From NCBI GenBank assembly GCA_021234155.1, contig JAJEKV010000031.1, forward strand, positions 62,001 to 126,000: a stretch of DNA of 64,000 nt, given 5' to 3'. The notes beneath the pieces are model-generated. The model was not told where the DNA came from. It made no database searches and was given only the letters and a program-made list of their open reading frames with translations. The position numbers were made by a program, and so were the translations under genes. Positions 1 through 64,000 of this stretch are shown here, one piece after another (the stretch's first letter is position 1; each line of letters begins with the position of its first letter). The stretch comes from Isoetes taiwanensis. Taxonomy: Eukaryota > Streptophyta > Lycopodiopsida > Isoetales > Isoetaceae.

Positions 1-232
1 TGCACTGGAAAAAATGAGACAGGAAAGGGAACTGGGAGATTGGACTGCAGTTAGAAACACAAGGATACTGCACCAGAATGCAAAAATTGCTCCATGCAAA
101 ATGAATTGAAGGCAATGCACAGAACAGAAACACGACACTATTCTACTTCCAGCCAGAATCTAGATTAAAAAGCAATGGGCAAACAGACTAGAACAAGTAA
201 TGTTAAAGGCTGTAGACCAGCAAGACCACAAA
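1..232. repeat. Dispersed repeat copy, also at 24,339-24,571
   Basis: Nearly identical to 24,339-24,571 (one visible change, GACAGGAAAG against GACAGCAAAG, plus a few others). Its last ~90 bases also occur reversed at 23,203-23,295. The match stops at 'gaccacaaa', where the neighbouring repeat block begins. No coding signal is visible. Confidence 0.85.
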
Positions 233-239
233 AAGGAAT

Positions 240-416
240 GGCCTATTTGTTGCAGAAGAGTAGAGTTTAGTGTGTAATCCATATAGTTCATGTTTATATG
301 TGCTAACACTGTTTTGGTGCTTAGGTAGATTATGCATGCAGACAAACTAATGTATTGGTTACATTTTCTCGAGTTAAAAGTCTGTTCTGTATTGTTCTAA
401 ATAACTCCGATTGTGG
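240..416 (-). repeat. Fragment of repeat R, side block
   Basis: Reverse complement of 48,226-48,400 and 53,456-53,620, the ~0.95-kb block that follows the main part of repeat R in the tandem units. It directly abuts the preceding dispersed repeat, so the window starts inside a repeat mosaic. Confidence 0.8.
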
Positions 417-869
417 TTTGCATACCCAGCCTGAGTTTTTGTGGTTCTGTACATTGGATATAGGGTTCAACTTCACATGTTTGTATACATAGTTCTAGCT
501 CTCAGATATTTCAGGGATTTTTCATGTTTTCGAATGTTCATGCTGTTGGTTCAGGAAATGATTTGCAGTTCAGCCCATTTGAACTTCCGTTGGTGCCACA
601 TAAGAGCAATGATGGCAGTTCAGATTCTACTTAATCAAGTTTATCTGTTTGTTTTGAATCCGATTCAAGCTGATGTGATGTGGTGGTTGCGAATGCTTGC
701 TAGTCTAACCTTGCTGCTGTTTAGAATCAACACTCACTATGGAGGCAAGATATACATAGTATCCCAACCATAAGAGTACAGAAGTCATGAATATCAGGAG
801 ATTTAGGACGGTTATTTGAGGAAGGCAGGTTTTCTTTTAAAGTTTTGTGTTATTCTTATTTTTGTTGGT
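417..869. other. No feature recognised
   Basis: AT-rich. A 110-residue open frame at 441-773 has no recognisable motif and I do not call it a gene. Confidence 0.5.
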
Positions 870-1290
870 ACAAAAATTTAGGAATCAAACTATGCAAGAA
901 TGAAAGAAAAACCTGCTCAGCCTCCAAGAGGGCATATCCATAAGCATAAGAGACCAAAACAAACACCCACCCTAAATTCCGAAGAGAAAGGAACCTGCTC
1001 AACCTCCCAGAGGGTATACCCATAAGTGTAGGAGACAAATAAAACACCCACTTGAAAAAACACCCACCACAAATGCCATTTAATGACCATCTCAAGATTG
1101 ATATTAACCAAATGGCCAAGACGCAAAATTTTAAAAAATTAGAGTCTAGAAGGTCTAGATAGATTAAAAGGTATCCCTATAAGAATACGAAACTCAAGAT
1201 ATGGGTGACTTAGAATAGAAAAATGTGTCCATATAAGAACATAAAACTCAATATGTGAGTGATTAAAAAAACCCAGCAGACCCCCAGCTA
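870..1290 (-). repeat. Fragment of repeat R (minus orientation)
   Basis: Matches 42,178-42,600, 46,485-46,900 and 51,718-52,140 almost base for base, starting at 'aaaaatttaggaatcaaac' and losing identity after the 'gtgattaaaaaaaccc' segment. Confidence 0.85.
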
Positions 1291-3949
1291 TGCTATGGAT
1301 GCATATGAACACTCAAGGTTCGATTCACCATCTTGATGAATTGGACCTGTACCCCACCCAAATACGGCAACAAAGCTCCGAACTTTGCAGGTCCTAAGAC
1401 AAACAACTTCAGAACAACATAGCACCAAAGTAGAAACTAGTTCAGTGTAACTCAAAAGCATACTCAAAACATCAAGCAGATCAAAATCTACACGTTGGAA
1501 CTATACGACCCTGAGGAGGAAGTTTGAGAAGGCAAACCAAAACAAAATGCTGAAAATCGAAAGCTTAAACAAGCACACTTGCTAAAACACCCCCTCACTT
1601 TATGCACAATCTAAAGCCCCATCAACTTATACACAATCTAAAGCACACAACAACTGGTAAAATAAAGGGGAGAATAAGCTCCAACAAACCCACTCCTACG
1701 AAGGTCCTTCAATGCAAGCTTAATAACATTGAATCTAAAGGCACTGAAGGATGAACCCGGTTGCTACTAAGTGTGCCATAAAATGAAAGGTGAAAGGTTT
1801 CATTGGAAAAATGACTCAATCGAATAAGCACCTCACTAAGCCATATAGAAACTGGAAATCACTACAAGTCATATAGATGGGAGCAAATTGACACCTTTAG
1901 ACTAAGCGAATGGTTAGCCACAAACCGCAATCTAAGGGAAGCAACAAGAGAGGCAAAGTTCCATGTTTGGCAAGAATCATAAAATTCTAAAATACTGTCC
2001 AACATCAACAATACCATCTAGACAAGAAATTCCCTCAAGGTTAACCAGTTGTGGAACTTGCGTGCCGCAAAACACAACATTATTATGTAATCACAAGGGA
2101 ATTCCTAAGACTAAATTAACTATTAGGCACAAGGCTTATGATTGAGATTCTATAAGTGCCATTAGATAATGAAACGCGTCAATGCAACAATGCAAAAGCT
2201 TACGTTAAATTAAACTACATCTCAACCAACACACATTCCCCAAAAAAAAATAGCATCTAAGCATAAGTCCTGCAATCAAACCTAAAACTACTGCAAAGGA
2301 TTTAACGGTGGAGTGATATATGCTAGAATTATATTGGCAAGGACAAGTCAACAAAGTTGCAAGTAAAACATGATCTAAAGCTCCAACACTAGATAGGCAA
2401 ATCAAGTAGGTTACACAAAAGCAAAAAGTTAGAATGATCTAAAGACTAACATTATCAATATTAATTAAAACAAGATCAAAGGTCTAGGACGATTTCTCAA
2501 TATGAAGAGAGTATATGGGTAAAGAAGCCTACACGTGAAGCTTGATGGTGCATATAAAAGATGCACGATGTGATTTGTGAACGAGCAGAAAAAAGATGCG
2601 GCAGAAGTTACATAACTCTAATGAACAAGAATAGTTCAAGACACTAGGATTGCTAGCAATATGTAAGGGCAAAAAATAAGTTCCCCAGCTCATAAAAAAG
2701 TATCAAGGATTCAATCCGATAAGCCTCAAGAGAACTTATAAAGTAAAAATACCTCGAAGCCAAGAGGCCTCAAATTTGTAAAAGTCACCAATCCAACTAA
2801 AAAGTAGAAATACTTCGAATCAAGAAGCTTCTCCTCCAACGAATGTAACAGGACACCTCTGCACGCCTTGGTTCGAGTTCCAAAATGAAGTGCCAAATGA
2901 TTGTTGGCGCCTACAAAACCTGCCTTTATAGAACCTTCATTGAATAGATAGTTGAACCACCATCATTGCCACAATAACTAAATCATAATACCAAAAAGGA
3001 GTTTGAATATCTAGAGCATGACGAATAGCTTATGCGAAAATTTGGTGAGTAGGGACTCCATATCCAGGATGTAAGCTAATACTCGAAGAAGTTGCAAACT
3101 CTCAGAAATGTGCAAGCAAATGACCACCAAGCATATGAACAAGAATATACGTAGTTGTAATGTCTAAATCGGGAATAGAATTGGAAAGATAACCTAAACT
3201 GGGCACAAACCAGCTTTGCAACTCTACAAACTATTGGACCAAACGTAGACCAATTACATGACGAACAACATGCAGCTTGAAATCCGTGCTTCCTCACATG
3301 CAGTAGCAAGTTTAACTAAAGGTTAACTCAGGCTGTAGAGTATAAGAAATTACAAACTCCTGCCTAAACGCAAACTACAGAAGAGCAAACTCCAACAACA
3401 TTTGGTCAGCATAGGTATAATCCAAATGGACACAGAACAAATGTAATAATAGACATAAAAGGAATGTGAAGAAACAAAATTCCAAGGTTACCTTGGGCTG
3501 AGTTACCACCGTGACTGCAATTGTGCATAATCAAACTCCATGCCTATCAAACAAGAATGGATCGCCACAAGCTAGAAAACCAAGGCTACCAAGCTGAAAT
3601 ATCCATAGCTACACCTCTCCTTAGATATCCAGAGATGTAAAGAATTAAGAGAGGGAATGAGCTTAATACTGTAGCAGAAAAGCAAGAGGCTGCAAACTGT
3701 ATTAGGAGGTCTAAAAGAAGACTGTTCCCTCGGATAAAGACTAAAGACAAAACCAGATTAAGGGGACCAAACAACCCCAACGTTTGCTACTTATTAAATG
3801 CACATGGGCAATTATAAGAGCTTAAATATCCTCAATACAAGGAATAAGTGATAACTGCACCATTGCTTGTAGCACCAAACATTCAAGAGATGGATACCTA
3901 CTTAGCACAACTCCAAGACATATTCAATTCCACAAAGTCTTAATATATA
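1291..3949. other. Unassigned AT-rich stretch
   Basis: About 2.7 kb without a convincing reading frame, RNA gene or terminal repeat. Base composition resembles intron or intergenic plant DNA. The short open frames here have no motifs and different frames are open on both strands. Confidence 0.5.
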
Positions 3950-6242
3950 CTAGTTAAGGTGCCCAGCGTTGCTGGGCATAGCTAGAAACTGTGAATGACA
4001 TACTGGAGCAATTGTTAAAGGGATTCTTGTTTTTAAAATTGGATAATCAAGAGCATTCGACCATATTTCGCACTTCCCCTTATCTTTTCCGTTTTCCTTT
4101 TTCATTTTGCCTTTGTCTACTATTTTTTTTTTCCTATTTTCCCCTTGCCCCTTTTCCCTTTTTACATTTTTCAATTTACTTTTTTCTTTTTCCATTATTC
4201 CATTTCCTCTTTTTCTCTTTTTTGTTTCTGCTTCCCCATTTTTCCTTTTCTATTTTTCCCTTCCCTTTTCTCCAATTTGTGGTTGCCCTTTTTCCCTTTC
4301 CTTGTGCCCTTTTCCCCCCTCTCTTTCCCATTCCCTCTTCCCCTTTTTCCTCATGCCCTTCTTTTCTAAGTTTTCCTTTACGCTTTCCCTTTCCTTTCCC
4401 TTTTCCCTTTCCTTCTCCCCACCTTTTTTTTTCCCTTTTTTCCCTTCCCTTTTCCTCTTTTAGGTCTTCCCTCTTTTTTTCTAGTGCTCTTTTCCCTTCC
4501 TTTCCCCCCTTCCTTTTTTCTTTTCCATCTTTCCCTTTCCCTTTTTCCATGTCCATTTTTCCTTCGGTTTTCTCCTTTTCTCACCCTTTCCCTCTTCCCT
4601 TTTTTGTCATGTCCCTTTTCTCTTCTATTTTTTCATGCTATTTTTTCGCTCCTCTTTTCCCCTTTCTTCACCTTTTTCCTCCTCCCCTCCTTTTTCCTTT
4701 TTCCTTCTCTTTTTTTTTTTCTATTTTGCTCTTTCATTTTTATTCACTTCCCTTTCTATTTTTCCATTTTACCTCCCGTTTTTCCCTTTTGCCTTTTTCC
4801 ATTTGCTTCCACTTTTTTCACGCTTGCCTTTTCAATTTTCAACCTCCTTGCTTTTCCCTTTTTTCTATCCCTCCCTTTTCACATTCCTTTTTCATTCTTA
4901 CCTTATTTTATTTTCCTTTTCTCCCATTCCATTCCCTTCTGGCTTCCCTTTCCCCTTCCCCTTTACCAATGGCCTTTTCCCTTCCCTTTTCCTCCTCTCC
5001 TCCCATCTCTTTTCTATTCCGCTTTTTTTCCTCCCTTTTCCTTCCATTTTTCTCTCTTCCGCCTCCTTTTTTATTTCCTTTTTTTTTCCCTTTCTTTTTT
5101 TCTCATGTCTTTTTTCCTTCCCTTTACTCTCTTCCCCATTTTCATTGCCATTTATTCCTTCCCTTTGCCCACCTTTTCCCTCTTCCCTTTTCTCGTAGTT
5201 TTTTCTTTCCCTTTCCTCCCTCATTTGTTCTTTTTATTTTTCCCTTTCCCTTTCCTCCCTCCTTTCTCTTCCTTTTTTCCGCTTTCTCCTTCTTTTCTCT
5301 TCCTCTTTTCCCCATGCCTTTTTCCCTTTTTGCCCCTCCCTCGCTTTTTTCCTTTTTTTACCCTTTCCATCCCTTTCTCCTCCCTTTTTTCTCTTTCCTT
5401 TTTTTTTTCGTGTCCTTTTTTCCCTTCCTTTTTTTCTCCTTTCCCCACCTTTTTTCTCTCCCCTTTCCCACTTGCCCTTTTTCGCTCCCTCCTCCTCTCC
5501 CTTTTTTTCCCTTTTCCATTTTCCTTTCCTTTTCCCTTCCCTTCTCTCTACCTTTTTCCTCATCCCCTTTTTCCCTTCCTTTTACTCCCCATCCTCACCC
5601 TTTCCCTCTTCTTCTTTTCATAGTGTCATTTTTTCCTTTATTTTCTCTCTTTCCTTTTCCTTTCTTTTTTTGTGCTATTTTTTCTATTTCCTTTTCCCTT
5701 TTATCCGTGCCTTCTTTGCCTTTCACTTTGCCTTTATCTCCTCCCTTTTCCTCCTTTCCCCACCTTTTTACTCTTCCCCTTTCCTTGTTCCTTTTCCTCC
5801 CTCCTCCCTCCCCTTTCTTTTACCTTTTCCTTTCCCTTTCCTTTTCTTTCCTTTTCCCTTTTTCCTTTTCCCTTCCCTTTTTCTCTACCTTTTCCTCATC
5901 CCCTTTTCAACTTCCCTTTTACTCCTATCCTCATCCTTTCCATCTTCTCCTTTTCATAGTGTCCCTTTTTTCTTTATTTTCCTTTCCCTTTTTCGTGCTC
6001 TTTTCGCTTTCCTTTTTTCCTTTCTTTCTTTCCCTTTTACCCGTGCCTTTTTGCCTTTCACTTTGCCATTTTCTCCTCCCTTTTCCTTTTCCCTTTCCTC
6101 TTCAGACATTAGATCATCGCCAATAATAGTGGAGGGAAGTCATGCGATAAATCTCGACCTCCGAATGCAATCGGATGATCTCAACCATCTAAATTAGGGT
6201 TTCATTCATGACATACTTACGCTATAACATTATAATATAAGA
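3950..6242 (-). mobile_element. Non-autonomous Helitron
   Basis: Read on the minus strand, the element starts with TC (TCTTATATTATAATG, at 6,242 downward) after a host A. It ends with a GC-rich hairpin, GCCCAGC-AAC-GCTGGGC (3,961-3,977), seven bases, then CTAG (3,953-3,950) and a host T. These are the defining Helitron terminal features: 5' TC, a 3' hairpin shortly before CTRR, insertion between A and T, and no target duplication. The 5' region also contains the AT-rich start and 'aaaccctaatttagatgg' stretch seen in many plant Helitrons. No Rep/helicase gene is present, so it is non-autonomous. Nearly all the interior is one polypyrimidine tract. Confidence 0.75.
4072..6105. repeat. Polypyrimidine (CCCTTTT-like) tract
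   Basis: About 2 kb in which the plus strand is almost only C and T, in irregular runs of CCCTTTT, CCCTTTTT and CCTTCC with rare interrupting ATG, GCC or TCG words. It could form triplex (H-DNA) structures. The purine strand would encode only Lys/Glu/Gly/Arg-rich peptide and the pyrimidine strand only Phe/Ser/Pro/Leu, so the long open frames here are compositional. Confidence 0.9.
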
Positions 6243-6658
6243 TAGCTCAAAGTAGGAACCAGATAAGAGAAAGCAAGCGAACACATAGATACCTTAGAAT
6301 GTAAGAAGTCCAGCCACCACTTAATATAGATCTGATTCTGTGTATTTCTAACACCGCAGAGATAATTTTAACTATGGGTACAACATCAGCGGCCTTCAGA
6401 TTCAAGATAATTAAAGGAAAGCGATAGCAGAGACGTCAAGTGACAGCATACTGAGCCTATGTAGTCTCAGCCGTTTTTCGAAACGGCTAAGGATGATGAG
6501 CCAGCAAAGACCAAGGTTCTGCAAATAATGTGAGCCGTAGCCCTCCTCTTTACTTCCAAAAAAGATGTACAATGTGTTCGTACACACTACCAATAAAATC
6601 CCTCATGCCCATCGGCCTTTTTGGGCGTACAAGAATAATCAAATACCATGAGACAAAC
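6243..6658. other. Host spacer between Helitron and TIR element
   Basis: No gene or repeat recognised in these ~400 bases. This is the flank into which both neighbouring elements inserted. Confidence 0.4.
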
Positions 6659-6662
6659 TTGT
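6659..6662. repeat. Target-site duplication TTGT, left copy
   Basis: TTGT directly outside the left terminal inverted repeat. The same four bases lie directly outside the right one at 20,435-20,438. TTGTA is also possible if the element starts one base later. Confidence 0.6.
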
Positions 6663-6693
6663 AACCACCATCCAATTAAATTGGGATTATGTC
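6663..6693 (+). repeat. Left terminal inverted repeat
   Basis: Begins AACCACCATCCAATTAAATT and continues GGGATTATGTC. Its partner reads AACCATCATTCAATTAAATT then GGGTTTATGTC on the minus strand. The differences are at positions 6, 10 and 24, two of them C/T transitions. Confidence 0.8.
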
Positions 6694-7159
6694 AACTCCA
6701 AAATCACGCCAACCTGCTATTGTCTTCTAGGGGGTTTTTGTTTTTTTTAACCTTTTTTTTTGGACTTCAAAAATAACATAAGGTTTGCGATTCAATGCGG
6801 TGACTTTTCATATGCGAATTGAAATATGCGTAAATGAAGAGCAAGTTGCTAAAAATTGATGAGACCAAAATTGCTTGCTCGATAGATGATAATATTAGGT
6901 TTGATAACAACAGATTGCATTATTTTACGAGGCAATTCGGACTTCGAAATTATCGATACATGGCACAAATATCATACAAAAATATCATATATTCCAATAA
7001 AACATTAAGGGATCAATCCATGTTTTTCCACGTGTTTAACAAGGTGTGGTTCCATGTCACCGCTCTATCCAGCCTGCACGATCTAACACTTCACCCACCG
7101 CCTTCCCCCATAGCCAAATTATGCATAATAGACACAAACTTCACCGTAAAATCATCCGT

Positions 7160-7620
7160 CGCGAAAGTTTTTGGATCGTAAGATGGTGGATTCTGTGGCC
7201 TGCGTTTGATTGTAGAAGCATTTGAGAGCATCATCATCCACTATGATTATATCATCCTTATTCCCGATACCAAGTTCGGTCCATCATGTTACTCAAGTGT
7301 TTGATGAAGATAGGTTTGCCTGTTGGATCCTTGGGATTAGTGAACTTCACACATTTGTTCTCGATCCCAAAGGGTCAACCAATGTCTACACGATTTCCCC
7401 AGTGCCTCCAAAGTATCCTTGATGTTCCTTAGTTCCATGGATGACCAAATACCAACTGGAAATAACACAGATGCCTCGCCTAGCATCTCCTTCAAGTCGC
7501 GCCGGATAGATCCACTTGGTGTTTGATTCCGTGTCCGATGAAACCGTTCTCTAGCCACTTTATTTTTCGGAAAAGTCTTGCAAAGGACTCCGTTTTAGGT
7601 CGAACACCACAACCTTCTTA
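7160..7620 (-). pseudogene. FCP1/NIF-like HAD phosphatase domain gene, transposon cargo
   Basis: Read on the minus strand, this stretch carries the landmarks of the FCP1-like (NLI-interacting-factor) HAD phosphatase domain, of the plant type whose first motif is DLNG rather than DxDxT. In order: KVVVFDL followed, after a one-base homopolymer shift at about 7,588, by NGVLCK (motif I nucleophile Asp); VGIWSSMELRNIKDTLEAL at 7,400-7,455 (the family's VGVWSS stretch); WDREQMC; and DDIIIVDDDALKCFYNQT at 7,206-7,259 (acidic DD motif of the active site). Frames change several times. Family members dephosphorylate phosphoserine in proteins such as the polymerase II tail, but the target here is unknown. 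It lies just inside the left terminus of the 13.8-kb element. The breaks may be decay or consensus errors. Confidence 0.72.
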
Positions 7621-7689
7621 GAAACGCAATGGAAGTTTGAAATATCAAACATGTATCCGGTAGTAAGATCACGATAACACAAACAATAC

Positions 7690-7830
7690 AAAATGGCGCC
7701 AAAGCGTGATTTGAAATAATCATAACCAAATCACGCTCGGCATTGATTTAGTTTGACAATGAAAAATAATCAAAGCACGCTTTGGCGCGATTTAATTCAA
7801 AGGTAATACAAATTAAATCACGGCGTGGCT
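7690..7830. promoter_or_regulatory. Cluster of degenerate CACGC/GCGTG motifs
   Basis: Half or degenerate copies of the element's palindrome: AAAGCGTG near 7,700, CACGCTCGGC near 7,727, GCACGCTTTGGCGCG near 7,774 and CACGGCGTGGC near 7,817. They lie just upstream, on the minus strand, of the FCP1-like coding stretch, as the motif does at other starts in the element. Confidence 0.45.
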
Positions 7831-8507
7831 ATTTAAATGGGCAAGGCCATACCTATCATCTTCGGTTTATTGCAGTCGCCGGCGCCATTCTCCCCTTCGC
7901 CATTTTTAATCTTTGTCTTCTTCATTTGTTAGAATTGTTATTTTCTATTAGTTCCATTGCGTCCTTCACAACTCGACATTATTTTACTATTGATTTGGCA
8001 AACCTGCGGAATCACTAGAGCCGCCTTCATTTTGGTTTCCACATCAATTACTTCATTGTTAACCTCGTGAATCTACTCATTTGTTGCTTGCATCACCCGC
8101 AATGTGGGCAAAATATTCCCTAAGTTCGCCATCACGCGATTACTTTGAGCAGCCGGTTTAGCGCCTATTTGTTCATTACCGCTTTCCTTATCAGTCGCTA
8201 GATTACTAGGTCCCTCACCGAAGCAACGCCCACTTTCGAATTGGACAAGTCTACTTAGACTTTTGATCTTCGGGATGATTTCGGGCTGCCATAAGGGCCT
8301 TTAGGAGACTTGGCAAGCACATGCATGAGGAATGGTTCAAAGAAAGTCTTTGGCCCGCTCATCACTCAAAGCGCTGACATCTTCTTGCACCCATAAGAGC
8401 CTCTCTAGCAATATAACCTCCAACATGAAGCTCCAAGCGGGTTGTATCAATTGGAGCAAATGCCTCGACGAGGTAAGCGACCATAGATCTGGGAAATCCA
8501 TTTTTAT

Positions 8508-9160
8508 TTAAGGGGCCCTTCTCCTTAGTTTGTAGCCGCTCGTGACTTGATTTCCCCCACTTAGGAGGGGGTCCCGATCCTCATCCTCTTTCGACTCATC
8601 CTGTTTCGACCGATCCCGATCCGTATGAAAGAATATAGTTCTTAAGTCCGGATCATCTAGAAGAAAACATTCCCATGCACCGCTATTGTCACCCCTTGGC
8701 CTTAGCAATATCATATTCGCCGTCGATAGCATGGCTATCATAATGAAGATCACATGTGCCATCTTTCGTGGCCTTTCATAAAATGACTCATTATCCTTAA
8801 CATCATATATTAGGCATCCCTCCCTAATAACTTTGAGGCACTCGGATCATGAGCGTGGATAGTGCATGCAGATGTGACTCACACGAAGGACAAACGATGA
8901 CAATAGTGAAGGACCTCGGTTGTCAATCCTATCACGGTTGGTAAAGAAGCATTTGTAGTCCTTCCGGTTCATGCCCATATCTCCTCTCCCACCCTCGGCC
9001 GGGTCAAACACAAAGAGTGATATATTTTTAAGGCGGAAGTTGATTCCGGCAAGAGACCTTTGTACCAATGGAGCTGAATCTTTGGGGCCGACGTCGTCTT
9101 CTCCAAATAATCTTCTTCACAAGGGCCACTTTTCTTCTCAACTCGGCCCAATTACCTTGG
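8508..9160 (-). pseudogene. Unrecognised coding-like stretch (cargo)
   Basis: Two long minus-strand frames run almost end to end. The first (9,068-8,850) contains LKNISLFVFDPAEGGRGDMG and a Tyr/Phe-rich CFFTNRDRID segment. After a frame change come ECLKVIREGCLIYDVKDNES, a hydrophobic VIFIMIAMLSTANMILL stretch, and a charged tail HTDRDRSKQDESKEDEDRDP ending at 8,508. The continuous protein-like composition across the frame change suggests one broken gene. I do not recognise the family and propose no function. It lies inside the 13.8-kb element on the same strand as the FCP1-like gene. Confidence 0.4.
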
Positions 9161-9239
9161 GGGGTAGAGTCTCCTTATGTTTTGTATTTTTAGCCTTCCA
9201 ATTCTTTAGGAAGTCCTTTGACCGTAGAATACAAACTTC

Positions 9240-9917
9240 TTGATGTCATCATTAATGACCTTGTATTTGTCCGGCAATCCAATTTCGGATAATGCCACAT
9301 CCCCCGAGATAGCTTTTGTAACTCAACTTTAACTGGTGACTTCATTTATCACGTACATCCTTTACATGGGTGCAGCACTCTCGAAGGACATCCTATCCTT
9401 GGTGAAAGCACCCTTCTTGTATAAGACTTCCTTCTTTAAGCGGTCTAAAACCCAAATGGTCTCAAGATCGTCCTAGCCCCCGAGTCTTTCTCATCTCTGT
9501 CACATTCAAGTCAAATATGCTTACATCAAGTGAGGCACCCTACCCATAGTGTCACGCTGACTTCCCTTGTGCATAAGCGCCCCGAATTCATTCCACTTGA
9601 GCCATCTTGCCTCCTTACAAAACACAATCTTATACGAGTCTGTTGGTCCCGACTCTTTGGATGAGCTTTTCGGAAGGATCCGCAATGTCATCACCACCTT
9701 TTTCTTTGATTTTCTTGCGGTCTTCTTCTTCTCAGTATAATTGTATCATGGCGACGAGTCCGCTCCAAAGAAATTTTGAATACCTCAGACTTTTGACCAT
9801 ACATGCGGTGGGCAATGGGCAGCCATATTCCACCCACTTGTTGGCGTGAAGCGCATGTTGTTCAGCGTATGGACCGCAATAGTACGGACATTGAATCAGA
9901 TCACAGAATAGAAACAC
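9240..9917 (-). pseudogene. Unrecognised coding-like stretch (cargo, 5' part)
   Basis: Minus-strand segments such as KWNEFGALMHKG (about 9,600), LDRLKKEVLYKKGAFTKDRM (about 9,420), LPDKYKVINDDIKKFVFYGQ (about 9,250) and WVEYGCPLPTACMVKSLRYS (about 9,800) are protein-like but sit in changing frames. It could be the 5' half of the gene continuing at 9,160-8,508. Its start region is immediately downstream, on the minus strand, of the palindrome array at 9,956-10,242, which may be its control region. Family not recognised. Confidence 0.35.
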
Positions 9918-9955
9918 GTAAAGGCGATTTGAATAGAATTGATCAAGAGAAAAAT

Positions 9956-10242
9956 CACGCCTGGCGTGAAATGAATAAAGTTACTAATGCAATCCACGCC
10001 AGGCGTGCTTTAAAATCAAACCACGCCCGGCGTGTTTTCAAATCAATCAATTCCACGCCATGTTTTCGCATCAATTGGTTGATTTGAAAACGCTGGCGTG
10101 AATTCGATTGATTTGAAAACACGCCTGGCGTGAATTGGTTTGATTTGAAAACACGCATGGCGTGAATACAATTTATGAAGCCAGGTAGATTTGAAAACAC
10201 GCCTGGCGTGAATTCGATTGATTTGAAAACACGCCTGGCGTG
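9956..10242. promoter_or_regulatory. Array of CACGCCTGGCGTG palindromes
   Basis: Perfect or near-perfect 13-bp palindromes at 9,956-9,968, 9,995-10,007, 10,022-10,034, 10,120-10,132, 10,152-10,164, 10,198-10,210 and 10,230-10,242, with degenerate ones near 10,054 and 10,090. The central base varies (T, A, C). Spacers are 15-35 bp and resemble each other ('ttcgattgatttgaaaa'). It sits upstream of the minus-strand coding stretch that begins near 9,917. The likely role is binding of an element-encoded or host protein. That is inference from symmetry, repetition and position. Confidence 0.7.
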
Positions 10243-10256
10243 AATATTAAAATGCT
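10242..10256. repeat. 15-bp target-site duplication, poly-A side
   Basis: GAATATTAAAATGCT, repeated exactly at 11,633-11,647, flanks the L1-like insertion. Confidence 0.9.
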
Positions 10257-11632
10257 TTTTTTTTTTTTTTTTTTTTTTTGAAGGCTAGAACTAGGTAGAT
10301 ATATATTAACTAATTATAAAATGTACAAATAAAAGGCCCCTAAGGAGCATGAGCTACAAAGCTCCCGTCTTGAGCTCTAGGCTCTCTTACTAATGCTCAC
10401 GATTACACCTACTACCTACTGCTCATCCATTGGTGGAGTGATAAAGCCTCCATCTCCCCTCATCCAGGAGCATTTGAAGTATGCATAGAATCCTTGAACT
10501 GCTCCTAGCCGATCAAAGGCTTTGTCATAGGCCCGGCCTGAACTCCTGATGTGTGAGATAGCCATTAAGGCCACGGCATGGTTAAAGACATTTCTGATTT
10601 TGGCCACTGAGATATCTTGAGCATCCAGAGCGACTGAACACCTATGCTTCCAAACCGCCCAAAGAGCAATGCATGTGATGGAGTATCCTAGCTTATCAGT
10701 TTGCACCAACACGATCCGGGGCCATTGTAGATCTGCGCCATCCAAATGAAGGATAGGAGAAACCCATTCCCAGAAAGCCATTATCTTGGGGCAAAAGAAC
10801 ATATGGCCGATAGATTCATGATCCCCACACTTAACTGTAAAGGACAAAAGGCATCTGCTACAATTTTCCTGCGGAGCAGCCATGTCTTGGTGGCTGGACG
10901 GTCATAACTAAGCCACATAAACATCTGAGTTTTTTTTGCACAGTACGAGGACCAGCATCTTGTCAAGTGCTTCACATATTCGACTCTGGAGAGATTGATC
11001 CAGGTGGATACTGCTGGCAAATCATCATCTGTTAAGGCTCTATAGACATCCTTCATCGAGTAAGAGGGCTTGTCATTGGCGGCCAGTTCGTCCCCTCACC
11101 TTCAATTCCGAAATCATATTGATCCGCCCATTATTTTGTTGTAGACCACTCTCCTCGAGGTTGTGCCACCAATCACGATTTTAGCTTCGGCCGGGACCAC
11201 CCGGCCATTACGAGCAATATCCCATAGATGTTTAAGGCGGGGAGATTCCGGCCTTTTCCCATTTCTTGTAGATCTTGGATGCATCGGGGCTAATGGGCAG
11301 TCCTCCCGAGGGCTGACCGCAGGCTCCAAAAGATGGAGAGGTTACCTGATTGCCCAAGTTGCTCCCGGTGTAAAGACTTCCTTAACGTCACCGCCAAGCT
11401 TCCAATATCTTCCTCATTATTGGGGATGTGCGAAGCTATCTTGAAGTCAATGAAGAACGACTGATTTGCGGGTCAATGACAAAGAGGGGCTTGGAGGTCG
11501 GGCTTGCTTTTCCCGACCAATGCCTTATGAAATGAGAGCCAATGTCTGGTTCAAGGTTGATAGCCCTCCAAACCAGCTTGCCTACGAGAGCATGAGAATG
11601 TATGAGAAGGTCTTTACTGCCAAGACCTCCAA
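10257..11632 (-). mobile_element. 5'-truncated L1-like LINE nested in the TIR element
   Basis: On the minus strand it begins inside the end of the reverse transcriptase ORF and ends in a ~20-base poly-A (10,257-10,279 as T on the plus strand). An exact 15-bp duplication flanks it. The first codons read GGLGSKDLLIHSHALVGKLV, the plant L1 motif 'GGLGLRDL..HNKALLGKW' that follows the RT domain. Length of 1,376 bp and the poly-A tail are typical of a truncated plant L1. The insertion split the palindrome array from the rest of the element. The perfect duplication suggests a fairly recent event. Confidence 0.92.
10416..11056 (-). pseudogene. LINE ORF2 C-terminal zinc-binding region (zf-RVT)
   Basis: Two overlapping minus-strand frames together give the RT-associated zinc-binding domain of plant L1 elements. 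First comes KKTQMFMWLSYDRPATKTWL then LLRRKI (like 'KIKIFLWLLLHDRLPTRDNL'). After one frame change follows CSRCLLSFTVKCGDHESIGH then MFFCPKIMAFWEWVSPIL, the Cys-x2-Cys...His...Cys cluster with the family's 'E(S/T)..H.FF.C' pattern. The frame ends at 10,416 with a normal stop, and the rest to the poly-A is 3' untranslated. It is the tail of a dead LINE copy, not a host gene. Confidence 0.85.
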
Positions 11633-11647
11633 GAATATTAAAATGCT
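11633..11647. repeat. 15-bp target-site duplication, 5' side
   Basis: Exact second copy of GAATATTAAAATGCT. The TIR element's own sequence continues to the right. Confidence 0.9.
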
Positions 11648-11889
11648 AACATCCTAATGCAGTTAGTTACCTTTTGTATAGAAATGTCTTCCCCATTTCA
11701 TTCAAAGTTGCGCTAATCTCGGGCCAACAAATAGGTGAAGTATTGGCATCCAAGATATGACACCTCCTATCGCATAGTGATTGTAGAACGCGCTTTTGGC
11801 CACAAGGCTTTGTTACGCTTTCGCTGATGAGGGCCTTATTGCGGCCTCAACACTTTTGCCCGTCGATGACGACAAATTTAATATTTTCA

Positions 11890-12830
11890 TTTAACATTAA
11901 CTCACGGAAGTTCGTCCACCACGGCAGGCTTGTTCAAGATCATATCCCAAGGTAACACATCCGGCCGGCATAGGCATTTGACACGGATTACTAATCATGC
12001 TCGAACAATCTCCATGGCATGTCTTTGGATCATATCTTACGCTAACATAAATGGAGCTTGGTGAGCGGATGAGGGACTTCACATGGATCGCAAAAAGTTT
12101 CCTTAAGACCCAATGGATAATGGTTTGGTATTTATTCAAACTTGTTCATGGCCTCTAGGCTGCGCCACTTTCTGTTCATTCTAAAAAGCGAAGCCTCCAT
12201 GCGCCCGACAATTTGCAGTTGAACATCCTTCCCTAGATCTAGGACCCTCTTAGAAGCTTTCAAGTCAGCTAATTCCTAGCTTGCCGCAAATAGTGACTTG
12301 GTCGGGTTTAGTGAACATGCCTCTACGCATTTGTAACCCCTTGGCAAATAGATATTGGCGTAAATCGCTACATTGGTTGGCCAACCATACTTAAAACATG
12401 TCTCACCGTTCACATACATGTCTTCATGAGCGTATCCTTGTATCGCGATAGCTCTCACGATTGAAGTAAGTGCGGCGGATCTTTATTACGCTTACATTGT
12501 AATCTCAAAGAGCAATTTGCGGTTGGTGTCATCCTCTTCCTCACAAGAGATTAGGATCCCTTGTTTGGCCATCTTGTTCGCCTTCCTTTTTCCTCGAAGA
12601 GAGAGTTAAGTCGAGCTTGCCATTTGTCTTGGCAAGGTCAACATACCACTCGGCACCCTCGTCCATTTCCTCTTCGAGGCGGGGTCGGTGGTTGCTATAA
12701 GAATCGGCCCTTCATCATCTAAGGTGAGATCATATGAGTGCGCATGTCGTCGATCGCCCTTGCTTTCTTGGCGGGATTAGAACTGAATTATTAGGGGTTT
12801 TCTTCCTCTTGAGCACTGCAAAAGAAGATG
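11890..12830 (-). pseudogene. Unrecognised coding-like stretch with exon-like start
   Basis: On the minus strand a TTTTGCAG acceptor-like site at about 12,820 precedes protein-like segments in shifting frames: EWYVDLAKTNGKLDLTLSSR (about 12,640), QGYAHEDMYVNGETCFKYGW (about 12,430), ASKRVLDLGKDVQLQIVGRM (about 12,220) and RYDPKTCHGDCSSMISNPCQ (about 12,020). It may be joined to the exon at 13,140-13,583 by an intron (12,830-13,190). The family is not recognised. It is part of the 13.8-kb element's cargo. The number of frame changes is high even for a decayed gene, which fits the error pattern described under findings. Confidence 0.35.
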
Positions 12831-12864
12831 AGCACTTTTTAGAGTACTTTTCAGAACAAGAGAT

Positions 12865-12952
12865 CACGCTTGGCGTGCATTTAAACCTAAATTAGTACAA
12901 ATCACGCTTGGCGTGTTGGTAGCTCCTATTATTGACCATGCTATGCGTGAAT
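12865..12952. promoter_or_regulatory. Three CACGC(T)NGGCGTG palindromes
   Basis: CACGCTTGGCGTG at 12,865-12,877 and 12,903-12,915, and a degenerate CATGCTATGCGTG at about 12,940. They lie in the presumed intron between the minus-strand exon-like stretches at 13,190 and 12,820. Confidence 0.55.
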
Positions 12953-13139
12953 TTGAAACTAAATTATTTTGCATCCACATTTTAAGCTACATACCAGTAA
13001 TGAATCCATATTTCACACTATTTAACCTCATTGAACATTGCTATCTCCAACTGTCTAACACCGCTATATTCTATATATAAAACAAAGCAAAATTATGTTC
13101 TACAGAACGGACAATCAGAGCATTAACTGATGTTAATAC

Positions 13140-13583
13140 TTAAAATTCATGCAAAGCATAATAACTCAAACTCTGTGGCAAATTAAATACCTTGAATAGG
13201 GTTACGTGGCCTCGTATTATTACGATCAACGTCCTCGAAGCTTGAGAAGTGCAGGGTTTTGGGATTCCTCTTCCACCGCTTCCCTCTGCACAAAAGCCTC
13301 GACCTCGATTCACTTTAGAAGACATCTCAGGAGTAAGCCTAGTAGCAGAGTCGGAAGGTCTTTTCCGGATCTGGCCTTTAGCTGCTTTCGAAGAAATAGA
13401 GAAATAGAGAAATTTGAATTTCAAGAAATAGAGAAATAGAGAAATAGAAATTTGAATTTCAAGAAAACACAAAATGCGGTTTGAAATATTCTTGACACAT
13501 ACAAATAATAATGGCGAAGACCCGTCCGCCGAGCTTCTTTCATTAAGTTTTAAAACCAATCTACCCAAAAAGTATCCCGCCAA
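13140..13583 (-). CDS. Possible first exon of the minus-strand cargo gene
   Basis: An open minus-strand frame of 147 residues. The likely coding part begins at an in-frame Met near 13,325 (MSSKVNRGRGFCAEGSGGRG) and runs to a good donor-like site CAAG|GTATTT at about 13,190, after which the frame only reaches a stop by reading intron-like sequence. The upstream part contains an imperfect 33-38-bp tandem repeat of 'gaaatagagaaa' words (13,390-13,465) and is more likely leader than protein. Gly/Arg-rich start, otherwise no recognised domain. Confidence 0.35.
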   Translation of the reverse strand: MAGYFLGRLVLKLNERSSADGSSPLLFVCVKNISNRILCFLEIQISISLFLYFLKFKFLYFSISSKAAKGQIRKRPSDSATRLTPEMSSKVNRGRGFCAEGSGGRGIPKPCTSQASRTLIVIIRGHVTLFKVFNLPQSLSYYALHEF

Positions 13584-13799
13584 ATTTATCCCGCCTAAGC
13601 GTAGTTAACCTAATCTTTCTTCTAATTGAATTTTTTCAGGCCAGGAGTTTCCATAGCCTTGACTTCTCAAATTAGCTTGAGAGACTCAAATCGGCTTCTC
13701 AAGAATGGCTCTGAGTGCGGTATTCATCTCATTTCAATAGCGAACATTAATTTCCAATAGTAGGTAATGCGAATAGCAATTTTCTGCAATGTCGAAGAT

Positions 13800-14033
13800 G
13801 AATGTTTCATGTTAACTACAATCGAGAAAAGGAAAGTAGGATTATGCAAGATCGACTCCATCGATCCGGTATGCTGTCATGGAATTCGCTTTCGGGGATA
13901 AGTATGTCAGGATTCTACAGTGGATTCTTCTTTGCGCTATGGATGAAGCTTTTACCTCGCGAACACCAGATGGGGATACGGTTGGAGAAAGTGTTGGAAC
14001 ATTTGTTGCATGGCCAAGAAACCGCTTAAAAAG
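13800..14033 (+). pseudogene. Fragment of transposon-associated 'VGTFVAWP' protein
   Basis: Plus-strand frames contain VEDECFMLTTIEKRKVGLCK then, after frame changes, FGDKYVRILQWILLCAMDEA and PDGDTVGESVGTFVAWPRNR, ending at a donor-like AAG|GTATGT at about 14,035. The last segment resembles the 'TVGxAVGxFVAWP' block of unnamed plant proteins found in CACTA and related transposons, often upstream of a Ulp1-type protease domain. The resemblance is from memory and short. No protease domain is visible nearby. Confidence 0.35.
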
Positions 14034-14541
14034 GTATGTAACATGTATTACATTGTAGAAATATAGAAGTAGACAAAATTTGTTGTATTCATTGGAAAAA
14101 GATTACAATTGTATATAATGCGGATAAACTGGATAAACCGGACAAAATCCCGGACTCTTGTTTCAAGCCCGGTCTCTTGAGTAGCTAGGCTATCGATACT
14201 CCCATTTCCATTCGCGAGGGCATAGTGAATTCTTACGGTAAAACCTCGGCAAAAACACCGGGCTCTAGCTCCACCACCCCCCTTTGCTCCACCTCCACCC
14301 CCGCTCCTGCTCTGCTCTGCTGCTCCATTGGTTGAACCTCCAATGCATCATTATAACGCTGCGGTAGTGGTTCCATTGGTTGAGCCATCTCCATTGCATC
14401 ATTATACGCTTTGTGGTAGTGGTTCGTGTTAGGGCATCAGGGCATAGAGGCTAACCACTAAAGCGCGGCTCCTCATTTTTTGAATCTCGGTGGCCGGGTC
14501 GAGATTCACTCGATCAATGCATGTCTTGCATTTCGAAGTGA

Positions 14542-14835
14542 TTAGATAAGAGGGCCGACCTCGTGCGATTGCAAGGGCCCCGAGCCCAGATCTATCATTG
14601 CCACTGCGCTCTGCGCCATCATCATTACTTGATCCAAGTACTCCGGGGGTTGCAAAGGCTGGTGCTCAGTAGGGTGGTGCTCGGCTGGCGGTTCAATCGG
14701 TTGGAGATTGGGCAAAGCTGGGGCTAGGTACGTGTGATTGCTGGTCCAAATGTAATTCCAATGCATCTTCGTCTGTAGGGTGATTAATGCAACTTGGCAT
14801 CTATCAATAGGAAGTGGAAAATGTCGATATTCCAC
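14542..14835 (-). CDS. Small Pro/His-rich ORF, unknown
   Basis: 97-residue minus-strand frame starting right beside a palindromic motif (14,833-14,844). The middle is rich in Pro, His and Glu (PIEPPAEHHPTEHQPLQPPE). No domain is recognised. The adjacency of the start to a conserved motif copy is the best argument that it is transcribed. It may be only the first exon of a longer product. Confidence 0.35.
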   Translation of the reverse strand: MEYRHFPLPIDRCQVALITLQTKMHWNYIWTSNHTYLAPALPNLQPIEPPAEHHPTEHQPLQPPEYLDQVMMMAQSAVAMIDLGSGPLQSHEVGPLI

Positions 14836-14990
14836 GCTGGCGTGTTATATTTATTATTTATAAACTTAGAAACTAAGAACCGCTAGCGGCGTGTTTAAGC
14901 GTAAAAGTTGAAAGTAGGGATACAATTGTTTGCAGCTCGGCGTGTATGGCGCTATATAGGAAAAACTATACGGCTCGGCGTGCACTCAGC
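14833..14990. promoter_or_regulatory. Palindrome and TATA-like region
   Basis: CACGCTGGCGTG at 14,833-14,844, then CGCTAGCGGCGTG (about 14,882), CTCGGCGTG (about 14,942) and CTCGGCGTG again (about 14,974) around a minus-strand CCTATATAG box near 14,950-14,958. Same parts list as the two clearer promoter-like regions at 15.73 and 16.92 kb. Confidence 0.45.
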
Positions 14991-15016
14991 CCGAGGGAGA
15001 AAAAAAAGCATGCGGA

Positions 15017-15100
15017 GATAGATAAGTAAATAGATAAAGGCCGGGCAATTATTTACGGCGGTAAATAATTGCCCGGCCTTTATCTATTTACTTATCTATC
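15017..15100. repeat. Perfect 40-bp-arm palindrome
   Basis: Arms 15,017-15,056 and 15,061-15,100 are exact reverse complements with a 4-base loop. The arm starts GATAGATAAGTAAATAGATA and includes GGCCGGGCAATTATTTAC. A palindrome this perfect must be young or maintained. It could extrude as a cruciform, or be a processed hairpin RNA or a miniature inserted element. Confidence 0.95.
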
Positions 15101-15724
15101 TGTCACGATTCCCTCTCTACAGTGCAGCGATGTATTCATGTTGAAGGCTAAGGTTAGCATAAAAACGGCTTAGCGTGTTTCAAATATTATCTTTACGATT
15201 TTTCTAATGCTTTCTACTACACTTATTCGGCAATAGAAACTTGCATGCAATAGCATGATTAATTAGGAAGAAGAGAAACTCAAGAATTTACGAAACAAAA
15301 GAAGCGGATGAAGTTTATAAAAACTATTACGGTTTTCATAAACATCATCTGCTTCCTCCTCGAGCAAATGCAAAAGCTTGTCTTCTTGGATTAAACCTGC
15401 CATTGAGATGCAACTTAAAACTAAATGAAAACTAACCTTGAGTTACGAGGTTTGGAAGGATTGAAGAGCGAGGAGGACTATGCTTTTGTGGTTTTAATTT
15501 AGGTTTTTCGATTCCGAGTCTCCGATGTCCTCCCTTTCTGGATGCTTCTGAGAACAAAGGCGGAGTCTTTTAGTAAGTTAGGAATTCAGAAACCAAACAT
15601 CTAACATTGATGAATATAAATCGCTCACCAAGATTTGGGGACGGAATGGATCAAACGGCAGGCATAGCAAACCAAATCGTATGAAGGAAGGAAGAAAATG
15701 TAGGAACTTTGAGAGCGTAAAATG

Positions 15725-15797
15725 GATTTATATAGGCACAATTAGAAATAAGTTAAGCGTGAATAATTGATTGCTTGAATTAACACGCTGGCGTCAT
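15725..15797 (-). promoter_or_regulatory. Minus-strand promoter-like module 1
   Basis: TATA box CCTATATAAATCC on the minus strand (15,725-15,737) with a palindromic CACGCTGGCGTC 49 bases upstream (15,784-15,795) and a GCGTG half-site between them. Paralogous to the module at 16,919-16,985, including the intervening 'gcgtgaataatt' and the downstream 'ggggacGGAATGG' leader. Only short open frames follow downstream. Confidence 0.5.
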
Positions 15798-16507
15798 GTA
15801 CGGTCTTCCGCCGGACGACATGTATATGGTATATATGGAGAATATTGCATTTCATGCAATAAATTCTCCATGACATTTTATTCCATTTATTGCATTGAAA
15901 AAATAGAATTTAGAAATTTTATATAGGCTAAATTAAAAATGATTTTAAAGGCAAAATTATGAAGGCTAAAAAATGACTTGTAAGGTTGGGGAATTGTTTT
16001 AGGTCGTATAGGAAAATTTCCTATGGTTACCGTGTTTGATTTATAGTGTTCAGGAGACTTTGTTGAGACAAAAATTTGAGATACAAAATTTTTAGAAAAA
16101 GTGAGACGAACGAGGAGACAAAATAATTGGAGAAAGCAGTTGGATTTAATTCAAATAATTTTATGTACTGAAAAAGCGTTTGAAGAACCTTTGTTTGAAG
16201 AAAAGTTTATGAAAACTGTTTGATTTCATTCATAAAAGTTATATGTCTGGTGAGGGTAAGCCCAGAAGGCTTGTGGAGTGCCGAAGGCTTTTCACAAAAT
16301 TACATGAAAAATATGCGGAGGCGTGTGCAAAGCTCTCGTACAAACCAAAAAACAAAAGGGGCGCTTAGGGATCTCGCATCATTGATCTTCCACGTGCGGA
16401 ACAAAGAAGAAAGAAAGGTGTTAGAAAAGAAAGAAAGGTGAAAAAAAAAAAAGCAGGACATGCAAAACTGGCTCATCTCTCGGCCATTCTAAAACTGGGT
16501 GAATTCT

Positions 16508-16690
16508 CGACCTTCCTCCTCATCCTCTTCCTCCCCCTCCTCCTCCTCTTCCTCCTCCTCCTCTTGAGATTTCATTCTCACGTTTTGTGGTCAAGCCAAC
16601 CACGAAGCGGAAGGTCATGTGCTCTTGGGAGGACATCTCCTCCTCTTCCTCCAACTCCTCCTCTTCCTCCTCTTCCTCCTCTTGAGAATC
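16508..16690. repeat. (CTC)n / (CTT)n microsatellite-like tract
   Basis: Two runs of CTCCTC/CTTCCTC words at 16,508-16,565 and 16,637-16,683. Read on the minus strand, they give the Glu- and Arg/Lys-rich segments of the small ORF beside them. Confidence 0.8.
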
Positions 16691-16812
16691 GGAGGAATGG
16701 AGGAGCTCAACTCCTCCTCTTCCATGTCGAAATCAAAATCATCCTCACAATCCGAATCGAGGAGGAGAATTGGGCAAGAAAATCTATGGGGAAGAGAGAG
16801 AGGGTTCTTCAA
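16615..16812 (-). CDS. Small acidic/basic ORF downstream of promoter-like module 2
   Basis: 65-codon minus-strand frame (non-ATG start as drawn), with an acidic middle DSDCEDDFDFDMEEEELSSS followed by a basic KRRKRRKRR stretch. It lies about 110 bp downstream of a TATA box. The composition comes largely from a CTC/CTT microsatellite, so it may not be a conserved protein. Confidence 0.25.
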   Translation of the reverse strand: MKNPLSLPHRFSCPILLLDSDCEDDFDFDMEEEELSSSIPPILKRRKRRKRRSWRKRRRCPPKST

Positions 16813-16918
16813 CCCGACATCTCTTTGTGAGACCTCGGGTTCTTCATGAAGTTCGAAATTTGAGGCTTCATGGCGCGAAAAAAAATTGGGGACAGAATGG
16901 TCTTGAGAGCGTGAACCG

Positions 16919-16985
16919 GATTTATATAGGGTTAATTAGCTCTTAGCGTGAATAATTTATTGCCTCAAATAACACGCCAGGCGTC
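16919..16985 (-). promoter_or_regulatory. Minus-strand promoter-like module 2
   Basis: TATA box CCTATATAAATCC on the minus strand (16,919-16,931) with CACGCCAGGCGTC (16,973-16,985) about 43 bases upstream and a GCGTG half-site at 16,955. Spacing and order match module 1, which supports a real regulatory unit rather than chance motifs. Confidence 0.55.
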
Positions 16986-17362
16986 TGAAATTCCCATGAC
17001 TATATTATCTAGGGTATATTATTATGGATAATAAATTCTCCGTCTATTAGTTATATGTCTTTTCAGTAATCATATATCCAAATTTTAGATAATTAAAATT
17101 TGGATATATTTATATAAATGTCATTTCCTTGTTGTTGCCATGAAAATTCTTGTTTTAAATGATTTCGTTTACGCCCATTGTTATTATTATATTAAACCTA
17201 TTTCCAAGGAATTTCTTGCTTTTAAAAACATTTGATTTACCTTTACATATTCCATAAATGTGCATTACTTTTTTATCTTATGGTGTAATAATTTTTCTTA
17301 CTCATTGACTAAAAAGGGTGCAATTTGCCTAGGTCAATGGTGCCTCTCCAACTCAAGATGGT

Positions 17363-20234
17363 GTGCAACATATTGAAAAGAGCAATATCAATGAAAAACC
17401 AACTCCTAGCAAGAATGTTGAAGAAAAACAATTAGTCCTCTATAGTAGGGTGCAATGGAGGAACAAGGTGGTGAGAATTATGCACAAGTGCAACAAGGAA
17501 ATAGTAGGCCAAGGAGTCATTGTGCTAAGGATCACGGTCAATTCTGTTAATGATGAAAGGCTAGGGGAAGACAATATTGGTATTGCAATTTCGATGTTGG
17601 AAGGCAACTGGAAAGGTAAAGGTTTGGGTGACAAGGAATGTTTTGGTTGTGTCAAGCAATTGGAGGTTCCTTGCATCATGGCATGGCCTATAAGTAGTGT
17701 TCAATTTGTGGAGGATTATATTTTTCGAGCCCGAGGTTGTTGGGGACAATGATTGTCTTGATATTGATCCATTGGCGGTTGGAACTCTAAACCTAGGCAA
17801 AAGGGGAGAAGTATCGGTTGCCGGACATTATCCTAGCAAAAGAGCCAAGTTGATTAGTGACACCAAACGTGAGACAATGGTGAAGGTTAGGGGCTCAGTT
17901 GTTGTTGGAGTGATTGTATGCAATTCTTCACAATAGAACAATTGGTGGAAGCAAAGAGCCACGTTTCAAGAGTACTTGTTGATGAGAGGAGGACCTACAT
18001 GTACACAATCTTGAGCATGCACTTCAAGATGAAAGAAACCCAAAAGAAAAAGATACCCTTTGCTAGGCAAATGGATATGTGCAAAAGCATGGCGAGTATC
18101 CATGCAATTCCAACTTCTTCATGGCATAATTGGCAAAAAGCAGTGAGAGGGGGAAGGGATTGCTTTACATGGAAATAATGGTTTGTTGAGACCAACGGCT
18201 AGGACCTTGGCTGCCCGGGGAGATATTTGAAAAATATATTGATTTCAATCTGCGAGTCTATGCCACACAAAAGCGAAGGGATGAAAAGGGAAAAGCGGTT
18301 GTTGAGAAAAGGTTGCCATCACATTGTACTCAAAAGAGTATTTTGGAAGAAGTGAATTCCCTACTGAGAGGTGGGAATTCTTCCAATATCCCAACCTAGC
18401 TTTAGTAGGTTATGGAAGAAGCATTTCAATCATGTCACCATAGCAACTTCAAACAACTTTGCAAAGTGCAATTTATGTGCTAAGTTGAAGGAGACTCTTG
18501 ATAAGGCGTGCAACCTAGTCAAAGGGCTAGGATAAGGGAGCATATGAAGGACCATATGGTGACCAACTATCATGTAGATCATGTTATTGGATGTGGAGGA
18601 CTTTATCGCATTGGAACCCAATAACTATTTATGTATTATACATGACAAGATGGACCAGCAAAAAGACTTGTCTTCCACAATTCAAGTACATACCAAAGTC
18701 ATGTGGAAGATCATACCCTTCTACAGATCTCAATGGTGGGGGCAATCTTGCATGGGGCGAGAATCAAACCTACTATGGCCATTTTAGTTTGGAGTAGGTG
18801 GGTGATGGTCCAGATTTTCATATTGGGAGTATCATGAGGTGTTTGAGAAACTATGAAAATGGATACAATGGTCACCTCCGGGACCTTTCTGACTAGCCGG
18901 GCACTACATAGAGCATTGTTAGATGGAAACCCTAACAATATTGAAAAGTTCAGCAAGGCAAGGTTTAGGAAGCATGGGTCTAATGAACATGTTGGAGCTT
19001 CAACTTCACGTGCTAAACCTCAAGATCTACCCAAAAGGTTTCTCTTGCAACTTGATAATTGTCTTTGGCCAAAATAAAACGGTGGATGTTTTCTTTCCTA
19101 TCCTACTTAGCAAGTTGTGGGGATATTTGAAAGAGTTAATTTAGGGTTTCTTATGCCCGGGCATACCCATGAGGATGTGGATGCATTATTTGGCAAATAT
19201 AGTTGTATATCTTGAAGAAAAAACAAAGTGACCAACTTTCCTAGGCTAATGGAAATCTTGCATGAATGCACTACTCCAAACCCTATAGCTTCTCTCATAG
19301 AAGAAGTGCCCGATTGGAAGAGCTTTGTGGATGGTTATACATTGGATCTTGAAGGTCATTCCAGGCCTCTGCGAGTTCACTTTTTGGGTGAGAGATGGGA
19401 TTCCAATCTTCCAATGGAAGATGAGACCTTGAGGAGGATGAGTGGAGAGGAGGGGGGAGGAAATATGGCGTAGAGATGAGAATGGCAAGCCTATGATACC
19501 TCTAGGTCAACCAAAAGCTTTAAAACCTACTGAAGAAGTGAAGCAATTGGGATTGACTAAGGAAGGAATCCAAGACTATATAAAGCATTGGCAAACCAAT
19601 CCGGATGACACCAACCGTGCCTTGGTGGCTTCTTGGGAAGAAGGTGATTAACTTGTGGGGGGAGATAGACACATCCTCGGATGAATTGAAAAGAAGGGTG
19701 GTTGCCTAAAACTAGGTGGAAGACCTTAGCGGTCTTGAGGATTTTGATGACTTTGTAAGTAGCATTCGCAAGCAATATGCTCCTCCTCCCTCGACAAATA
19801 CTATGTTGGTCCTAAGAACAATAGGCCAAAGTTTCTAGGCATGGATGCTTATGAACCTTCCACTGACTTGGAATGCCACCAATTTGTGGTAGTAAAGCCA
19901 TCAGATTTAGATACATATCCGGTGTAGTTGGGGTTCACTATCTACGATATTTGCAAAGAAGAAGGTAATATTAACTTCAACCATAATGCTTGGGTGGAAT
20001 GGTGGTGTCCGGTGCATCGGTTGACCAACGTGTCGGATAAAGAAAGGTACTGGATTGTTGGACAAAGAGATGGAGGAGAAATCCGAAAGTGATCCTGATC
20101 TTTGGCTAGACTATGAAAGTGTTTTGTACTCATGGACTCCAAACACTATTCCGGCTAGAAATGCGAAATTACAATACCTCGAGGATATGGGGAAGAAGGC
20201 TATGATATCATTGGGGGTGCTTGAAGAAAGTTGA
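17363..20234 (+). pseudogene. DUF7869 transposase-like gene of the TIR element
   Basis: Broken across about ten frames, but the order of motifs is clear. FAKCNLCAKLKETLDKAC (18,458-18,511) is the Cys-rich 'F.KC..C..LKE.L' stretch. NNYLCIIHDKMDQQK (18,620-18,664) is the hallmark 'YL.(I/L)I.D.MDQ.K', followed by CLPQFKYIPKS. FLLQLDNC (19,039-19,062) is 'LQ(L/M)DNC'. GFLMPGHTHEDVDALFGKY (19,145-19,201) is the hallmark 'FLPVGHTHED(I/V)D..F'. Downstream come VPDWKSFVDGY, a Trp-rich segment and DPDLWLDYESVLYSWTP to a stop at 20,234. The conserved acidic residues fit an RNase H-like transposase core, as proposed for this family. The gene ends 170 bp from the right TIR. Stops and frameshifts make this copy inactive as read. 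Confidence 0.82.
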
Positions 20235-20403
20235 ATAACTATGTAAATTTTTGTTATCACGTTTTTATGATATGGTGCTATATTGTGAAATATTGACTAT
20301 TTTGTAAATAACATGATATTACGTTTTCATAATTTTGAGGTGAAATGTGTGAATTTGAATATGTTACTAAAAACATGCAATATGAAATTTGTCCCAAAAT
20401 TAA

Positions 20404-20434
20404 GACATAAACCCAATTTAATTGAATGATGGTT
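20404..20434 (-). repeat. Right terminal inverted repeat
   Basis: Partner of the repeat at 6,663-6,693, 28 of 31 bases identical on the opposite strand. Confidence 0.8.
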
Positions 20435-20438
20435 TTGT
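20435..20438. repeat. Target-site duplication TTGT, right copy
   Basis: Matches 6,659-6,662, directly outside the right TIR. Confidence 0.6.
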
Positions 20439-21218
20439 ATAATGGACTATAAGTTATAATCAAGATCTTACACCTTCACTCCGTTGTACGCAAAATAATG
20501 ATACCGACAGAATAAGAATTCATCAGACTCAGGTACACATCCACTCGCCCTAATGACAACTCAACTCCATGAGATGACTTGTGCCCACAGGTCCAATTCA
20601 TCTCCAAGCCAAATGATTGCGAGGATAAGCACATCCATGCCGATCTATATTTTTCCAACACCAAGCTTAACTCATTACACACAAGCAAATTTACAAGAGA
20701 TGAACTCGCCCATATGTGTCCCTAAAAGGATGCAAAGACTCACATCTAAATAAAAAAACCATAATACAACAAGCTCATACCAAGCATTTGACTAAATCTC
20801 TCTTATGCCAAAGATGTGATCAACTCGAGGCGCCTAATTAGCTTTTGGAATAACCAACTATAATGTAGTCATAAGCCCAATCATAGTGTAGTCGTTAAGC
20901 TCTAACAGTACCAACGAAAGAAGGAAAGCAAGACTTAGCATTCAGAGTGAAAATGAAGAGAGCAAATGTTCAAGACTTCAGCAATCTCAAGACTAACCTG
21001 AAAATCTTGTGACCAACTCTTATGCAAGACTATAAACATTGGTCCCCAGGTAATAGATGAAAATGCAAAGTAGACTTGCAGTAACAAGGGGAGAAAAGGC
21101 AAGGAGAGCAAGTATCAAAACAAAAATGCTAACTAGTCTCCATTGCTATAAGCACTTCAACAAAATCACCAAAGCCTTAAAATTATCTCTGTTTATGGAA
21201 TATCTAGTTCTATAAACT
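20439..21218. other. No gene recognised
   Basis: AT-rich flank. One 20-base word (gcgaggataagcacatccat, about 20,618) also occurs in the spacer of the inverted repeats at 40.17, 49.71 and 54.96 kb, so even this flank holds a scrap of the R family. Confidence 0.5.
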
Positions 21219-21225
21219 GGCAAAC

Positions 21226-21786
21226 CAAACTGAGCTGCATTGTAACAACGCCTAGTCTCCCTGATCGTCCCCGTCATTTGCTAGTCAGTTTCAGGGATGC
21301 TTTATCTAGGCTGCACATCCTCCGCCATGGAAATCACTTGCAAGGGACCTCCTTCTCCGTCCAGGAAGATCTTACCCCAGCACAGCTCTGTCGACGGAAG
21401 GATGAATTTTGTCGAGTCCGCGAGGCTCGTCTGCACCGGAAGTGGGCTGTGTATAGAGGCGGCCAGGCTATCATTCGGGATCACTGGCCACTTGATCCAT
21501 GGGCTGTGTCTGTGTAGCTGATTGGACTTCGAGATCTGCTAGGGCTTAGGCCCTTTTGTTTTGTTTTATTTTAGTATTGTGATTTGCTACGGGGCATAGT
21601 CCCCCGAGTTCTCTGTACTGGGGCTAGTCCCCACGTTTGATTGTGGCTTCGGCCTTTTTGGTTTGGTCACGGGGCTTGGTCCCCGAGTTTCAGTCTGGGC
21701 TTTTGCCCTCTCTTTTGTATTGGGTCCCATAACCCGATTGGGTTCCGCGGACGTTAAAAATTTCTTCCTTCCTTCCTTCCTTCCTT
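21226..21786 (+). mobile_element. Short LINE-derived element: ORF1 domain plus LINE 3' tail
   Basis: Its last ~60 bases (21,722-21,786: 'ttgtattgggtcccata', 'ccgattgg', 'ccgcggacg', then TTCC repeats) match the 3' end of the 5.4-kb LINE at 61,937-62,000. Upstream there is no RT but an ORF1-like reading frame. A possible 7-bp duplication GGCAAAC flanks it (21,219-21,225 and 21,787-21,793). It may be an ORF1-only relative of the LINE, or an internally deleted copy. Confidence 0.65.
21278..21517 (+). CDS. LINE ORF1p C-terminal-like fragment
   Basis: 79 codons, closing with a normal stop. SFRDALSRLHILRHGNHLQG, TSFSVQEDLTPAQLCRRKDE and WAVYRGGQAIIRD follow the pattern of L1-type ORF1 RNA-binding C-terminal domains ('...LKG..I...EDLTP.....R', then 'R...A..RG..A.I'). 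The ORF1 region of the large LINE has a comparable SLKGHPHAWARDLTP at about 58,165-58,205. The probable role is RNA binding and chaperone activity in the retrotransposon particle. The 5' end of the domain is missing. Confidence 0.5.
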   Translation: MLVSFRDALSRLHILRHGNHLQGTSFSVQEDLTPAQLCRRKDEFCRVREARLHRKWAVYRGGQAIIRDHWPLDPWAVSV

Positions 21787-21793
21787 GGCAAAC

Positions 21794-22750
21794 TATACAC
21801 AAACTAATGCCACCTCATATTTCACCAATTGCCTCATTTTTAATAGTATTCACGTCTGTAACATGCGCTGCAATATCAAAACTACCAAATTCTAATATGA
21901 AAACCCAAGTTAAAACGAACATTGAAACATGTACTCCAATACATTATACAGGCATGACAAAATTTGCGTGACAAACTGAAAGCTTAGATCGACCAGCCCT
22001 TACTAATAAAAAGAGAAAAATAAATGGGGCAGCTTTGCAAGTAATAAGGGTTATGAAAGAGCAGAGATTAAAATTCATGGAATGGCAAGGAACAAAAGCG
22101 CAAGGCCTTTAACTCATGATTAGACTGGAAATGTCACGACGACCAGCTTTTACCCAGGTTATAGTAGATCATGGCAGCTCAGAACGCCAAATGTTCATGC
22201 GAAAGGGCTTGTTCAAATAGCGGCTGGTAAAAAAAACAGAGAAATGAACTTTGACTGCGTTGTACTATGTCAAATGGTTCAGCTGTAATAGAATTTACAT
22301 CTTTACATGCATTGTATACCTAGAAAACTTCACCTTTGGCAGCACTGCACTATGTGAAATGTTTTACGCATGCTTTTAGCAGCATTGAACACCGTAGTAT
22401 AGTTTTCATAGAGCTCTAATATGCATAGGCCTCCCTTCTAGCAAAAGTAAGATAGCATCAGTTGCCACTAGTCTCAAGATAACACCATCAATCCAAACCA
22501 CTGCTGTGCAAGTTCAGAATTCTGCTGCAAGCTCAAATCCCTATGAAAGTCTGTCCAGCATTATATTATCATCTAAAATAGCTCTAAATGAAATTTCATC
22601 GCTGTGGATGTAGTGCAGCGCAATAAAATCAACAAATAAATGGAAGATCTCATAAGACTTGAAACCTGTGGATCCAACTTGGCTATGTCCACAACAAAAG
22701 AAACGAGGAAAACATAAAGTGAGCTAATAAGGTCTAAGGCTTGCAAAGAG
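21794..22750. other. No gene recognised
   Basis: About 0.95 kb of AT-rich sequence. No repeat matching elsewhere in the window and no convincing reading frame. Confidence 0.4.
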
Positions 22751-22799
22751 CAATGGAACAATAGACTCTAAGTTTGACTTAGAGTCTATTGTTCCATTG
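22751..22799. repeat. Perfect 23-bp hairpin at a repeat junction
   Basis: Arms 22,751-22,773 and 22,777-22,799 with a 3-base loop. The right arm is the start of a repeat segment also present at 40,007-40,152. The left arm is an inverted copy of it stuck on at the breakpoint. Confidence 0.9.
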
Positions 22800-22920
22800 G
22801 TTTTTTTGATTGCACTCATGATGTCTGTCAATGTTGTCTTGTAGTAAGATGCTATTTCAATTTGAAGGTTTGGTGTGGCATTTCGAGTTTGTGGTCAAAG
22901 GTTTGTATTGCACGTTAGTA
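22773..22920 (+). repeat. Dispersed repeat, second copy at 40,005-40,152
   Basis: Nearly identical over about 148 bp, from 'tttgacttagagtctattg' to 'ttgtattgcacgttagta'. Confidence 0.9.
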
Positions 22921-22921
22921 A

Positions 22922-23005
22922 TTGCGCAAGGATACGTTTGGAGAGTGGCTTCTGAACGCTTGGTTGCGCAAGGGTACGTTTGAAGAGTGGTCTTTGAACG
23001 TTTGG
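22922..23005. repeat. 42-bp tandem duplication
   Basis: Two copies of a 42-bp unit beginning TTGCGCAAGG(A/G)TACGTTTG, differing at a few positions. Confidence 0.85.
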
Positions 23006-23061
23006 TCGTGTGTTAGTAGTCTTGGGGAGTTAGTATTGTTTAGGCTTATTATTTGGTGCAT

Positions 23062-23100
23062 TGTTGTTTTAGTGGTCGGAGGAGGACCACTAAAACAACA
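23062..23100. repeat. Perfect 16-bp hairpin
   Basis: Arms 23,062-23,077 (TGTTGTTTTAGTGGTC) and 23,085-23,100, 7-base loop, within the repeat mosaic. Confidence 0.85.
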
Positions 23101-24945
23101 TTTGGAACCGGTTTGGGACCTGAGGGGTTGTTTGGTTCATGCCCAGGCAGGGTAGGGTAAGGTAAGCCAAGTATGTTTTTTCTTTCTCGGGAAGAGGGTT
23201 TGTGGTCTTGCTGGTCTACAGCCTTTAACATTACTTGTTCTAGTCTGTTTGCCCATTGCTTTTTAATCTAGATTCTGGCTGGAAGTAGAATAGTCACCGG
23301 TCATTCCTTCGCGTCGTTGCTTTCTTGCTTAGATTCCTCATTCCTTAATTGCAGGGTATCGTAGTATTCCTTTTAGTATTCTTGGTTGTTTGGATGTGCC
23401 CTGGTCTCTTGCTCCCCTTCGCCTGCTCATTTTCTTCGCCTTTGTAGTTCCTGAGTGGTGATATTATACTCTTGATTCTTTTAGACATTTAGTTTCTTGT
23501 TTTTCTGCCTCTTTTTTCAGCATGTTGTTGCATTGTGTTGGTTGAGTGCAACTAGGCTCTAGAAGTGCGATTTATCTGCGTTTTGAGATTAGCAGATAAA
23601 TCCGCTTCTTGAGGCTAGTTGAGAGAGCCCCCCTTGGAGTATTTATAGCCTTGTTGCATTCCTCCCATTTTCATCAGCCGTCTTTGAGCCTCCCCCTTTG
23701 TAGTCGCATGCCCCACCCCCCCTCCCCCCTTTAGTTTTAGCCCTGCGTGATAACCTTGCGTTATTGAAGTATTCTTATAGTCAACGTCTTAGTTTTTTAT
23801 GTAACAAAGGATGCTGATATGGTTGGATCCTTAAACAAGAGGGTAAGTAGATCAAAGCCCAAATCGAGGAGAACTATAAGTATGAGGACTCTACTAGAAC
23901 AATATCAGTGCTTACCAAGATGATAAAGGGGTCATGGCTTTACTCATGGTGATTCAAACTCAAGAAAGACATACATCAGACTAAGGGGAAAGCTTATGTT
24001 GTGACAGTAACTCAGGTAAAGGCATCCATGTCGAATTGTTCTCAAGAAACCATGCTATGACCCCAGCTCATAAGCCATGATGTTTAGATGCGTAGGTGAT
24101 TGTCTGAAGGCCAATAGCTACTCAATACCAACACTCAAAATGAGCTTTATTGCATCAGCCGTTTTTCGAGCCTCTCCTCCTTCGGTCGCTTGTCCCCTCT
24201 ATTTCCTTTGGTCGTTTAGGGTTTTGTTGCATCTCTTTCCATCTCCGCTCTAGCTTTGCGGTCTTGCTTCGATCTACGACTTTGCACATGGCGGCGATCT
24301 CAAATGCTCACCTTTGGTCTAGGTGAAATCTTGCGTGTTGCACTGGAAAAAATGAGACAGCAAAGGGAACTGGGAGATTGGACTGCAGTTAGAAACACAA
24401 GGATACTGCACCAGAATGCAAAAATTGCTCCATGCAAAATGAATTGAAGGCAATGCACAGAATAGAAACACGACACTATTCTACTTCCATCCAGAATCTA
24501 GATTAAAAAGCAATGGGCAAACAGACTAGAACAAGTAATGTTAAAGGCTATAGACCAGCAAGACCACAAACCCTCTTCCCGAGAAAGAAAAAACATACTT
24601 GGCTTACTTACCCTACCCTGCTTACATGTCCAGCATAAGTTATGGCTCACTTTAGCATCAGTCTTTGGGATTGGGATGCATTGGTGACGCTTAGGGGGGA
24701 TCGTCTAGCTCATGACAGTTGGCTCTTACTTTCGCAAGCTTGGATGCATTGGTGCTGCTTACATGGATCATAGAGGCTACAAGCTTGAGGGCAAGCATTT
24801 GGCTTGCTGAGCTTGGAGATAGACCCATTTATGGAGAACCAGATCACAACGTGAGGAGCATTCTTTCTAGCTATGGTATGCCATTAGCATGGTCTATTTT
24901 CTGCTCCTGTATTCCTAAGCATTTGCAAATATTTGCCTTGCCATT

Positions 24946-24989
24946 GGGTTTTAATTGCTGTTTATCGCAATAAACAGCAATTAAAACCC
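24946..24989. repeat. Perfect 20-bp hairpin joining R+ to R-
   Basis: Arms 24,946-24,965 and 24,970-24,989. The left arm is the end of an R+ fragment. The right arm reverses it before an R- fragment starts. Confidence 0.9.
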
Positions 24990-25654
24990 TAGAACTACTA
25001 AATGGCTTCACACCTTTATCAAAAGATCCGAAGTTCGACAATCCCCCCTTCAAGGAACACAAAAGAGATAACTCAACAAGGCACAAAGCTTCATGAGTAT
25101 CCTCTTGATTATCAAAGTGACAACAAGACATAAGAGTCGCCCCAATGACAATGCTTGCCAACAATCTTGGCTGTTTGCAAATATAAACAGCTAATAGTTT
25201 GGCGAGGTATCTTGGCTCATATTGAATTCTTGTTTGGTGTTGTCGGTTTCTGTCGAGTGCAACTAGGCTCTAGAAGTATGATTTATCTGCGTTTCGAGAT
25301 AAGCAGATAAATCCGCTTCTTGAGGCTAGTTGACGTGCCCCCTTAGAGTATTTAAGTCTGTTTCCTCCTCGTTTGTCTCTATCAGCCGTTTTTCGAGCCT
25401 CTCCTCCTTCGGTCGCTTGTCCCCCACCCCTCCCACCCTCTTGTACCTTTGAGTGCCTTATGGTTCTTAGGTGTCTCTTTGTTTGGTTACTAGTTCCGTG
25501 TTCTCATTTCTTTGTTTTTACAGAAGTAGCACCTAGTGTTCTTATTGTTGCTGGTCTTGAGTTCTTATGTAAGGGTTGGTGGTCCTCGTACCAAGTGTTG
25601 TTGCAGTGATTATCTTTTCATGGTTGGTGGTCTGAATGAAAGAAAGACTTGAAT

Positions 25655-26705
25655 ACAAAGGCTCTTTCCCATACTCTTTTTTCCTTTCTTTTTTCTATTT
25701 CCTCACCCTTTCCCTCGTGCCCTTTTCTCCTTTCTCTTTTCCTATTCCTTGCTCCCTACCCTTTGTCTATTCTACTTTCCCCCACCCTTTTCCTCCTTTT
25801 TCCATCCTTTGCCTCTTCCTTTTTCTCGATGCTCTTTTTGCTTCCCTTTTTCTCTTTCATCATCCCTTTTCTCTTCCCTTTTTTTCACGCCCTTTCCTTT
25901 TTTCTCTTTTTCTCGTTCCCTTTTCCCAAGTTCTCTTTTGCCCTTTTCCCCCTCTCTTTTCCTTTTTACTTTCCTTTTTCCCATGGACTTTGCAACCTTT
26001 TCTTATTTTCCCTTACCTTTTTCTCCTTTTCTCACCCTTACTTCTTACCCTTCTCGCGGTGCCCTTTTTCCTTTCCCTTTCCCCCTCGCCTATTCTATTC
26101 CTTTTTCTATTTCCTTTTATCTTTCCCTTTTTCCTTTTCTCCTTCTCTTTCCTTTTTCCTCTTACCTTTCTTTTATTCCTTTTCCCTTTTCCCTTTTCCC
26201 TTTCATCGTTTTTCCTTTTCCCTTCCCCTTTTCCTTTTCCCTTTTCCCTTTTCCCTTTCATCGTTTTTCCTTTTCCCTTCCCTTTTCCCTTTTCCCTTTT
26301 CCCCTTTTCCTTTTACCTTTTCCCTTTTCATTTTTTCCTTTTCCCTTTTCTCTTTTCCCTTTTCCCTTTCATCTTTTTTCCTTTTCCCTTCTCTTTTTTT
26401 CCTTTTCCCTTTTCCCTTTTCTCTTTTCCTTTTCCCTTTTCCCTTTCATCGCTTTTTCCTTTTCCTTTTCCCTTTTCCTTTCCCTTTTCCCTTTTCCCTT
26501 TCATTTCCCTTTTCTTTTCCCTTTCCCTTTTCCTTTTCCTTTTCCCTTTCATCGTTTTTCCTTTTCCCTTTTCCTTTTCCCTTTTCCCTTTTCCCTTTTC
26601 CCTTTTTCATATGGTTTTCCTTTTCCTTCCCCTTTTCCTTTTCCCTTTTCCCTTTTCCCTTTCATCATTTTGCCTTTTCCTTTTCCCTTTTCTTTCCTTT
26701 CATAT
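25655..26705. repeat. Second polypyrimidine array with higher-order TTTCAT punctuation
   Basis: About 1 kb of CCCTTTT/CCTTTT words. From 26,201 on, the run is punctuated by TTTCATCG-type words at about 26,201, 26,256, 26,367, 26,444, 26,498, 26,547 and 26,660, so the array has a rough 50-60-bp higher-order unit (some missing). It follows an R fragment ('gaatgaaagaaagacttgaa') directly. Long open frames through it are compositional only. Confidence 0.9.
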
Positions 26706-26709
26706 TGAA

Positions 26710-29090
26710 GCCATAGTCTAGATGAAATTTTAATCTTTGGGAACTTGTGCATTTGCATAGGATTTCTAGGCCTTTGGATCATTTTGGGAACTGTAGAGTA
26801 ACTTTTAGGTCCGCATATGTCCTAAGGGATGATGACACTATGGTATGATGTTAAAACTACTAACTAAGAAACATATGGTCTTCAAATAAAGACTGCTTGC
26901 TGCATTGCTGGGCACAATTTGAGAACCTATAAATGTTTTCAACCTCTTTGTTTCTTCAACCGACCATCCTATTCCTTATATCTGGTGTTTCTCTAACTGA
27001 GCTTCTTGTTGGTTAACTCCTGCCAACGTCTTTACACAGTGGTAACTTTTTCGCATTCACTCAATAAAGACACCATCGTTGTTAGAAGTTGTGCATTGTT
27101 TGTTTTTAAGTTAAGGGAGCCTCTAACGTACATTCCCATAAAATCTGTGCATTTGGCTATGACTTTTTCTGGTCTTCTTTGTCGAAGGTCCATATTGCAC
27201 AATCAATATTACATTATAATCTGTGCATTTGGCTATGACTTTTTCTGGTCTTCTTTGTCGAAGGTCCATATTGCACAATCAATATTACATTATAGTTTAT
27301 GTATTGTAGTCTCACATGCCATATCCAATCTCCAAATCCACAATCACCAAAAAGTGTGTTCTTGCATTGCATTTACATAAATGAACTATCAAGTCCAAAC
27401 GAAGTATTGAGCTCGAAAAACCTTAAAGTTGAAAAAAGAGGTGCAAGACTATAAGAATCATTTAATACTTGAAAATTTGTCCATTGAGTTGAGTTGAAGG
27501 GTTTGGGGAGAGATTATGTGACGTTAAAATACTATCTATCTATATACGGATGAATGCATGTAGTTGCTCATCTTAGCCATTAAATAATAATAATTCGACA
27601 TGTTTTTGACCAATAACCAGAGAGGACACTAATATAAAACGCATCTCTTTTGCCTGAGATAAGGCCGGTGAAGAAGCGGTTTGTATTGATGGTATAATCA
27701 TAGTAATTAAGTCATAATTGAAGATTCATGCAAGAACTTCTGAAGCCCCATGTATGCAATTGCTATATACAGGTCTCATGTTGCCTTATCAAACCTATGC
27801 CCTAGGGCTCAAGCTTGAAATGGGATGGAGATTACTTTTTAACTTTGCATTCCTGCATACGATTAATAAATAGTGCATAGAGATATTAGATGACCGTAGA
27901 AATAAAGCCTAAGAATAATTTTGCATGTTGTTAGCAAAGATAAAGAAACAAAATTCTAAAATATGAAACATATCTTGATTAATTGATGACAATTTATGCA
28001 CAACTAAAACTGGAATAAAATTCTTGATAGCTTCCAAGAGCGTTTGCCTTTGAGAGTTCAATTCTTAATTTGCTAAAAGAGCTCACACTTTGCCATGGTA
28101 GTTCCCTAAGCCGACGGAATATTCTATGCTTTGTTTTCCGGACAACGAGGGGAATTGAATCTGCTCAAGACACCAATTACCACTTCAAGAAAATGCCACT
28201 TTTCGAACTTTGTTGCTTACCTGCCTTTTTTATAAGATGCAATGTGCTAAAGAACATTTGCAGTTCTATGCTAAAGAACATTTGCAGTTCTTACTTACGA
28301 ACATAACCAATGCCTTTTTTTTTTTTTATCTTGAAGAAGATTGTAGACCTCATTTCGGTTATGAGCATGCTTTCATTCTCAAAGCCTGAAAGAAATAGCT
28401 TCCTAAATGCTTAATGCCCTAGATCATATGTAAAACAACGAAGCAAAGGGGGATTGGTGAGGGTGTACACAAAGGCCATACATTTTGCGACCCCCTCAAA
28501 GCGGGGATAGAGAATGTGCCGCGCGTGAATGAATTATATGCGGGCATAATACAAAGCTTTCTTCCTTTCAACTTTGAGAAAGCTATGACACGGTGAACAA
28601 TCGCATTAACTTAAAGTGAGAAGACTCTTTTGGTTTATCACGGTCTAACTAAGAATCCAACAACGCTATCGGACAAAGGACGGACATAAATAGAATGTTG
28701 GCTGGTTCCATTTTCAAACTCTAGAAAGTCAAACAAGCGGATGACAAAAGAAAATACAAAGATTGAATGTTCTTTCATGACTCAAGTTATGATAATACAC
28801 CTGAAAACTCATTTGTAGTAGTAAATAAGCATTTTTTAATCATTCCTAATTAAGTCACCGGATAAATAAAATTGCAACAAAAAGCAAATAAGCATTTTTA
28901 GTCATCCCCGATTAAGTGCGAGATAAATAAAATTGCAAGCAGAACAAATACAGAAGGATTTTGTTGGCAAAATTGCAAACCGGAGAGATAAGGTATATCT
29001 GATGAAGGAGAATCGGAAGGGCATATAGGTGCTTTGGGATTGCGCTTTCCTTGCCTCGGGTTTTCCTTGTGCAGTGACATTATATCAGGG
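26710..29090. other. Unassigned AT-rich stretch with two small tandem duplications
   Basis: No gene recognised. Contains a 76-bp exact or nearly exact tandem duplication at 27,143-27,294 and a 24-bp one at 28,245-28,292 (TGCTAAAGAACATTTGCAGT plus four bases). A GC-richer patch at 28,480-28,560 (ccccctcaaagcgggg) may mark an element edge. Confidence 0.5.
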
Positions 29091-29560
29091 CTAGAGAATG
29101 AATGAGAATGAATAAATGAATGAGAATGAATGAATGAATGAGAATGGATGGAAGCAAATCTCTGAATGTAAATCTCTTGATTCTAGAGGAATACTTAAAT
29201 ATAGCTCCACAGCATGGTTAGCTTCGGCCTCCACGATTTGCAGGGGCTTAGAACCCGACTTCATAGCCATAGTGCCGACCACCATTTCGGCCATAGCCCG
29301 GACCTCGTAAGCTCCATCAAAGCTCTCGTGATCAAGCTTATAGTCCGATCCCATTCAAAGTGGCGACCATCTTGGAGCTAAAAACATATCGCATAAGGTC
29401 CCAAAAGAGGAAGAGGGCATCGCCATGCACCTTTGACCGCCCATGAGAGGAATTCCAAACGGATTTCCAGATCCTCTTGTGTGGGATTCGGCAAGCCACC
29501 GGATTCTCCCTAACCCTAGCAGGCCTTCGCAAAAAACCACACCCGACCTGATCTAGGACG
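29091..29560 (-). pseudogene. Unrecognised coding-like stretch
   Basis: Two minus-strand frames meet at about 29,345. The first gives CRIPHKRIWKSVWNSSHGRS and FWDLMRYVFSSKMVATLNGI. The next gives DYKLDHESFDGAYEVRAMAE and MVVGTMAMKSGSKPLQIVEA, then runs into a GAAT microsatellite that adds a Phe/Ser/Ile-rich tail. Composition is protein-like across the join, suggesting one frameshifted gene piece. No family recognised. Confidence 0.35.
29094..29150. repeat. (GAAT)n microsatellite
   Basis: Imperfect GAATGAAT/GAGAATGAAT repeats. Confidence 0.9.
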
Positions 29561-29827
29561 TGATCAAATCTTGGCCGTTCAATTTAGGGCAACACACACG
29601 ACAGACATACACTATAATTTTATTATATAGGAAAAGATACCATAGTGAATATGTAGCACAATAACAGGGGGTTACTTTTAGATTTTTATACGCTTTTTCA
29701 CATGGTTTTTCTATGATTTCGTTGTTGTATTCGTTGAGGTGTACTAAATAGTATTTATAGAGTGCACCATTTATGGGCCGTTGATTTTCGTTGGTGGGAA
29801 CAATCCGAGGGTTGTTGTCTTTCTCTG

Positions 29828-29975
29828 CATGTGTTTGTGCATGAACACTGCGCATGTGTATGCATGTGCATGTGCACATGCATGTGCATGTGTGTGCATG
29901 TGCATGTGTATTGTGCATGTGCAAGTGCAAGTGCAAGTGCAAGTGCATGTATGTGCATGTGTGCATATGCATGTG
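29828..29975. repeat. (CATGTG)n / (GCAAGT)n microsatellite
   Basis: Hexamer-like alternation of GTGCAT and CATGTG, with a short (AAGTGC)n run at 29,920-29,948. Open on all frames, so overlapping Cys/His/Met-rich frames there are not genes. Confidence 0.9.
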
Positions 29976-31193
29976 TACTTGCCCTCTTGGATTCTTATTG
30001 CCGGAGTGGATTTTACTACCACGAGATGGATTTTTTGCTCACTTACAAAGGTATTTGTTTTTTAATGTTTCTTCAGTTAGCATAATGTTTTTTTTTACAA
30101 GGTATTGGTTTCCTGATTCTACAATGTAGTGCTGCAAAACCCCCTTTTGTTTCCTTCCTAAGATTTGCTGCAGATTCAAGTTTAGGCCCTCTGTTTGCTT
30201 CCAACTCTTGGATATTCCTGGCTGCCGGATTGTTCATAGTAGCCAGACTTTAGCTTCAATCAACAAATGGATTCTTATGCACACAACAAGCGGATTATTC
30301 CGCGCCCTTTTCCATGTCACGATAGATCACCAAACAAAGGTGGCCACAAGAATGCATTTATATTGTAGGTTTGGAACTTTAATCAAACCGTAAGGTGAAT
30401 CATGCATTACCTTTAATCTAGAGATGGAGCATCCAAAATCATATGGATTGATAAACAATGGTGTCATTGTGAAAGAGAAATAGTTGTAGCGGAAGTAACA
30501 ATATGTAGCATAATAACAGGGGGTTTTCTTTGTGTTGCAAACTTTATGACTTTCAGAATAAGGGATCAATCTGCTCTATCTTTATGGTAAATTTTACTTA
30601 TGTTCTATTTGTTTTATTGTGATCAAATTCAAAAGCTACAGGTGATGAAAGCCTCAAATGAATTCTAGTTTTTTTCTGGTTTGAATTCTAAAGTTTTTGT
30701 CACACCGGGGGGGGGGCGTCCCTAAGGCCCCGAAGGGGCCAAAATTTTTTTTTTGCAACACAAACCATTAACATCCAACATATAAAAATTAAATCCCCCA
30801 ACACATAACAACCAACACATAACAACCAACACATAACAACCATTGACATTAACAATCAACACATAACTATCATTGACATTAATTAACACAACCATTGGGT
30901 CCAACACATTTAAATTAAAATCCCCCTTAAACCCCCTTTGGTTTGGGTGCATATTCACACGGGGGGTGACGTAGGGCAGCGAGAGCCTTCATAATTGTAT
31001 TTTGCACGTACGAAATCAACACCATATAGTATTCTGCTTGAAATCTTATAGTATTTTGCGAATCTTGTTATACAGTATAGCAAATTTTGTACTTGCATAC
31101 CCCACAAACGAGGAACTTTATGTACGGTATAGATTAAGGAATAAGGGGCGAATATGCCTACCCATCATCTTCCTACCCATTTTCTTAGGTGTA
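29976..31193. other. No gene recognised
   Basis: AT-rich. The phrase 'atatgtagcacaataacagggggtt' of 29,650 recurs with one change at 30,505, so these two ends may belong to one repeat. A C/G homopolymer block at 30,708-30,742 and an (AACACATAACAACC)n minisatellite at 30,797-30,862 are present. Confidence 0.5.
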
Positions 31194-31452
31194 CGAAGGC
31201 ACCACGGTCTTGTGCCTTCGTTCTGCCTCTTGACTTCATCATATATGCCCTCTTTTGTTGTTAAGAGGGCATATATGATGAGGGTTTTATGCATCCTTCA
31301 TCAATATTGAAACATATGTAGCACCAAATGCCTTCAATGTTGGCATTTGGTGCCAACATTGTCAAATGGCTCTTACTTTGATTTCAATGTAAAAAAATTG
31401 AAATCAAAGTAAGAGCCATCTATAGCCAATGGCTATAGATGGCTCTTACTTT
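31194..31452. repeat. Chain of five perfect hairpins
   Basis: Arms: 31,194-31,202/31,212-31,220 (9 bp); 31,237-31,254/31,263-31,280 (18 bp); 31,321-31,332/31,342-31,353 (12 bp, overlapped by 31,335-31,345/31,351-31,361); 31,366-31,388/31,397-31,419 (23 bp); 31,406-31,427/31,431-31,452 (22 bp). Neighbouring hairpins share arms, so the same words are read forward, back and forward again until repeat R+ begins. Confidence 0.9.
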
Positions 31453-33183
31453 CGCAAGCTTGGATGCATTGGTGCTGCTTACATGGATCATAGAGGCTAC
31501 AAGCTTGAGGGCAAGCATTTGGCTTGCTGAGCTTGGAGATAGACCCATTTATGGAGAACCAGATCACAACGTGAGGAGCATTCTTTCTAGCTATGGTATG
31601 CCATTAGCATGGTCTATTTTCTGCTCCTGTATTCCTAAGCATTTGCAAATATTTGTCTTGCCATTGGGTTTTAATTGCTGTTGCAAGGGTTGGAGCACAC
31701 ATTATTTGCAGAACCTTGCTTGTACAGTTGGACTCTTATTTTAGAAATTAGGACAATCATTTTTCTAAGCCTTCTATGTCTTTCTGCTAGCCTCTATTTT
31801 GCCAGATGCCGGTACTTTTATTTAGGTAGTTCTTGAAGTTTCGCATCTGCAGCAGATCTAAATTCAACAAGCACATTCTTAGCCTGGCGATTTATTTTCT
31901 ATCCACTAGGAAGTGACTCAATGGGGTCCATTGGGCCCTATGTTTTCCAGTCGGCTTTCATCTCAAGGTATATGTGTTGTCTCAGAGTTACTATTTTCTG
32001 ATTTCATGTCACTATTTTCTGATTGCATGTCGATGCATACTATCTCAAAGCTAGTATTCTCTTTTACTGTCTGAGGGATGTTTTGCTTATACTGATCTCT
32101 TCTATTGTTTGAAAGGAGCCCTCGGGGGGCATCTCCTTGTTGGTACTTTGTCTTGGCAGATGGTGGACTGTTACCTTTAACAGGGTGCATGATGGGGAGG
32201 ATTGGTGCTACTCTACTCTCTTTTAAGCTCTACGTAGCTATAAACCTTGTTTCTCTTGCAGTGTCAGACGTCTTGCATTTCACAAGCCAATGAACAGTTT
32301 TGTTGGCTGATACAATAGTACATTTTATAGGGGCGGTACCTCTAATTTAGTGGCAAAGTCAGATTCAAGTGACCTGCACCTATCTGGAATGCTCAAAGGC
32401 TGTAGAACACTGTTTGTATTTCGTAATTGAGTTGTTATCAAGGTAGCATTTGTTGGTTCATGTACAAGTAGACCATGTTTCAGTCCAAGTTGGAGTTCTA
32501 ATTACAGCCAATTAGTTTATTTGTAGCACAATCCAAGCTTCTGGTTGCCATCATCGTTATATTCAGATTCAGTTTAGTTTCTTGTCAAATCAATGGCCAA
32601 TTGCAGCTGCTTTTCATGTTTGTTATAGTTGGGCTTTGGGGTGTAGTTTGGGTTTGCAAGGAAGAGTTGTGTTGGTATTATTGGTGCTACTGGATATGGT
32701 AAACATTTTGATTTGGATTGCTTGCCCTTTAGCCCCTACCTTCTCTAACCTTGTTGTTGGTTTACCATTTTACTTCGGCACGGTTATCATTTGCAACAGG
32801 TACAATTGTTTTTTCGATAAGCACTTTCTTTTTTGGACATCTATGTACATTACGTTTCTGCCAGGTGTGGTTTGTTGGAGTCTATGCTTTTATTGGCCTT
32901 CGTTGGGTGTATTGCTTGTAGGTGCCAATCTTGCATAGGTGTTGGCGCAAGCATGGTTACTTTCCTAGGGGAATTTACTTTTTACTAATGTTGGCATCGC
33001 TTATTTTATAGCTCTCCTAGTGCTCTGTCTTGTGATTTCATATGCATCCACGTCTCTGTTCGCTCTAGGTTTACTAAGTCACTCACGTATGTTGACATAT
33101 CTTATTTTATACCTCTTAGTTGTGCCCATATTTTGATTTCATATGCATCCATAGTATAGCTGTGCCACTCATATGCATCCACG
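31439..33183 (+). repeat. Repeat R, plus orientation, first part
   Basis: Nearly identical to 62,341-64,000 and, reversed, to 42,790-44,330, 47,220-48,220 and 52,450-53,450. Shared open frames across copies follow DNA identity and show no protein signature. It stops at 'gcatccacg', where a foreign 4.3-kb segment is inserted. Confidence 0.92.
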
Positions 33184-33333
33184 GGTGTAAAATCGCTAGT
33201 GGGGTACAACTTTTGGCGAAGCGTTTAAGCACTTTAAGTGCTAAAACTCGCGGACGTCGAAGCCCGTCATGCCCTTCTCCCTCCTTTTCCCCTGGGCGCG
33301 AAAATTCAGATCAGTGTTTCACTGTTGATGATG

Positions 33334-33693
33334 GAGGCATGGAGCGCGGATGATTTTCACAGCATCAGAGGTCTGTGCAATTCGGGGGTGAAGCCCCATG
33401 AGGAAGAAGCTTGGTTGGAAAATAATGTCACGGATCGAGATTGGGATTCTGTTTGGACAAAGAAGTTGAACAAAGGAAAGATAAAATGGCACTGTGCAAA
33501 GGAGCATCTTCAAGAGAAGTTGGAAACACTCTGCCGAAAAATCTACAAGAATTGTCACAACAAAGAAGTAAGAAAGCAACTGGCCCTTGTTTTTGCGTTT
33601 GAAAATTGCACTAGATCAATACTTGCACCTGAGGAACACAAAGTAAACCGGGCTGCATTTTGTCGGGCAATGTCAAAGATACCACAACAATAG
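33334..33693 (+). CDS. Hypothetical protein in the 4.3-kb insertion
   Basis: From Met at about 33,334: MEAWSADDFHSIRGLCNSGV, then EEEAWLENNVTDRDWDSVWT and a Lys-rich, Cys-containing helix-like stretch up to a stop at 33,693. One of the few uninterrupted frames in the window with normal, non-repetitive composition (about 120 codons). The family is not recognised. The Trp spacing (W...DWDSVW) could suggest a Myb-like or other small DNA-binding fold, but I cannot support that. Confidence 0.4.
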   Translation, partial: EAWSADDFHSIRGLCNSGVKPHEEEAWLENNVTDRDWDSVWTKKLNKGKIKWHCAKEHLQEKLETLCRKIYKNCHNKEVRKQLALVFAFENCTRSILAPEEHKVNRAAFCRAMSKIPQQ

Positions 33694-34035
33694 ACAAGTA
33701 AAAACAGAGGCGATGTTGTAGCACATGTTAGGAAAATGAAATGAAGGCAAAGCCAAAGGTGGGAGCCGGATCAAATGAGATCAAGGCATGTGATGAGAAC
33801 ATAAAACCTTAGAGAATGCAAAGATGTGAGATTGGAAAATCGGTTTTACTTATCACAAAGAATTGAAGAAGAGGGAAGTGAGCTGAAAGGCAATGAGAAG
33901 GCCTTTGAATTACGTAAAAATGATGTTGGAAGAGGCTGAAAACAGCTTTTAAGACAAAGCCACAAATGATTTGGCTACAATTGGGGAGGAGTTCAAGTTT
34001 AATCCAACATGTGAGTTGGAGGCGAAATTAAAGAT

Positions 34036-34269
34036 TTGGAGCAGACCGGGTCCGTGATGGAAACTTGGCACTTTGAACAAGGTACAAAAAGCAATGAACC
34101 CTACATCTTTGCAATGAGCGTGTCAAACGTAAAACTCAAACTTGAGGAGGAGTTAAAAGTTCTCAAGAAGAACGAGACTGCGCATTTCTACATAAACAAT
34201 TTGCTTTTTAAAATGGATACTCCTCAAGAACATTTAGCATCTCTATTATTATACGAGATAAGTTGCTAG
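34036..34269 (+). CDS. Possible exon, unknown product
   Basis: Frame with TGSVMETWHFEQGTKSNEPY, FAMSVSNVKLKLEEELKVLK and MDTPQEHLASLLLYEIS. It may continue after a frame change as LVEDPFYTCSVRCGPEFMKA (34,268 on). Protein-like but unrecognised, between the first ORF and the FCP1-like gene. Confidence 0.3.
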   Translation: MEQTGSVMETWHFEQGTKSNEPYIFAMSVSNVKLKLEEELKVLKKNETAHFYINNLLFKMDTPQEHLASLLLYEISC

Positions 34270-35307
34270 TGGAAGATCCATTTTATACATGTTCGGTAAG
34301 ATGTGGTCCGGAATTCATGAAAGCTTACAGGTTAAGTTTAGCAATCGAATTGCCAACATGAGTATCATATAGCTTGTTGTTCATTGTTGAGAGGAGGACA
34401 ATGTATTCATGGTTGCCCCGAAATGTGCCGAGGGTGTATTTGACGAGCTAGGGTTTTGGCCATGTTAGTGTGCTTCAAATAGTATACCAAAAAAGGATGT
34501 GTTAATCTGGCCCCCGAATTGAGGTCTCACCGTTGAGGGTTCAAAGAAGGACAATGGTGCCATTTGAAGATGCACAACACCCGCAAAGTCCTATAGGAGT
34601 ACAACACAATTGTGATCGATTTGAATGCAACAACAGAACCACCACCACCACCAAGAAGTCTGTCCAAGAAGCTATAGAAGAAGTCTGTAAACACAAAGAC
34701 CGGTTGTAAACACAAGAAGGCCATAAAACACAAAGACAGCTTGTAAACACAACACCGGTTGTGGAAAAACAAATGCACCGATTGTACAATTAATCGAAGC
34801 ACCCAAGGAAGTTGAGGGAGTAATTCCATCGGATGAGGGCAACTTGGGTGTATATTTGCGTAAGGGAAAGGGCGTAAGAACAAAGAGGGGTAAGCTGGAG
34901 GATAGCAAAGAAGTTGTTCGGGCTACAAGAAAGAGAACAAGAAGTAGCTATGCAAAAGATGAAGAAGGCCTCAATCATGACACCACACATATCGGTGTGT
35001 TTCAAGAAAATGCGAGAATCAGCCCTCAAGTTTCGTGAGCCCGATCTTCAACAAGTGATTGCCGCCATTACTAACCCCGAAAGGGGTATGGGCATTGTTG
35101 GGCAAGAAGGCCACAACTTAGTGTTGCTTAAAACATTGAATATTATTAATTTTCTTTTTGTTGCATTCAATGTAGGGATTACCAGTTGATTCTGTTGTAG
35201 GTCGAGAATCCCACTTTGTTGATACGTGAAAAGTTTCCACATTCAACCCATTTTTCATTTTCATCTTCATCTATTTATTCATGTAGTAATTCCTGTTGTG
35301 TAGGTAT

Positions 35308-35880
35308 TCGGATGTTCCAACATACTAAATATTGATTTGCCAGCCAAAGATAAACTCATTGTCTTGGATTTAAATGGTGTGTTGGTAAAAACATTTGGTG
35401 CAAATGAACACATACGCTTGGAAGCGTGGATTGACAATGACATACACCAGCGAAAAGAAAGTGATATTGAGACCGTAAGCAAAGTGTTCTTCTTGAAGAC
35501 TTTGTTACGTATGTTGTGTTGGTATATGGTCATCAATGCAACTCTCCAATGTGGAAGATGTGCCGCAAGTACTATGTCCAGATTTGAGGGACGATTTCAA
35601 TTTGTATGGGGACGAGAAAATGTGTGCGCACCAGTTTTCACCACCCTAACAAACCCGGTCATCCACCATGATGAAGCCACTTGGGAAAATATATGAGTCA
35701 TACCCAAGATTCTCGGGCAAGACTTTGCTTCTTGATGATTCATTATACAAGTCTTATATTTTAGCGCCCCCTCGGAAATTTCATGGTACACCGTGATTCA
35801 AGATGGATGTCCATGATGAAGTGCTACCAAGACTCACCCCAAAGATAGAAGAAATACCGCAGCCAAGACTTAGGAAGAAA
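35308..35880 (+). pseudogene. Second FCP1/NIF-like HAD phosphatase domain gene
   Basis: After an acceptor-like TTGTGTAG|G at about 35,303 the frame reads KDKLIVLDLNGVLV (35,349 on), motif I of plant DLNG-type FCP1-like phosphatases with the nucleophile Asp. In another frame follow GIWSSMQLSNVEDV (35,521-35,562) and DLRDDFNLYGDEKMC. Finally comes GKTLLLDDSLYKSYILAPPR (35,719-35,778), the family's 'TLL(V/L)DDSPYKAL.NPP' active-site block. Domain order and spacing match family members once two or three frame changes are allowed. The shared GIWSSM wording links it to the gene at 7,160-7,620. The protein target is unknown. Frame breaks could be real or sequencing errors. Confidence 0.75.
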
Positions 35881-36269
35881 TGAAGTTATTGGTGAAGAAT
35901 ACACATAGATACAAGCCTTGGCCTAAGACAGATAGAAAGATTATGAAGCTATGCTTGGAAAGACTTTACGGAAAAAAGGGCTTTGGTGTTTGTGAAGGAG
36001 GAATTGGAGAAGGTTTATGGTGATGACGCTTTGTCATTCTCCATGATTATTGGCTTTGTTTGTCATTTATTTAGGCCAAGGAATCCTACACTTTTCATGT
36101 ACCATCTTATATCTTAATTTAAGAATGTTTTTGCTATATTGTTTATGTAGTTCAATGCGGCATTTGTCTATAAGTTTTTGCTATATTGTTTATATATACT
36201 TCAATGTTGATCGAAAAGGGATGCTTAAAACTTATCAAGTGCTTAAAAAAAAATTGCCCCGCAAGTGCT

Positions 36270-36490
36270 AGTCCGGTATGAGTCTTAATGGCGATATCGC
36301 TTATTGTCATGCAAAGTGATGATACTTTTATGTAGTTGCTTGCTTATCGTCATGCGCTTAAGGTGCGCGGCTTATTGTTAAGCCATATAACCTGTTTAAA
36401 GGTTGGTTTTTATTGCATAAGTGCTTTCGCGGTGTTCAATTGCTTACTCATCGGCATCTTGAAACCGATTAAAATGCTTATTGTTTGAAA
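36270..36490. promoter_or_regulatory. Cluster of GCTTAT-type motifs
   Basis: CGCTTATTGTCATGC, TGCTTATCGTCATGC, GGCTTATTG, TGCTTACTCATCGGC and TGCTTATTG within 220 bp, spaced about 25-55 bp. Such clusters near an element end can be transposase-binding subterminal repeats. Here this is inference only. Confidence 0.35.
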
Positions 36491-36749
36491 CTAATGAAAG
36501 AGCTAGAGCATCGTTACATTCAAGCGTAATCCGAATGGATTGACAGAATTAGAACTTCATAAATTTGATAGATAGACAAAAATAACATTTCATAGATGAA
36601 GAAGAAGAGATCTCAATGAAACAAAGATTAAAACAAAGTTACAAAAAAAGTTTGATGGTAAACAAGATTTTTTATAAAAAAAAAGCCCTTAGGCCAGTGT
36701 ACACAAAAGAGAAATATACAAAATTTTTACAAAATTTTCGCCCCGAGGC

Positions 36750-36846
36750 CGGTGTCTTCTTCAAAGGGGGGTGTCTTCTTCAAAGGGGGTTGTCTTCTTC
36801 ATCAAGGGGGGGTGTCTTCTTGGGGGGGGGGTTTGTCTTCTTCATC
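36750..36846. repeat. G-run / GTCTTCTTC minisatellite
   Basis: Four to five copies of a 21-25-bp unit, GGGGGTGTCTTCTTCAAA-like, with variable G runs. Confidence 0.85.
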
Positions 36847-37070
36847 TTCATCCGCTTACGCATCTTTCATTCTCCATCCGCAACAAATGAAACAAACGAA
36901 AAATTAAACAAACGAAGATTAAACAAACGAACTTCGGACTCGGACTCGTCCTCTTCTTCCTCGGACTTGTCCTCTTCTTCTGATTCGCCTATCCATCCCC
37001 GCAAGATCACATGCGGTGATATATTCCCCGAATTCATTTCCGATTCTCATTTTCTCGATTCCTTATAGGA

Positions 37071-37367
37071 ATGGAAGATGAGGAATCGGAATCGATCCTC
37101 CCTCAAACCGGGAGGAGTGAGGAGGGGGAGAGGAAAGCCAGAGTGGGGCAGCAGAGTGGGAGGAAAAGAAGAACTTCCCAAGAAAGGGAAGAGTGGAGGA
37201 ACACCCTTCGATTTGTTTTTAGTAAGCGCCTCTTCGAGGTGACCTTTAATCCTCCGATCTTCCTCGCCTTCATGGAGGGAATGCGGAATGAAGGTGAAAA
37301 GCGGAATGCTTGCAGAGGAATTAGGGCGGAGGAATTGGCGGAGCGTGAGCTTGTAGGCGGAGCGTGA
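37071..37367 (+). CDS. Possible charged protein at the right end of the insertion
   Basis: 99-codon frame MEDEESESILPQTGRSEEGE followed by RRTSQEREEWRNTLRFVFSK and FEVTFNPPIFLAFMEGMRNE. A Ser/Asp-rich frame (SDSDSSSSSSDLSSSS) precedes it, ending at 37,068. The opposite strand is also open (37,103-37,381). No family recognised. Confidence 0.25.
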   Translation: MEDEESESILPQTGRSEEGERKARVGQQSGRKRRTSQEREEWRNTLRFVFSKRLFEVTFNPPIFLAFMEGMRNEGEKRNACRGIRAEELAERELVGGA

Positions 37368-37466
37368 GCTTTGTGGGCCAACGCTTAAGTCCGCGCTTTT
37401 AAATGTAAGATATAATTTTCACACGATGTAACAATTAATTGTGAATGTGCTTAATTGTAACAACTA

Positions 37467-38985
37467 CTGTTTGCTTTAGGTTTACTAGGTCACTCCATAC
37501 GACGCTGACATATCTTATTTTATAGCTCTTAGTTGTGCCCATATTTTGATTTCATATGCATCCATAGCATAGCTGGGCCACTCTAGGTTTTTTTAATCAC
37601 TCACATATTGAGTTTTATGTTCTTATATGGACACATTTTTCTATTCTAAGTCACCCATATCTTGAGTTTCGTATTCTTATAGGGATACCTTTTAATCTAT
37701 CTAGACCTTCTAGACTCTAATTTTTAAAATTTTGCGTGCCTTGGCCATTTGGTTAATATCAATCTTGAGATGGTCATTAAATGGCATTTGTGGTGGGTGT
37801 TTTTTCAAGTGGGTGTTTTATTTGTCTCCTACACTTATGGGTATGCCCCCTGGGAGGTTGAGCAGGTTCCTTTCTCTTCGGAAGAGGTGGGTGTTTTTTT
37901 TAGGGTGGGTGTTTGTTTTGGTCTCTTATGCTTATGGATATGCCCTCTTGAGGTCGAAATGGTTTTTCTTTCATTCTTGCATAGTTTGATTCCTAAATTT
38001 TTGTTGAGTTCTTAACTTGTTAGTGCACTTCTGTTAGTCTTTTCAATGGACTCCCCTTTTGTTCCATGGAGTTGATTGTTATATGCTTGGTATGTGAGGC
38101 TTCTTCAGTCGGTATTAGTGTTGGGCATTGGGGAGAATTGCATTTGTAGGCATCTTTGGAGGGTCTCTTCCATGAGTTGGAGCTTAGTCTTCTTGGCCAC
38201 CTTGGGTGTGTTCCAAAGTTTGCTAATGGTTTATATGGTGTAGGTTCCTTTGCTCCTTTGTCAATGTTTGGCGGTTCATGCAAAATTGTTCCGGCTAGTT
38301 GCCTTTTCAACCCTTGCTTTTGCTTTTTAGTCATCGTGATGCCTTCTTCCTTCATTTGTGGTGTGTACACTTCATATCATTTTAAGGTGCATACTAGCCG
38401 TGCCATTTCATTAGAATTGAGTGTTTCATTCTCGTTCCATAGCCTCTTCTTTCATTCTCAAACTACTTCTTAGTGGATGCATTAGTCCAACTTTGTAGAT
38501 TTGATCGCACCTTGCTTTGATTATGCTTTGATATAGTGTGCTAATTTATCTTGAACAAGGACAATGTAAGGCCTCTTTGTCAAACGAAAGTTAGGTTCAT
38601 GTCGTTGTCATGCATTCACCATGACTTCTTGCAATATTTAGCTATTTTATATGATTACAAAGGGACACTTTGATAATCAAGAGGATACTCATGAAGCTTT
38701 GTGCCTTGTTGAGTTATCTCTTTTGTGTTCCTTGAAGGGGGGATTGTCGAACTTCGGTATCTTTTGATAAAGGTGTGAAGCCTCTATGCTTATTGCCATG
38801 CATTCCTTTATGTCTTACATCACCTTATGCACTTGTAACCTTGTCGATACTATGTTGCTTGGTGCCTCATACTTATAGTTCTCCTCGATTTGGGCTTTGA
38901 TCTACTTACCCTCTTGTTTAAGATCAATCCCCTCAGGGCTAGCCTTGCCTTGTGCCCTTGTAGACTTTCTTGTGCCACCTTGTGA
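37467..38985 (+). repeat. Repeat R, plus orientation, continuation
   Basis: Picks up where 33,183 stops and runs on as the reverse complement of 41,205-42,660, 45,525-46,970 and 50,750-52,200 until about 38,985. Confidence 0.9.
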
Positions 38986-40004
38986 TCATGGTGGCTCTTA
39001 ACTGATATTAGTTTGGTCATCAGGGTTGTTCTGAAGGCCAATGAACTGTATCTTGCAATCGAAGGAATGCATGGCAATAAGCATAGAGGCTTCACACCTT
39101 TATCAAAAGATACCGAAGTTCGACATTCCCCCCTTCAAGGAATACAAAAGAGATAACTCAACAAGGCACAAAGCTTCATGAGTATCCTCTTGATTATCAA
39201 AGTGTCCCTGTAATCATATAAAATAGCTAAATATTGCCTCACAAATGTTAAGCCACATTCCTTTATGCATGTCATTTGAGGTTCTTTGTGCTTTTTAAGT
39301 CGTCCCGTCTTATTTGCCTTATGTTTGCTATTAGAGTACATATATGTGCTCCTTTGTTAGTGTCCACCCTTTTCTTTCTCAAGTCTTACTTCAAGTTCAT
39401 GGTTTTACTCTCACCCTTTGTGGTTTCCATCAAGCCCCTAGTCATCTATTGCCAAATATTTTAGTACAATTTGCACGGTTTTGACTTACATTGCCTATTT
39501 TTGCAACGTTCATTCCTGAGGTTAGGTCTTGTACGCACGACATATTTTAATTTCCCTGGTTGATCTTTCATTAGAGTTAGAGATTTTATTTTTCTCCATG
39601 TTATTTTGTCAAATAGATGGAATGACCCTTGGATTCGGTGAGAATGACCCTTACTTATGGTCCATTGTTTTTAATACCACGGCTTGAGCCCAATTGGTTC
39701 ATATCTTGTTCCATGGCATTAATCGTTTTTATATACTAGTAGCAGCAGGTTTGTCACCTTAAAGGGAAGGTTAGCAGGACGATAACAATACTATGGAGCC
39801 ACGACATATACCTAGATAATCTTCTTGTGCTTTGCTGGCTGCTCATGTTGTTGTCGTCAATTTGTCTTGTTCGATAGGCCTGTTAGTAGTCTCGAGGTTT
39901 TACTCGTTCATAGTTTGCCACAATTACTCCAAGATTGTACTTCGCACTTTGTCTCCATAATTTAGTTGGTCGTTGTTTCTAGAGTTTTAATTGGTCGGTT
40001 AAGT
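38986..40004. other. R inversion junction and unassigned flank
   Basis: At 39,055-39,235 the R sequence returns in minus orientation ('ggaatgcatggcaataagca' onward), making an inverted repeat with 38,655-38,810. From 39,236 to 40,004 I recognise nothing. Confidence 0.6.
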
Positions 40005-40152
40005 TTGACTTAGAGTCTATTGTTCCATTGGTTTTTTTGATTGCACTCATGATGTCTGTCAATGTTGTCTTGTAGTAAGATGCTATTTCAATTTGAAGGT
40101 TTGGTGTGGCATTTCGAGTTTGCGGTCAAAGGTTTGTATTGCACGTTAGTAT
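40005..40152 (+). repeat. Dispersed repeat, second copy at 22,773-22,920
   Basis: Same ~148-bp segment, here without the inverted left arm seen at 22,751. Confidence 0.9.
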
Positions 40153-40165
40153 TGGCATTTAGACT

Positions 40166-43100
40166 TGATTGCGAGGATAAGCACATCCATGCCGATCATC
40201 CTTGATCTCTGTAACCTGCAAAAACCACCAACGCAACCACTGGGCACTAGGCCTCCATTCCCGGCACGAGGATCACCAACTTTCGGCATGAGGGCGAACG
40301 GCCCACCTCTTTCCCCATTACTTGGCACGAGGACCACCCTCTCGATGGTACGAGGACCATTACACATCACTAAACCCCTGAATGAAAGAAAGACTTGAAT
40401 ACAAAGGCATGCCAGAAAAGACCACCAACCATGAAAAGAGAATCACTGCAACAACACTTGGTACGAGGACCACCAACCCTTGCATAAGAACTCAAGACCA
40501 GCAACAATAAGAACACTAGGTGCTACTTCTGTAAAAACAAAGAAATGAGAACACGGAACTAGTAACCAAACAAAGAGACACCTAAGAACCATAAGGCACT
40601 CAAAGGTACAAGAGGGTGGGAGGGGTGGGGGACAAGCGACCGAAGGAGGAGAGGCTCAAAAAACGGCTGATAGAGACAAATGAGGAGGAAACAGACTTAA
40701 ATACTCTAAGGGGGCACGTCAACTAGCTATTTTTTGGCGGATTTATCTGCTTATCTCGAAACGCAGATAAATCATACTTCTAGAGCCTAGTTGCACTCGA
40801 CAGAAACCGACAACACCAAACAACCATGCTGAAAAAAAGAGGCAGAAAAGAAAGAACTTAATGACCCCAGCTCTAAGACTACACAGAGTTCAATAACCAG
40901 ACCTAACAAGGTCTGGTTATTTTGAAGGCCAATAGCTACTCAATACCAACACTCAAGCAAATACAGCAAAAGAAGAAAGGATTCAATGCCACAACTTAAA
41001 CTAACAGTTCATGGCACTCAGAATAACATACCCTACAATGAAAAAAGAGCCATGCCCAAAGCTTAACCAACGACTAGATTGTCTAGGAAAATGAGTGATG
41101 CAAATTGGAGAGCCAACAAAGACGTTTGCAAAGGACCAGAACAATCATCTGACTATCCAAGGTAACCAAGGCCTCCAAATATACGTCAAGTCCAAATGCG
41201 GGCACAAGATGGCACAAGAAAGTCTACAAGGGCACAAGGCAAGGCTAGCCCTGAGGGGATTGATCTTAAACAAGAGGGTAAGTAGATCAAAGACCAAATC
41301 GAGGAGAACTATAAGTATGAGGCACCAAGCAACATAGTATCGACAAGGTTACAAGTGCATAAGGTGATGTAAGACATAAAGGAATGCATGGCAATAAGCA
41401 TAGAGGCTTCACACCTTTATCAAAAGATACCGAAGTTCGACAATCCCCCCTTCAAGGAACACAAAAGAGATAACTCAACAAGGCACAAAGCTTCATGAGT
41501 ATCCTCTTGATTATCAAAGTGTCCCTGTAATCATATAAAATAGCTAAATATTGCAAGAAGTCATGGTGAATGCATGACACTGACATGAACCTAACTCGTT
41601 TGACAAAGAGGCCTTCTGTTGTCCTTGTTCAGTATAAATTAGCACACTATATCAAAGCAAGGTGCAGATCAAATCTACAAAGTTGGACTAATGCATCCAC
41701 TAAGAAGTAGTTTGAGAATGAAAGAAGAGGCTATGGAACCAGAGAATGAAACACTCAATTCTAATGAAATGGCACCGGCTTAGTATGCACCTTAAAATGA
41801 TATGAAGTGTACACACCACAATGTAAGGAAGAAGGCATGCGATGACTAAAAAAAAGCAAAAGCAAGGGTTGAAAAGGCAACTAAGGAACAATTTTGCATG
41901 AACCGCCACAACATTGACAAAGGGGCAAAGGAAACTACACCATATAAACCATTAGCAAACTTTGGAACACACCCAAGGTGGCCAAGAAGACGAAGCTCCA
42001 ACTCATGGAAGAGACCCTCCAAAGATGCCTACAGATGCAATTCTCCCCAATGCCCAACACTAATACCGACTGAAGAAGCCTCACATACCAAGCATATAAC
42101 AATCAACTCCATGGAACAAAAAGGGAGTCCATTGAAAAGACTAATGTGAAGTGCACTAACAAGTTAAGAACTCAACAAAAATTTAGGAATCAAACTATGC
42201 AAGAATGAAAGAAAAACCCGCTCAGCCTCCAAGAGGGCATATCCATAAGCATAAGAGACCAAAACAAACACCCACCCTAAAAAAAAACACCCACCTCTTC
42301 CAAGAGAAAGGAACCCGCCCAACCTCCTGTGGGGCATACCCATAAGTGTAGGAGACAAATAAAACACCCACTTGAAAAAAAAACACCCACCACAAATGCC
42401 ATTTAATGACCATCTCAAGATTGATATTAACCAAATGGCCAAGACGCAAAATTTTAAAAAATTAGAGTCTAGAAGGTCTAGATAGATTAAAAGGTATCCC
42501 TATAAGAATACGAAACTCAAGATATGGGTGACTTAGAATAGAAAAATGTGTCCATATAAGAACATAAAACTCAATATGTGAGTGATTAAAAAAACCTAGA
42601 GTGGCCTAGCTATGCTATGGATGCATATGAAATCAAAATATGGGCACAACTAAGAGCTATAAAATAAGATATGTCAATGTACGTGAGTGACTTAGTAAAC
42701 CTAGAGCGAACAGAGACGTGGATGCATATGAAATCACAAGACAGAGCACTAGGAGAGCTATAAAATAAGCGATGCCAACATTAGTAAAAAGTAAATTCCC
42801 CTAGGAAAGTAACCATGCTTGCGCCAACACCTATGCAAGGTTGACACCTACAAGCAATACACCCAACGAAGGCCAATAAAAGCATAGACTCCAACAAACC
42901 ACACCTGGCAGAAACGTAATGTACATAGATGTCCAAAAAAGAAAGTGCTTATCGAAAAAACAATTGTACTGCGGTAAATGATAACCGTGCAAGTAAAATG
43001 GTAAACCAACAACAAGGTTAGAGAAGGCAGGGCTAAAGGGCAAGCAATCCAAATCAAAATGTTTACCATATCCAAAGAGCACCAATAATACCAACACAAC

Positions 43101-44760
43101 TCTTCCTTGCAAACCCAAACTACACCCCAAAGCCCAACTATAACAAACATGAAAAGTACCGCGAATTGGCCATTGATTTGACAAGAAACTAAACCGAATC
43201 AATATAACGATGATGCCAACTTAAGCTTGGATTGTGCTACAAATAAACTAATTGGCTGTAATTAGAACTCCAACTTGACTCAAACATGGTCTACTTGTAC
43301 ATGAACCAACAAATGCTACCTTGATAACAACTCAATTACGGAATACAAACAGTGTTCTACAGCCTTTGAGCATTCCAGATAGGTGCAGGTCACTTGAATC
43401 TGACTTTGCCACTAAATTAGAGGTACCGCCCCTATAAAATGTACTATTGTATCAGCCAACAAAACTGTTCATTGGCTTGTGAAATGCAAGACGTCTGACA
43501 CTGCAAGAGAAACAAGGTTTATAGCTAACGAGAGCTTAAAAAGAGTAGAGTAGCACCAATCCTCCCCATCATGCACCGCGGTTAAAGGTAACAACCACCA
43601 TCCGCCAAGACAAAGTACCAACAAGGAGATGCCCCCCGAGGGCTCCTTTCAAACAATAGAAGAGATCAGTATAAGCAAAACATCCCTCAGACAGTAAAAG
43701 AGAATACTAGCTTTGAGATAGTATGCATCGACATGCAATCAGAAAATAGTGACATGAAATCAGAAAACAGTAACTCTGAGACAACACATATACCTTGAGA
43801 TGAAAGCCGACTGTAAAACATAGGGCCCAATGGACCCCATTGAGTCACTTCCTAGTGGATAGAAAATAAATCGCCAGGCTAAGAATGTACTTGTTGAATT
43901 TAGATCTGTTGCAGATGCGAAACTCCAAGAACTACCTAAATAAAAGTATCGGCATCTGGCAAAATAGAGGCTAGCAGAAAGACATAGAAGGCTTAGAAAA
44001 ATGATTGTCCTAATTTCTAAAATAAGAGTCCAATCAGACAAGCAAGGTTCTCGCAAATAATGTGTGCTCCAACCCTTGCAACAACAATTAAAACCCAATG
44101 GCAAGGCAAATATTTGCAAATGCTTAGGAATACAGGAGCAGAAAATAGACCATGCTAATGGCATACCATAGCTAGAAAGAATGCTCCTCACGCTAGATCC
44201 GGTTCTCCATAAATGGGTCTATCTCCAAGCTCGCCAGCCAAATGCTTGTCCCCTCAAGCTTGTAGCCTCTATGATCCATGGGCAAAGCACCAATGCATCC
44301 AAGCTTGCAAAAGTAAGAGCCAACCGGTCATGAGCTAGACGATCCCGCCTAAGCTGCCACCAATGCATCCCAATCCCAAAGACCGATGCTAAAGTGAGCC
44401 ATAACTTAAAAAAGTAATTGTAAAACCGGAAAGACAATAAGGAACCGCAATTATATGCACTCTTGAAATATGCTAATAGGGTCGGAATGGACAACCAAAC
44501 CGGAGAGAGAGAACTACTAGAACAAGCAAAAGTCCTACAATGTTTAAACACGCCACAAGACATAAGAGAATGTCAAGCTCGACACAAGCTTCCATAGCAG
44601 CCTTAAATTTTAACTTGAAAACACGTTTGGCAAGGCAACCAACCATAAGCCTATTCAAATAAGTTGGAAGGACCAATTGGTAAAAAAACCTTAAAAGACA
44701 ACTAACAAATAAAAAAAGAAAGGGCTGGGAGAACTACTAAATGGACACAAATTAAGTGAA
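40166..44760 (-). repeat. Repeat R, minus orientation
   Basis: Contains one arm of the inverted repeat (40,205-40,800), then the body of R. It keeps the uninterrupted target site of the 5.4-kb LINE at 44,668/44,669 (minus strand ...ACCAATTGGTCC|TTCCAACTTA...). One local rearrangement at 40,892-40,921 is described separately. Confidence 0.9.
40892..40921. repeat. Hairpin produced by local template switch
   Basis: AATAACCAGACC...GGTCTGGTTATT. Other copies (45,195, 50,435, 55,690) read 'cctaacaaggtaatgacaaaagggttgttc' where this copy reads 'cctaacaaGGTCTGGTTATT', so about 20 bases were replaced by the reverse complement of the sequence just upstream. Confidence 0.85.
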
Positions 44761-45138
44761 TCAGATAGTAGACCTAATATCGCTTCGAGGTATTTACCAA
44801 AACTGCTTTTAAACTCCGCCCTTGCATGTTGCAAAGATTTTATACAAAGACTAGGGGTTACCAGCAGATTTCGTCTGCTGAGAAAGGCACCTGCAAGTAG
44901 TGGATACAGACCAAACAAAACCCATAATTGAAATCTCAGCTATTAGCACTTATGTGTTTCTGGAGAAGATGTGGTCAAACCAGTACAGACATTAGCAACA
45001 AAATATGAACTCATCAACATTTTATGGTCCCTCATTCAAATGGATTGTTCGTTTGCGCTTAACCTCTTACTCTTTTATAGCGTCGTAATGTCCTCTATAC
45101 GGTTCTGGATCGTGGTTTCTTTCTTCTGCTATCAAGCA
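44761..45138. other. Unassigned segment between R copies
   Basis: No match elsewhere in the window and no recognised gene. Its right edge folds back on the next R unit: TTCTTTCTTCTGC, then GCAGAGGCAGAAAAGAAAGAA (45,118-45,155 region). Confidence 0.5.
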
Positions 45139-47000
45139 GAGGCAGAAAAGAAAGAACTTAATGACCCCAGCTCTAAGACTACACAGAGTTCAATAACCAG
45201 ACCTAACAAGGTAATGACAAAAGGGTTGTTCAAGGCCAATAGCTACTCAATACCAACACTCAAGCAAATACAAAGAAAAAGAAGAAAGGATTCAATACCA
45301 CAACTTAAACTAAGGTTCATGGCACCTCGTAATAACATACCCTACAATGAAAAAGAGCCATGCCCAAAGCTTAACCAACGACTAGATTGTCTAGGAAAAT
45401 GAGTGATGCAAATTGGAGAGCCAACAAAGACGCTTTGCAAAGGACCGTGAACAATCATCCGACTATCCAAGGTAACCAAGGCCTCCAAATATACGCCAAG
45501 TCCAAATGCGGGCACAAGGTGGCACAAGAAAGTCTACAAGGGCACAAGGCAAGGCTAGGCCTGAGGGGATTGATCTTAAACAAGAGGGTAAGTAGATCAA
45601 AGCCCAAATCGAGGAGAACTATAAGTATGAGGCACCAAGCAACATAGTATCGACAAGGTTACAAGTGCATAAGGTGATGTACGACATAAAGGAATGCATG
45701 GCAATAAGCATAGAGGCTTCACACCTTTATCAAAAGATACCGAAGTTCGACAATCCCCCCTTCAAGGAACACAAAAGAGATAACTCAACAAGGCACAAAG
45801 CTTCATGAGTATCCTCTTGATTATCAAAGTGTCCCTCAGAATCATATAAAATAGCTAAATATTGCAAGAAGTCATGGTGAATGCATGACACTGACATGAA
45901 CCTAACTCGTTTGACAAAGAGGCCTTCTGTTGTCCTTGTTCAGTATAAATTAGCACACTATATCAAAGCAAGGTGCAGATCAAATCTACAAAGTTGGACT
46001 AATGCATCCACTAAGAAGTAGTTTGAGAATGAAAGAAGAGGCTATGGAACGAGAGAGAATGAAACACTCAATTCTAATGAAATGGCACTGCTAGTATGCA
46101 CCTTAAAATGATATGAAGTGTACACACCACAATGTAGGAAGAAGGCATGCGATGACTAAAAAGCAAAAGCAAGGGTTGAAAAGGCAACTAGTCGGAACAA
46201 TTTTGCATGAACCGCCACAACATTGACAAAGGGGCAAAGGAACCTACACCATATAAACCATTAGCAAACTTTGGAACACACCCAAGGTGGCCAAGAAGAC
46301 GAAGCTCCAACTCATGGAAGAGACCCTCCAAAGATGCCTACGATGCAATTCTCCCAATGCCCAACACTAATACCGACCAAGAAGCCTCACATACCAAGCA
46401 TATAACAATCAACTCCATGGAACAAAAAGGAGTCCATTGAAAAGACTAACAGAAGTGCACTAACAAGTTAAGAACTCAACAAAAATTTAGGAATCAAACT
46501 ATGCAAGAATGAAAGAAAAACCCGCCAGCCTCCAAGAGGGCATATCCATAAGCATAAGAGACCAAAACAAACACCCACCCTAAAAAAACACCCACCTCTT
46601 CAAGAGAAAGGAACACCGCCAACCTCCTGTGGGCATACCCATAAGTGTAGGAGACAAATAAAACACCCACTTGAAAAAACACCCACCACAAATGCCATTT
46701 AATGACCATCTCAAGATTGATATTAACCAAATGGCCAAGACGCAAAAATTTTAAAAAAATTAGAGTCTAGAAGGTCTAGATAGATTAAAAGGTATCCCTA
46801 TAAGAATACGAAACTCAAGATATGGGTGACTTAGAATAGAAAAAAATGTGTCCATATAAGAACATAAAACTCAATATGTGAGTGATTAAAAAACCTAGAG
46901 TGGCCCAGCTATGCTATGGATGCATATGAAATCAAAATATGGGCACAACTAAGAGTTATAAAATAAGATATGTCAACGTACGTGAGTGACCCTAGTAAAC

Positions 47001-47160
47001 CTAGAGCGAACAGAGACGTGGATGCATATGAGTGGCACAGCTATGCTATGGATGCATATGAAATCAAAATATGGGCACAACTAAGAGGTATAAAATAAGA
47101 TATGTCAACATACGTGAGTGACTTAGTAAACCTAGAGCGAACAGAGACGTGGATGCATAT
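47001..47160. repeat. ~128-bp internal tandem duplication within R
   Basis: The segment from 'ctatgctatggatgcatatg' to 'gagcgaacagagacgtggat' occurs twice in a row, also in unit 2 (52,148-52,400), but once in the copies at 42,606-42,750. Confidence 0.75.
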
Positions 47161-49185
47161 GAAATCACAAGACAGAGTACTAGGAGAGCTATAAAATAAG
47201 TGATGCCAACATTAGTAAAAAGTAAATTCCCTAGGAAAGTAACCATGCTTGCGCCAACACCTATGCAAGATTGGCACCTACAAGCAATACACCCAACGAA
47301 GGCCAATAAAAGCATAGACTCCAACAAACCACACCGGCGTAAAACGTAATGTACATAGATGTCCAAAAAGAAAGTGCTTAAAAAAAACAATTGTACATTT
47401 GCAAATGATAACCGTGGTTGAAGTAAAATGGTAAACCAACAACAAGGTTAGAGAAGGCAGGGGCTAAAGGGCAAGCAATCCAAATCAAAATGTTTACCAT
47501 ATCCAAGAGCACCAATAATACCAACACAACTCTTCCTTGCAAACCCAAACTACACCCCAAAGCCCAACTATAACAAACATGAAAAGCAAACCAAGAATTG
47601 GCCATTGATTTGACAAAAAACTAAACCGAATCCGAATATAAGATGATGGCAAACCGTAAGCTTGGATTGTGCTACAAATAAACTAATTGGTCGTAATTAG
47701 AACTCCAACTTGACCTAAACATGGTCTACTTGTACATGAACCAACAAATGCTACCTTGATAACAACTCAATTACTTAAATACAAACAAGTTGTTCTACTG
47801 ACCTTTGAGCATTCCGGATAGGTGCAGGTCACTTGAACTGACTTTCCCACTAAATTAGAGGTACCGCCCTATAAAATGTACTATTGTATCACCCAACAAA
47901 ACTGCTTCATTGGCTTGTGAAATGCAAGACGCCCCGACACCGCAAGAGAAACAAGGTTTATAGCTACATTGAGAGCTTAAAAAGAGTAGAGTAGCACCAA
48001 TCCTCCCCATCATGCACCGCGGTTAAAGGTAACAAGTCCACCATCCGCCAAGACAAAGTACCAACAAGGAGATGCCCCGAGGGGCTCCTTTCAAACAATA
48101 GAAGAGATCAGTATAAGCAAAACATCCCTCAGACAGTAAAAGAGAATACTAGCTTTGAGATAGTATGCATCGACATGCAATCAGAAAATAGTGACATGAA
48201 ATCAGAAAACAGTAACTCTGAACCACAATCGGAGTTATTTAGAACAATACAGAACAGACTTTTAACTCGAGAAAATGTAACCAATACATTAGTTTGTCTG
48301 CATGCATAATCTACCTAAGCACCAAAACAGTGTTAGCACATATAAACATGAACTATATGGATTACACACTAAACTCTACTCTTCTGCAACAAATAGAACT
48401 AGCAAGATGAGTTGCATGATCTACAAATCAAAAGTGCAAGTGGAGCACATACCAAGTATATGAAACTGAATAAATTGACTTATCTTCAGAGAAAGAGAAG
48501 GCTTTAGAAGCTAAGGTCAGAGATGCCAAATTGAAAACTACTAGAGAAGCCAAATTGAAAACTACTGGGAAACGCAAACGTGACCACCTTGCAACAGCAA
48601 CTAGAAAGCAAAAGAAGCCTAAGTTTAATAAAATATCAGATCAAATATTGCCCGAACCGGCAAAAATAACGTGGGTCTCCTGAATACTATGAATCTCCTT
48701 GTCGCAAGCCAAGTATTAAAAGAAAATCCAATTCCAGAGTAAAGTTAGTGCATAGTGGCAATATAATGCAGACCCCTGCAGCTAGCTTCAGAGCAAGAGT
48801 AAACACAAAATGTAATAGGCAATCACGGCATCTATATGAAATTCACTACAACTTGCTTCACACAGCAAGATTAGACACTGAACTTAATAGGCAATTAAGA
48901 CATCTATACTAAACTTACATGAAGCCATAAAAGGAATACTACTAACATACAACCCCAGAGTCAAGTGTTTATGATTATGGATTTGAACTTATGATTACTT
49001 ATGACTAACTGAACTTATGATTATCTGCCTTCGACAAGCCAAAAGAAAGGTATTAGTAGTTACGGCTAGAAACAAACTGATACTGATAGCTTTGGAGTAG
49101 CTTAACCGTAAGCTCTTCTAATGGATCGCCAAGCAATGGTTGGATCCACTTTGTCACCACGAAGTTGCTTAATGAACAAAAGATC

Positions 49186-50290
49186 GGCAGATAAACCGTT
49201 TCTTGAGGCTAGTGGACGTGCCCCCTTAGAGTATTTAAGTCTGTTTCCTCCTCGTTTGTCTCTATCAGCCGTTTTTCGAGCCTCTCCTCCTTCGGTCGCT
49301 TGTCCCCCACCCCTCCCACCCTCTTGTACCTTTGAGTGCCTTATGGTTCTTAGGTGTCTCTTTGTTTGGTTACTAGTTCCGTGTTCTCATTTCTTTGTTT
49401 TTACAGAAGTAGCACCTAGTGTTCTTATTGTTGCTGGTCTTGAGTTCTTATGCAAGGGTTGGTGGTCCTCGTACCAAGTGTTGTTGCGGTGATTCTCTTT
49501 TCATGGTTGGTGGTCTTTTCCGCATGCCTTTGTATTCAAGTCTTTCTTTCATTCGGGGTTTAGTGATGTGTAATGGTCCTCGCACCATCGAGGGTGGTCC
49601 TCGTGCCAAGTAATGGGGAAAGAGGTGGGCCGTTCGCCCTCATGCAGAGTTGGTGATCCTCGTGCGTGAATGGAGGCCTAGTGCCCCTGGGTTGCGTTGG
49701 TGGTTTTGTGAGGATAAGCACATCCATGCCGCATCATCCTTGATCTCTCAGAACTCGCAAAACCACCAACGCAACCCACCGGGCACTAGGCCTCCATTCC
49801 CGCATTTAGGATCACCAACTCTCAAGATGAGGGCTTAACCACCCACCTCTTTCCCCATTACTTGGCACGAGGACCACCCCTCGATGGTACAACGAGGACC
49901 ATTACACATCACTAAACCCCCGAATGAAAGAAAGACTTGAATACAAAGGCATGCCGAAAAAGACCACCAACCATGAAAAGAGAATCACCGCGAACAACAC
50001 TTGGTACGAGGACCACCAACCCTTGCACAAGAACTCAAGACCAGCAACAATAAGAACACTAGGTGCTACTTTTGTAAAAACAAAGAAATGAGAACACGGA
50101 ACTAGTAACCAAACAAAGAGACACCTAAGAACCATAAGGCACTCAAAGGTACAAGAGGGTGGGAGGGGTGGGGGACAAGTGACCGAAGGAGGAGAGGCTC
50201 AAAACGGCCGATAGAGACAAACGAGGAGGAAACAGACTTAAATAATCTATAAGATCGCCAACTAGCTCAAGAAGCGGATTTATCCGCTTA
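49186..50290. repeat. Inverted repeat, ~530-bp arms, unit 1
   Basis: Left arm 49,186-49,709 and right arm 49,757-50,290 are reverse complements with scattered differences. The ~47-bp spacer holds 'gaggataagcacatccatgc'. Arms contain a TATTTAAG box about 40 bp inside each outer end, pointing inward. Confidence 0.85.
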
Positions 50291-53200
50291 TCTCAAATGC
50301 GATAAATCATACTTTAGAGCCTAGTTGCACTCGACAGAAACCGACAACACCAAACAACCATGCTGAAAAAAAGAGGCAGAAAAGAAAGAACTTAATGACC
50401 CCAGCTCTAAGACTACACAGAGTTCAATAACCAGACCTAACAAGGTAATGACAAAAGGGTTGTTCTGAAGGCCAATAGCTACTCAATACCAACACTCAAG
50501 CAAATACAGCAAAAGAAGAAAGGATTCAATACCACAACTTAAACTAACAGTTCATGGCACTCAGAATAACATACCCTACAATGAAAAAAGAGCCATGCCC
50601 AAAGCTTAACCAACGACTAGATTGTCTAGGAAAATGAGTGATGCAAATTGGAGAGCCAACAAAGACGTTTGCAAAGGACCAGAACAATCATCTGACTATC
50701 CAAGGTAACCAAGGCCTCCAAATATACGTCAAGTCCAAATGCGGGCACAAGGTGGCACAAGAAAGTCTACAAGGGCACAAGGCAAGGCTAGGCCTGAGGG
50801 GATTGATCTTAAACAAGAGGGTAAGTAGATCAAAGCCCAAATCGAGGAGAACTATAAGTATGAGGCACCAAGCAACATAGTATCGACAAGGTTACAAGTG
50901 CATAAGGTGATGTAAGACATAAAGGAATGCATGGCAATAAGCATAGAGGCTTCACACCTTTATCAAAAGATACCGAAGTTCGACAATCCCCCCTTCAAGG
51001 AACACAAAAGAGATAACTCAACAAGGCACAAAGCTTCATGAGTATCCTCTTGATTATCAAAGTGTCCCTGTAATCATATAAAATAGCTAAATATTGCAAG
51101 AAGTCATGGTGAATGCATGACACTGACATGAACCTAACTCGTTTGACAAAGAGGCCTTCTGTTGTCCTTGTTCAGTATAAATTAGCACACTATATCAAAG
51201 CAAGGTGCAGATCAAATCTACAAAGTTGGACTAATGCATCCACTAAGAAGTAGTTTGAGAATGAAAGAAGAGGCTATGGAACGAGAGAATGAAACACTCA
51301 ATTCTAATGAAATGGCACGGCTAGTATGCACCTTAAAATGATATGAAGTGTACACACCACAACAGAAGGAAGAAGGCATGCGATGACTAAAAAAGCAAAA
51401 GCAAGGGTTGAAAAGGCAACTAGCCGGAACAATTTTGCATGAACCGCCACAACATTGACAAAGGGGCAAAGGAACCTACACCATATAAACCATTAGCAAA
51501 CTTTGGAACACACCCAAGGTGGCCAAGAAGACGAAGCTCCAACTCATGGAAGAGACCCTCCAAAGATGCCTACAGATGCAATTCTCCCCAATGCCCAACA
51601 CTAATACCGACTGAAGAAGCCTCACATACCAAGCATATAACAATCAACTCCATGGAACAAAAAGGGAGTCCATTGAAAAGACTAACAGGAAGTGCACTAA
51701 CAAGTTAAGAACTCAACAAAAATTTAGGAATCAAACTATGCAAGAATGAAAGAAAAACCCGCTCAGCCTCCAAGAGGGCATATCCATAAGCATAAGAGAC
51801 CAAAACAAACACCCACCCTAAAAAAAAACACCCACCTCTTCCGAAGAGAAAGGAACCTGCTCAACCTCCCAGGGGGCATACCCATAAGTGTAGGAGACAA
51901 ATAAAACACCCACTTGAAAAAACACCCACCACAAATGCCATTTAATGACCATCTCAAGATTGATATTAACCAAATGGCCAAGACGCAAAATTTTAAAAAA
52001 TTAGAGTCTAGAAGGTCTAGATAGATTAAAAGGTATCCCTATAAGAATACGAAACTCAAGATATGGGTGACTTAGAATAGAAAAATGTGTCCATATAAGA
52101 ACATAAAACTCAATATGTGAGTGATTAAAAAAAACCTAGAGTGGCCCAGCTATGCTATGGATGCATATGAAATCAAAATATGGGCACAACTAAGAGTTAT
52201 AAAATAAGATATGTCAACGTACGTGAGTGACCTAGTAAACCTAGAGCGAACAGAGACGTGGATGCATATGAGTGGCACAGCTATGCTATGGATGCATATG
52301 AAATCAAAATATGGGCACAACTAAGAGGTATAAAATAAGATATGTCAACATACGTGAGTGACTTAGTAAACCTAGAGCGAACAGAGACGTGGATGCATAT
52401 GAAATCACAAGACAGAGTACTAGGAGAGCTATAAAATAAGTGATGCCAACATTAGTAAAAAGTAAATTCCCCTAGGAAAGTAACCATGCTTGCGCCAACA
52501 CCTATGCAAGATTGGCACCTACAAGCAATACACCCAACGAAGGCCAATAAAAGCATAGACTCCAACAAACCACACCTGGCAGAAACGTAATGTACATAGA
52601 TGTCCAAAAAAGAAAGTGCTTATCGAAAAAACAATTGTACCTGTTGCAAATGATAACCGTGCTGAAGTAAAATGGTAAACCAACAACAAGGTTAGAGAAG
52701 GCAGGGGCTAAAGGGCAAGCAATCCAAATCAAAATGTTTACCATATCCAGTAGCACCAATAATACCAACACAACTCTTCCTTGCAAACCCAAACTACACC
52801 CCAAAGCCCAACTATAACAAACATGAAAAGCAGCTGCAATTGGCCATTGATTTGACAAAAAACTAAACTGAATCCGAATATAAGATGATGGCAACCAGAA
52901 GCTTGGATTGTGCTACAAATAAACTAATTGGCTGTAATTAGAACTCCAACTTGGACTGAAACATGGTCTACTTGTACATGAACCAACAAATGCTACCTTG
53001 ATAACAACTCAATTACGAAATACAAACAGTGTTCTACAGCCTTTGAGCATTCCAGATAGGTGCAGGTCACTTGAATCTGACTTTCCCACTAAATTAGAGG
53101 TACCGCCCCTATAAAATGTACTATTGTATCAGCCAACAAAACTGTTCATTGGCTTGTGAAATGCAAGACGTCTGACACTGCAAGAGAAACAAGGTTTATA

Positions 53201-54430
53201 GCTACGTAGAGCTTAAAAGAGAGTAGAGTAGCACCAATCCTCCCCATCATGCACCGTGTTAAAGGTAACAGTCCACCATCTGCCAAGACAAAGTACCAAC
53301 AAGGAGATGCCCCCCGAGGGCTCCTTTCAAACAATAGAAGAGATCAGTATAAGCAAAACATCCCTCAGACAGTAAAAGAGAATACTAGCTTTGAGATAGT
53401 ATGCATCGACATGCAATCAGAAAATAGTGACATGAAATCAGAAAACAGTAACTCTGAACCACAATCGGAGTTATTTAGAACAATACAGAACAGACTTTTA
53501 ACTCGAGAAAATGTAACCAATACATTAGTTTGTCTGCATGCATAATCTACCTAAGCACCAAAACAGTGTTAGCACATATAAACATGAACTATATGGATTA
53601 CACACTAAACTCTACTCTTCTGCAACAAATAGAACTAGCAAGATGAGTTGCATGATCTACAAATCAAAAGTGCAAGTGGAGCACATACCAAGTATATGAA
53701 ACTGAATAAATTGACTTATCTTCAGAGAAAGAGAAGGCTTTAGAAGCTAAGGTCAGAGATGCCAAATTGAAAACTACTAGAGAAGCCAAATTGAAAACTA
53801 CTGGGAAACGCAAACGTGACCACCTTGCAAAATAAGCAACTCTGCAACTAGAAAGCAAAAGAAGCCTAAGTTTAATAAAATATCAGATCAAATATTGCCC
53901 GAACTGCAAAATAACGTGGGTCTCCTGAATACTATGAATCTCCTTGTCGCAAGCCAAGTATTAAAAGAAAATCCAATTCCAGAGTAAAGTTAGTGCATAG
54001 TGGCAATATAATGCAGACCCCTGCAGCTAGCTTCAGAGCAAGAGTAAACACAAAATGTAATAGGCAATCACGGCATCTATATGAAATTCACTACAACTTG
54101 CTTCACACAGCAAGATTAGACACTGAACTTAATAGGCAATTAAGACATCTATACTAAACTTACATGAAGCCATAAAAGGAATACTACTAACATACAACCC
54201 CAGAGTCAAGTGTTTATGATTATGGATTTGAACTTATGATTACTTATGACTAACTGAACTTATGATTATCTGCCTTCGACAAGCCAAAAGAAAGGTATTA
54301 GTAGTTACGGCTAGAAACAAACTGATACTGATAGCTTACTGGAGTAGCGAACTGGTAAGCTCTTCTAATGGACTGGCCAAGCAATGGTTGGATCCACTGT
54401 CACCATGAGTTGCTTAATGAACAAAAGACT

Positions 54431-55545
54431 GGCAGATAAATCCGCTTCTTGAGGCTAGTTGACGTGCCCCCTTAGAGTATTTAAGTCTGTTTCCTCCTCG
54501 TTTGTCTCTATCAGCCGTTTTTCGAGCCTCTCCTCCTTCGGTCGCTTGTCCCCCCACCCCTCCCACCCTCTTGTACCTTTGAGTGCCTTATGGTTCTTAG
54601 GTGTCTCTTTGTTTGGTTACTAGTTCCGTGTTCTCATTTCTTTGTTTTTACAGAAGTAGCACCTAGTGTTCTTATTGTTGCTGGTCTTGAGTTCTTATGC
54701 AAGGGTTGGTGGTCCTCGTACCAAGTGTTGTTGCAGTGATTCTCTTTTCATGGTTGGTGGTCTTTTCTGGCATGCCTTTGTATTCAAGTCTTTCTTTCAT
54801 TCAGGGGTTTAGTGATGTGTAATGGTCCTCGTACCATCGAGAGGGTGGTCCTCGTGCCAAGTAATGGGGAAAGAGGTGGGCGTTAAGCCCTCATCGAGAG
54901 AGTTGGTGATCCTCGTCTTGGGAATGGAGGCCTAGTGCCCGTGGTTTGCGTTGGTGGTTTTGCGAGGATAAGCACATCCATGCCGATCATCCTTGATCTC
55001 CGCCAACCTGCAAAACCACCAGCAACCCAACCAGCGGGCACTAGGCCTCCATTCCCGCACGAGGATCACCAACTTCTGCGATGAGGGCTTAACGACCCAC
55101 CTCTTTCCCCATTACTTGGCACGAGGACCACCCTCTCGATGGTACGAGGACCATTACACATCACTAAACCCCTGAATGAAAGAAAGACTTGAATACAAAG
55201 GCATGCCAGAAAAGACCACCAACCATGAAAAGAGAATCACTGCAACAACACTTGGTACGAGGACCACCAACCCTTGCACAAGAACTCAAGACCAGCAACA
55301 ATAAGAACACTAGGTGCTACTTTTGTAAAAACAAAGAAATGAGAACACGGAACTAGTAACCAAACAAAGAGACACCTAAGAACCATAAGGCACTCAAAGG
55401 TACAAGAGGGTGGGAGGGTGGGGACAAGTGACCGAAGGAGGAGAGGCTCGAAAAACGGCTGATAGAGACAAACGAGGAGGAAACAGACTTAAATACTCTA
55501 TAAGACACGTCAACTAGCCTCAAGAAGCGGATTTATCCGCTTATC
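54431..55545. repeat. Inverted repeat, ~530-bp arms, unit 2
   Basis: Left arm 54,431-54,963, spacer 54,964-55,009, right arm 55,010-55,545. Homologous to the inverted repeat of unit 1. Confidence 0.85.
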
Positions 55546-55592
55546 TCAAAATGCAGATAAATCATACTTTCTAGAGCCTAGTTGCACTCGAC
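55510..55592. repeat. ~70-bp imperfect palindrome at the outer edge of the arm
   Basis: AACTAG.CTC.AGAAG..GATTTATC(T/C)GC faces its own reverse across a short loop. Other copies: 23,555-23,625, 25,258-25,333, 40,722-40,795 and 50,262-50,330. Just beyond it, toward the arm interior, lies TATTTAAG in every copy, so it could be an upstream promoter element or a hairpin-forming end. Confidence 0.7.
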
Positions 55593-55630
55593 GTAAAACC
55601 GACAACACCAAACAACCATGCTGAAAAAAA

Positions 55631-56455
55631 GAGGCAGAAAAGAAAGAACTTAATGACCCCAGCTCTAAGACTACACAGAATTCAATAACCAGACCTAACA
55701 AGGTAATGACAAAAGGGTTGTTCTGAAGGCCAATAGCTACTCAATACCAACACTCAAGCAAATACAGCAAAAGAAGAAAGGATTCAATGCCACAACTTAA
55801 ACTAACAGTTCATGGCACTTAGAATAACATACCCTACAATGAAAAAAGAGCCATGCCCAAAGCTTAACCAACGACTAGATTGTCTAGGAAAATGAGCGAT
55901 GCAAATTGGAGAGCCAACAAAGACGTTTGCAAAGGACCAGAACAATCATCTGACTATCCAAGGTAACCAAGGCCTCCAAATATACGTCAAGTCCAAATGC
56001 GGGCACAAGGTGGCACAAGAAAGTCTATAAGGGCACAAGGCAAGGCTAGCCCTGAGGGGATTGATCTTAAACAAGAGGATAAGTAGATCAAAGCCCAAAT
56101 CGAGGAGAACTATAAGTATGAGGCACCAAGCAACATAGTATCGACAAGGTTACAAGTGCATAAGGTGATGTAAGACATAAAGGAATGCATGGCAATAAGC
56201 ATAGAGGCTTCACACCTTTATCAAAAGATACCGAAGTTCGACAATCCCCCCTTCAAGGAACACAAAAGAGATAACTCAACAAGGCACAAAGCTTCATGAG
56301 TATCCTCTTGATTATCAAAGTGTCCCTGTAATCATATAAAATAGCTAAATATTGCAAGAAGTCATGGTGAATGCATGACACTGACATGAACCTAACTCGT
56401 TTGACAAAGAGGCCTTCTGTTGTCCTTGTTCAGTATAAATTAGCACATTATAATA
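55631..56455 (-). repeat. Repeat R unit 3, truncated
   Basis: Begins like units 1 and 2 but departs at 'agtataaattagcacattat' (56,440-56,455). A ~55-bp unassigned joint leads to an R copy in the opposite orientation at 56,511. Confidence 0.9.
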
Positions 56456-56510
56456 TCAAAGCATAATCAAAGCAAAATAGCCGTTTTGACCAAAGGTATT
56501 CGCACTGTTC

Positions 56511-56598
56511 ACTTAATTTGTGTCCATTTAGTAGTTCTCCCAGCCCTTTCTTTTGTTATTTGTTAGTTGTCTTTTAAGGTTTTTTACCAATTGGTCCC
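56511..56598 (+). repeat. Repeat R, plus orientation, left of LINE
   Basis: Reverse complement of 44,669-44,758. Continues at 62,001 after the LINE. Confidence 0.9.
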
Positions 56599-56866
56599 CA
56601 AATTGGATTCTAAGCACCCTTGAGGCAGCCAGAGACCCCTTAAACTTTGGCACCCCCAAAACCCCAAACCCCAAAAGGTGCTCTCGCCCACCTTTTCGAG
56701 TCCCCAAATTGGATTCTAAGCACCCTTGAGGCAACCAGAGACCCCTCAGACTTTGGAACCCCCAAAACCCCCACACCCCCAAAAGGTGCTCGCCCGGCGT
56801 TTTTGAGTCCCCAAATTGTATTCTACGCACCCTTTCCGCAGCCAGAGACCCCTCAAACTTTGGAAG
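56597..56866 (+). repeat. LINE 5' tandem repeats (~105-108 bp x 2.5)
   Basis: Units start CCCCAAATTG(G/T)ATTCTA at 56,597, 56,702 and 56,810, the last incomplete. Each holds a run of CCCCAAAACCCC. Position at the 5' end suggests promoter monomers, as known in some other LINEs. Confidence 0.8.
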
Positions 56867-56868
56867 TC

Positions 56869-58306
56869 ATGGCCACAGAAGATGGGCCGGCCTGGGAAAC
56901 CCAAGGCGAGGGGCCGCCGCACAAACGGTCCCGATCAGCCATCATGGACAGGGGAGAGCCATCCTCCATGAAGAAGGAGGCTCGGGCTAAGGCTAAGGCC
57001 CCCTCAGCGAGGCCAGCCCGGCCGGAAGGGATTGATTGCTCAGACCACATAGGAACTCCTGCCTCGGCGAGAATGGAGCCACGTCAAAGCGGGGAGTGGA
57101 GGCTAACAGTGGTTCGGAATTGAGGCTAACAGTGGCCAAAATAGGTTTGGCTAAATTGGCATGGCGTTGGAGATGGAGTCCTCGGCATCCCATGTGCTCA
57201 AAAGGCAAATCGGGTCGAGAAGAACCGCATCACAGTGTAAATACGGAGACCAAACATACGCATGTGGAAGATGGCCTTGGCCTTGCACACCCGGCGAGCC
57301 GCAACAAAGGCGAGGTGAGGTAAACCCGACATGCGGGCCCGTTTAGACTCGTGTGTTCATCACTCATCGGACACCATGACCTGAGAGGGGTTTGGCTATT
57401 CAACCGCAATGGCAAAAAAGAGCGATGGTCACGGTGTCACATTTAGCTTGCCGGTCGAGTGGAGGCGGCCACCACCATGGCACGCGGGAGCGCAGTGGCT
57501 GCTCTGCGATAAACCGCATTACCGGCACCGGGATCTTCGGTAAGATCCCGAACGGCAAGCGACCCTCGGCGCCCATGTCTTTGGGGCGGGCCGAGCAGCT
57601 CTGGCACCTACTCCCGAGCAATGCGAGGCTCCGGGGTTGCGGGCAACCATCCTGAGCGAGCGGGGTCTCCCTACGAGGGTTCATAGTGGCTGCCGGCGGT
57701 GCGGCGGGAGATAGGCGGCGGAGGCGAGCCACAGGCTGTGCTCCGGGCTTCCACGGGCGGCGGCGGACCCGCTACCCGCCCACGGCTTCCCGCGCCCCCG
57801 CCTTCTTTGCCCGCCCTCCCGGCCCTCCACGCCATCCCGGCCATACTCCGGCCACTCCCGCCATCCCGGCCACCACCACCACCCCGGCCTGGGGACCCAG
57901 GCCCTAGCCCACCTTTGACCCCTTGGTTGGAGAACTCGGGGAGGCGGCGGAAGGCCCTGTCTGGTAGTTGAGGCATGCGAGCGACAAGGAGAAGTCGCCC
58001 CACAACATCCGAACACACATTCTCGATGGGATGACATTCGGGGCAGTTCACATTTCTCGGCGGCAGTCATGGGGAGCTCGGCCGGTGCGTGGCCAGCATT
58101 GTCATATTACGATTCGCGGATACGGCGGTGCGTGATGCCATAATGCGCCCGGGAGCCGGATCTTTGAAGGGACATCCACATGCGTGGGCCCGGGACCTCA
58201 CACCGTGCAACAGGAGGCCGCAGACAGGGGAGCTTGTCGGGGTCGAGGCATTCGCCAGCGAGGGGGTCTGCGCCCGGGGATTAGTTCCGGCGGGATGCAC
58301 ATTTTA
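56869..58306 (+). pseudogene. LINE ORF1-like region
   Basis: Begins with ATG at 56,869 (MATEDGPAWETQGEGPPHKR) just after the 5' repeats. A basic, Pro/Ala/Gly-rich middle follows in several frames. The most structured part is at the end: VASIVILRFADTAVRDAIMR and GSLKGHPHAWARDLTP (58,085-58,205), like the RNA-binding C-terminal domain of L1-type ORF1 proteins. The CCHC zinc knuckles that some plant ORF1 proteins carry are not obvious. Expected role: RNA-binding particle protein of the retrotransposon. Broken by multiple stops. Confidence 0.5.
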
Positions 58307-58319
58307 AAACGACACTGCT

Positions 58320-61300
58320 AGCTGCCGGACCCGGCCCCAACGCGGTACCGCAGCCGCCCTGCCTGCTTCCCCTACCCCCCCCCTTCTCCTGCTCCTCCTC
58401 ACGCTCCCTCACGGCCCCCGCCCTCTCGACTACATCTTGCCTCCGCTCCATCTACTTCTCCTTTCGACCCCTCTGCTTCGAGTCCTCCCCGCTGATTTCG
58501 ATTTTGCGCATACCATCCTGGCCCGACAAATAGGAATTGTGTCTCAGGGTGGTCTCATGGGGTGTCGAGGCTTCCCTTGGCGAAGGGGCGATCGAACTTC
58601 CGTGGCGTAGATATGGATCTCATCTTTCTCATGGAACATGGGAGCATCTTTGAGCGCGAGGCTACGATGCTTAGGGTTACCAACATTTCTCGGTCTTCAA
58701 TACACATGCAGCCGGAGGGTCATGGTGCAGTGGCTTGCTACTACGGACAACCTTGGCACATTGGTTACCCTCGGAAGACGAACCAGAACAATGGGTACTT
58801 GTGGGTTCGTGTGCATAATACCGGTGGCAACCCTCTTTTTTACGGCGCTTTGTTATTTCCCTCACGCGCTGACGGCACCTTCTATGAAAACCACCCGTCA
58901 CGGATAGGATGGACCCTTATGTCGATCTATATGATGACATCTGACAGCACCGGCCGGTTGGGTAGGGTCGTCCTTCTTGGAGATTTCAATGCGGACGAAA
59001 AGTAGAGCAGCCCATGCGACTTGACCCCTCGCCGACGATGTCCTGCGGCCTTCGCTTGAAGCAGCAGCCCACGAGGGTGGGATGACAACCCGGTCACTTT
59101 CGCTTTGGCGGCGGTTGCTCTGCTATGTGGCATTTTGACTTGATAATTTGCAATGGCCTTTCACGGTCCGATTCTCGCCAAGTGCACATGCGAGATAGGG
59201 ACATCGTGGGGAGGGTCTAGTGTGGTGGACTATGTGCTCGTAGTTGCGCCAAGATATGCATCTCATCGGGCCGTTTAGGGTGGGCAATGCAGCCGATTCC
59301 GGGATGAGGAGGTCGACTTCGAGATCACCTCCCACTTTATTTGGACCTGGTTTGGCAAGCGCCGTAACCCCCACTATGCTAGCCCTCGCCGTCCTCAGTT
59401 GAGACTAGATTATGAGCAGGCAGAGGACTACGCCGAGATGCTCATGGACGCCCTCCCGGTAATTCTGCGGACCTCCACACTAGAGCAGCAGACAGACGCA
59501 CCCGGTGACCGCTATTACGGGATGCACGGACAGGGTGCTTTGGACCCCCGCGTCGCCGCTCAGGGTCAGCAACATTCCCACGTAACCGATGGTTTGATGC
59601 GGAGTGTAAAGAACGCGGCGGCTCCGTCACGATGCGGATCCGGTACCCGCTTGAGGCCACCACCACGATCTGCGCCCATCGAAGGACACAAAGCGCGGTA
59701 CCTTACCGGCATCCGGGGGAGATGTTGACTGCTTTGGACACTCATCCTCGAACCTTTAAGCCTTGAAGTGCTTGAAGCCCGACCGACCCTCACGGGGGAC
59801 ATCACACAGGCTGATGGGAGCAGTGCTGCGGCGGCTCTATGACCCGCCCGAGGGGCAGCGTGCGCCCATACCCCGCAGGATGGCCCCCCATTGGTTCGTG
59901 GGCGAGGATGTTGAGGAGGCACTGCTTGGTGGCTAATGGGAAGGCGGTGACCTCGATGGTATGCGGGCGAGTTACTCAAATGGGCGGGCAGCCGCTTGTG
60001 CCCGGTCCCTCACTACCCTGTTCAGCGAGCATTGCGGGGAAGGTCTCCCAGACAATGGACCCTGGCGGGGTTGTTCCCATTCACAAAGGCAGGCGACCCA
60101 CTCTGTCCGGCCAATTCTGGGGACGATCATGGTCGATTCGGTATTTGCCAAATTTGTTGGGTGGCATTCTCGGCGAAGAGTTGACCGGTGGGTAGGCGGC
60201 CGGATGTCGCGAGCCCTCACACGAGGCGGGCTTTAGACCCGCCACTCAGCGATTGACCATATCTTTACACTGCGCGCGGCCGATTGAAGGCGGCGGAATC
60301 ATGGCGAGGACTTGTATTCTTTGCTTTGTGGACTTGCGAAGGCTTTTGATCTGGTTCCAGGAAAAGGCGTAGGCTAAGCTGCGTCAAGCCCAGGGCTCCA
60401 TTTGCACGAATGGGAATGCCATATCTGAGGTTGTATGAGAGTTGTTTTGGCGGGATATCGTACCGCCGACCAAAGCATTCACCCGGTAGTATTGGGCTCG
60501 GCGGCGGTGCCCCCTCTACGCCAACACTTTTTGGCCTCTACATTGTCCGGTTAGAGCCACGGCTGCGAGCATGGGGGATGGCATCTGACTTTTGCACCGG
60601 GTCATCCGCCGGCTCATCTATCGGGACGATGTTGGCTGCTGGCCCACACCGAAGCTATGCGGTCTCACACGGATGCCCTAGACACATTTTGTCGCTACGA
60701 GACATGCGCGTCAATCTGCCAAGACCAAGGTGGTTCTCATATCCTCTTCACGTCACCCCATGCCTCCCCGCACTCACATATCGGGGACAGCTTTGTGGGC
60801 GTCCACCCCATCTACAAGTACCTAGAGGTGGAGTTCCCCTCCTCGCCTCTGGCGGGGAGGCGTCTATCCGCTTGCGGGTGACAGCCAGGCCGGGAAAGCG
60901 CTTTATGCCATGCGTAACAACAAATCACCGTGACGAGCTCTATGATTGGGGCCATCAGTCACATCTGTTAGGGCACTTGTCGAGCCCGCCCTACATGCAG
61001 ACGGGTTCGGGGTTTAGTCCGGCCGTCTCTTTGGCGACTTGGAATGACTTGGAGCGGTGCGTAAGGCATTTTTGGCACGAGCACTTGGGGTGAAACCTTC
61101 AGCCCCTATCGTTCTAACTGCAGAAACTGATTCTTGCCGCTTCAGTGGCAGCCCTTGATAGACACATCGTCTATTTTCAGAAAGTGGTTACTATGGGTGA
61201 TGCTCGGCTCCACTTTTGGCTTACACCGTGGCCATGGGTCCGCAGCGGCTTAGGGGCTGTTGGAGGAGTAAGAGAGAGTGGTTCGCCAGATGGAACGCGG

Positions 61301-61780
61301 AGGGAGCAATGCATGCTGGTGGAAAGTGACCCGGTCGTCGCAGCACGGGGGAGTACCTAGATGCTTGTTTCCTTGGCAAGCTCGGGACCATTACAAGAGG
61401 AGCACATCAACCCCGAGACACATTGGGGCCCACAGCTCTACTGCGTTCCCAAGCGCACCTGAAAAAGCGCGGACTCATTGCCTCCATTCGCACGGTGCCC
61501 ACCATCTTCGCGAGATCGAGGCAGGCCGGGTGGATTGGGGAGCCCCCCCCAGGGGCGAGCTCTGTCAGTCTTTGTCAAACGGGTGCCATTGAGGATGAGT
61601 CTCACACTTTCCGAGTTGCCCGGGCCGTTGGTCGATCCGGGCGGATACACTCCCCTTAAATGCGGCGGACTTGCCCTTGCATTTCTTGATGAACACACCG
61701 TCAAGACGCGTGCCACCGGGTCGTTACATTTGAGGTCTTGGACTGCGAGGTCACCTTTGCCCCCGCCGGCGTGATTAGGC
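58320..61780 (+). pseudogene. LINE ORF2: endonuclease and reverse transcriptase
   Basis: Endonuclease: DLIFLMEH (58,615 on), then GRVVLLGDFNADE (58,961-59,002, the GDFN catalytic motif) and SSVVDYVLV (59,215-59,241, near the C-terminal His motif). Linker: WFDAECKE (59,590-59,613). Reverse transcriptase: HSAIDHIFT (60,243-60,269), VDL...KAFDLVP (60,328-60,359, motif A Asp), TPTLFGLYIVRLEP (60,518-60,559, motif B side), LIYRDDV (60,613-60,633, in place of the usual xYADD), KTKVV and YKYLEVEF (60,812-60,835, like 'YKYLGV.F'). The C-terminal region to 61,780 has Cys/His-containing pieces but no clear RNase H. The role is target-primed reverse transcription. At least ten frame breaks. Clade not assigned. 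Confidence 0.85.
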
Positions 61781-62000
61781 ACTACGGTGTGGTGCATGAT
61801 TGTATATATTTGGGTGTTTACGCATTTTATATGTTAGGGCCGGTTTGTCGGCGGTGATTGATTGTCGCCACGGTTTTCCCTCGAAAACCCCCAGGCGGGG
61901 TTTTAATCCGGGTAGTAATCCGCTTGCTGCGTTTTTGTATTGGGTCCCATAGACCGATTGGTCTCCGTGGACGATAAAAGTACCTTCCTTCCATCCTTCC
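61781..62000 (+). other. LINE 3' untranslated region and tail
   Basis: Contains 'ttgtattgggtcccata', 'gaccgattggtctccgtgg' and the CTTCCTTCC tail. The same order is found at 21,722-21,786, which fixes the recognition end of this LINE family. Confidence 0.85.
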
Positions 62001-64000
62001 TTCCAACTTATTTGAATAGGCTTATGGTTGGTTGCCTTGCCAAACATGTTTTCAAGTTAAAATTTAAGCTGCTATGGAAGCTTGTGTCTGAGCTTCAGCA
62101 TTCTCTTATGTCTGTGGCAGTGTTTAAACATTGTAGGACTTTTGCTTGTTCCAGTAGTTCTCTCTCTCCAGTTTGGTTGTCCATTCTAGCCTATTAGCAT
62201 ATTTCAAGAGTCTGTGCTAATTGCGGTTCCTTATTGTCTTTCTAGTTTTTACAATCCTGTTTTAAGTTATGGCTCACTTTAGCATCAGTCTTTGGGATTG
62301 GGATGCATTGGTGACGCTTAGGCGGGATCGTCTAGCTCATGACAGTTGGCTCTTACTTTCGCAAGCTTGGATGCATTGGTGCTGCTTACATGGATCATAG
62401 AGGCTACAAGCTTGAGGGCAAGCATTTGGCTTGCTGAGCTTGGAGATAGACCCATTTATGGAGAACCAGATCACAACGTGAGAAGCATTCTTTCTAGCTA
62501 TGGTATGCCATTAGCATGGTCTATTTTCTGCTCCTGTATTCCTAAGCATTTGCAAATATTTGCCTTGCCATTGGGTTTTAATTGCTGTTGCAAGGGTTGG
62601 AGCACACATTATTTGCAGAACCTTGCTTGTACAGTTGGACTCTTATTTTAGAAATTAGGATAATCATTTTTCTAAGCCTTCTATGTCTTTCTGCTAGCCT
62701 CTATTTTGCCAGATGTCGGTACTTTTATTTAGGTAGTTCTTGGAGTTTCGCATCTGCAGCAGATCTAAATTCAACAAGTACATTCTTAGCCTGGCGATTT
62801 ATTTTCTATCTACTAGGAAGTGACTCAATGGGGTTCATTGGGCCCTATGTTTTCCAGTCGGCTTTCATCTCAAGGTCTATGTGTTGTCTCAGAGTTACTG
62901 TTTTCTGATTTCATGTCACTATTTTCTGATTGCATGTCGATGCATACTATCTCAAAGCTAGTATTCTCTTTTACTGTCTGAGGGATGTTTTGCTTATACT
63001 GATCTCTTCTATTGTTTGAAAGGAGCCCTCGGGGGGCATCTCCTTGTTGGTACTTTGTCTTGGCAGATGGTGGACTGTTACCTTTAACACGGTGCATGAT
63101 GGGGAGGATTGGTGCTACTCTACTCTCTTTTAAGCTCTACGTAGCTATAAACCTTGTTTCTCTTGCAGTGTCAGACGTCTTGCATTTCACAAGCCAATGA
63201 ACAGTTTTGTTGGCTGATACAATAGTACATTTTATAGGGGCGGTACCTCTAATTTAGTGGCAAAGTCGATTCAAGTGACTGCACCTATCCGGAATGCTCA
63301 AAGGTCAGAGAACACTTTGTTTGTATTTCAGAATTGAGTTGTTATCAAGGTAGCATTTGTTGGTTCATGTACAAGTAGACCATGTTTCAGTCCAAGTTGG
63401 AGTTCTAATTACAGCCAATTAGTTTATTTGTAGCACAATCCAAGCTTCTGGTTGCCATCATCGTTATATTCAGATTCAGTTTAGTTTCTTGTCAAATCAA
63501 TGGCCAATTGCAGCTGCTTTTCATGTTTGTTGTAGTTGGGCTTTGGGGTGTAGTTTGGGTTTGCAAGGAAGAGTTGTGTTGGTATTATTGGTGCTACTGG
63601 ATATGGTAAACATTTTGATTTGGATTGCTTGCCCTTTAGCCCCTGCCTTCTCTAACCTTGTTGTTGGTTTACCATTTTAGTTCGACACGGTTATCATTTG
63701 CAACAGGTACAATTGTTTTTTCGATAAGCACTTTCTTTTTTGGACATCTATGTACATTACGTTTCTGCCAGGTGTGGTTTGTTGGAGTCTATGCTTTTAT
63801 TGGCCTTCGTTGGGTGTATTGCTTGTAGGTGCCAATCTTGCATAGGTGTTGGCGCAAGCATGGTTACTTTCCTAGGGGAATTTACTTTTTACTAATGTTG
63901 GCATCGCTTATTTTATAGCTCTCCTAGTGCTCTGTCTTGTGATTTCATATGCATCCACGTCTCTGTTCGCTCTAGGTTTACTAAGTCACTCACGTATGTT
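62001..64000 (+). repeat. Repeat R, plus orientation, to window end
   Basis: Continues from 56,598 and matches 31,439-33,080 (from 62,341) nearly base for base. Runs off the window at 'aagtcactcacgtatgtt'. Confidence 0.92.

Follow-up and report, generated by a model that had tools for sequence, protein, structure and literature searches.

A large quillwort DNA transposon with defined ends and a DUF7869 gene as its putative transposase

A stretch of the window, the 64,000-nt piece of Isoetes taiwanensis contig JAJEKV010000031.1 analysed here, very probably represents a large cut-and-paste DNA transposon of autonomous type, here as an old and damaged copy, with a DUF7869 protein as putative transposase and accessory genes kept by selection. 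Defined ends, a 4-bp target-site duplication (TSD) and linkage of the ends to a DUF7869 gene recur in two subfamilies of the same genome, and the core of the sequence-only reading of the window is upheld.

Results

Ends of the element and copies in the genome

Alignment of the left terminal inverted repeat (TIR) with the reverse complement of the right gave 28 ungapped matches in 31 positions, the best local alignment also ending at 31 bp, and TTGT lies outside both ends (Table 1); both observations had been made in the earlier reading and are confirmed. The termini of the element read 5'-AACC..GGTT, and the sequences flanking the left TIR start differ among the 20 fetched copies. Inverted 31-mer pairs (at least 28 matches, 1–20 kb apart) were absent from all six first-order-Markov shuffles of the window. 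Since the real window itself holds 8,962 largely unmerged inverted 31-mer matches, all distances counted, of which the 60 listed are located in its other repeats, the chance test inside the window is not decisive, and the decision falls to the genome-wide copies.

Table 1 Features of the element in the window
Feature	Position	Strand	Remarks
Left TSD, TTGT	6659..6662	no strand	4-bp TSD in 22 of 23 other elements
Left TIR, 31 bp	6663..6693	+	first base is the start of 20/20 fetched copies
NIF/FCP1 phosphatase-like domain gene, accessory	7003..7648	-	approximate limits, judged by the open frames of other copies
Accessory coding region, family unassigned	7816..9850	-	copy L010 has a 474-aa open frame here
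LINE-type insertion, private to window copy	10257..11647	-	poly-T from 10257; 15-bp duplication 10242-10256 / 11633-11647
Accessory coding region	11700..13000	-	copy C1019 has a 373-aa open frame here
Acidic, low-complexity open frame	16615..16935	-	similar frames in several copies
DUF7869 transposase-like gene, broken, pieces in three frames	17333..20231	+	reads toward right end
DUF7869 core block with GHTHEDVDALFG	19111..19212	+	PF25273 E 2.7e-9
Right TIR, 31 bp	20404..20434	-	present in 11/12 copies fetched at predicted right end
Right TSD, TTGT	20435..20438	no strand	

The exact 31-bp end of group A occurs 2,468 times (1,218 + 1,250; control 0 + 0) in the 1.66-Gb genome to which the window belongs. 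The ends of subfamily B, whose putative transposase is ~64% identical to the probe, gave 381 matches (180 + 201; control 0 + 0) in the whole genome. Exact 4-bp TSDs were present in 11/11 fetched group-A copies with both ends and in both elements, C1019 and C908, that had stop-free DUF7869 matches and both ends found, giving 13/13 for group A with diverse TSD sequences. In subfamily B, nine of ten elements carried a 4-bp TSD, and C435 showed no 4-bp duplication. The duplication was thus found, with varying sequence, in 22 of 23 elements besides the window copy. No right end was seen at the predicted place in L019.

Among the fetched sequences, a paralogous empty site was found for one of 11 tested group-A copies. 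When the two flanks of the C1049 copy are joined, they match L034 (494/584) and L011 (325/440) across the junction without a gap; there the flanks are continuous and the 4-mer is present once. Inverted ends, TSDs, dispersed copies and an empty site, the marks of a TIR DNA transposon, are therefore all observed. The ends are only 31 bp long and the window is repeat-rich, which would suit two unrelated TIR-like fragments inverted by chance around an unrelated gene; this explanation is refuted by the collinearity of the copies, the spacing that recurs among them, their matching TSDs and the empty site, and its probability is very small. The shuffles, the genome-wide end counts and the TSDs of the copies likewise rule out a chance inverted repeat.

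Size of the element and a later LINE insertion

The first reading had described a 13.8-kb TIR transposon. The transposon stands and the size does not: the element measures ~12.4 kb once a later LINE insertion is discounted. This insertion accounts for 1,391 of the 13,772 bp, is found only in the window copy and is missing from all 17 copies whose alignment crosses the insertion point. A zf-RVT-like piece at 10784-11095 lies within this insertion (PF13966 E 0.0015, below cut-off). Among the first 100 TIR matches listed, 16 of 28 inward-facing pairs span 12,110-12,477 bp and the other 12 span 13.8-42.5 kb, while 10 of 38 neighbouring pairs are not inward-facing. The C1019 and C908 elements measure 12,166 and 13,401 bp, and ten subfamily-B pairs span 10.5-12.5 kb.

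The DUF7869 gene

The presence of a DUF7869 gene in the window was borne out by PF25273, with 37.4 bits against a Pfam cut-off of 26; a second match at 19216-19470 (E 1.4e-4) falls below the cut-off. Between the end of the last coding segment that can still be recognised and the start of the right TIR lie 172 bp. The gene is interrupted by frame changes and stops, which had gone unmentioned in the first reading. Two sister copies retain long open frames, one of 719 aa and one, in L041, of 807 aa (PF25273 E 3e-36 and 2.3e-36 in such copies), and L041 and L055 score 125.6 and 125.3 bits. C1019 is the best complete copy; its DUF7869 gene is divided between overlapping frames of 284 and 719 aa, which would mean either an intron or a frame break.

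Among aligned sequences with a letter at the position, D284 is conserved in 47/47, D419 in 50/50, and D459 and D461 in 49/49; both D of the core block are invariant in 49/49. Of 12 loci chosen by protein search, 11 have the right TIR after their DUF7869 match (L041, 5/6 further stop-free and 5/5 divergent loci); it was not found at C1109. Left ends stood at the predicted place in only 2/6 stop-free loci, and none was found for C423. The genome search yielded further inverted pairs of these ends flanking DUF7869 genes, which ties DUF7869 to a defined TIR and TSD length in two subfamilies. With the empty site of C1049, the first reading has therefore withstood both of the refuting checks it proposed. 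Fourteen close copies gave no period-3 signal, and selection was therefore tested between the subfamilies. Over 252 codons of DUF7869, pS was 0.56 and pN 0.14, with 75% amino acid identity, the highest among the parts compared.

Accessory genes on the opposite strand

The large cargo first proposed is a minus-strand gene set that is conserved as protein between the two subfamilies: compared with the one subfamily-B element examined, the accessory genes gave pS 0.78-0.89 and pN 0.29-0.39. PF03031 matched the NIF/FCP1-like gene above cut-off in L020 (E 1.9e-9) and L028 (1.3e-7) and below it in a piece of L010 (0.0011), and this domain gene recurs in subfamily B. The 7816..9850 region had no Pfam match above cut-off and aligned with subfamily-B element C193 in tblastn (E 1e-20 and 2e-25). 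The 11700..13000 region is 52% identical to C193 across 242 aligned positions (E 5e-85); within it, the piece taken from copy L025 bears a weak resemblance to DndB (PF14072 E 0.019, 14.5 bits against a cut-off of 29.1). A minus-strand accessory gene may begin with the acidic frame at 16615..16935. A methyltransferase-like reading by eye of part of an accessory gene received no support from Pfam, and a 985-aa hybrid query found no homologue of the accessory proteins at E <= 0.001.

Conservation of the minus-strand genes between the subfamilies would also fit a DUF7869 gene that is itself a passenger, with the element moved by another of its proteins or by an unrelated transposase in trans. We consider this improbable: DUF7869 adjoins the right TIR in nearly all loci chosen by protein search, is the most conserved part compared and has invariant acidic positions, whereas the eight accessory pieces scanned against Pfam matched no transposase family.

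DUF7869 in other organisms and databases

Relatives of DUF7869 were found in a liverwort, a hydrozoan, a mussel, a lancelet and many unnamed database sequences; in the literature searched, no paper names the domain. A scan of IMG/VR with A1 gave 15 stretches that fit a pattern and no relatives, and a scan of GTDB with alignment A3 gave 49 stretches and three relatives. One of these, L062, contains a DUF7869 frame of 963 aa. Its contig, 4.3 kb long, carries a cyanobacterial label but is probably a eukaryotic contamination, and no convincing TIR with TSD was seen on it. Motifs of the TTTAGCTCGA type recur around this frame. When PDB sequences were searched with A3 up to E 10, the single match, EBS, had a non-significant E of 0.77. 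Precomputed PF26133 annotations exist for P0003, P0005, P0066, P0067 and P0073; our Pfam scan reported this domain neither for P0003 and P0005 nor for N-terminal pieces from this study.

Discussion

We infer a cut-and-paste route with DUF7869 as the catalyst. The DUF7869 protein, encoded at the right end, would most likely bind the 31-bp TIRs, and its putative RNase-H-like DDD active site would excise the element. Joining to the target would occur at staggered cuts 4 bp apart, whose repair would leave the 4-bp TSDs. The opposite-strand gene set, comprising the NIF/FCP1-like gene, the DndB-like piece and parts of no assigned family, would travel along, be kept by selection, and probably aid transposition or dampen host silencing.

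The 4-bp TSD and DDD-like pattern suggest that DUF7869 may already have a superfamily, pointing to Sola. In the parts of PMC10741241 that describe it, Sola has a 4-bp TSD, a DDD transposase, TIRs of 11-1124 bp and sizes mostly of 2-9 kb, with some over 15 kb, and is reported from the moss Physcomitrella patens. The TSD, the 31-bp TIR and the 12.1-12.5 kb size of our elements fall within this description, and the invariant D284, D419, D459 and D461 form a DDD-like pattern that may correspond to the DDD transposase. By description only (TSD, TIR, size and conserved Asp), the element is thus likely of Sola type. The same features weigh against a distinct superfamily sharing the 4-bp TSD by coincidence, a less likely but still substantial alternative, in whose favour the 5'-AACC ends and the NIF-like and DndB-like genes go unmentioned in that description of Sola (PMC10741241).

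Other superfamilies compared do not fit the 4-bp TSDs of varying sequence and the AACC..GGTT ends found here. The target of piggyBac is TTAA. In the account of PMC10045372, piggyBac has CC..GG ends and a 4-bp TSD, and IS3EU/GingerRoot, of which GingerRoot was found in the clubmoss Selaginella lepidophylla, comprises DNA transposons with a DDD/E transposase, as proposed here, but usually a 6-bp TSD and TA..TA (occasionally TG..CA) termini. Tc1/Mariner is given a 2-bp TA TSD (PMC10741241), unlike the 4 bp here. KDZ, EnSpm and other transposons carry captured TET/JBP genes, as PMC12730594 describes them; like our element they have an enzyme gene aboard, there thought to help escape host silencing, and they differ in their transposases and in the accessory enzyme.

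DUF7869 is an unnamed Pfam domain, and exact ends with a 4-bp TSD let annotators recognise such elements and make direct testing of a DUF7869 transposase possible. If every end marked a full-length copy, group-A ends could represent ~0.9% of the genome DNA (2,468 exact ends halved, times 12.3 kb). The conserved phosphatase-like and DndB-like passengers offer a testable lead on how plant transposons deal with their hosts. A bolder reading, which on balance we doubt, is that DUF7869 marks a transposase lineage so far untied to named elements, and that the conserved NIF/FCP1 and DndB/DGQHR-like module of the quillwort giants shields them by interfering with transcription or DNA marking in the host. 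If true, the accessory module would be a kind of transposon-borne regulator without earlier description.

Structure of the window copy

Alignment of both ends of the window copy confirmed the inverted 31-bp ends described in the sequence-only reading as real terminal inverted repeats (TIRs), whose likeness stops at 31 bp; the reported TTGT is present outside both. The proposed DUF7869 gene (Pfam PF25273, a candidate transposase) was recovered as a domain match, but the gene is broken. The proposed 13.8-kb single element likewise has two real ends, but includes an insert found only in the window copy, without which it measures 12,381 bp. Given its poly-T start, weak zf-RVT piece and bounding duplication, this insert has the features that a LINE insertion would have.

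Features of the window copy and of related copies
Feature	Position or size	Strand	Details
Left TIR	6663-6693		inverted match to 20404-20434, 28/31
Right TIR	20404-20434		inverted match to 6663-6693, 28/31
Insert, window copy only	10257-11647 (1,391 bp)		poly-T start, weak zf-RVT piece, 15-bp duplication at borders
DUF7869 gene, broken	about 17333 to 20231	plus	sister copy's protein pieces match in three frames
PF25273 match	19111-19212	plus	E 2.7e-9
PF25273 match, below cut-off	19216-19470	plus	E 1.4e-4
C1019 element	12,166 bp		TSD TAGT, both ends found
C908 element	13,401 bp		TSD GAAA, both ends found
TSDs of 11 fetched copies			ATAT, AAAA, AAGG, TCTC, ACCA, ATTG, ATAT, ATTG, TATG, TTTT, TAGC

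Elsewhere in the window, a unit of about 5.2 kb is directly repeated at 45138-56463, where the copies match at 96% over 6.1 kb with an offset of 5,234. The region is rich in repeats and also holds incomplete copies of the unit at 37.5-42.7 kb. Long polypyrimidine tracts (TTTCCC-type) lie at 4092-6103 and 26062-26700; the former yields long open frames that look spurious.

Dispersed copies, target-site duplications and an empty site

The genome (1,658,258,908 bases, 1,110 contigs) was searched with a 238-bp left-end query, giving 997 first-look candidates. All 40 that were scored matched, 39 of them besides the window, each at 95%. From these 39 best matches, 20 were fetched (10 kb each); the left boundary falls at the identical base in 20/20, and the outer flanks differ. 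Likeness inside the query follows by construction, since the copies were chosen as best left-end matches; the sharp outer boundary is independent of that choice. The window insert is absent from all 17 copies aligning on both sides of point 10258/11633, and the matches of L011, L027 and L028 end before it.

For 12 of these 20 copies the sequence at the right end was retrieved as well. The right TIR was present in 11, with none at the predicted place in L019/L034, and all 11 copies with both ends carry an exact 4-bp target-site duplication (TSD), extending the duplication to further copies. In a set of 23 TSDs that counts the window's own, A and T make up 71% of the letters, and none of the four positions is invariant. 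The end pattern AACCATCATYCAATTAAATTGGGWTTATGTC occurs 1,218+1,250 times genome-wide (reversed control, 0+0). Among the first 100 matches listed, 38 neighbouring pairs lie <60 kb apart, 10 not facing inward and 28 inward, so that other inverted pairs of these ends do exist; 16 of these 28 measure 12,110-12,477 bp, and the other 12 are 13.8-42.5 kb long.

The joined flanks of the 11 copies were aligned against a set made up of the window and the loci retrieved up to that stage. Those of the C1049 copy (L020/L035), with one ATTG, align gap-free across the junction with L034 (494/584) and L011 (325/440), which are host-repeat copies that lack the element. The search for empty sites thus succeeded for this copy, and no second site was found in that set for the other ten. 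TIRs, TSD length, dispersal and one empty site are direct observations.

Linkage of the DUF7869 gene to the ends

At locus L041 (contig C423), the right TIR comes after an open 807-aa DUF7869 frame; the left end of this copy was looked for in C423:71300-73800 without success, and another repeat occupies that stretch. The JGI protein P0001, 81% identical to the L041 protein, was used as a genome query (14,033 first-look candidates, 92 scored). The 96 resulting matches have 61-85% identity; many contain stops and some are stop-free. In six further loci with a stop-free match, the right TIR follows the gene in five, all except C1109, and the left end lies at the predicted place in two, C1019 and C908. 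The C1019 gene consists of two overlapping frames of 284 and 719 aa.

Five more divergent loci, whose proteins are 61-64% identical to P0001, all have a TIR of a related yet separate type, with 4-8 mismatches in 31, shortly after the gene; these TIRs make up groups B and C, group A being the window copy's subfamily. The group-B TIR occurs 180+201 times in the genome (control, 0+0), with at least 18 inward pairs <16 kb among the matches listed. An exact 4-bp TSD was found in nine of the ten pairs examined, C435 having none, and two of the ten, C193 and C937, contain a DUF7869 match from the P0001 search. Pairs of ends beyond the window's (C1019 and C908; C193 and C937 in group B) therefore flank the gene, and the linkage is observed for both ends in two subfamilies and for the right end in a third.

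A 963-aa DUF7869 frame (L062:547-3438) lies on a contig labelled cyanobacterial, with TTTAGCTCGA-type motifs recurring on both sides; this contig is probably eukaryotic contamination.

Conserved residues and relation to known transposons

In a 50-sequence DUF7869 alignment, D284 (IIHDKMD) is kept in 47/47 sequences with a letter there, D419 (LQLDN) in 50/50, and D459 and D461 (GHTHED-D) in 49/49 with a letter there, which by analogy resembles a DDD-like pattern. DUF7869 probably cuts and joins DNA, and the element would move by cut-and-paste. The C-terminal part (profile positions 798-891) gave a non-significant match to EBS (5z8n, 'chromatin remodeling protein'; E 0.77). DNA transposases are often accompanied by peptidases; the lancelet DUF7869 proteins P0096 and P0098 have a precomputed match to the Ulp1 peptidase domain PF02902, and mussel P0060 has an OTU match below cut-off.

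Sola elements are described as having a DDD transposase, a 4-bp TSD, TIRs of 11-1124 bp and sizes of 2-9 kb, some over 15 kb, and as present in Physcomitrella patens (PMC10741241). The TSD length, TIR length and size of the quillwort element fit that description, and it is likely to belong to Sola. Membership of IS3EU/GingerRoot is ruled out by TSD and termini, which differ from those of our element (PMC10045372). A search limited to one library of papers returned none naming DUF7869 or PF25273 and, judged by title, none on this element; the family may already be filed in Repbase as Sola.

Accessory genes under constraint

Several copies share open frames on the minus strand, located between 6.9 and 13 kb. 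Among them is a NIF/FCP1-phosphatase-like frame (PF03031, E 1.9e-9). Active members carry DxDx(T/V); with FDLNGVL at this motif in C1019, phosphatase activity is doubtful. Another piece is weakly DndB-like (E 0.019, below cut-off).

By tblastn, the accessory regions of group A were found in C193, the one group-B element compared, in identical order and partly in shifted frames (373-aa frame, E 5e-85; NIF, 9e-22; others, 1e-20 and 2e-25). With synonymous sites saturated in the accessory genes, pS rather than dS is quoted. Between group A and C193, pS/pN was 0.81/0.32 for the 373-aa frame of C1019 (308 codons), 0.89/0.29 for NIF (96 codons), 0.78/0.39 for the 474-aa frame of L010 (219 codons) and 0.56/0.14 for the 719-aa transposase frame (252 codons available); the N-terminal transposase piece was less clear (0.51/0.32, 29 codons). 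A set of 14 close copies from group A shows no period-3 signal, which is what neutral decay of inserted copies would give. The excess of pS over pN indicates that protein-level constraint has acted on transposase and passengers alike, and the accessory genes probably act in regulation or anti-silencing.
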